From contig JAUVZL010000028.1 in the NCBI GenBank assembly GCA_030602565.1, positions 1 through 34,463 on the forward strand: 34,463 nucleotides of DNA, given 5' to 3'. The position numbers and the translations under genes were made by a program. The notes under the pieces were generated by a model, which did not search any database, was not told where the DNA came from, and worked only from the letters and a program-made list of their open reading frames with translations. Positions 1 through 34,463 of the stretch are shown here, in pieces (within the stretch, counting starts at the first letter, position 1; each line of letters starts with the position of its first letter). Source of the stretch: Candidatus Stahliibacteriota bacterium. GTDB lineage: Bacteria; Hydrothermota; Tepidihabitantia; SM23-42.

Positions 1-483
1 CGGAGACGGGGAGAAAAGGAGACAATACAACCGTTATCGCGACTGGAAAGTCGCTCCCACCTTACATTGGGATTATTACTGCAGGGGAGGTTTCGAAACC
101 TCGATTGAAATACGCCTGCGGCATGGGTGAAATATAATACACGATATGTATGTTCTCGACAGGCTCGAACCGTAACTCTTTACTCTTCGAGTAAGTCCCA
201 CAGAAGGGGGACGCATCGAGAAGTTCCTTTATGATGTAGTCGCCTCTGCCTGAGGCAGACAGGTTTATCAGGCGGTCCGATTCATAGAGTTTCTATATCC
301 ATTACCCAAAATGAGAACTATTTGATGTTCGGAGTTCATTAGCTTGCTAATGTGTTGCCCTATGCGCCATTCCTCCATACAACTTGGCGGACAGGAAATG
401 TCGCAACTACGCTTCTTTACTGAATAGTGAAAGGGGTTTGGACTTTTCTAAGTCCAAACCCCCTAAATGGTTATTATTCGCTG
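1..483. repeat. Gene-free left edge made of mosaic palindromic repeats
   Basis: I see no credible gene here. The stretch holds several short dyads: GCGACT-GGAA-AGTCGC at 39-54, the 16-bp palindrome GAGGTTTCGAAACCTC at 87-102, and CTGCCTGAGGCAG at 246-258. Bases 149-231 form a unit running from TTCTCGACAGG to ATCGAGAAG that recurs at about 29724-29808. Bases 246-263 recur at 29621-29638. Bases about 335-420 recur inverted at 32889-33026. The block therefore looks like an accumulation of dispersed repeats rather than a decayed gene. Confidence 0.6.
433..462 (-). terminator. Hairpin after the subtilisin-like gene
   Basis: A perfect 13-bp stem (GGGGTTTGGACTT paired with AAGTCCAAACCCC) closes a 4-nt loop 21 bp past the stop codon of the minus-strand protease gene. 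On that strand only three T residues follow the stem, so it is a strong hairpin with a weak U-tract. It may act as an intrinsic terminator or as a 3' RNA-stabilising structure. Confidence 0.55.
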
Positions 484-3400
484 TTAGCGTATGAGAATGA
501 GTTTATTCGTTACCGCGTTTTTACCAACCTCTATTCTGCCAAAGTATATACCAGCAGCAAGTTTTCGACCTTTATCATCGCAGCCTGTCCACGTGACTGA
601 GAATTGACCGGCATCTTGATATTCATCAATGAACGTTTTAACCTTCTGACCACAGACGTCGTAGATCGTGAAATTCACATCTTGTGCATAGGGCAGAGTG
701 TAGTCAATTTGCACCGAAGTCCTGAATGGATTAGGTAATATTGATAAGAAATTAGCATTAGCTCCTGGTGTCAGATCTTCATCTTCTTCAATGCCAATTG
801 TTGCCATAAGCAGAATCACGGGTACTCGTTCAGGATTATCATCAACCACAGTATTAGACCACACAAGCAGAGTATCGTAATGGTATGAGCCCTGTCCGTA
901 ACCTAATCCTGTGGTATCGACACTGACAATTACGGCAACCGAATCATCAATTGGCACATTAAACTCGGTTGGTGTAATACCAATTATCCACGGCTCGTTT
1001 TCATCCTGTGTAATACCCGTAACCTCAAGCATGCCGGTGGCACTCTCCTGATTTATTATCCACACGTTTTTGGCTCTATATCCTTCGGATATTGCATTTA
1101 CTGCCATGAGCGCATCAATCCTCCCTGCACCAGATAGATTATCTCGACCCGGGATTTCAATGTCAATAACTCCATATTCCTGGATTATACTATCAATTTG
1201 CCTTGGCAATAAACTTGGCTCTTTCTCTAACATTAAAGCGATCGTACCAGCAAGGTGCGGCTGAGAAAAAGAGGTACCATCACCTGAGACGTATCCATTA
1301 ATATCTGAGTAGTCGAGCGATTTTATAGTCACTCCTGGTGCAGCAACATCAGGCTTCATAAGACCTGGCTCAGGATTCCATGGATAATCGTTCCACGTAC
1401 CAGTGTCCCATTCAGTAGGACCATAACTTGACCAGTAAGCAACATCGTCTGATATATCAGTTGCGCCGATTGCAATTGACGCACTATTGCCACCATTTGG
1501 TGCATAATATGGTCCTGGACAATCTGCCGGCGAATTAATATCCCGGGGTACAGCATAGTGCCCGCCCGCACCATCTCCATTACCTGCAGCATTACACCAG
1601 ACAATGCCTGCTGCATATATTGTGTTGGACTGACCCCGACACCAGTTCTTTATAGTATTATCCGGATAAGGCCAGCCGATCGAGCAACTGAGTAAATCTG
1701 CACCATTGGATATGGCGTACGCGATAGCATTCCCCATCTCCGTGCTAGTACCTGGATATATTCTGAGCGCCATTATCTGGGCATCAGGTGCGACACCGGT
1801 CTGTGAACCACTCGTGCCGTCGCCTGCGACAATACCTGCGGTCATCGTTCCATGACCATTAATATCCATGGGATCAGGGTCATCATCTACAAAATCATAG
1901 CCTAAACCGCTCCACATGTGATCTGCAAGATCAAGGTGATTGTAATTCACACCCGAATCCATATGCCCGACAACTATACCAGCACCAGTATAACCAAGCC
2001 CCCATACCTGATCAGCATTAATCTTGGCAACACCCCAGCATATCTCACGACCGTCTTCAGCAATGAAATCTACGTGTTTGTATATTGGCTTTTCAGTGTT
2101 TTCAACGCCAATAAGTTGTAATGGTTCTGAATACCCGATTCCCCAGATATCATTTCTTTGAGCAATTCCTTTTATGACTTCGGGTTTAGCCTTCAAGCAA
2201 ATCGTATTCGTGGTCCATTGTGACACAATATCCAATACTTTACCTTCATTCTCTTTTTGTCTTAAATAGGAAAGGAGTGCTTTTTGGTCTTCATCTGCAA
2301 GTTGCTGACATTCAGTAATTACAAACTGTCTTCTGTCAGATTTGGACATCTGTTCAGCGCGTGGAATCAACCAGTCATAGTTCATTTGTTTCGCAAGCAT
2401 CACAAAAACCGGGATCTGCTCATCTGGTGATGATTCTGCTATTATATCAGTAAGTTTTTCATCTATTGGCATTTCACTGTGGTGTAACACATACTTTTCC
2501 GAGGAAATATCACCCCAGAAAGACCAATCATAATTAAAGAAAATGATTGACGGTCGATGTGTAATATCACCCTGACCTGCATTTTTTCCTGAAGTATAGA
2601 TTTCAATACCATCGGTTCCAGAATTGCGGGTATCCTCCCACGCGGCAAGCCAGTATCCAGAAGCATAAAGCAGAGCAACCGCATGGTAATCTCTATATAC
2701 AGTACCATTTTCATCGACTAATTCAGGATCGTTCAACCAGGTAATACCATTATCAGGTGAATAATTGAATTGCACGCGCGAATTATCGTATATATAATCA
2801 ACCCCGATTGTCTGTCCATCGCCATATAATCTGGGGAATATTTCATTCGCAGTATTATTGGTTAAATCAACAATACTCGACCAGTTTTCTCCATAGTCAG
2901 TGGAGTAATTAAACATTATATCATTATCACCACCACCAACATCTGCCTGGTAGGCGATATATGCATAGCCCTGTGAAGCGAATACTGAAGGGTATCGGTC
3001 ATCAGCAGGATTGCCTGTACCCCAGCCGTATAATCCGCCCGAACCATTAAGTGTATCCAAATAACATACGACATCCCAATCACTGCCCGCAGCGTCGTAA
3101 TACTCAATGCCATGAATAAATATTGTATCATTGCCGACAATATCGACACTAATCGATGCCTTCTCAGGATCACCGCCTGAGGGAGTAAAACTCAGACCAT
3201 AATATGCAGTCGAATCGTGCGAGAAAAGACAAAATATTTCCGGTGTTGCAGCGTCAAGATATTGCGCTATGACGAATTCATTGCCATTTCCCCATGTGAC
3301 GACTTCAGGATAAGCAAAATCAGGTATGGCAAAATAGGTAACACCATAAAGATTATCAGGATCATTATATCCGCCAATGTTTGATCGCATGAATCCCGGT

Positions 3401-3894
3401 GCATTTGTTATAGCATCAGGCGGGTTGTCCTTGGTATATGTTCCCCAAATCCAAATTTTCCCATCATCCGTAATGGCAATTTCTGGGTAACGTAGTTCAA
3501 GATTTGAACTCGAATAATAACCATAAACACGATTATCCCATGTAGCACCGTTATCTGTACTGGTAGCGAGCCCCCAGCCATATCGGCCAGTGCTTATAAT
3601 CGTTTCATAACAGACATAGATCCTACCAGTCGCATCTTCTGCCATTGAAAGTAATTGATCATCCAAATCAAAGCCATCCTCAATACGCACATCTGTGCTC
3701 CACGGAGCATCGCGACCATAATCTAACCACGGTGGGTAATTTGTAATGCCGGTGTAAACGCATTCGGCCTTGATTTCTATTGTCGCTGGTAAAACTTCTC
3801 TGTGTATTGCTGACGCAGGAATGTGAGCTGGTATCATCTCAGCAGCAAAAGCGATTGCCACCAGGCAAACCATCAATATAAATATTTTCTTCAT
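484..3894 (-). CDS. Secreted subtilisin-like serine protease (S8) with N-terminal Asp-box region and C-terminal sorting domain
   Basis: The product is a predicted 1136-residue exported peptidase. Residues 1-18 form a signal peptide (MKKIFILMVCLVAIAFAA). Residues about 45-440 carry three sialidase-type Asp boxes (STDNGATW, STDYGENW, SPDNGITW), suggesting a beta-propeller. Residues about 470-595 resemble a protease propeptide. The S8 domain (about 625-935) shows all catalytic motifs: Asp646 in MDSG, His681 in GHGTMTAG, Asn772 in AAGN and Ser875 in GTSFSQPH. Residues about 1050-1136 form a FlgD-like sorting tail (LPNPF ... GIYFGRIEV ... LILIR). I chose the ATG at 3894 because AGGAGG lies just upstream; an ATG 21 bp earlier would lengthen the leader and has no such site. 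It stands alone, with its own promoter at 4056-4083. The family call is firm; the substrate is unknown. Confidence 0.93.
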   Translation of the reverse strand: MKKIFILMVCLVAIAFAAEMIPAHIPASAIHREVLPATIEIKAECVYTGITNYPPWLDYGRDAPWSTDVRIEDGFDLDDQLLSMAEDATGRIYVCYETIISTGRYGWGLATSTDNGATWDNRVYGYYSSSNLELRYPEIAITDDGKIWIWGTYTKDNPPDAITNAPGFMRSNIGGYNDPDNLYGVTYFAIPDFAYPEVVTWGNGNEFVIAQYLDAATPEIFCLFSHDSTAYYGLSFTPSGGDPEKASISVDIVGNDTIFIHGIEYYDAAGSDWDVVCYLDTLNGSGGLYGWGTGNPADDRYPSVFASQGYAYIAYQADVGGGDNDIMFNYSTDYGENWSSIVDLTNNTANEIFPRLYGDGQTIGVDYIYDNSRVQFNYSPDNGITWLNDPELVDENGTVYRDYHAVALLYASGYWLAAWEDTRNSGTDGIEIYTSGKNAGQGDITHRPSIIFFNYDWSFWGDISSEKYVLHHSEMPIDEKLTDIIAESSPDEQIPVFVMLAKQMNYDWLIPRAEQMSKSDRRQFVITECQQLADEDQKALLSYLRQKENEGKVLDIVSQWTTNTICLKAKPEVIKGIAQRNDIWGIGYSEPLQLIGVENTEKPIYKHVDFIAEDGREICWGVAKINADQVWGLGYTGAGIVVGHMDSGVNYNHLDLADHMWSGLGYDFVDDDPDPMDINGHGTMTAGIVAGDGTSGSQTGVAPDAQIMALRIYPGTSTEMGNAIAYAISNGADLLSCSIGWPYPDNTIKNWCRGQSNTIYAAGIVWCNAAGNGDGAGGHYAVPRDINSPADCPGPYYAPNGGNSASIAIGATDISDDVAYWSSYGPTEWDTGTWNDYPWNPEPGLMKPDVAAPGVTIKSLDYSDINGYVSGDGTSFSQPHLAGTIALMLEKEPSLLPRQIDSIIQEYGVIDIEIPGRDNLSGAGRIDALMAVNAISEGYRAKNVWIINQESATGMLEVTGITQDENEPWIIGITPTEFNVPIDDSVAVIVSVDTTGLGYGQGSYHYDTLLVWSNTVVDDNPERVPVILLMATIGIEEDEDLTPGANANFLSILPNPFRTSVQIDYTLPYAQDVNFTIYDVCGQKVKTFIDEYQDAGQFSVTWTGCDDKGRKLAAGIYFGRIEVGKNAVTNKLILIR

Positions 3895-3952
3895 ACCTTC
3901 CTCCTTCCTCATCACTCCAGATATTCCTCTTGATTAGTTCTGAAGTAAGGAA

Positions 3953-4024
3953 TTATCCAGAGCAAATCAACCCTATAAACTGGTTCATTGATATAATGAA
4001 CTCTTTATTGCTAACGTCTACCAA
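3953..4024 (-). other. Possible 23-codon leader ORF in the protease mRNA
   Basis: Within the predicted 5' leader of the protease gene the minus strand carries AGAAAGGAGGTGAT (4033-4046), an unusually complete complement of a typical 16S rRNA 3' end. A TTG at 4024 opens a 23-codon frame that closes with TAA at 3953. The spacing from GGAGG to TTG is 12 nt, longer than ideal. A GTTCAT/ATGAAC hairpin lies inside the frame. It could be a leader peptide or ribosome standby site, or simply chance. Confidence 0.2.
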
Positions 4025-4055
4025 ATCAGCGCATCACCTCCTTTCTTAATACCAT

Positions 4056-4083
4056 ATTTTAGTCAACCCACTGACAATGTCAA
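4056..4083 (-). promoter_or_regulatory. Sigma-70-type promoter of the protease gene
   Basis: On the minus strand TTGACA (4083-4078), a 16-bp spacer and TAAAAT (4061-4056) match the spacing of the other promoters in this window. The predicted start near 4050 leaves a leader of about 155 nt before the protease ATG, unlike the leaderless genes nearby. Confidence 0.6.
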
Positions 4084-4173
4084 TGGTTAGACTTAAGGCT
4101 AAATTATTAAAATCTCCTTAAACGAACCTGGTAGATTATAATAAATTCTGATAACCTGTCAAGGGGGAAGGGG

Positions 4174-4250
4174 CAGAAACTTGGACAGATTGTTTAATAG
4201 ATATTTTAGGAAACCCTCACCCTTACCCTCTCCCTTAAAAAGGGAGAGGG
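4174..4250. repeat. Dispersed repeat with CCCTCACCC / GGGAGAGGG hairpin
   Basis: This unit begins CAGAAACTTGGACAGATTG, runs through TTTTAGGAAACCCTCACCC and ends in a CTCCCTT/AAGGGAG stem. It recurs in inverted orientation at 24728-24802 with few differences. A shorter relative (CTTGGACA, then a CCTCTCCC/GGGAGAGG stem) lies at 34330-34400. The gene-free interval 4251-4521 continues with related G/C-rich dyads, including ATTTCACCC ... GGGTGAAT stems. I see no coding signal there. Confidence 0.75.
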
Positions 4251-4521
4251 GTGTATTAATTGGTCACTTTCCTCTCCTCTTAAAAAGGGAGAGGGAACTT
4301 TGATTGTTGCTCACTTCGATTACACTCAGTACTAACAGAACAGGCAATTATTATTTCACCCTCCCCTTTACCCCGTGAAATACAACGTTTTTGACGGTAA
4401 TAAGACTGAAAGATCAGTAGCGAACATAGTAATGGAGTTATCAAGTTTCAATCAGTATTATTTCACAGGGTGAATCCCCTCCCTTCAAGGGAGGGGAATA
4501 GTTTGATTTGTGTCCCTCTTA

Positions 4522-4642
4522 TCAACCCCCACACCTAATTCTTGATTTGGTTAACGTAATCAGTCAGAGCTTCTGATGGTACAACACGTATTACTAATGA
4601 TATTCCAAAAACATGTTTCAAACAATTAGGTGTGGGGGTTGA
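4522..4642 (+). repeat. 121-bp terminal-inverted-repeat element, copy 1
   Basis: The element is bounded by perfect 19-bp inverted ends, TCAACCCCCACACCTAATT at the left and its reverse complement at the right (4624-4642). A second copy at 26209-26329 is the same length and differs at about 5 positions. A diverged inverted copy lies at 32172-32287. There is no ORF inside, so it is a non-autonomous, MITE/REP-like element. Its right end supplies the -35 box of the hsp20 promoter. Confidence 0.88.
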
Positions 4643-4666
4643 CACACCTAATTTTTAGCATATAAT
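4639..4666 (+). promoter_or_regulatory. hsp20-lon operon promoter (leaderless, -35 from repeat)
   Basis: TTGACA (4639-4644), a 16-bp spacer and TATAAT (4661-4666) form a perfect consensus. Only 5 bp separate the -10 box from the ATG at 4672, so transcription should start at or next to the start codon. The first five bases of the -35 box lie at or within the right end of the 121-bp repeat. No CIRCE inverted repeat or other heat-shock operator was seen. Confidence 0.8.
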
Positions 4667-4671
4667 CGCAT

Positions 4672-5100
4672 ATGAAGCGGTCTCAGTCTGATTGTGATGT
4701 CGATACTTTGCATATTATCTTTGATCACATTCAGAATGCTGATGACCCGGATGCGTTTACCCCAGATTTTATCAATTGGCAACCGCTGTATGATCTATAC
4801 GTTACACAAGGTGAAATGGTCGTTACCATTGAAATCGCCGGCCTTAAACCAAAAGATTTTTTAATATATGCAGCAGCCAACTACCTTATAATCGATGGTA
4901 TAAGGAAATCACACGAGCTTTTAACCAAGGAATCCTGTAAATTTCATAATATTGAAATCCCTTATGGTCGCTTTAACCGAAAAATAGATTTCCCTGTGCC
5001 CGTAGAAGCAAAGCAGTACCAGTACAACATAGACAATGGCATGCTGACCTTGCGGTTCCCACTGGAAAAAGAAAGGATAATCCCCATTGAAGATGGTTGA
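4672..5100 (+). CDS. Small heat-shock protein, Hsp20/alpha-crystallin family
   Basis: The 142-residue product is a predicted ATP-independent cytoplasmic holdase. The alpha-crystallin domain spans about residues 37-135: the opening strands read WQPLYDLYVTQGEMVVTIEI followed by AGLKPKDF, YGRFNRKIDFPVPV lies in the middle, and NGMLTLRFP matches the conserved GxL strand. The tail contains an IxI-like segment (IIPI) that in this family docks subunits into oligomers. The start has no Shine-Dalgarno site, which fits the leaderless promoter directly upstream. It lies 14 bp before lon, so the operon pairs a chaperone that holds unfolded proteins with a protease that degrades them. Confidence 0.92.
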   Translation: MKRSQSDCDVDTLHIIFDHIQNADDPDAFTPDFINWQPLYDLYVTQGEMVVTIEIAGLKPKDFLIYAAANYLIIDGIRKSHELLTKESCKFHNIEIPYGRFNRKIDFPVPVEAKQYQYNIDNGMLTLRFPLEKERIIPIEDG

Positions 5101-5114
5101 GGAGGAAAAAAAGA

Positions 5115-7475
5115 ATGGCTGATCAATTGGTACCGATACCTGGCGAATTAGGCATAATCCCGATCAAAGGCGGGGTAGTCTTCCCCGAGCAAATCGTGCC
5201 GCTCATTATCCATACTCAGAAACTCGCCAAACTGATTGATGAAATAGTAACGACAAACAAACTCGCCGGTGCCCTGACTCAACGCGACCCTGAAGTCGAA
5301 GAGCCTACACCTCACCAGGTATACGATGTCGGGTGCGTCATTCAAATCAACAAAATGCTGCGCTTTCCCGATGGGACAATCAGACTGCTCATCAAAGGGT
5401 TGAAGCGCTTCAAGGTAACGGACTTTGTACAAACCCAACCATACTTAAAAACGAAAATCAAGGTGATTACTGGTAAATATAAGAAAACCATGGCCGTTGA
5501 CGCAATGATGCGTAACGCGGTAACGATGTTCCAAAAGCTCGTCTCGTTAGCGCCATACCTGCCTGACGAACTCGGTGCTATTGTCTTGAATATCGATGAT
5601 CCAGACCGGCTCGCGGATTTTGTAACCCACTACACTAACTTTGATTTCAAAGCGAAACAAAATCTATTGGAAACCTATGATCCTAAAGAGCGTTTTTCAA
5701 AACTCATCCCGGCGCTCCAAAAAGAGATAAGTGTATTAGAACTTGGCGACAAGATACGTTCTGAAGTTAAGACTGAATTGGACAAGGGACAGCGTGAATT
5801 CTATTTGCGAGAACAACTAAAGGCGATTCAGAAAGAACTCGGCGAGGGTGACGACCGCACACGGGAAATTGAAGAATTACGTAAGAAGATACGCGACGCA
5901 AAAATGCCTGAGCAAACTATGAAAGTAGCGATGAAGGAACTCGACCGGCTCTCAAGGATACCGTCTCAGGCGGCTGAGTATACAGTGGCACGGACCTATA
6001 TTGACTGGTTGATAGCAATCCCCTGGTCAAAATCTACCAAGGATAACCTTGCTATAAAAAGATCGCAGACAATTCTTGACCAAGACCACTATGATCTTGA
6101 AAAAGTGAAGGAAAGAATCCTTGAATACCTTGCCGTGAAAAAACTAAAACCAGATGCCAAGGGGACGATCCTGTGCTTTATCGGACCACCAGGCGTTGGC
6201 AAAACCTCGCTCGGCAGATCTATTGCTCGCGCCCTGGGCAGGAAGTTTGTCAGGATTTCACTGGGTGGTATCAGAGATGAAGCAGAGGTTAGAGGACATC
6301 GAAGAACCTATGTTGGAGCTTTGCCTGGTCGCATTATCCAATCCCTCAAGACCTGCGGCACAAATAACCCGGTATTTATGCTTGATGAAATCGATAAAGT
6401 CGGCACTGATTTTCGAAGTGACCCCTCTTCCGCACTGCTCGAGGTGCTCGATCCAGAACAGAATAATAGTTTCTCAGACCACTACTTAGAAGTACCTTTT
6501 GATTTATCTAATGTCATGTTTATTGCCACGGGTAATGTTATCGACCCGGTAATACCTGCGCTTAAAGACCGCATGGAGATTCTTGAACTACCCGGCTATA
6601 TCCTCGAGGAAAAAATGGAGATAGCAAAACGGTATTTAATACCGAGGCGCATTATAGAAAGTGGCCTCAACTCAGAGAATATTACGATCGATGAACAGGC
6701 ATTAAAAAGTATAATAAATGATTACACAAAAGAAGCCGGGGTCAGAAATCTTGAGCGCATGATCGGTTCGATTTGTCGCAAGGTCGCGAAACGCTTTGCA
6801 AGCGGCAAACGCAAGTCGGTTAAAATAACCCGGCATAACCTCGCCAAATTCCTTGGACCGCCAAAGACCTATTCTGAAGTCGCCGCACGCAAAGGAGAAA
6901 TCGGTGTGGCAACCGGGCTTGCCTGGACCCCCTATGGTGGCGAGATTCTATTTGTCGAGTCAATCAAGATGAAGGGCGCCAAGGAGTTAATCCTTACCGG
7001 TCTCCTGGGTGATGTTATGAAAGAGTCTTGCCAAGCCGCGCTGTCTTACTTGAAGACAAAATTGACTTCATGGAAAATCAGCGATGATATCCTCAAACAA
7101 ACCGACGTACACATACATATACCATCTGGCGCCATACCTAAAGACGGTCCCTCAGCCGGCTTGGCCGTGATCATGTCCTTGTCATCGCTAATACGAAACC
7201 AAACAATCGCCCCCAAAATTGCCTTTTCAGGTGAAATTACGCTCGCCGGACGAGTCCTTCCAGTAGGTGGCATTAAGGAAAAGGTAATCGCTGCAAAACG
7301 GGCTGGCATCACTCACATTTTCCTGCCCAAAAACAACGAAAAGGATTTGGAAGAAATCCCCAAACACGTAAGAGCCGGGTTATCATTTCAATTTGTCTCA
7401 AGTATTGAACAGGCGCTACAACTTGTCTTTTCAAAAAACACCAGGAACTTAAAGAGACAGAAAAGAAGAAAATGA
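5115..7475 (+). CDS. lon: ATP-dependent Lon protease
   Basis: The 786-residue product has the full LonA layout. An N-terminal LON substrate-binding domain (about 5-200) starts LVPIPGELGIIPIKGGVVFP. A coiled-coil linker is followed by an AAA+ module with Walker A GPPGVGKT (357-364) and Walker B VFMLDEID. The C-terminal protease domain has the catalytic Ser680 in PKDGPSAG and the catalytic Lys in GGIKEK. It degrades misfolded and regulatory proteins in the cytoplasm. I chose the ATG at 5115 because GGAGG lies 9 bp upstream; an in-frame TTG at 5097 inside the hsp20 end is less likely. The stop overlaps the next ATG by 4 bp (ATGA). All catalytic residues are present, so it should be active. Confidence 0.97.
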   Translation: MADQLVPIPGELGIIPIKGGVVFPEQIVPLIIHTQKLAKLIDEIVTTNKLAGALTQRDPEVEEPTPHQVYDVGCVIQINKMLRFPDGTIRLLIKGLKRFKVTDFVQTQPYLKTKIKVITGKYKKTMAVDAMMRNAVTMFQKLVSLAPYLPDELGAIVLNIDDPDRLADFVTHYTNFDFKAKQNLLETYDPKERFSKLIPALQKEISVLELGDKIRSEVKTELDKGQREFYLREQLKAIQKELGEGDDRTREIEELRKKIRDAKMPEQTMKVAMKELDRLSRIPSQAAEYTVARTYIDWLIAIPWSKSTKDNLAIKRSQTILDQDHYDLEKVKERILEYLAVKKLKPDAKGTILCFIGPPGVGKTSLGRSIARALGRKFVRISLGGIRDEAEVRGHRRTYVGALPGRIIQSLKTCGTNNPVFMLDEIDKVGTDFRSDPSSALLEVLDPEQNNSFSDHYLEVPFDLSNVMFIATGNVIDPVIPALKDRMEILELPGYILEEKMEIAKRYLIPRRIIESGLNSENITIDEQALKSIINDYTKEAGVRNLERMIGSICRKVAKRFASGKRKSVKITRHNLAKFLGPPKTYSEVAARKGEIGVATGLAWTPYGGEILFVESIKMKGAKELILTGLLGDVMKESCQAALSYLKTKLTSWKISDDILKQTDVHIHIPSGAIPKDGPSAGLAVIMSLSSLIRNQTIAPKIAFSGEITLAGRVLPVGGIKEKVIAAKRAGITHIFLPKNNEKDLEEIPKHVRAGLSFQFVSSIEQALQLVFSKNTRNLKRQKRRK

Positions 7476-8548
7476 TATTATTTCTTCTCATGATGATCGA
7501 ATGGCAGGCCGTCAATAAAGCCTATAATGACTTTGAACAAGAACTTATAGTCTACTTCAGTATCTCAGACGATAACCTGAAATACGTCACTGACGATTCG
7601 ATATTTTACGCAGAATATGAGGTTCAAATAAAAATATTTAATAAACAAGGGAATCAACTGACCGGCGACTACTGGGAAGGGATTGTGTTTAAAAGCGACG
7701 AAGAGGTAAACGACTCACTAAAGATAATCATCCCGAAAACCAGCCGCTATTATGATCTGAAAATAATAGACTTCAATGCCGGACCAATCCTCAGTGTAAG
7801 CGAAAAGATTGTTCAGATAAACTATATCGGTAGTATAAAATGGGATATATTCGATAACACGCTATCAATAGTATTCTCGATAATCAACCCTGAAGGCGAA
7901 GCGATCAATATGAATTTCTCGATCGACGAGATTGAGCAGATGGTCAAAATAGAAAAAGGTGATTACGATGATACCGTGATTTTCTACATCGCGTCGCTGC
8001 CTAATGGCGACTACACGCTAAACATAAAAACCTACTCACCGCTAAGAATGATCGATGAAACAAAAATACCGATAAAGATAGCCAGACCATTTTATCTTGA
8101 TGAAACAACCTGGAATCTTAAAGTTAACCAGCTTGAATACATTGCAACAACCTCGGAAATTAGAAAGCTAAGGGATGCAAAAAAAAGAGCAAGAGATTCA
8201 CTGTGGCACGATGTCTGGAAAGAACATGACCCTACCCCTAATACTGAATATAACGAAAAAGAAGTCGAGTACTTCGAACGTATCCAGTATTGCGAAGAAC
8301 ACTTCTCCCACGGTGACAAAGGATGGCGCAGTGACCGCGCTCTTATCTACGTCAAATCAGGGAAACCAGATGAGATCACCCATTACCCCTACTACATCGC
8401 CTCGATAAACCCATACAAGCCGGCAGAGACCTTGTATGATTCATATGAGGTCTGGCATTATTACAAATTCAATAAAAAGTACGTCTTTGGCGATCGCTAC
8501 GGTTTTGGTGAGTTTATGCTTCTTAACCCGGATGGATCAAGTCTATGA
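7472..8548 (+). CDS. GWxTD domain-containing protein, first of two
   Basis: This 358-residue protein is recognised by its C-terminal GWxTD region (about 235-320). A charged KKRARDSLWHDVWKEHDPTP segment leads into GWRSDRALIYVKSGKPDEI, where Thr of GWxTD is replaced by Ser. The family is widespread in FCB-type bacteria and its function is unknown. A short hydrophobic start (MILFLLMMIEW) may be a weak signal sequence. Residues about 20-200 are beta-rich and unassigned. Translation is coupled to lon through an ATGA overlap, and to the next gene by another 4-bp overlap. The pairing with hsp20 and lon suggests a role in protein quality control or envelope stress, but this is inference from position only. 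Confidence 0.85.
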   Translation: MILFLLMMIEWQAVNKAYNDFEQELIVYFSISDDNLKYVTDDSIFYAEYEVQIKIFNKQGNQLTGDYWEGIVFKSDEEVNDSLKIIIPKTSRYYDLKIIDFNAGPILSVSEKIVQINYIGSIKWDIFDNTLSIVFSIINPEGEAINMNFSIDEIEQMVKIEKGDYDDTVIFYIASLPNGDYTLNIKTYSPLRMIDETKIPIKIARPFYLDETTWNLKVNQLEYIATTSEIRKLRDAKKRARDSLWHDVWKEHDPTPNTEYNEKEVEYFERIQYCEEHFSHGDKGWRSDRALIYVKSGKPDEITHYPYYIASINPYKPAETLYDSYEVWHYYKFNKKYVFGDRYGFGEFMLLNPDGSSL

Positions 8549-9840
8549 TCTTACTATTGACCAGTCTGTTCCTAAATCAAACCATAGATTTCTATGTCGA
8601 TCCAGTGGTCTACCTTTCCACTGTAACAATCGAAGATACCATCACAAAAACCGTCAAACAAAAGGACATCTTTTATATTGAGTTCAATTGTGAAATCCCT
8701 TATCATGAACTCTATTATGAGGAAAGCGATAGTGGCATCATCACCCGAGCGACCATCCCATTTGAGATAGTAAATCTTGACCAAGCCGACACGCTGGTTG
8801 ATACCCTATATCGTCTGTTTACACTTCCTTCGTTTTCCGAAGCAGCACGACAACAGATGTCATTTCTCATTCAGTTCGGACTGCACATGCTCGAAGGTAA
8901 TTTCAAATATAGCATCAGCATTATGTCAAAGGACAAAAAAGGAACGGTCGAGAAATCATTGACCATCAACCGAATAGATTATCCGATGAGCGATATCTTA
9001 CTCGCCAAAGAAATTGTGACCGACACAGTTGGCGATTATCTGAAAAAGGGTAACCTTAAGATCGTCCCGCTTCCTTCCCATAAGTTCAGCGAGCGCTATA
9101 CCACGCTCTATCTTTATTATGAAATCTACGACCTTACCGTTGATGCGAATGAACTAAGAGTTACCTATGAAATTGTGAACGCCCAGGGCGAAAAAGTCCG
9201 TCAAATATCACAGCAAGTCACCAAGAAGTACACATCCCAGGCAGTAAATGTTGGTTTGAATATTGCGCAGTTTGAACGTGGTGAGTATCAGTTGAGCATC
9301 AAGATCTACGACCCGAGCACCGAAAGTACGATACGCAAAGACCTATCCTTCGAGATCACGAAACAAGTCTCTGAAGACATAAGTTATGAGGACTTGCCAT
9401 ACTATTATAAAATTGCTTATTTTCTAAAGCCTGGTGATTACAAGAAATTTCAAGAAATACCCGAGAAAGGAAAGAAAATCTTCCTCGAGAAATTCTGGAG
9501 CCAACATGACTACTACAAAACTGCGGCGAGGTTCGTTTACGCGGACGAGCATTTTAAAGAAGGCTATAAACCTGGACATGAAACAGACCGTGGCAGAATA
9601 TATGTCAAGTTCGGTCCTTATGATGAAATCACAACCAGTGTTATTGAGGTATGGGAGAGCAAGCCCTACGAGATGTGGGAATATAGTAATGGCCTGCGCT
9701 TTGTCTTTGTTGACATCCGGAGTACGGCTGAATTCACCTTGGTCTGGACAAATTCAACTGAAGAACAGTCTCAACCAACACTCTTTGACTATCTTCCTGA
9801 ATCCGTCAAAAGAGAGTTGCCCGCTGGGACTTTCGATTAG
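8545..9840 (+). CDS. GWxTD domain-containing protein, second of two
   Basis: The 431-residue product has an N-terminal hydrophobic stretch (MILLLTSLFLNQTI) that could be a signal sequence. A beta-rich N-terminal region, a central Ig-like part (about 175-275) and a C-terminal GWxTD region (about 280-400) follow. The signature reads PGHETDRGRIYVKFGPYDEI, with His in place of the Trp. The segment KKIFLEKFWSQHDYYKTAA before it is also typical of the family. The ATG overlaps the stop of the preceding GWxTD gene by 4 bp, so the two are probably made in fixed ratio and may form a pair. Function is unknown. Confidence 0.87.
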   Translation: MILLLTSLFLNQTIDFYVDPVVYLSTVTIEDTITKTVKQKDIFYIEFNCEIPYHELYYEESDSGIITRATIPFEIVNLDQADTLVDTLYRLFTLPSFSEAARQQMSFLIQFGLHMLEGNFKYSISIMSKDKKGTVEKSLTINRIDYPMSDILLAKEIVTDTVGDYLKKGNLKIVPLPSHKFSERYTTLYLYYEIYDLTVDANELRVTYEIVNAQGEKVRQISQQVTKKYTSQAVNVGLNIAQFERGEYQLSIKIYDPSTESTIRKDLSFEITKQVSEDISYEDLPYYYKIAYFLKPGDYKKFQEIPEKGKKIFLEKFWSQHDYYKTAARFVYADEHFKEGYKPGHETDRGRIYVKFGPYDEITTSVIEVWESKPYEMWEYSNGLRFVFVDIRSTAEFTLVWTNSTEEQSQPTLFDYLPESVKRELPAGTFD

Positions 9841-9881
9841 CAGTCAGTGCGAAGAACTCTATAAAAAGACAGGAGGTAATC

Positions 9882-10523
9882 ATGGAAGACCATGAAGTTC
9901 TAAAAAAAGAAATCAAAGATATTGTCAAGCAAAGTATTAAACAAGAAATGCAACAATATTTTCAAAATGCAACAAATGGTGATTGCAAAAAAATATTTGA
10001 CGAAATACGTTCTTTAAAAAAACTTATTGAATCATCACCAATTTTCCAAAAAGAAAAAATTGCATTGTTTGTTGACTCGCAAAATCTCTATTACTCAGCC
10101 CGCATGGGCTATGCGGCAAAAGTCAATTATGAAAAGCTCTTAAGACTCATCACTGCGAACCGGCAATTGGTTAAGGCGTACGCATATATTGTGCAACCAC
10201 CAGACGGTGATGTGAAACCTTTTGCAGCCAGTCTCGAACGTTTCGGCTACGTTGTTAAGACCAAAGATGTAAGAACACGTTTAGATGGTTCGGCAAAAGC
10301 AAACTGGGATATGGGCATGGCTTTGGATATTCTCAACACCCTCGACAACGTCGACACAATAATCTTAGCTTCAGGTGACGGTGATTTCGTACCACTCGTG
10401 GAATTCATTAAGTCAAAGAACAAACGAGTAGAGATATATGCATTTTCCGATAATACAGCTTACGATCTAAAAGAAAAAGCAGACAAATTTGAACCCCTCG
10501 GCGAAAACGTCATTCTCATGTGA
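9882..10523 (+). CDS. LabA-like NYN domain protein (PIN-fold nuclease family)
   Basis: The 213-residue product has an N-terminal helical or coiled-coil segment (1-55, rich in Lys, Glu and Gln) and a NYN domain (58-213). The acidic residues expected for a metal-dependent ribonuclease are present: Asp65 in LFVDSQN, Asp143 in NWDMGMALD, and Asp166 and Asp168 in ASGDGDF. The family cleaves or binds RNA in the cytoplasm; the substrate is unknown here. Translation starts at an ATG with a strong AGGAGG site 6-7 bp upstream, 41 bp after the second GWxTD gene. It is probably on the same transcript as lon. Confidence 0.9.
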   Translation: MEDHEVLKKEIKDIVKQSIKQEMQQYFQNATNGDCKKIFDEIRSLKKLIESSPIFQKEKIALFVDSQNLYYSARMGYAAKVNYEKLLRLITANRQLVKAYAYIVQPPDGDVKPFAASLERFGYVVKTKDVRTRLDGSAKANWDMGMALDILNTLDNVDTIILASGDGDFVPLVEFIKSKNKRVEIYAFSDNTAYDLKEKADKFEPLGENVILM

Positions 10524-10535
10524 AGTTGCGAAGCA

Positions 10536-11372
10536 ATGATTGATTACCACATTCACACGAACCACTCGATCGACGCTGAGGGCAAGTTAGAAGAGTACTG
10601 CAAAAGGGCACTATCCATTGGCTTAGAGGAAATTTGCTTCACCAATCACTGCGAGTTAGACCCCGCAAGAGATGATTCTTACATATGTTTCAACGGTCGG
10701 CGAGAGAAATTCACGCGCCAGGGTTTATTGCGGCTACAGGATGAAATCTTAGAGCAAAAGCGTGAAAATAGAAACTCCGGACTGAGTATAAAATTCGGCA
10801 TCGAAATCGGCTATTATAAAGGTATTGAGCCGCGCCTCCATGAAATCATCGATGGTGTTGAACTCGATTTTGTCCTCGGCAGCATCCATTGTCTCGACCA
10901 CATCTGCATTGACAGTTCCCGAGAACACACGACCTATTTTTCCAAACATTCGGCACACACCATGCTGGTGAATTATTTCCAAACGGTGGAAGATTTAGTG
11001 AAAAGCAATTTCTTCAATGCGGTTGGTCACCTCGATGTTTACAAGAAATACGGCATAGCTTATTACAAAGATGATATAGACGAGGTTATCGTTGAGTCGC
11101 TGCAGAGGATATACAGAATGATGGTCGAGCAAAACATCGCGCTTGAGATAAACACCGCGGGATTACGCCGCATTGACCAATTTTATCCCAGTTCAATGAT
11201 CGTTAAATACGCGCGCGAACAGGGTCTTGATATGATAACGATTGGCTCTGACGCACACCGCGTAGAAGACCTTGGTAAAGATATTGCAAAAGGGCTTGAG
11301 TATGCAAAATCCTTTGGTTTTGATGCTGTCTACAGGTTTAATAAGAAACAACCAATAAGGGTAAAAATCTAA
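10536..11372 (+). CDS. PHP domain phosphoesterase, histidinol-phosphatase (HisJ)-like
   Basis: The 278-residue product contains the ordered metal-binding motifs of the PHP family: HIHTNHSIDAEG (residues 5-16), FTNHCE (35-40), FGIEIGYYKGIE, LGSIHCLD, GHLDVYKKYG and GSDAHR near the C-terminus. These ligands hold a two- or three-metal centre that hydrolyses phosphomonoesters. The closest named group is HisJ-type histidinol-phosphatase, but no his genes are nearby, so the substrate is uncertain. It starts 12 bp after the NYN gene with only a weak ribosome site, so it is probably the last gene of the hsp20-lon operon. I see no convincing terminator before gyrA. Confidence 0.88.
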   Translation: MIDYHIHTNHSIDAEGKLEEYCKRALSIGLEEICFTNHCELDPARDDSYICFNGRREKFTRQGLLRLQDEILEQKRENRNSGLSIKFGIEIGYYKGIEPRLHEIIDGVELDFVLGSIHCLDHICIDSSREHTTYFSKHSAHTMLVNYFQTVEDLVKSNFFNAVGHLDVYKKYGIAYYKDDIDEVIVESLQRIYRMMVEQNIALEINTAGLRRIDQFYPSSMIVKYAREQGLDMITIGSDAHRVEDLGKDIAKGLEYAKSFGFDAVYRFNKKQPIRVKI

Positions 11373-11438
11373 GCTTTCTCACCCTTTAGATCTCCGCAAA
11401 GCCTTTAATTACAGGGGCTTCCTACAATCACCTGCTTG

Positions 11439-11466
11439 TTGACAGTGGCTGAATTCTGGCTATAAT
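11439..11466 (+). promoter_or_regulatory. gyrA promoter (leaderless)
   Basis: TTGACA (11439-11444), a 16-bp spacer and TATAAT (11461-11466) are followed after 6 bp by the gyrA ATG at 11473. There is no Shine-Dalgarno site, so a leaderless transcript is predicted. This promoter is not at a repeat end. Confidence 0.8.
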
Positions 11467-11472
11467 TTTATT

Positions 11473-13893
11473 ATGGAAGAGCGTATAACTAATGTCTACA
11501 TTGAAGATGAAATAAGATCATCATACTTGGATTATGCAATGAGCGTCATTGTGGGACGCGCTTTACCTGATGCCCGTGACGGCTTGAAACCGGTACAGCG
11601 CCGTATCCTCTATGCCATGGAAGAAGCAGGATTACTATCGAACCGAGCCTACAAGAAAGCAGCAACAGTGGTTGGTAACGTCCTTGGAAAATACCATCCT
11701 CATGGTGACATGGCAATATACGACGCCCTGGTCCGCATGGCACAGAATTTCTCTATGCGCTATGTTCTTATCGACGGCCAGGGTAATTTCGGGTCAGTGG
11801 ATGGTGATGCCGCAGCTGCCTACCGTTATACTGAGGCACGACTCACATCTTTAGCTGAAGAACTGCTGGGGGATTTCAAAAAAGACACGGTTGATTTCGT
11901 CCCGAATTTTGACGGAACCCTAAAAGAACCCACGGTCTTGCCAGCCGCTTATCCCAACCTTCTGTGTAACGGCTCGTCTGGTATCGCGGTTGGCATGGCA
12001 ACGAATATCCCACCCCACAACCTCGGCGAATTAGTTGCCGCGCTCAACGCAATGATCGACAAACCTGACATCAAAGATGAAGACATAATGGAGCTTGTGA
12101 CCGGCCCAGATTTTCCAACCGGCGGTATTATCATCGGAAAAACCGGCATCAAACAAGCTTACAAAACTGGCAAAGGTCGGGCCGTCACAAGAGGAAAAAT
12201 CAGGATTGAGGATATAAAGGGCGGCAAGCAGGCAATCGTCATAACTGAAATCCCCTATCAAGTGAACAAGAGTTCGCTTATAGAAAAAATAGCCGCACTG
12301 GTACGTGCCAAAAAACTTGAAGGCATTTCTGATTTAAGGGATGAATCAGATAAAGACGGCATTAGAATTATGATCGAGCTTAAAAGAGATGCCAATTCTC
12401 AGGTAGTTCTCAATAATCTATATAAACATACTGCTTTACAATCGACGTTCAGTATCCAACTGCTGGCACTGGTTTCAGGGGCGCCAAAGATTTTTACTTT
12501 GAAGGAGGCTTTAAAAACTTTCCTGGACTTTCGCTTTGAAGTAATGACGCGGCGCACAAAATTTGAGTTGGCTGAAGCAGAAAAGCGCGCCCATATCCTT
12601 GAAGGTCTTAGAATCGCCATTGAAAATATCGATGAAGTCGTGCAGATCATTAAGAAATCAAGGGATGTTAAGGTCGCTAAGAAAAAACTAATGGAAAGGT
12701 TTTCACTCAGTGAAATACAGGCTCAATCTATTCTGGACATGAGATTGGCAAGGTTAACAAATCTTGAAAAAGAGGCGTTGGAAAAAGAATACCTGGGCTT
12801 GATAAAAGAGATTGCCAGACTGAAATCAATCCTCGAATCGCCCAAAGGTGTATACCTGCTTATAAAAAAAGAACTTAACGAACTGAACGCTAAGTATCAA
12901 GAACCGAGACGCACGCAGATCATCGATGCCGAACCTGAAGAACTGAGCATGGAGGACCTTATCGGCGAAGAAGATATGGTTATTACTGTAACCCATCGAG
13001 GTTATATCAAACGCCAGCCCATTACCACTTACAGAAATCAATCGCGCGGGGGTCAGGGAAGAAAGATCGTTGAAATCGGTGAACAGGATTTTGCCAACCA
13101 GCTGCTTATCTGTCTGACTACTGATACCTTGCTGTTTTTTTCAAATAAAGGCAAGGTCTATGCGCGTAAGGTCTATGAAATACCTGAAGCAGGACCATTC
13201 TCCAAGGGACGTTCGATCGCCAACTTCATTGAAATGAGTGATGGCGAAAAAGTTACTGCATGTCTGTCTATAAAAGACTTTTCACCTGAGCATTACGTCT
13301 TCATGGCTACGAAAATGGGTAAAGTGAAGAAAACTTCTCTGGTGGATTTTTCACATATAAGAAGAGTGGGGATAATCGCCATTAAATTACTTGCTCGCGA
13401 TCGACTCATTGCGGTTGGCTTAACTGATGGAGCAAACTCAATATTCCTTACAACCCACGATGGCTTGACCATTCGATTTTCTGAAAAACTCGTTCGTCCC
13501 ATGGGCAGAAATGCCTCAGGCGTGAAAGGCATAAGATTAGCTAAAACGAATGAAGTCGTCGGCTTCAATATTGCCAAAGAGAACGAGGACATGCTCATCG
13601 TTGCTGAAAAAGGTATTGGGAAACGGGTTAAATTCAGCGCGATCAATGAAAAAGGCAGAGCGGGCAAAGGGATGAAGGGTATGAAAATCGATGCGAAAAC
13701 CGGGAAAGTCGCCGGCGTTACCAATGTTAGTGATGACGACGATTTGATTGTTATGACTAAAGCCGGTAAAGTCATCCGAACACCGGTCAATAAAATCCGC
13801 GTGCTGAGCCGCCAGGCAAAGGGCGTAAAGATCATTACCCTGGCAAAAAATGATACAGTCTGCTCAATCGCCTGCATCAAAGCACAAGTGTAA
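11473..13893 (+). CDS. gyrA: DNA gyrase subunit A
   Basis: The 806-residue product is the breakage-reunion subunit of type IIA topoisomerase. The N-terminal half has the winged-helix and tower region with catalytic Tyr119 in [10 protein letters not shown]. The quinolone-determining stretch reads [10 protein letters not shown] (75-84), with Met80 where E. coli has Ser83. A C-terminal beta-pinwheel (about 495-800) is built of repeated blades. A degenerate GyrA box, QSRGGQG, lies at its start where gyrase normally has Q(R/K)RGG(R/K)G. Length and pinwheel favour GyrA over ParC, but I cannot exclude a single enzyme serving both roles. gyrB is not in the window. A dCMP deaminase gene starts 19 bp downstream. 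Confidence 0.95.
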
Positions 13894-13912
13894 TCAGGGA
13901 ATCAGGTTATCA

Positions 13913-14353
13913 GTGGCTCGTAAATCCTGGGATGAATATTTCATGGCTATTGCCGAACTCGTGGCCGAGCGTTCAACCTGCTTACGGCGTCAAGTCGGCG
14001 CCGTGATTGTCAAGGATAGAAAAATCTTGTCGACTGGCTACAATGGAGCGCCCAGAGGTATCAGACACTGCTCCGAGGTCGGCTGCTTGAGAAAACAGCT
14101 CAATATTCCAGCTGGCGAAAGACATGAAATATGCCGCGGCACGCATGCTGAACAAAACGCCATTATCCAAGCGGCGACGTTTGGTGTAGATATCAGCGAA
14201 GGGATAGTATATTCCACGCATCAACCCTGTTTTATCTGCACGAAAATGCTCATCAACGCCAAGATATCAAAAATAGTCTATAAAAAAGAATACCCGGATA
14301 AATTGGCAATTGGCATGCTCCTTGAAGCCAAGATACCATTTGTGAAAATCTAA
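13913..14353 (+). CDS. Deoxycytidylate (dCMP) deaminase, ComEB-like
   Basis: The 146-residue product should convert dCMP to dUMP for thymidylate synthesis. The zinc-binding and catalytic residues are His78-Ala-Glu80 in GTHAEQNA and Cys106/Cys109 in HQPCFIC. An extra Cys/His-rich insert (CSEVGCLRK ... HEIC, 53-74) is typical of ComEB-type enzymes. I chose GTG at 13913 because the product then begins [10 protein letters not shown], the usual family start; an in-frame ATG at 13850 lies inside gyrA. The last three codons and stop (GTGAAAATCTAA) are identical to the left edge of an intergenic repeat copy at 19668, so the repeat may have provided the C-terminus. It is probably cotranscribed with gyrA. 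Confidence 0.92.
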
Positions 14354-14416
14354 TCACCCCCACCCCTCCCTCCCCCTCTTTGAAGGGGAGGAATAAGGAG
14401 GGGGTGTCGAAAGTTC
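14342..14416. repeat. GC-rich palindromic repeat, copy A (overlaps the deaminase end)
   Basis: The unit starts TGTGAAAATCTAATCACCCC, continues through CCTCCCTCCCCCTCTTTGAA and ends GGAGGAATAAGGAGGGGGTG. A CCCCTC/GAGGGG-type stem lies at its centre. A near-identical copy is at 19668-19731, and a copy lacking the left arm is at about 16328-16362. It may form a bidirectional terminator-like hairpin between genes. Confidence 0.8.
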
Positions 14417-14686
14417 AGATTTATGTAGTGGCAGAGAAACATTTGTCGAGCAAGCTCGACCACTACGTTCCTGTCATTATCCGGCTTGACCGGATAATCC
14501 AGGGGTATTCGGTGCTACTAGATTCCCCGATCCCTTCGACATATAACTCAGGACTACAGCAAGTCGGGGAATGACAGAGCTGCGCTCCTCGCAGTGACAG
14601 AGTAGAAGATTAAGGAGTTAGGAAGCTTTGAGGATGTGAAGCTCTGAACCTCTAAACTTCATAATTTCACAACATCATATTTCCCG
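14417..14686. repeat. Gene-free block of nested hairpins
   Basis: I see three good stems and no credible gene. The first has outer arms GTAGTGG (14425-14431) and CCACTAC (14460-14466) enclosing GTCGAGC-AA-GCTCGAC (14445-14460). The second is ATTATCCGG-CTTGA-CCGGATAAT (14476-14498). The third pairs ATTCCCCGA (14522-14530) with TCGGGGAAT (14564-14572). The rest, up to the minus-strand stop at 14687, is AT-rich and unassigned. Confidence 0.6.
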
Positions 14687-16261
14687 TCAGCGTAGAATAA
14701 CCAAAGACCGTGACACTCTACAACCAGGCGTTTCTACTACAAGGAAATGCGTTCCCTGAGCAAGCCCGCGGGTATCAACATCAATTGTATGAAACCCGGC
14801 TTGCACGTATTCTCCCACGACATCCTTGACCACCTGGCCAACTGTATTGTACAGCTTGACTGACAACACTCCAGCACGAAGCGTGGCAAATGAAACTTGT
14901 GCAACGCCGGACACTGGATTCGGTGTAATCAATAGACCAGAATTCACCTTGTGCATATGTTCTTCTTCTATGCCGGTATATAAAAACCAGTACATATCAT
15001 ACCAAAGCTGTGCCCACTTATCAACGAGCACCAGCGCAGTATCCGGTCTTTCCTGAAGAGAATCCCAGTCTGTAAACATTACCGCGAATACCATAAAAAC
15101 ACTGGAATCAGGGAGTATATCAAAAGGACCTGAACTCATGAGAAATCTCTGGTCATCAGGTAAAGGCGGTGCTGTATCATATGGCTCGTAAACCATAGTC
15201 TTAAAGTTGTACCCGGCTAAGGTAAGATAACGCTCATTGTCAAGGTTTGGCTCAAGATTCAGGGTAAAACGTTTGAATGCACTCATGCCGTGCTGAGGAT
15301 TTTCTGACGCATCACGCCAGTCAGGCACATTATCATAATCAACATCCCACATACTCTGAGGTAGATTATTCCAGTAATAACTGCTGTCCCGTTCATACTG
15401 GTCAAGGATACCGTCATTATCCTTATCCTGCCCTTCTACCAGATCAAAAGGAGTCTGCAGCAAGTCGAATGCTATGGCTCCTGGCCACCACACTGGCGGT
15501 GGAGTGGGTTCCATCTGAGTTTGCCATTGATAGCCAAGGTTATCGACCAGAATCGTATCACCATCAATTATGTATTCCTGGCTGACAATACCTGCGATAA
15601 TATCATTACCTGTACCAGCTTCATTACCAATATCATTATCCGCAGCGATACCGACATAACAATCATACAGGTTATGACCTGAAACATTTTTTATCTCATA
15701 GGTCAAAAAGACAATGTCCTCAATCTGCGGGATATCCCATGCATACCCGGTCTGATACATTTCAATACCGATGGGTCTTGTGTCACCGGGGATGTGAGCA
15801 TTAGTATCGAGATCATTCATGCAGCACCAGGAGTCTTCATGAGATACCGTATCCTGCGGCGCCATTGGTAAGGCAGTATCAGGCGCAGGCCAATTCTCAG
15901 GGTGCATAAAGATAATCGCATCTGGATGATTGATTAACATACCCTCAAGTCCAGGTACGAATTCACTTTCTCCACCATGAGGACCATACCCAATAGTCAC
16001 TAAGGTATCGCCAGTTGCCGAATCAACGGTGCCAAACCATATACCAGCTCCATAGATATAGTTATGACCACTCCCTTTTGGCCACCAACATCCCGCGCCT
16101 CCTGCACTATCCTGCCCCAATTTACCATAGTTCGTTATCCAAAGTTCAACCTGGTTAGTGTCGTGGACCGCCGTGTCAAAGGGTCTACCCCCGCTATTAT
16201 TATACCTGGCATTTCCTGCCAGGAACATCGTTGATAATAGTAGCACAATAGATACTCTCAT
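14687..16261 (-). CDS. Secreted protein of unknown function with C-terminal sorting domain
   Basis: The 524-residue product begins with a signal peptide (MRVSIVLLLSTMFLAGNA). It ends in a FlgD-like/type A sorting tail (about 443-524: LLITPNPVSG, VKLYNTVGQVVKD, SRSLVILR), suggesting export across both membranes or anchoring at the surface. The middle is aromatic- and Asp-rich, with calcium-binding-like DKDNDGILDQYERD and DVDYDNVPDW segments around residues 270-315. I do not recognise a catalytic domain. AGGAGG precedes the ATG by 5 bp. It lies 99 bp downstream of the large BTAD regulator on the same strand, with a truncated GC-rich repeat between them, so it is a plausible but unproven target of that regulator. 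Confidence 0.8.
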   Translation of the reverse strand: MRVSIVLLLSTMFLAGNARYNNSGGRPFDTAVHDTNQVELWITNYGKLGQDSAGGAGCWWPKGSGHNYIYGAGIWFGTVDSATGDTLVTIGYGPHGGESEFVPGLEGMLINHPDAIIFMHPENWPAPDTALPMAPQDTVSHEDSWCCMNDLDTNAHIPGDTRPIGIEMYQTGYAWDIPQIEDIVFLTYEIKNVSGHNLYDCYVGIAADNDIGNEAGTGNDIIAGIVSQEYIIDGDTILVDNLGYQWQTQMEPTPPPVWWPGAIAFDLLQTPFDLVEGQDKDNDGILDQYERDSSYYWNNLPQSMWDVDYDNVPDWRDASENPQHGMSAFKRFTLNLEPNLDNERYLTLAGYNFKTMVYEPYDTAPPLPDDQRFLMSSGPFDILPDSSVFMVFAVMFTDWDSLQERPDTALVLVDKWAQLWYDMYWFLYTGIEEEHMHKVNSGLLITPNPVSGVAQVSFATLRAGVLSVKLYNTVGQVVKDVVGEYVQAGFHTIDVDTRGLAQGTHFLVVETPGCRVSRSLVILR

Positions 16262-16321
16262 AGTTCCTCCTCTGTTCTTATTATCATTGGTTTATTTTAT
16301 CTACGAAGTGTGAAAAAATTG

Positions 16322-16362
16322 TGAAAAAAGGGGGAGGAATAAGGAGGGGGTGTCGAAAGCTC
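16322..16362. repeat. GC-rich repeat, copy B (left arm missing)
   Basis: GGGGGAGGAATAAGGAGGGG followed by GTGTCGAAAGCTCAG repeats the right half of the unit at 14385-14416. The CACCCC left arm is absent, so no strong hairpin forms. It sits between the regulator stop codon and the start of the secreted-protein gene. Confidence 0.65.
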
Positions 16363-19300
16363 AGCGTACTAAAGATTCATACAAACGCACTGTTTCTCTG
16401 TGTGGTTCACTATTTAGTTCTTTCTTTAATACCTTTTTTAGTCGCTCAAAATCCTTGATAATGTTTTTATATTGACCACTCTTGCCATAAGCTATCATTA
16501 TTTTGCAGTAATATTCTTCATTGAAAATATTTAGTAAAATCAGTTTCTTATACCAAACAACAGCATCCTTATATCTTCTTTTTTGCATATGGTAATCAGC
16601 CAGCATAAGAAGACAGTCTTCATACAGACCCTGGTAATAAACACGTCGGTCTTCAACCCATGGATCATACCATCCAGGAGCAAAACCATCTTTGTATATT
16701 GCTATTGCTTCACGCAGCACATGCTCATATTCCCGGCCCGTTGTTGCTGCGCCTTTTGCCTTTTTTACGAGGCTTTCAAATTCCTCAGTGTCAAGCTTGA
16801 TCAAAACCTCAGGTGATATCTGACAAAACCCTTTGCTTGATACAATCAAATCACCCTGCCCACTCTTAACTGACCTGGACATCTGCCGGATATGCTGTAA
16901 AGCTTTGCGTAAACTGTCACTGCCGCTCTTATGAGATGCTTTGTGCCACAGCGCATCAATGAGCACATCATGATTAACCCTTTCATCCTTGTGAAGTAAG
17001 ATGTAGAAAAATAGTTTCTTTGATTTCATGGTGGTCCACGAAGCCTCGAGTATCTCCTTATCATCAACCGCAACTTTTGGGACGCCGAAAAGACACGCAT
17101 CAACCCAATGTACATCCAACTTAAACTTGTCAATCACTGACAAGAGATATTTTCGTTCAAAACCTTGGTTTCGAAACACCTGCAACATCCACTTGTTACG
17201 GCGCAGTTCACGTGCTAACAGATAGTCATAACCTTTCAAGCGGCTGACTGCTACTACGTTTTCAAGTCGAGAAAGAGTCTTTGACATTGTATCCAGAAAA
17301 TAATAAATCCTGCTCAGTTTAAGGTTGATCAAAAAAGAGGAGAAAGTTTGCTTATGTCTCTGCGATATTTCTAATGCACTCATCAAAATTGATTCAGCAT
17401 CAGCATATTTGTTCTGTGCAATCCTGAGCTGTGCCTCAGTTAAAAGCAACGGCACAGATTGAAAATCACGTCTGTTTTCCTTTAATAGCCATGTTTTGGC
17501 GAGAACCCGTTCTGCAGTAACGAGCTCACCAGCCTTAATATTGATCCTGCACAACTCTGCGTAGGCAGAAATAATCAATGCGACGACACCGAGTTTTTCG
17601 TATATTTCTAATGCTTTGGCAATCAGCTGTTTTGCCTTATCCAAATCGCCGAATTCCTCATGGAATAACGCATACCCTTGCCAGATCCTTGCCATAGACC
17701 ATAAGTCATTGTGCCTGCTGCACGTCTTGATCCCGGAATCAAGTATTGCCTGTGCTTCGCTCTTGTTTCCTAAAAGAATACTCATTTTCGTTGCATTGAA
17801 GAAACCACCACCACAACCAGGAGAGAAGTGATCTTTTAGCAAATCGGCTGTTTTCATTAGCTTCGAATGTGCTGCATTTAAATTTCCCAAATGAAATTCA
17901 TTCATTGCGTAATTGTTAAAAATGCTTGCCTCAAGACCCTTATAGCCATTACGGTGTGCTATCTGCAACGCTTCATGGAAATACTCTCTTGCTTCAGGTA
18001 AGTTTCGACTAACACCTGCTCGGTACAGAGAACCAATGGAATTCAATATCGAAGCTCTGGTAAGACGCGCATTCTTAGGGCAAACATCCAATGCCTTTTT
18101 AAACCATCTCTTTGCCGCGGTCAACTTGCCTTGATTGAGAAGGATCCCGCCCAATTTGTAGAGGGCATCAGCATATTGCTTCCTGCCTCTTGGCCTCCGC
18201 TTCAACATATTGGCGGCACGCAAACAGTTATTCTTTGCTTCATCAGAACGCCCAAGATAAACCAATGCCTCGGCATAATTCATCAGTAGTGACGGGCGCT
18301 GCAGCCGTACTGATTTAGGTATCTTTTCTATATAAGAACATAAGAATGCGCTCCTCCCTTGCCAGATCAAACCAGGTCCGGTCTTTTCAATACTTGCTGC
18401 TGCTTTGTTATATTCCTTTGCCTGCGAGTAAAACTGAGCCGCCTCATCCAGTCTGTTATTCCTGAAAGAAAAATCTCCGGCGCGGCAGAGTAATCTCCTC
18501 TCCCTCTTTGCATTATTTAGTTTGCTGCGCAAGAAATCCCTGAACAAATTATGGAAACGGTATCCAATACCAAATAAACCAAATAGAAACGCATTTCTCG
18601 TTGTAAGATCTGCCAGCAGGACTTCAGAATTATTTCTTTTTGCCACGGCGTCACACAACTCAGGTGTGAGCCATTCCAAAACCGAACAGTCAACCAGAAA
18701 TTGCCTCATATTCTTTGGCTCCTGGTTATATATTTCTTGTGCGAAATAATTGAACAGGTTGCTTTGCGATTGGTAATAACTATCCAGGATACGTTTGATA
18801 TACCGTGATGATTTTTCCTTTTCAAAGTAATTAGATGATTGCAGCATCAGGCGCAGACTCGTTGGCCACCCCTCCAGGTGCTCCTCAATCCATTCAAGCT
18901 CGGATTCAGATAGCGAGATAGAATATACGGACACAAACAGATCTTTTGTCTCCTCTTTATTGAATTTCAACTCCTGGCTACCAATCTCAAAAATCTCATC
19001 TCGAGCCTGGAGTCGAGATACTGATATCGGCGGCCGCACCCGTGAAGATATAATAAAGTGCACCTGTTGAGGAAGGTGGCTGAGCAAGTAATTCAGGATC
19101 TTGTCGATGTGCTCGGCAGGATAGATCGTGTGGTAATCCTCCAGGATAATGTATATGTCATCTTTAATAGTCTCCATTATTTCATTAATAAACGTGCCCA
19201 GGATAAGCTCTAAATACCGCTGCGGGTAATTAAAAAAATGACTTAATGCTTCAGTCTTTTTGCCAAATTCTGGTTTCAGCTTCCGGATACCCGCAATCAG

Positions 19301-19555
19301 ATACGAAAAGAATACTGCCGGCTCCGCATCACTTTTCTCCAGATGGTAGTAGACATAGGGGATCTTCTTATGCGATAGAAGCTGTGAAAGTAAGGTGGTT
19401 TTACCATAGCCAGGGCCCGCGCACACAAGTATGACTTTTTTACCGAGATTGGCTACGAGTGCGTCGACCAAACGGTCACGATACAGTACTTTGGTGCGTA
19501 TCTGCGGCGCCTGTAATTTGCTGAGGAGTATTATGCTTTGCTTTTCATCAACCAT
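16361..19555 (-). CDS. Large MalT-like ATPase/TPR transcriptional regulator with C-terminal BTAD
   Basis: The 1064-residue product is a signal-transduction ATPase regulator. The N-terminal STAND NTPase has Walker A GPGYGKTT (47-54) and Walker B IYIILEDYH (134-142). The conserved start LLSKLQAPQ and the LISSR-like FIISSRVRPP resemble MalT. A winged-helix-like region and then many TPR-type helical repeats (about 360-800) follow. Unlike MalT, which ends in a LuxR-type helix-turn-helix, this ends in an OmpR-like DNA-binding segment (about 845-915, KKLFFYILLHKDERVNHDVL) and a bacterial transcriptional activator domain (about 920-1064). It should bind an inducer, oligomerise and activate transcription; the ligand is unknown. 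Its promoter is leaderless (19561-19588). Confidence 0.88.
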   Translation of the reverse strand: MVDEKQSIILLSKLQAPQIRTKVLYRDRLVDALVANLGKKVILVCAGPGYGKTTLLSQLLSHKKIPYVYYHLEKSDAEPAVFFSYLIAGIRKLKPEFGKKTEALSHFFNYPQRYLELILGTFINEIMETIKDDIYIILEDYHTIYPAEHIDKILNYLLSHLPQQVHFIISSRVRPPISVSRLQARDEIFEIGSQELKFNKEETKDLFVSVYSISLSESELEWIEEHLEGWPTSLRLMLQSSNYFEKEKSSRYIKRILDSYYQSQSNLFNYFAQEIYNQEPKNMRQFLVDCSVLEWLTPELCDAVAKRNNSEVLLADLTTRNAFLFGLFGIGYRFHNLFRDFLRSKLNNAKRERRLLCRAGDFSFRNNRLDEAAQFYSQAKEYNKAAASIEKTGPGLIWQGRSAFLCSYIEKIPKSVRLQRPSLLMNYAEALVYLGRSDEAKNNCLRAANMLKRRPRGRKQYADALYKLGGILLNQGKLTAAKRWFKKALDVCPKNARLTRASILNSIGSLYRAGVSRNLPEAREYFHEALQIAHRNGYKGLEASIFNNYAMNEFHLGNLNAAHSKLMKTADLLKDHFSPGCGGGFFNATKMSILLGNKSEAQAILDSGIKTCSRHNDLWSMARIWQGYALFHEEFGDLDKAKQLIAKALEIYEKLGVVALIISAYAELCRINIKAGELVTAERVLAKTWLLKENRRDFQSVPLLLTEAQLRIAQNKYADAESILMSALEISQRHKQTFSSFLINLKLSRIYYFLDTMSKTLSRLENVVAVSRLKGYDYLLARELRRNKWMLQVFRNQGFERKYLLSVIDKFKLDVHWVDACLFGVPKVAVDDKEILEASWTTMKSKKLFFYILLHKDERVNHDVLIDALWHKASHKSGSDSLRKALQHIRQMSRSVKSGQGDLIVSSKGFCQISPEVLIKLDTEEFESLVKKAKGAATTGREYEHVLREAIAIYKDGFAPGWYDPWVEDRRVYYQGLYEDCLLMLADYHMQKRRYKDAVVWYKKLILLNIFNEEYYCKIMIAYGKSGQYKNIIKDFERLKKVLKKELNSEPHRETVRLYESLVR

Positions 19556-19560
19556 AGTAA

Positions 19561-19588
19561 ACTATAACCACTCTAATATTGGTGTCAA
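19561..19588 (-). promoter_or_regulatory. Leaderless promoter of the BTAD regulator
   Basis: On the minus strand TTGACA (19588-19583), a 16-bp spacer and TATAGT (19566-19561) precede the ATG at 19555 by 5 bp. No Shine-Dalgarno site is present. Confidence 0.75.
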
Positions 19589-19667
19589 GTATGCAGCCCA
19601 ACGATCAGAAATAGCGCTAATGACTCGTTTCATTTCTCGCTATGATACAGTAAACATGTGAAAAAAC

Positions 19668-19731
19668 TGTGAAAATCTAATCACCCCCACCCCTCCCTCC
19701 CCCTCTTTGAGGGGGAGGAATAAGGAGGGGG
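19668..19731. repeat. GC-rich palindromic repeat, copy C
   Basis: This is almost identical to copy A at 14342-14406, including the GTGAAAATCTAA left edge. CCTCCCCCTC-TTT-GAGGGGGAGG makes a 10-bp stem. It lies just past the stop of the DUF362 gene (minus strand), where it could end the metG operon transcript, although no T-run follows the stem. Confidence 0.8.
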
Positions 19732-19749
19732 TTTTGTGGCTTCAGTGTC

Positions 19750-20799
19750 TCAAAACCGGAATCTCGTTTTTATCGCCTGGTTTGGGCAAACTTCTATACA
19801 GCAGTAGCATTTGATGCATTTCTTGTAATCAATATGCCGGCGTTTAATGCACTGTGCTGGACAAACATCTTCACACAAGCGACAATCCGTGCACTTGTAT
19901 CCATCAATAATTGGTGTCCGGGCAAGCCAGATCCGATAAAGCACTTGAGCAACCGACTGAACTATCGAAGATCTGAAAGGAAAGCGAAATGGCACAGCAT
20001 ACCCTTTTATCACTTGGAACCGGCCCTGGATTTCGATGTCTTTCGGGTCGAACAACCCCTGCTCGCGCGCCAACTTGAGAGTAGGGATTCTATCCGGGTT
20101 TATCCCTGCTATCTGAGCGCAGATATAGTCCACCGAGTGTCCGTCCACGCCAAAAATGAGTTTACCGGGTGAGAATTTCCTGCCGCGCGCATCTACAATA
20201 TTGATGCAGTCCACAATAATGAGATCCGGTGGGCAAAGGTCATATATCTCCAACAAAACCTTGCTAAAGTCATCTATCCTGGGAAATTTCGAATGAATAT
20301 AGGGTTTTAAGCCACCCGGGATAATACCAAATTGGTTCTTTATAGCAAGGGTCATGGTGGTCAAGTCATGGGTACGGAATTTCGGTAAGGATATAAGAAT
20401 ATCGCAATCAGCAATCTCTTTTGAAATGTAGACTTCCTTGAGTTTACTCTGTGGTCGTCTGATGCGCTTTGAATATTTCCCGATACTTTTAAATCTACCC
20501 TGGGCAGCCTCAAGAAAACCGCATCGCTCCGCAATGTCAAGTTCGGTACAGGCTCTGTTTGGAACCGGATTGTCACCGACGGTAACATCAGCGCCCGCCC
20601 TCACGAGAAAAGACACGACATGAGCTATCACCTCAGGGTTAGTCACAACTGCATCTTCAGGTTCTGCTGGTCTTAGCATATTGGGTTTAACAAAAACCTT
20701 TTTTCTTGCCAGATGAGTAAGTCCTGAGCTATCGAATATTTCGACGAGTGACTCATCGATGTCAACGATGTCTTTTATATACACCCGATGTTTAGGCAT
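19750..20799 (-). CDS. DUF362 protein with C-terminal 2x[4Fe-4S] ferredoxin domain
   Basis: The 349-residue product has an N-terminal DUF362 domain (about 1-275; KVFVKPNML, VTVGDNPV, FRTHDLTTMTLAIKNQFG). A ferredoxin-like tail carries two four-cysteine clusters (CTDCRLCEDVCP and CIKCYCCIEVCP, about 296-340). DUF362 proteins are associated with iron-sulfur electron transfer, but their reaction is not established. It begins 5 bp after the rsmA stop without a clear ribosome site, so it is probably translationally coupled as the last gene of the metG operon. Confidence 0.9.
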   Translation of the reverse strand: MPKHRVYIKDIVDIDESLVEIFDSSGLTHLARKKVFVKPNMLRPAEPEDAVVTNPEVIAHVVSFLVRAGADVTVGDNPVPNRACTELDIAERCGFLEAAQGRFKSIGKYSKRIRRPQSKLKEVYISKEIADCDILISLPKFRTHDLTTMTLAIKNQFGIIPGGLKPYIHSKFPRIDDFSKVLLEIYDLCPPDLIIVDCINIVDARGRKFSPGKLIFGVDGHSVDYICAQIAGINPDRIPTLKLAREQGLFDPKDIEIQGRFQVIKGYAVPFRFPFRSSIVQSVAQVLYRIWLARTPIIDGYKCTDCRLCEDVCPAQCIKRRHIDYKKCIKCYCCIEVCPNQAIKTRFRF

Positions 20800-20804
20800 T
20801 TATT

Positions 20805-21557
20805 CTACAACTTGCAGTACAGAGCATAATAATCGTGTAAGGTTAAATCACCTGGCCGTTTCTGTAACAGGGCGCTATCAAGACCCGGAGGAACGTCATG
20901 AAGATAATTCATCAACGCATTCTTCATATACTTTCTGCGGTAACAAAATATACCTTTAATCATTTCAAAAAACGCGTTTTCATCTTTCAGGTAAAAAGGC
21001 TTTGCTCGGCTCGTCAATTTGATAACCAAGGAACTAACCTTAGGTTGTGGTGAGAAGAAACGTGCAGGGATTGCGAACTCTTTCTTCACTTGAAAATGAT
21101 AGCCTGTGAAAAGGGTTATTGAACCATATTCAGCAGAACCAGCTTTAGCAAGCAGCCGCGCGCCGTATTCTTTTTGGATTGTCAACACTGCCCTTTTGAA
21201 AGCTCCCTTCTGCTGCACAAGCATCTTTAGAATCTGGGTGGTTATCGAATATGGGATATTACCGACAATTACTGGCTTCCCAAAGTCTCTCAGATCGAGT
21301 TGCAGAAAATCTTTATTTACTACTTTGACATTACTCAAGTCAAGGTCTTCTAAAGTGCTGATGAGTTCCCGATCAAGTTCAACCGCATAAACCATTTTGG
21401 CACGCGCACTTATGAGTTTTGTTAGAATGCCCTTTCCGGCACCGATCTCAACGACTGTTTCATTATCAATATCAGCACAATTAACTATTTTTTTGACGAT
21501 CCTTTTCCCCTTCAGGAAATTTTGACTGAAGCGTTTTTTTGCATGAAAATGTTTCAT
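20805..21557 (-). CDS. rsmA: 16S rRNA dimethyladenosine transferase (RsmA/KsgA)
   Basis: The 250-residue product should dimethylate the two adjacent adenosines of helix 45 in 16S rRNA during small-subunit maturation. The family opening KKRFSQNFL is at residues 7-15, the SAM-binding motif VEIGAGKG at 36-43, and the target-base motif NIPY at 100-103. I chose the ATG at 21557 because it places KKRFSQNFL near the N-terminus; an upstream in-frame ATG at 21608 lies inside tatD. The start is 13 bp after the tatD stop with no clear Shine-Dalgarno site. Confidence 0.95.
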   Translation of the reverse strand: MKHFHAKKRFSQNFLKGKRIVKKIVNCADIDNETVVEIGAGKGILTKLISARAKMVYAVELDRELISTLEDLDLSNVKVVNKDFLQLDLRDFGKPVIVGNIPYSITTQILKMLVQQKGAFKRAVLTIQKEYGARLLAKAGSAEYGSITLFTGYHFQVKKEFAIPARFFSPQPKVSSLVIKLTSRAKPFYLKDENAFFEMIKGIFCYRRKYMKNALMNYLHDVPPGLDSALLQKRPGDLTLHDYYALYCKL

Positions 21558-21570
21558 AATAAATGGGTGT

Positions 21571-22326
21571 TTACACCGTGAAGAGAAAAAGCTTTGCTGC
21601 ATTGGCATCCAAAATCTCTTCCAGCTGCTCAGGTAGCATCTCCAGGGTTCCCGCCGCGAAATTCAGGGTCTCAAGGATATAAGCAGGTTCGTTGCGTTGT
21701 CCTCGATGACCGGACGGAGATAAAAACGGTGCGTCGGTCTCCAAAAGGATTCTATTGGTTGGCAAATTTTTAAAGACATCGCGTGTCCGTTTGGAAAACG
21801 TCAGCACTCCACCGAAGCCGAGAAAATAACCCATATCAAGTATCGTCTTTGCCTGTTCGTACGTACCGCTGTAGCAATGAAAAACACCCTGATGAAAATC
21901 TTCTTCCTTTAGTATACCAATCGCATCATCAACCGAATTCCGGGTGTGGATGAGCAAAGGAAGGTCTTTGCTGCGCGCGAGGCTGATATGTTTGCGAAAT
22001 AGTTCTTGCTGCGCTTCTTTGGGTGAAAAATCCCGGTAGTAATCAAGACCGGTCTCACCAACCGCGCAAACCTTGTTGTTCTGTGCGATATCAATGATCT
22101 TGCTCATCTCGGTAAGCGACTGTTCAGCTGCCTCATTAGGATGAATCCCTACTGCCGGCCTCAACCATTCATAACGCTGCGCCTGGCGGACTGCATCCTG
22201 GCTTGTTTTAACATCATATCCGGCATTCACTATTTTCTTGACGCCGGCTTTTCGAGCGCGCTGTAAAACATCATCCAAATCTTTATTGAATTGCGGATCT
22301 ATTAAGTGACAGTGGGTATCGACCAT
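21571..22326 (-). CDS. tatD: TatD family metal-dependent deoxyribonuclease
   Basis: The 251-residue TIM-barrel hydrolase shows the expected metal ligands in order: DTHCHL (3-8), GETGLDYYRD, LLIHTRN, FHCYSG and LLETDAPFLSP. TatD enzymes act as 3'-5' exonucleases on DNA in repair. It lies 30 bp downstream of metG, a common bacterial gene order (metG-tatD-rsmA). A GGGTA/TACCC hairpin (22331-22346) sits just before the start codon, and no strong ribosome site is visible. Confidence 0.94.
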   Translation of the reverse strand: MVDTHCHLIDPQFNKDLDDVLQRARKAGVKKIVNAGYDVKTSQDAVRQAQRYEWLRPAVGIHPNEAAEQSLTEMSKIIDIAQNNKVCAVGETGLDYYRDFSPKEAQQELFRKHISLARSKDLPLLIHTRNSVDDAIGILKEEDFHQGVFHCYSGTYEQAKTILDMGYFLGFGGVLTFSKRTRDVFKNLPTNRILLETDAPFLSPSGHRGQRNEPAYILETLNFAAGTLEMLPEQLEEILDANAAKLFLFTV

Positions 22327-22356
22327 ATCAGGGTATCAGAGTACCCTTTTAATTCT

Positions 22357-24327
22357 TCACCTCACGATTTCTCCGGAGGCTACTGGTTTATCCGTAGTCA
22401 GAAGCACAATCCCTTCTTTGGTGTCGGCGGCGAGAAGCATGCCGTTGGATAATACACCCCGGACCTTTGCTGGTTTCAAATTCTCCACCACGATAACACT
22501 TTTCCCAATCAACTCTTGTGCTTTATATTCTTTTCCAATACCAGCCACGATCTGGCGCTGCGTGTCACCGATTTCAACCGTGCACTTTATGAGATTGTCG
22601 CTGCCTTCGACTATTTCAGCTTCCAATATCTTGCCAGTCTTCAAAACTACCTTGCCGAATTCCTCAATTGATATTTCTCTTTTCTTTAGCTTGCTGACCT
22701 GAATTTCGATGACCTTGTCATCGATCTTCTGAAAGAGAATCTCAGTATCACCGATTATCGGCGCAACATCTGGTGCGCTGATAGCATCCCATTGCTGCGG
22801 AATAAAATTAATCATTTTCTTCATCTTGGCCGCGGTAAAGGGCAGGAATGGTTCTATAAGGACCGAGAGCGAGGTAACAATCTTCATACATACATACATG
22901 GTCCGCTCGCAGATTAAAGGGTTGGTCTTACGTGTTACCCAGGGTTCCCCGTGGTCAAAATAGCGATTTGCTTCCTGACTCATCTTCATAACTTCACGAA
23001 GTCCATTTTTGAACTCAAACTGCTCAAGTTTCTCACCAATGCCTGCCGGTGCCTTATGCAGGATATCAAGCATTCTATTGTCATTCTCGGCAAACGTCGA
23101 AGCAGTCGGCACTGATGATCCATAATACTTCTTAATGAAAGTCAGGCTGCGATTAACAAAGTTCCCGAGGTTATCAGCCAGTTCATTGTTGTGCCATGCC
23201 TGGAAATCCCGCCATGTGAAATCAGTGTCGCGCGCCTCTGGAGCATTGCGCGTGAGCGCATATCTCAAAGAGTCGGCTTTGAAATCTCTTAAATAATCAG
23301 GTAACCATATTGCATAATTTTTTGACGTTGAAAATTTGTCACCCTCAAGGTTGAGAAATTGATTTGCCGGTATATCTGAAGGTAAAACATAATCCCCATA
23401 CGCCATAAGCATAGCTGGCCAAATCAAAGCGTGGAAAACAATGTTATCCTTGCCAAGAAAATGTATCATCTTAGTATCTTTGCTAAGCCAATATTCTTTC
23501 CAGAGATCTGGGTCACCTTTTCTTTCTGCCCACTCCATGGTTGAAGAAATATACCCGATGGGCGCATCAAACCAGACATACAGAACCTTACCATTGGCTT
23601 GATCAAGCGGTACTGGAACACCCCATGACATATCTCTTGTTATGGGACGATCTTGCAGCCCTTCTCTGAGCCAACCTTTCACAAAACTAAGGACATGTTC
23701 TTTCCAGTTAGTCTTCGCGGCGATCCACTCATCTAACTTATCACCGAATGCAGAAAGTTTGAAGTACCAATGCTTGGTTCTCCTCTTTTGTGGAACTTCA
23801 CCGCAAATCAGGCATTTTGGTTCAACGAGTTCAAAGGGCTCAAGCCAACGACTGCAGCTGTCGCATTGATCTCCTTTGGCGCCATCTACCCCGCAACGCG
23901 GACATTTCCCTGTGATGTAGCGGTCCGGAAGAAAACGATTACATCTTGGACAATAATACTGCTTTATTTCTTTTGGGTATATATAGCCTTTATTATATAT
24001 CTTTGAGAAAAAATCCTGAGCCATACGGTGATGAATGGGTAGTGTTGTACGTGAGAAATTATCAAAGGTCATTCCAAAATCTTCAAACGAATTTTTTATT
24101 GATCCGTAATAATGATCAACAATCTCCTTAGGTGTTTTGTTTTGCTGCTCAGCACTAATTGTCACCGGCACACCGTGTTCGTCAGTACCACATATGTAAA
24201 TCACGTCCCGGTTCTTTAGCCGCTGATAACGGACATAGATATCCGCCGGCAGATATGCACCGGCAATATGACCGAGATGAATATTACCATTTGCATAAGG
24301 TAAAGCACTCGTTACCAATATTTTCAT
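22357..24327 (-). CDS. metG: Methionyl-tRNA synthetase
   Basis: The 656-residue class I enzyme charges tRNA-Met. The HIGH motif appears as HLGH (17-20) and the KMSKS loop as KFSTSK (331-336). Residues about 126-175 contain four Cys pairs (CPRC, CPRC, CDSC, CLIC), consistent with a two-zinc knuckle. A C-terminal EMAP/tRBD-type tRNA-binding domain follows from about residue 550 (KTGKILEAEIVEGSDNLIKC, PAKVRGVLSNGMLLAA). It heads a four-gene operon. Its promoter is leaderless and its -35 box sits at the end of a repeat. Confidence 0.97.
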   Translation of the reverse strand: MKILVTSALPYANGNIHLGHIAGAYLPADIYVRYQRLKNRDVIYICGTDEHGVPVTISAEQQNKTPKEIVDHYYGSIKNSFEDFGMTFDNFSRTTLPIHHRMAQDFFSKIYNKGYIYPKEIKQYYCPRCNRFLPDRYITGKCPRCGVDGAKGDQCDSCSRWLEPFELVEPKCLICGEVPQKRRTKHWYFKLSAFGDKLDEWIAAKTNWKEHVLSFVKGWLREGLQDRPITRDMSWGVPVPLDQANGKVLYVWFDAPIGYISSTMEWAERKGDPDLWKEYWLSKDTKMIHFLGKDNIVFHALIWPAMLMAYGDYVLPSDIPANQFLNLEGDKFSTSKNYAIWLPDYLRDFKADSLRYALTRNAPEARDTDFTWRDFQAWHNNELADNLGNFVNRSLTFIKKYYGSSVPTASTFAENDNRMLDILHKAPAGIGEKLEQFEFKNGLREVMKMSQEANRYFDHGEPWVTRKTNPLICERTMYVCMKIVTSLSVLIEPFLPFTAAKMKKMINFIPQQWDAISAPDVAPIIGDTEILFQKIDDKVIEIQVSKLKKREISIEEFGKVVLKTGKILEAEIVEGSDNLIKCTVEIGDTQRQIVAGIGKEYKAQELIGKSVIVVENLKPAKVRGVLSNGMLLAADTKEGIVLLTTDKPVASGEIVR

Positions 24328-24332
24328 GGGGT

Positions 24333-24360
24333 ATTATAAATGAATGTACATAAATGTCAA
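24333..24360 (-). promoter_or_regulatory. metG operon promoter (leaderless, -35 from repeat end)
   Basis: On the minus strand TTGACA (24360-24355), a 16-bp spacer and TATAAT (24338-24333) stand 5 bp before the metG ATG, with no Shine-Dalgarno site. The -35 box is the outer edge (GGGGTTGACA) of the repeat at 24355-24440. Confidence 0.8.
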
Positions 24361-24440
24361 CCCCGTTAGATAACCACAGTTATATAAAAGTTTACCTATC
24401 TGGATATAGGTGTATCTAATGGGGTCAACCCCGCACCTTG
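24355..24440. repeat. Second inverted-end element joined to a truncated 121-bp-type element
   Basis: Ends TGTCAACCCCGTTAGATA (24355-24372) and TATCTAATGGGGT (24413-24425) are imperfect inverted repeats around a 40-bp core. GTCAACCCCGCACC then follows, which is the start of the 121-bp-type element, but only about 20 bp of it remain. The same order, with a complete second module, is at 32098-32287. Confidence 0.75.
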
Positions 24441-24455
24441 TTCGGCAAAGGATAT

Positions 24456-24556
24456 GGGGTCAAATCTCGACATTGGACATTCCCCTTAACCTTTTTTCTG
24501 GATTGCTACAGCTGATTTTCTGCATGTATCTATGTCCAATGTCGAGATTTGACCCC
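24456..24556. repeat. 101-bp palindromic element with 25-bp perfect arms
   Basis: The arms at 24456-24480 (beginning GGGGTCAAATCTCGACATTG) and 24532-24556 are perfect reverse complements around a 51-bp non-coding centre. This resembles the non-autonomous, REP-like elements mobilised by IS200-like (Y1) transposases, but no transposase is in the window. The flanks 24557-24727 are AT-rich with no gene. Confidence 0.85.
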
Positions 24557-24727
24557 AAAAGAAGCTTGAGGTTATGAGGTTCAGAACTTCTGAACGTCTT
24601 AGCTTCTTAAGTTCATCTTTATCCCGTGTAATATAATTTATGAATATCGTTTCACAATATTTAAGGTAGATCGGTTATTTCTATTTCTTTTTGCATAAAA
24701 TCATTCTTTTATTACACCGGGTGAATC

Positions 24728-24816
24728 CTCTCCCTTTTCAAGGGAGAGGGTAAAGGTGAGGGTTTCCTAAAATGTCTATGAAACAATCTATCCAAGTTTC
24801 AGTATCTAACGGGGTC
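24728..24816. repeat. Inverted copy of the 4174-4250 repeat, followed by TATCTAACGGGGT
   Basis: CTCCCTTTTCAAGGGAG forms a stem, followed by GGTGAGGGTTTCCTAAAATG and CTATCCAAGTTTCAG, the reverse complement of the repeat at 4174-4250. It abuts TATCTAACGGGGTCAGG, an arm of the second inverted-end family. Bases 24817-24914 hold nothing I recognise. Confidence 0.75.
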
Positions 24817-24914
24817 AGGTCCATTACTATAAAAAATATTGGAATTAACCCTTTAGATTTTTCGTCAATTCCCATGAAATCCTTGATGTTTAAAATCTGG
24901 TTGTCGATTGGCTG

Positions 24915-26162
24915 TTATTTAATCAAGCGAACTACTTTTTTCACTAAAATCTTATGCCTCTGTCTTAGAGATACAAAATAGATACCCGATGAAACCTTTT
25001 TGCCCTTATTGTCTGTTCCATTCCAACACACAGATTTCACAGATTTATTTTGATTACACAGATTAATAGGAAAAATACGAATGAGCCGTCCTGAAATATC
25101 ATAGATTTCAAGGGAAATAGGCTCGGCAATTGGTGCGGAAAATTCAATACTCAAACGATTGGTGAATATATTTGGCGAAATATTAAAGGTGAAATCTGTA
25201 ATATTTGTATTCTCTTCAAAAATACCAGTTGGCTCGGTTGTAAAACTATAAAAACTTCCATCTGCCGCCTCAAGGGAGTCAAGGACACTAAATGCCTGCA
25301 GATTGATGCGGGCACATAAAGATTCACTTGGCACAATCCAGGTGTAAATACCGGTATTCGGTGCCAAAGCGTCAATCAGTGTCCATTCAATTGAATCGTA
25401 TGTTGATGCATACCAGAGTTTTACATAATTAATATCACTGCCGTATGAATCCCAGGTAATGTCAACTGGTGTATTATATTGAAAGACAATACCAGAATCA
25501 GTCGGATAGGTGATAAATATGTTATTGGGATTTGCACCACCAGGGACCACGGTAACCACATAATCATAAGAATATGTGCCATTATGATACGTCCATAATG
25601 GCAAGGCATCTTCCCAACCCCAGAAATTTTTTACAATAACGAATGTATCAGGTGGCGCGATGATATAACCAATCGCACAAAAAGATGTATTAACGAACTG
25701 CCCTTGATAATAATAATGGAACACATTCCAAACACACGGTCTACCATTATCAATCTCATTTTTTATCCAGGAGAAGTTATATTGATTCCATGAACCGCCC
25801 TGGGTTGATGTCTGGGATTGAAAATCATAACCATTTAGAGAATCGGTGACATAAATAATACCGGGTCCGATATTACTGATATAGGTTGCTCCCATCATCG
25901 TATCAGTATGCATTGCCAGGGCAAGTTCCCTGATAACATTAGGTATGTTCTTAGGACTATCTTGGAAGTCATAGAAGAAGTCTACAAGTCTTCCATAATC
26001 CCTTGGGTCCCAATACCATAATATCATTGCCGCCGCCTGTGGTGAACTTCCATAACAGAATTTAACAAATGGCACTGAATCAATAATAACCGTATCCCTT
26101 ACAAGAATAGATTCATTAGAGTCAGTAAGACTGATTAAAAATAAAAACATAAAAATCTGCAT
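24915..26162 (-). CDS. Secreted C39-like (papain-fold) protein, probably catalytically inactive, with sorting domain
   Basis: The 415-residue product starts with a hydrophobic signal (MQIFMFLFLISLTDS). Residues about 30-205 resemble the peptidase C39-like fold of secreted cysteine proteases: YGSSPQAAAMILWYWD matches the active-site helix, CAIGYI the histidine strand and FVIVKNFWGW the final strand. Where such domains have Cys before P(T/A), this reads Ser; the His expected before CAIGY is absent. A beta-sandwich (about 210-315) and a sorting tail (about 325-415, LEIYDISGRLIRI ... GIYFVSLRQ) follow. The leader has only a weak AGAAGAAG ribosome site. It is divergent from the four-gene membrane cassette, and both promoters use one shared repeat. 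The fold call is moderate and the loss of activity is inferred from motif alignment by eye. Confidence 0.7.
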   Translation of the reverse strand: MQIFMFLFLISLTDSNESILVRDTVIIDSVPFVKFCYGSSPQAAAMILWYWDPRDYGRLVDFFYDFQDSPKNIPNVIRELALAMHTDTMMGATYISNIGPGIIYVTDSLNGYDFQSQTSTQGGSWNQYNFSWIKNEIDNGRPCVWNVFHYYYQGQFVNTSFCAIGYIIAPPDTFVIVKNFWGWEDALPLWTYHNGTYSYDYVVTVVPGGANPNNIFITYPTDSGIVFQYNTPVDITWDSYGSDINYVKLWYASTYDSIEWTLIDALAPNTGIYTWIVPSESLCARINLQAFSVLDSLEAADGSFYSFTTEPTGIFEENTNITDFTFNISPNIFTNRLSIEFSAPIAEPISLEIYDISGRLIRIFPINLCNQNKSVKSVCWNGTDNKGKKVSSGIYFVSLRQRHKILVKKVVRLIK

Positions 26163-26184
26163 TTCTTCTTCTTTTGTTATTATA

Positions 26185-26212
26185 ATTATACTTTATTTAT
26201 AAAAAATGTCAA
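26185..26212 (-). promoter_or_regulatory. Promoter of the C39-like gene (-35 from repeat end)
   Basis: On the minus strand TTGACA (26212-26207), a 16-bp spacer and TATAAT (26190-26185) form a consensus promoter. Its -35 box straddles the left end of the 121-bp element. The predicted leader is about 17 nt, so this transcript is not leaderless. Confidence 0.78.
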
Positions 26213-26329
26213 CCCCCACACCTAATTCTTGATTTGGTTAACGTAATCAGCCAAAGCTTCTGATGGTACAACACAAATCACTAATGATATTCCAAAAACA
26301 TGTTTCAAACAATTAGGTGTGGGGGTTGA
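26209..26329 (+). repeat. 121-bp terminal-inverted-repeat element, copy 2, between divergent promoters
   Basis: The 19-bp inverted ends are identical to copy 1 (4522-4642) and the interior differs at about 5 of 121 positions. It fills the gap between two divergent genes, and each end provides a TTGACA -35 box reading outward. Confidence 0.88.
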
Positions 26330-26353
26330 CACCCTTCCCATTTTCCGTAAAAT
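26326..26353 (+). promoter_or_regulatory. Promoter of the four-gene membrane cassette (leaderless, -35 from repeat end)
   Basis: TTGACA (26326-26331), a 16-bp spacer and TAAAAT (26348-26353) precede the GTG start at 26359 by 5 bp. There is no Shine-Dalgarno site. The arrangement is the same as at hsp20. Confidence 0.75.
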
Positions 26354-26358
26354 AGCAC

Positions 26359-27447
26359 GTGGCATTTTTGTTACTCATCTTCTCAATCGCTCCGCCCACT
26401 CAAGTACAAGCAATCGACAAACCAAATGATGCTGGGTCGGCAATCATCATTGAGTGGGGATTCTCCAAGGATGATGAAGCGATCGAGAAATACGTGATAT
26501 TCCGGAGCACCCTTCCTGATACAATGCGTGTGAAAATTGGTTCTATTATCCGTGGGAATAATTCTTTTGAGGACGATAACACGGATGACAAAAAGCAGTA
26601 TATCTACATCGTAGCAGCAGTAAAGGATGATGCCACATTCTACTCAATGCCAAGCGATATTGTGCAATCATCGCCCCAGTTCTTCAATACTGGACGAACC
26701 AACATCCTCGTATGCATTCTTGTCTTCATAATACTCCTGGTGTTCTTTGTTCAAAGGGCACGAATGGGGAAAAAGCTTTTTGTAAGAAAAATTCCCGGAC
26801 TCGACGCCGTCGAGGAAGCCGTTGGCCGAGCAACTGAGATGGGGAAACCAATCCTCTATGTGCCGGGCTTAGGCGATATTGACTGGACTGCGACGATTGC
26901 ATCGATGAACATCCTTGGTGAAGTCGCCAAGAAAATCGCCCGTTATGACACCCCGATTATCGTAGCTAATCGCTGGTCAGTCGTGTACACGGTCTCTAAA
27001 GAAGTGGTCAGAGAAGCATTTATCGAAGAGGGAAGACCGGATAGATTTAAAGAGGACTATGTACGTTATCTAACCGAAGCCCAATTCGGTTTCGCCGCCG
27101 CGGTTAACGGTATAATGCTGCGGGAGCAGCCCGCGACAAATTTCTTCATCGGCAGGTTCTGGGCAGAATCGCTCATCATGGCGGAAACTGGTGCGCAAAC
27201 CGGCGCTATTCAGATTGCCGGTTCTGACTCAGTGCTTCAGCTCCCGTTCTTCGTCGCAGCATGTGATTACACCCTCATCGGCGAAGAGCTTTACGCTGCC
27301 TCGGCTTATCTGTCCCACGAGCCGCTGCTCATGGGCTCGCTGAAAGCACAAGATTATGGAAAACTCATCGTATTTGTGATACTCATTCTGTTTACGCTTC
27401 TGTCCTTCTTCAATATTGATTTACTTCACCTTTTAGAAGTACAATGA
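26359..27447 (+). CDS. Membrane-anchored protein: Fn3-like domain plus DUF6754-like domain
   Basis: The 362-residue product starts at GTG. It has a hydrophobic N-terminus ([13 protein letters not shown]), an Fn3-like extracytoplasmic domain (about 13-110; [19 protein letters not shown]), a transmembrane helix (about 115-133) and an alpha/beta domain (about 140-335). That domain contains [20 protein letters not shown] and [21 protein letters not shown] second transmembrane segment (about 337-355) closes the protein. I believe the alpha/beta domain is the family called DUF6754, whose function is unknown; I could not run a profile search. It overlaps the next gene by 4 bp and heads a cassette of four membrane proteins. 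Confidence 0.8.
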
Positions 27448-28067
27448 AACGCCGAATACCTTTAATTATCTGCTTTGCCATCGGCATATTGATGATCATC
27501 CAGTTCATGATACCCCATCCGATATCAAGAGAGTTTGGGAGTACAGTTAATAAGTGGTATATCGTGCTTGCCGCATTCGCCCTCGTACTCGCCATTGGTA
27601 ATCTCATCAGACACCATGGCACAAAGATACGGCGAAAGAAAACTAACTGGCCCTATAGTATTGTCACACTTACCAGTATGGTAGCAATGTCAATAATTGG
27701 TTTTGCCGGAGGTGTCGACCCTAAGTCTTTGTACCAAACAATCTATTTGAACGTGCTTGCGCCGCTTGGATCAACGATGTTTGCACTCCTTGCATACTAT
27801 ATGGCATCTGCTGCATACCGATCATTCAGGGCACGAAGTCTGGAAGCAACCTTGCTCTTAGCTGCTGCGTTTATCGTCATGATCGGATTCATGCCATTCG
27901 GTCAATACATTTCTCCGCGGTTACCAGCCTTTGCAGAATGGATCATGAAGGTTCCAAATATGGCATCACAACGCGGTATCATGTTCGGCGTGGCGTTCGG
28001 CTCCATTGCAACGGCTTTGAAGATCATTTTAGGTATTGAACGCTCCTGGCTTGGAGGCAAGAAATGA
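27444..28067 (+). CDS. Polytopic membrane protein of the four-gene cassette
   Basis: The 207-residue product appears to have five or six transmembrane helices (about 5-22, 35-55, 70-88, 97-120, 130-150 and 175-192). A cytoplasmic basic loop ([12 protein letters not shown]) lies between helices 2 and 3. I do not recognise the family. ATGA overlaps join it to both neighbours, so all four proteins are probably made together and may form one membrane complex. Confidence 0.75.
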
Positions 28068-28939
28068 AGTGGTATGAGGCAATCTCCAAGATTGATCGGA
28101 GAATAATCTATCTCTTACTCACCGTCTTTGTCATACTCCCATTCTTTGTACCCTTCAAGATACGACAGAATATAATGCCGCAGACACAGCGGTTATTTGA
28201 TTTTGTTGAATCAATCCCGCCTGATGATAAAGTCGTCATGATTTCATTTGATTACACACCCCAGACAATGCCTGAATGTCACCCCATGGCAATTGCTCTC
28301 CTTAAACACTGCTTTGCGCGAAACATACCTGTCCTTGGATTATCATTTGATATCCAGGCACCAGGGCTTGCAGTTGAAGCGTTCACGACAGTCGTTAATG
28401 AGTTGAACCTCAAGGCTTCAAACTATGATGATTCACTCTTTTATGGTAAGGATTATGTCTACCTCGGCTGGAAATCAGGGTTTACCGCCGCGGTTCTGGA
28501 TATGGGAGAGAGTATTGCAGGTGTTTTCCCCCGGGATTACTTTAAGCATCCAGTGGATTCCCTGCCGCTCATGCAGAAAACGAAGAATTACAAGGATGTT
28601 GCAATAGCAATCGTCCTCTCGGCATCTGCGTATCCTGAGTACTGGGTACTCTATCCACAGTCGCGCTATGGTGTTAAAGTCGGCGCTGGTCTTACCGCAG
28701 TCATGGCACCAAAGTACTACCCGTTCTTGCAGACCGGGCAGTTTTCAGGCATGATGTCCGGAATGAAAGGCGCCGCTGAATACGAACACCTGATTGTTGA
28801 AAAGGGCTATACAAAAAAACTGGGCAGGGCAGAGACCGGCATGAATTCCCAGTCAATTGTCCACTTACTGATTATTACTATTATTATCCTCGGTAATATC
28901 GGGTTTTTCTTTTCGCGAAGGGATCAAAAGCAATCATGA
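28064..28939 (+). CDS. Bitopic membrane protein with large alpha/beta domain, cassette gene 3
   Basis: The 291-residue product has an N-terminal transmembrane helix (about 14-30) and a C-terminal one (about 266-283) that ends in basic residues. The region between looks like an alpha/beta (Rossmann-like) fold, with strands such as [21 protein letters not shown] and [13 protein letters not shown] see no catalytic motif. The topology is like that of cassette gene 1, so the two may face each other in a complex. It overlaps both neighbours by 4 bp. Confidence 0.75.
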
Positions 28940-29556
28940 ACCATGACCCCTGGATCTGGATAGGCGCGTTTCTTACCTTGATGATATTTTCATTTTTGTA
29001 CAAGGACAATCCGTTCTACAAATTCGCCGAGCATCTTTTCGTGGGGGTAGCAAACGGTTATTACATCGTGTTCTACTGGCAGAATGCACTAATGCCTAAC
29101 CTCTTTGAACCACTTGGCGCCGGAAATTTAGTCTATTTAGTTCCGTTACTTTTAGGGCTTATGTACTTCGCACGCTTCATCCCAAAAATTGGCTGGCTCG
29201 TGCGCATCCCGATTGGTTTCATGATTGGTTGGGGTGCTGGAATATCAATCCCAGCATATTTCCAGGCATTTGTGCTCAGGCAGCTTCAAGGCACAATCAT
29301 CACTCCGCAGAGCTTTGAAAATACCATTGACGGTGTATGGGCTGTTGTTATCCTCATCGGTGTTATTTGTACACTCGTCTATTTCTATTTTTCAAAAGAG
29401 CACAAAGGCATATTAAAACCTGTATCGCGACTCGGCATTATGTTCATCATGATTGGATTTGGCGCTTCCTTTGGCTACACAGTCATGGCACGGGTCAGTC
29501 TGCTTATCGGCAGAATCCAATTCCTACTCGGTCCCTGGCTCGGCTTGATCGACTGA
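28936..29556 (+). CDS. Polytopic membrane protein, cassette gene 4
   Basis: The 206-residue product contains about six hydrophobic segments (about 4-20, 31-48, 56-76, 84-105, 130-150 and 165-190). It also has charged turns such as YKDNPFYKFAEH. I do not recognise the family. It completes a run of four ATGA-coupled genes, and repeats rather than a clear terminator follow. Confidence 0.75.
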   Translation: MNHDPWIWIGAFLTLMIFSFLYKDNPFYKFAEHLFVGVANGYYIVFYWQNALMPNLFEPLGAGNLVYLVPLLLGLMYFARFIPKIGWLVRIPIGFMIGWGAGISIPAYFQAFVLRQLQGTIITPQSFENTIDGVWAVVILIGVICTLVYFYFSKEHKGILKPVSRLGIMFIMIGFGASFGYTVMARVSLLIGRIQFLLGPWLGLID

Positions 29557-29980
29557 CCGTAATCCGAACTCACTACTTTGCTCAAATCTCAAATCTAGAA
29601 TCTACAATTCAATGTCGTCTCTGCCTGAGGCAGACAGGTGCTTTATCAGACTGCTCGATGAATCCCGCAATTCTATTTTTAGCATTATAATACGCAGCGG
29701 GATGAATCCCGCCACTACAATGTATGTTCTCGACAGGCTCGAACCGTAACTCTTTATTCTTCGAGTAACCCCGCACTTTTGCAAAAGTGCGGGGGCATCG
29801 AGAAGTTCTTCAATGTAAGTTCTCGACTTCGCTCGAACAATAATTATGCTTTCTTAAATCTTAGATCTGAAATCTACAATCTGCAATTAGAAGGTTATCT
29901 TTTTCTTCAACACATTATACTTTTGTATAACATCCCTGGTTAAGTAATAGGTCTACTTGCTGGATTTTCAAGACTTAAGT
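29557..29980. repeat. Gene-free block with mosaic repeats and a 26-bp perfect palindrome
   Basis: CTGCCTGAGGCAGACAGG (29621-29638) and the unit from TTCTCGACAGG to ATCGAGAAG (about 29724-29808) repeat the left edge of the window. Two GGGATGAATCCCGC-like stems lie between them. CCCCGCACTTTTGCAAAAGTGCGGGG-type pairing at 29769-29794 is a perfect palindrome set within the unit. TTATAC-TTTT-GTATAA (29915-29930) and GACTTAAGTC (29972-29981) lie upstream of the sigma-54 promoter and could be activator sites. No gene is seen. Confidence 0.6.
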
Positions 29981-29990
29981 CCCTGTAAAC

Positions 29991-30006
29991 TGGCACGCAA
30001 TTTGCA
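29991..30006 (+). promoter_or_regulatory. Sigma-54 (RpoN) promoter, -24/-12
   Basis: TGGCACGCAATTTGCA matches the sigma-54 consensus TGGCACGNNNNTTGCA exactly, with the required 10 bp between GG and GC. Transcription should begin near 30017, leaving a short leader that contains GAGGTGG before the ATG at 30031. The sigma-54 activator encoded convergently just downstream (30563-32068) is the obvious candidate regulator. Confidence 0.85.
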
Positions 30007-30030
30007 TATTATACAGTATAGAGGTGGATT

Positions 30031-30573
30031 ATGAAAAAAATCGTCTGTCTATTAACCGTCTTCACATTTGCCTTTGCCGGCAGGTTCGGGATTGGTATTG
30101 CTGGCGGTGGTGAATATGAACAGGACTACAGAACGCTCACGCCTGAGACCATTCAAAATATTTTCTACGGCGCTGAGTTCTATATCCAAGCTGAGGCATT
30201 GCCCAACGTCTATCTTAGACCGACAATCTCTTACCTCAATAACCCTTCAATATCATTATCCATGGCTGGCATTGGTCTTGGTATAAATGTGCAGCCAAGG
30301 CTCGGTAATTTCCCAATCGCACCCTTTTTCGGTCTAACTGGAACTATGTTTCTCCACAATGAAATGGATGTTGCTGAAGCAGTCAGAAGCGGGCGCTTAA
30401 ACGAATACATTGAAACATCTACACCCCAACTTATGGCATCGGGTTATGCCGGACTCAGTCTTTTTCTCGGCAAGAGTCTGGCTATAGACTGCCATTACCG
30501 GTATCACAGCCTTTCTCCTCAGTACGGTGTGGAAATGATCTGGGCTGGGTTATCCTACAATATTAATTGGTAG
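30031..30573 (+). CDS. Small exported, probably outer-membrane beta-barrel protein
   Basis: The 180-residue product has a signal peptide (MKKIVCLLTVFTFAFA). The mature protein has alternating hydrophobic and polar strands (RFGIGIAGGGEYEQ, EFYIQAEALPNVYLRPTISY, LAIDCHYRYHSL) and ends with aromatic GLSYNINW, as in outer-membrane barrels. I do not recognise a named family. GAGGTGG lies 5-6 bp before the ATG. It is transcribed from a consensus sigma-54 promoter. Its last 11 bp overlap the 3' end of the convergent activator gene. Confidence 0.75.
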   Translation: MKKIVCLLTVFTFAFAGRFGIGIAGGGEYEQDYRTLTPETIQNIFYGAEFYIQAEALPNVYLRPTISYLNNPSISLSMAGIGLGINVQPRLGNFPIAPFFGLTGTMFLHNEMDVAEAVRSGRLNEYIETSTPQLMASGYAGLSLFLGKSLAIDCHYRYHSLSPQYGVEMIWAGLSYNINW

Positions 30574-32068
30574 ATTCTTCTTCTGGTTGATGCAAAAGGC
30601 GTGAAAGATAGGATGGTTGAATCTTGAGTAGTTCGCTAGCCTTACGCTGATTACCTCCGCAGCGTGCGATCACTTCCGTGATATAAGCCATTTTGAATTC
30701 AGTGACCGCTTGTTTTAACCCTTGATCAAAGATTTGTTTTTCTGTTGCCGCACCAGAAGGAAGGATAAGGCTCTTCTGATCAAGCTGGTCACTGTTTGTT
30801 AATACCACGGCTCGCTCAATAATATTCTGAAGCTCGCGGACATTTCCAGGCCAGGCATAACCCAGCAACTCTTTCATCGCCTGTTCATCGATCTTATGCA
30901 CTGCTTTGTTGAATTCCTTCGCATAGATAGACAGAAAATGCTGTGCCAGAAGTGGAATATCATCTTTTCTCTCGCGTAAAGGTGGAATCCTTATGGGAAA
31001 AACATCGAGTCGGTAATAAAGATCTTCGCGAAACAATTTCTGCTTGATCTTTTCGTCGAGGTCTTGATTGGTTGCGGCAATCATGCGCACATCGACTTTT
31101 ATTGTTTTCGTACCGCCGAGCCGTTCGAATTCCCGCTCCTGCAGAACCCGGAGCAGCTTACTCTGCGTTTCCGGGGGCAAATCACCAATTTCATCGAGGA
31201 GGATGGTTCCCTTATTAGCAAGTTCAAAAAATCCTTTGCGCAAAGAAGTCGCATCAGTAAAAGCTCCTTTTTCATGACCGAAGAGCTCGCTCTCCAAAAG
31301 CGTAACCGGAATCGCCGCACAGTTAACTGCGATAAATGGACCATCTTTTCTCGGGCTCAATCTATGAATATAACGGGCAATGAGTTCTTTGCCGGTTCCA
31401 TTCTCACCGAGTAGCAAAACACTCGCTGTGCTCGGTGCAACCTTTTCAGCAAGCTCCAATACAGCCTTGAACTCAGCGCTTGCCGATATTATTTTATAGC
31501 GAGAATCAATTTCATCCCTCAACAAGTTTTTATGTTCCTGTACGCGCCGATGCATCTGTGCATTCTTGATCACCTGTCCAGCCTGGAGCCCAATGATAAT
31601 CAGAAGCTCTTTGTCATCCTCAGTCCAGGCAACCCCTTTCTTTTTATTAAGAACTTCGATTACACCGATTGCCTTGCCCGAGATATTCAAAGGCGCGGCG
31701 ATAATCGATTTTGTCGCAAACCCGGTCTGTTTGTCAATCTGCGGGTAGAACTCCTTGTCTGATAACGTATCATGGACGACCTTGACCTTACCTGTACGCA
31801 CGCAAGCTCCAGCAATACCTTTATCCAAAGGTACCGTGAGGTTTTTCAGACGCTCGGACACATCTCCAGTGGCACTGGCAAAATAAAGCTCATTGGTTGT
31901 TTCATCGAGCAGCAATAAAGAACTTGCCTCGGCTTTCAACAAAGTCTTGGCGCTCTCCATGATGATATTTAGTATTTTTGAAAGCTCTAAGGTCGAAGAT
32001 AGCGAACTCGCCATCTGGAATAAAATCTCGAGCTCTTCCCTGCCGATCTTCCTGATTACGCCTTCCAT
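30563..32068 (-). CDS. Sigma-54-dependent transcriptional activator, GAF-AAA+-Fis type
   Basis: The 501-residue enhancer-binding protein has a GAF sensor (about 14-170), a linker helix and a sigma-54-interaction AAA+ domain (about 195-425). The AAA+ domain shows Walker A GENGTGKE (221-228), Walker B GTILLDEIGD and the sigma-54 contact loop as GAFTDA (268-273) instead of GAFTGA. A C-terminal Fis-type helix-turn-helix follows (about 455-492; GGNQRKASELLKIQPSYLSR). There is no receiver domain, so the GAF domain probably senses a small ligand or redox state. The promoter is leaderless, with a repeat-derived -35 box. The neighbouring consensus sigma-54 promoter suggests it controls the outer-membrane-type gene at 30031. 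Confidence 0.93.
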   Translation of the reverse strand: MEGVIRKIGREELEILFQMASSLSSTLELSKILNIIMESAKTLLKAEASSLLLLDETTNELYFASATGDVSERLKNLTVPLDKGIAGACVRTGKVKVVHDTLSDKEFYPQIDKQTGFATKSIIAAPLNISGKAIGVIEVLNKKKGVAWTEDDKELLIIIGLQAGQVIKNAQMHRRVQEHKNLLRDEIDSRYKIISASAEFKAVLELAEKVAPSTASVLLLGENGTGKELIARYIHRLSPRKDGPFIAVNCAAIPVTLLESELFGHEKGAFTDATSLRKGFFELANKGTILLDEIGDLPPETQSKLLRVLQEREFERLGGTKTIKVDVRMIAATNQDLDEKIKQKLFREDLYYRLDVFPIRIPPLRERKDDIPLLAQHFLSIYAKEFNKAVHKIDEQAMKELLGYAWPGNVRELQNIIERAVVLTNSDQLDQKSLILPSGAATEKQIFDQGLKQAVTEFKMAYITEVIARCGGNQRKASELLKIQPSYLSRLLHQPEEESTN

Positions 32069-32073
32069 GTTTC

Positions 32074-32101
32074 AGTATACCATAAAACAAAGGTGCGTCA
32101 A
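32074..32101 (-). promoter_or_regulatory. Promoter of the sigma-54 activator (leaderless, -35 from repeat end)
   Basis: On the minus strand TTGACG (32101-32096), a 16-bp spacer and TATACT (32079-32074) stand 5 bp before the ATG. No Shine-Dalgarno site is present. The TTGAC lies at the outer edge of the repeat at 32098-32287. Confidence 0.72.
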
Positions 32102-32287
32102 CCCCGTTAGAGAATACACTGCTACACGATCGATGAGAATAAGCATTTTTAAAGTTCAATATCTAATGGGGTCAACCCCGCACCTAATTGTTCGAAACAT
32201 GTTTTTGAACTATCGTCCGTAATTCGTGTTGTACTAGCAAAAGCATCGACTCTTTACGCTAACTATATCAAGAATTAGGTGCGGGGT
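32098..32287. repeat. Composite repeat: second-family element plus inverted 121-bp-type element, copy 3
   Basis: TCAACCCCGTTAGA (from 32098) to TATCTAATGGGGT (ending about 32172) is the second family. It is joined directly to TCAACCCCGCACCTAATT (32172-32189) ... AATTAGGTGCGGGGT (32273-32287), a diverged copy of the 121-bp element in inverted orientation. The far end reads GGGGTCCAAT, so the TTGACA found at other copies is lost there. Confidence 0.8.
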
Positions 32288-32316
32288 CCAATATCCTTCA
32301 AAACAATATATCGATC

Positions 32317-32344
32317 TTGAATATTCTGTGATTTCTGATATAAT
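32317..32344 (+). promoter_or_regulatory. Promoter of the PPC/DUF296 gene
   Basis: TTGAAT (32317-32322), a 16-bp spacer and TATAAT (32339-32344) precede the gene. Here AGGAGG (32352-32357) lies 5 bp before the ATG, so this transcript has a short leader with a normal ribosome site. Confidence 0.7.
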
Positions 32345-32362
32345 AAACAATAGGAGGAATTC

Positions 32363-32785
32363 ATGAAGATCCAGAAATTCAAAGACTATTTTGTCCTGCG
32401 CCTTGAAAAAGGCGAAGAAATCATTAGCGCGCTCAAGCAGGCAGCAAGCAATAACAGAATCAAAGGGGCGTTCTTTTTTGGACTCGGGGTCGGCAAGGAC
32501 CTGGTGCTCGGTTATTATGACGCCCGCAGAAAATCTTACGTGAAAAAAGCCTTTGCAGGCGAATATGAATTCACTAGTCTTAATGGCGACATTGCTCGCT
32601 TCAAAGATGAAATAATCATCCATTGCCACGTCACAATAGCCGATTATGAATTCCACGCCTTTGGAGGACACCTCTTTCAAGGTATTGTACCGGCAACTTG
32701 TGAAATAATCCTGTTTCCTTTTAGCAAAACATTGAAAAGGAAAAAAGACCGCGTCACTGGTTTAGCCCTGCTTGATATCGCCTAA
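32363..32785 (+). CDS. PPC (DUF296) domain protein
   Basis: The 140-residue product is a single PPC/DUF296 domain, a fold found in plant AT-hook proteins and in free-standing bacterial proteins. Supporting motifs are YFVLRLEKGEEI (9-20), IKGAFFFGLGVGKD (33-46) and the His-rich HCHVTIADYEFHAFGGHL (about 88-105), which may bind a metal. Bacterial members form trimers and their role is not established. It has its own promoter and an AGGAGG site. Nothing in the neighbourhood fixes its function. Confidence 0.88.
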   Translation: MKIQKFKDYFVLRLEKGEEIISALKQAASNNRIKGAFFFGLGVGKDLVLGYYDARRKSYVKKAFAGEYEFTSLNGDIARFKDEIIIHCHVTIADYEFHAFGGHLFQGIVPATCEIILFPFSKTLKRKKDRVTGLALLDIA

Positions 32786-33060
32786 TAAAACCTTATTAAA
32801 CCCAACCCATAGAGTATTGCGTCAAATAAAATAGATTGTAGATTTCTGAGCGAAACCTCGATGAAGCTAAGTAATAGTTCAGTTCTCAATGGAGAAGCGT
32901 AGTGGCGCCTGTCTGCGTGCGACGCACAGGCAGGACATTTATTGCTGTCCTGCCTGTCCCGAGTATATCGAGGGGAATTTATTGAAGGGGCGCATACGAC
33001 AACACATTAGCAAGCTGATGAACTCCTCCATTTTGCACGATAAATCGTGCGGCTACATTT
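32786..33060. repeat. Gene-free mosaic repeat block, inverted relative of 335-420
   Basis: GAGAAGCGTAGTGGCG (from 32890) to ACACATTAGCAAGCTGATGA (ending near 33021) repeats, in inverted order and with an insertion, the block at about 335-420. Inside are CCTGTCTGCG/CGCACAGGCAGG-type pairings. GCACGA-TAAA-TCGTGC (33035-33050) makes a perfect stem. Bases 32786-32888 show nothing recognisable. Confidence 0.6.
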
Positions 33061-33076
33061 CTTTCGATTAAGGTAA

Positions 33077-33105
33077 TTGACAATATCCTGATTTTTGTTT
33101 ATACT
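33077..33105 (+). promoter_or_regulatory. Promoter of the radical SAM gene (leaderless)
   Basis: TTGACA (33077-33082), a 17-bp spacer and TATACT (33100-33105) are followed 5 bp later by the ATG at 33111. No Shine-Dalgarno site is present. Confidence 0.75.
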
Positions 33106-33110
33106 GAATT

Positions 33111-34250
33111 ATGAGTTTGTTTTTCGAAGATATTATCACCCGACGTGACTTCTTGAAAAAAAGTGCATTGGTTGCATTGGGGGGCGTACTCCTGCCTAAA
33201 CTCGTGAAATTTGGCAGTGCGCAAACCATCGGTCTTATTAAACCACAGCGAGCATTGTACTTTGAGAAATTGGCAAAAAAGAAAATCAAATGCGTATTAT
33301 GTCCGCACCGCTGCATCATTTCAAAAGGCGACCGCGGCTTTTGTCGAGCCCGGGAAAACCGTGACGGCGAATACTACACGCTTGTTTATTCAAACCCCTG
33401 CGCCATCCATATCGATCCAATTGAAAAAAAACCCCTCTTCCATTTTCTACCGGGAACAACCGCCCTGTCTATTGCCACCGCAGGCTGCAACTTTTCCTGT
33501 AAAAACTGTCAGAACTGGGACATCTCACAAGCCAAGCCAGACCATACTGCAAACTATGAGCTCGGACCTGGACAAGTTGTCGACCTGGCAATCGCCTATA
33601 ATACACCGACCATTGCCTATACTTACACTGAACCGACTGTCTTCTTTGAATACATGCTCGACACAGCAAAACAGGCAAAAGAAAAGGGGATTCTCAATAT
33701 CTATCACTCCAACGGCTATATAAATCAGGCACCGCTGCGCGAACTGGCGCCCTATCTCGACGGTGCGAATATCGACCTCAAAGCCTACAGTAACGAATTT
33801 TATCAGGATATTACCGGCGGTACTCTGTACCCGGTTCTTGAGACACTAAAAACTCTAAAACAACAGGGTGTCTGGCTTGAAATTACCAATTTAGTAATAC
33901 CGACCAAGAATGATTCCGATACAATGCTCCGGGATCTATGCACATGGATTAAACAGAACCTTGGTAATGATACCCCGGTACATTTTTCACGCTTCCACCC
34001 GCAGTACAAGCTACAAAACATACCGCCGACACCCATTGAAACCCTAAAAAAAGCTGCTGAAATCGCGCGCGGAATCGGCCTCGACTATATCTATATCGGC
34101 AATGTACCAGGCCTAAAAGAAGAGAATACCTATTGCCCGAGCTGCGGTAAATTGATAATCGACAGAAAAGGTTACCAGATAACCGAAACTTTTTTGACGA
34201 ATGGTAAATGTAAGTTCTGTAAGGCAAAAATATCCGGTCGGTGGCAGTGA
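33111..34250 (+). CDS. AmrS-like radical SAM protein (AmmeMemoRadiSam type) with twin-arginine leader
   Basis: The 379-residue product has the radical SAM cluster CNFSCKNC (Cys126, 130 and 133), with Trp136 following. It also has the AmrS-type upstream motif CVLCPHRCIISKGDRGFCRA (61-80) and a C-terminal two-Cys-pair zinc-ribbon-like tail (CPSCGK ... CKFCKAKISG). The N-terminus reads ITRRDFLKKSALVALGGVLL, a typical Tat signal (RRDFLK, then a hydrophobic stretch ending before SAQ), unusual for an enzyme that needs cytoplasmic SAM and reductant. Known AmrS partners (AMMECR1-like AmrA and Memo-like AmrB) are not in the window. The reaction is unknown. It is a single gene with a leaderless promoter. 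Confidence 0.88.
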   Translation: MSLFFEDIITRRDFLKKSALVALGGVLLPKLVKFGSAQTIGLIKPQRALYFEKLAKKKIKCVLCPHRCIISKGDRGFCRARENRDGEYYTLVYSNPCAIHIDPIEKKPLFHFLPGTTALSIATAGCNFSCKNCQNWDISQAKPDHTANYELGPGQVVDLAIAYNTPTIAYTYTEPTVFFEYMLDTAKQAKEKGILNIYHSNGYINQAPLRELAPYLDGANIDLKAYSNEFYQDITGGTLYPVLETLKTLKQQGVWLEITNLVIPTKNDSDTMLRDLCTWIKQNLGNDTPVHFSRFHPQYKLQNIPPTPIETLKKAAEIARGIGLDYIYIGNVPGLKEENTYCPSCGKLIIDRKGYQITETFLTNGKCKFCKAKISGRWQ

Positions 34251-34290
34251 TTACGAAAGCTCGATTACAGAAATTATAAAAAGATTACAG

Positions 34291-34315
34291 AGATTTCTGA
34301 TTTTTTCAGAAATCT
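34291..34315 (+). terminator. Hairpin after the radical SAM gene
   Basis: AGATTTCTGA-TTTTT-TCAGAAATCT is a perfect 10-bp stem 41 bp past the stop codon. It is AT-rich and has no T-run after it, so terminator function is uncertain. Confidence 0.4.
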
Positions 34316-34329
34316 GACTATTACCAGAG

Positions 34330-34463
34330 ACTTGGACACAAATTTTAAACTGCAATAGTATAAAATCCTCTCCCCTTGCGGGAGAGGACAAAGGTGAGGG
34401 GTGTATTAAATTATGAAAAAAATCACCCTCCCCCTTACCCCCTCCCGTCAAGGGAGGGGAAGT
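34330..34463. repeat. CCTCTCCC/GGGAGAGG repeat at the right edge
   Basis: CTTGGACA followed by a CCTCTCCC (34367-34374)/GGGAGAGG (34380-34387) stem and GGTGAGGGGTGTATTAA resembles the repeat at 4174-4260. A second stem begins at CCCTCCCGTCAAGGGAGGGG near the edge. No gene is seen. Confidence 0.65.

What the first reader, a model, noticed from the sequence alone, without database searches (positions are those of the whole stretch)
4672..9840. GWxTD gene pair coupled to hsp20 and lon
Two GWxTD-domain genes follow lon with 4-bp overlaps, in one transcript with a small heat-shock protein. GWxTD proteins have no known function. Tight coupling with two proteostasis genes hints at a role in protein quality control, perhaps at the envelope. 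Both signatures are altered (GWRSD and GHETD), so the pair may have diverged together.
Basis: partly seen in the sequence, partly recalled or inferred. Interest (0 to 1): 0.5.

Follow-up and report, generated by a model that had tools for sequence, protein, structure and literature searches.

The report
Envelope gene pair behind hsp20-lon operon
Two related genes of unknown job, probably for cell-envelope proteins, sit right behind two protein-care genes in one order of uncultured bacteria, but elsewhere the same genes live without them, so the neighbourhood is a local arrangement and a better clue is that these genes tend to occur in bacteria with a particular outer-membrane export pore.

Summary
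The operon is real: hsp20, lon, two GWxTD genes (4-bp overlaps), NYN and PHP, in a WOR-3/Stahlbacteria genome. A perfect sigma-70 promoter ends 5 nt before the hsp20 start, so the mRNA is probably leaderless; 16 of 20 relatives share this layout. The lon link is conserved in the order (26 of 26 genomes with GW1) and in one genome of a third family, but rarely elsewhere: 0 of 30 loci in the rest of the class, 2 of 40 in a wider phylum sample, 0 of 40 in other phyla. Nineteen WOR-3 genomes with no Lon over the family cut-off (14 at least 90% complete) all keep GWxTD genes. So GWxTD does not need Lon, and a quality-control role is weakly supported. The 'altered' motifs are the normal forms of two old paralogues. 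GW1 and GW2 are full-length paralogues with hydrophobic N-termini, two Ig-like sandwiches and the GWxTD domain. New lead: across 194 genomes of other phyla GWxTD tracks the type IX secretion pore SprA (40 of 44 against 8 of 150), uncorrected for ancestry and with exceptions. Best reading: core envelope genes of SprA-bearing bacteria, captured behind hsp20-lon in one lineage. Function remains inferred.

The parts
4639..4666 (+). sigma-70 promoter TTGACA-N16-TATAAT; the -10 box ends 5 nt before the hsp20 ATG, so the mRNA is probably leaderless
   Evidence: 12 of 12 consensus match; 0 mismatches and an in-frame start 5-8 nt behind (5 nt in 14) in 16 of 20 f1/f2 relatives with a called hsp20
4672..5100 (+). 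hsp20 small heat-shock protein, first gene of the operon
   Evidence: PF00011 E 2.9e-9; present in 23 of 24 f1-f3 loci with sequence upstream of lon, window included
5115..7475 (+). lon protease; start chosen at ATG 5115 behind GAGGAGG; the open frame begins at TTG 5097
   Evidence: TIGR00763 936 bits; sequence
7472..8548 (+). GW1: probably exported protein, two Ig-like sandwiches plus C-terminal GWxTD domain; ATGA overlap with lon
   Evidence: TIGR04514 1.1e-22, PF20094 3.5e-12; model pLDDT 83.6, pTM 0.51
8126..8464 (+). GWxTD domain of GW1, with the motif GWRSD at 8321-8335
   Evidence: form GW-x-SD in 25 of 25 lon-linked GW1
8545..9840 (+). GW2: full-length paralogue of GW1; ATGA overlap with GW1
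   Evidence: TIGR04514 1.8e-14; GW1 against GW2 profiles hhalign probability 100, E 8e-48 over 356 columns; model pLDDT 86.3, pTM 0.62
9409..9687 (+). GWxTD domain of GW2, with the motif GHETD at 9574-9588
9882..10523 (+). NYN-domain protein, 41 nt behind GW2
   Evidence: PF01936 3.5e-35; adjacent in 22 of 26 f1-f3 loci, window not counted
10536..11372 (+). PHP-family phosphatase (HisJ-like), probable last gene of the transcript
   Evidence: PF02811 4.2e-24, TIGR01856 over cut-off
11439..11466 (+). second perfect sigma-70 promoter, 6 nt before gyrA ATG 11473; suggests a separate gyrA transcript

Best explanation
GW1 and GW2 are paralogous envelope proteins that belong to the core gene set of SprA-bearing (FCB-type) diderm bacteria, not to a Lon or Hsp20 machine. 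In this order of WOR-3 the pair lies behind hsp20-lon and is made from one sigma-70, probably leaderless, transcript with translational coupling at the two ATGA overlaps, so the cell makes both in step with housekeeping proteostasis genes. Shown: the gene order, the paralogy, the conservation, the lineage-limited lon link, and persistence in genomes without a recognisable Lon. Inferred: the single transcript and coupling, export through Sec by a short hydrophobic N-terminus, residence in the periplasm or at the outer membrane, and a job in outer-membrane or type IX export assembly, in which the Ig-like sandwiches act as spacer or binding arms and the GWxTD module as the conserved contact surface. 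My odds: 0.8 that the pair is core envelope and not Lon-dependent, 0.35 that its job is in the SprA/outer-membrane assembly pathway.
For: TIGR04514 in 141 of 147 WOR-3 genomes, two copies in 93 of the 141 by my count of the rows. GW1-GW2 paralogy over 356 columns. Strongly hydrophobic stretch within the first 60 residues in 203 of 223 GW proteins against 0 of 110 lon, hsp20, NYN, PHP and gyrA proteins. Two beta sandwiches and an alpha/beta C-terminal domain in both models. Lon link nearly confined to f1-f3. No Lon over cut-off in 19 of 19 tested genomes that carry GWxTD. SprA matches in 145 of 147 WOR-3 genomes, over cut-off in 130; in 194 other-phylum genomes SprA (E up to 1e-25) in 40 of 44 GWxTD-positive and 8 of 150 GWxTD-negative. 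Three proteins encoded in this window carry a T9SS sorting tail over cut-off. Purifying selection: dN/dS 0.09-0.17 against G002 and G001; 0.32 (GW1) and 0.15 (GW2) against the closer G003, where dS is small.
Against: The SprA association is not corrected for shared ancestry. Four GWxTD-positive genomes have no SprA match, and eight strong SprA genomes, including the two best SprA scores, have no PF20094 match; at the loose SprA cut of 1e-3 the split is 40 of 44 against 35 of 150. No T9SS family is among the 25 commonest Pfam families shown for the near neighbours scanned (98 of 109 listed in other phyla, 90 of 121 in other phylum members). The N-termini of GW1 and GW2 in this window are short and lack Lys or Arg, and the 60-residue hydrophobicity test can also pick up a buried strand, so export is not certain. 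f4 (7 of 8 genomes) and f25 (4 of 4) have a single GWxTD gene, so a pair is not obligatory. The PDB matches listed with ranges lie in the common beta sandwiches.
Confidence: 0.45

Rival explanations
1. General envelope housekeeping pair with no special tie to SprA or to Lon: GWxTD follows SprA only because both descend in the FCB-like group, and hsp20-lon is an accidental operon neighbour.
For: Neighbours change from lineage to lineage and are mostly housekeeping genes: PSP1 in 27 of 30 class loci, YraN in 10 of 40, RimO in 9 of 40, LD-carboxypeptidase in 6 of 40, SMC in 4 of 40; SprA-positive genomes without GWxTD and the reverse exist.
Against: The SprA association is strong in genomes drawn from many families (40 of 44 against 8 of 150), although the number of independent events is unknown.
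Confidence: 0.35
2. Envelope protein-quality-control module: Hsp20 and Lon in the cytosol and GW1/GW2 outside form one stress-response unit.
For: hsp20-lon-GW1-GW2 linkage is conserved in f1, f2 and G027 of f3 with tight spacing. In f21 lon lies about 3, 10, 10 and 14 kb from the pair in 4 of 4 genomes, and in G067 of f12 about 5 kb (coordinates compared by eye), so an older loose neighbourhood is not excluded.
Against: No lon in 30 of 30 other class loci or 40 of 40 other-phylum loci; 19 GWxTD-bearing genomes have no Lon over cut-off; the promoter is plain sigma-70 and gyrA has the same type. Other heat-shock operators were not sought.
Confidence: 0.12
3. In this order GW1 has become a cytosolic or membrane-edge partner or substrate of Lon: its N-terminus is too short for a standard signal peptide.
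For: GW1 begins MILFLLMMIEWQ, 9 residues before the first predicted strand (residue 10), with no Lys or Arg; a [WY]Q pair follows at the same place in 11 of 11 f1/f2 rows.
Against: The hydrophobic start is kept in 22 of 25 f1-f3 GW1 and in 23 of 24 f1-f3 GW2; relatives outside the order have longer hydrophobic starts.
Confidence: 0.05

Closest known systems
GWxTD domain family (NCBIfam TIGR04514, Pfam PF20094)
   Same: Both proteins score over the TIGR04514 cut-off; shared blocks around [ST]DR-x-x-IY-x-x-x-G-x-x-DEI and W-x-Y
   Different: GW2 is under the PF20094 cut-off and lacks the Trp of the motif; the genes directly follow hsp20-lon, which I saw only in f1-f3
hsp20-lon gene couple
   Same: Small heat-shock gene directly upstream of lon; hsp20 is also next to lon in L132 and L155 of other WOR-3 classes
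   Different: Here it carries two envelope-type genes, NYN and PHP behind it, and a probably leaderless sigma-70 promoter
Type IX secretion / FCB-type outer-membrane biogenesis (SprA; BamG and BamH of Flavobacterium, PMC12611786, passages read)
   Same: GWxTD follows the phyletic pattern of SprA; the passage read reports that BamG/BamH presence goes with SprA across FCB phyla
   Different: No GWxTD protein is named in the passages read, and 'GWxTD' is in no paper of the library; GW1/GW2 have no T9SS sorting tail and no T9SS family is among the neighbour families shown
BamE/SmpA (PF04355)
   Same: Possible register T-x-x-R-x-IY-x-x-G-x-PDEI...W-x-Y with the BamE pattern; predicted helix then strands
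   Different: No Pfam match; hhalign P 0.03-0.04, 3 of 150 column shuffles score as high: a lead, not a match

Membership tests
GWxTD domain family | TIGR04514 score over curated cut-off (28 bits) | tested here: met
   GW1 80.5, GW2 54.1 bits
GWxTD domain family | PF20094 score over gathering cut-off (26.9 bits) | tested here: inconclusive
   GW1 46.9 met; GW2 20.0 not met
GWxTD domain family | literal motif G-W-x-[TS]-D | tested here: inconclusive
   GW1 GWRSD met; GW2 GHETD lacks Trp, as do most GW2 proteins (Trp in 21 of 104)
Lon/Hsp20 quality-control module | gene link to lon or hsp20 across lineages | tested here: not met
   f1-f3, plus 2 of 40 phylum loci with lon and 3 of 40 with hsp20; 0 of 30 (rest of class) and 0 of 40 (other phyla) for both
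Lon/Hsp20 quality-control module | co-occurrence with Lon | tested here: not met
   19 of 19 tested genomes without Lon over cut-off carry GWxTD; one of them (G104) has a long lon fragment
Lon/Hsp20 quality-control module | heat-shock type regulation | tested here: inconclusive
   sigma-70 consensus promoter found; no expression data, other heat-shock operators not sought
T9SS / SprA pathway component | co-occurrence with SprA | tested here: inconclusive
   40 of 44 against 8 of 150, not corrected for ancestry, with exceptions both ways
T9SS / SprA pathway component | gene neighbourhood with T9SS genes | tested here: inconclusive
   none among the 25 commonest neighbour families shown; rarer families are not listed and not every neighbour was scanned
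T9SS cargo | C-terminal sorting tail TIGR04183 | tested here: not met
   no TIGR04183 match for GW1 or GW2 at E up to 1; the weak PF18962 match of GW2 (E 0.053) lies at residues 202-254, not at the C-terminus
BamE/SmpA (PF04355) | Pfam match or significant profile match | tested here: not met
   PF04355 not among the families shown at E up to 5; hhalign probability 1.4-1.7
obligate GW1-GW2 heterodimer | predicted or measured complex | not testable with these tools
   only single chains can be folded here; f4 and f25 have a single GWxTD gene

The most novel reading that the evidence does not exclude
GWxTD proteins are an unrecognised accessory factor of FCB-type outer-membrane biogenesis: a periplasmic or outer-membrane chaperone or scaffold for SprA-class giant pores and type IX export, with two Ig-like arms and a BamE-like C-terminal contact module. 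In one WOR-3 order it has been placed under the same transcript as hsp20-lon, so that envelope assembly capacity is set together with cytosolic proteostasis.
Probability: 0.2. Interest if true: 0.75.

Novelty: new member of a known kind. Interest (0 to 1): 0.42.

Why it matters
GWxTD proteins are near-universal in a whole phylum (141 of 147 genomes) and present in 44 of 194 sampled genomes of others, yet two searches of the paper library found none that names them. Showing that the lon link is lineage-limited removes a misleading clue, and the SprA profile gives a concrete, testable place to look: outer-membrane assembly and type IX export in FCB-type bacteria. The probably leaderless sigma-70 layout of this operon also recurs through this genome.

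Tried and rejected
BamE/SmpA kinship of the GWxTD domain: suggested to me by the pattern R-x-IY-xx-G-x-P...W-x-Y. hhalign of A1 against a small BamE profile (E. coli K-12 BamE plus seven genome hits, two of them under the PF04355 cut-off) gave P 0.038, A2 a one-column match with P 0.22, and a C-terminal profile of 225 rows (100 kept by hhalign) P 0.03 with 3 of 150 column-shuffled controls as high. Kept as a lead only.

Fold search: the top 50 rows with ranges match common Ig/FnIII-like sandwiches: GW1 best Z 10.8, rmsd 2.3, 99 aligned; GW2 best Z 11.1, rmsd 2.6, 107 aligned; the best Foldseek hits are Vibrio RbmA. By sequence, no PDB match for the A1 profile and only weak matches for A2, nearly all PKD-like, around profile positions 220-266.

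Co-divergence of the pair: partial distance correlation 0.71 given gyrA, no better than GW1 or GW2 with PHP (0.71), so rejected as evidence of interaction.

Heat-shock promoter: I expected one before hsp20 and found a perfect sigma-70 promoter instead.

Literature: 'GWxTD' 0 papers; 'GWxTD domain', TIGR04514 and PF20094 0 papers (the one listed paper matched DUF6536, an unrelated term I had added). Stahlbacteria with leaderless: 0 papers. Two WOR-3 papers were searched for passages: 'secretion', 'T9SS', 'type IX' and 'leaderless' have 0 occurrences in both main texts.

Rows dropped: ORFs with X (runs of N) were left out of the counts, and GW proteins outside 250-600 aa out. Gene calls are by longest open frame, so some starts are wrong (for example GW1 in L068 and GW2 in L091).
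Full report
WHAT IS THERE. The window is contig C71 of a 2.74-Mb genome, 96% complete. Of the 31 named relatives found with the GW1 profile, all are titled candidate division WOR-3 or Stahlbacteria except one titled TA06. On the + strand lie hsp20 (4672-5100), lon (ATG 5115 to 7475), GW1 (7472-8548), GW2 (8545-9840), an NYN protein (9882-10523) and a PHP phosphatase (10536-11372), then gyrA (11473-13893). lon/GW1 and GW1/GW2 overlap by ATGA; lon starts 14 nt behind hsp20, behind GAGGAGG. GW1 and GW2 both exceed the TIGR04514 cut-off; GW2 falls below the Pfam cut-off. Their profiles align over 356 columns (probability 100), so they are full-length paralogues. The genome holds a second, more divergent GWxTD pair on contig C38 (its second member is under the cut-off) with no lon or hsp20 in an 18-kb stretch around it (L064).

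HOW IT IS EXPRESSED. A 12-of-12 sigma-70 promoter (4639-4666) ends 5 nt before the hsp20 ATG. A promoter with 0 mismatches and an in-frame start 5-8 nt behind (5 nt in 14 cases) is present in 16 of 20 f1/f2 relatives with a called hsp20. gyrA has its own promoter of the same kind (11439-11466). TTGACA-N15-17-TATAAT-N4-8-ATG matches 109 times in the genome (at least one site counted twice through two ATGs) against 0 for the reversed control pattern. I infer leaderless initiation, as argued for such -10 placements in other bacteria (PMC3160421, passages read), and a transcript from hsp20 to PHP; neither is measured, and weaker internal promoters are not excluded.

IS THE LINK TO LON GENERAL? No. 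In families f1 and f2 (the window's order) GW1 was found in 26 of 27 genomes (the miss, G015, is 53% complete), and lon lies directly upstream in all 26. Two of these scaffolds contain runs of N: in G018 GW1 is broken by one, and in G022 GW2 lies at another place. G027 of f3, a third family of the class, has the same order. hsp20 is upstream in 23 of 24 f1-f3 loci with enough sequence; it was not found in G005. In 30 loci of other families of the class (f4-f9): lon 0, hsp20 0, PSP1 adjacent in 27. In 40 further loci (39 from other classes, one from f10 of this class): lon in 2 (L132, 4.5 kb, same strand; L155, 2.8 kb, opposite strand), hsp20 in 3. In 40 loci from 33 genomes of other phyla: 0 and 0. 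Comparing coordinates by eye, lon is also about 3, 10, 10 and 14 kb from the pair in the four f21 genomes; I could not explain this, and it leaves room for an older loose neighbourhood.

IS LON NEEDED? 22 of 147 WOR-3 genomes have no lon match at E 1e-150. I tested 19 of these with TIGR00763 (not G001, whose lon is cut by a contig end; not G015, 53% complete; not G050, which has no GWxTD): none over cut-off, one with a long fragment (G104). All 19 have GWxTD genes; 14 are at least 90% complete and at most 5% contaminated. At the thresholds used GWxTD (141 of 147) is more nearly universal than lon (125 of 147).

MOTIFS. In a 225-protein alignment, lon-linked GW1 is GWRSD in 23 of 25 and GW-x-SD in 25 of 25; lon-linked GW2 is GxxTD without Trp in 22 of 25, with Trp in 2, and GSTTE in 1. 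Outside the phylum Trp is kept in at least 28 of 29 GW1-like and 17 of 22 GW2-like proteins. So the window's motifs are regular forms of two old paralogues, not a joint alteration.

ARCHITECTURE. 203 of 223 GW proteins have a strongly hydrophobic 8-residue stretch within their first 60 residues, against 0 of 110 lon, hsp20, NYN, PHP and gyrA proteins from the same loci. The test does not identify signal peptides as such. In this window the stretch is at the very start, short, and without Lys or Arg. Models (30- and 24-row alignments) show two beta sandwiches and an alpha/beta C-terminal domain; mean pLDDT 83.6 and 86.3, pTM 0.51 and 0.62, so the arrangement of the domains is uncertain. Listed known-structure matches with ranges lie in the sandwiches.

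A BETTER CLUE. SprA (TIGR04189), the type IX translocon pore, gives a match in 145 of 147 WOR-3 genomes, over cut-off in 130. In the 194 other-phylum genomes of one fixed sample, PF20094 is in 44 and SprA at E up to 1e-25 in 48; they coincide in 40, Fisher P 8e-29. With the loose cut 1e-3 it is 40 of 44 against 35 of 150. The P value ignores ancestry, and there are exceptions both ways: G176, G221, G309 and G328 have GWxTD without SprA; G169, G204, G225, G276, G278, G321, G329 and G331 have SprA without PF20094, and G329 and G225 are the two best SprA scores. A recent study calls SprA FCB-specific and notes that BamG and BamH go with it (PMC12611786, passages read). This window encodes three proteins with T9SS sorting tails. 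I therefore place the pair in the envelope gene set of SprA-bearing bacteria, with an assembly role as the most likely but unproven function.

NEIGHBOURS ELSEWHERE. In other phyla GW genes sit next to RimO (9 of 40 loci), LD-carboxypeptidase (6), MacB-type permeases (5) or SMC (4), with FtsY (8), PurH (4) and MreB (4) within 4 kb on the same strand; in other WOR-3 loci next to YraN (10 of 40). Pfam scans bear out the RimO, FtsY, LD-carboxypeptidase, MacB/FtsX and YraN (UPF0102) names; SMC, PurH and MreB are my reading of the sequences. These are mostly housekeeping genes and differ by lineage, which is why I give the lon link little weight. None of the commonest neighbour families shown is a T9SS component.

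VERDICT. A real, order-wide operon; the quality-control idea is weakened by genomes without Lon and by changing neighbours; the envelope part of the idea stands as inference; the SprA profile is the lead to follow.

Noticed in passing
window 4639-4666, 11439-11466, 24325-24360 (- strand); genome-wide: Perfect sigma-70 promoters directly abutting start codons: 109 matches of TTGACA-N15-17-TATAAT-N4-8-ATG in the genome against 0 for the reversed control, which suggests widespread leaderless transcription in this genome.
   Followed up: partly
window 4522-4642, 26209-26332, 32171-32286; G000:C38:24900-25020: A roughly 120-bp MITE-like repeat with 22-nt inverted ends: three copies in this window (the second and third 96 and 82% identical to the first) and one weaker copy (70%) elsewhere; its end overlaps the -35 box of the hsp20 promoter here.
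   Followed up: partly
window 484-3915, 14687-16261, 24915-26162 (- strand): Three proteins with type IX secretion sorting tails (TIGR04183 over cut-off), one of them with a subtilisin-type protease match.
   Followed up: partly
G000:C38:14163-15600 (L064): A second, divergent GWxTD gene pair in the same genome, away from lon and hsp20; two-gene GW2-like loci also in G005, G006 and G025 (L072, L070, L069).
   Followed up: partly
L174, L176, L177, L179, L184: In several other-phylum genomes a GWxTD gene lies in a recurring cluster with some of FtsY, RimO, LD-carboxypeptidase, PurN, PurH and MreB.
   Followed up: partly
L194, L200, L209, L210: In four other-phylum loci a GWxTD gene of the GW2 type lies directly behind what I read as smc, on the same strand.
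   Followed up: no
L037-L067 and L166: In most f4-f9 loci the GWxTD genes are directly followed by PSP1 (27 of 30), often with thiC within 4 kb (16 of 30); the f10 locus L166 also has both.
   Followed up: partly
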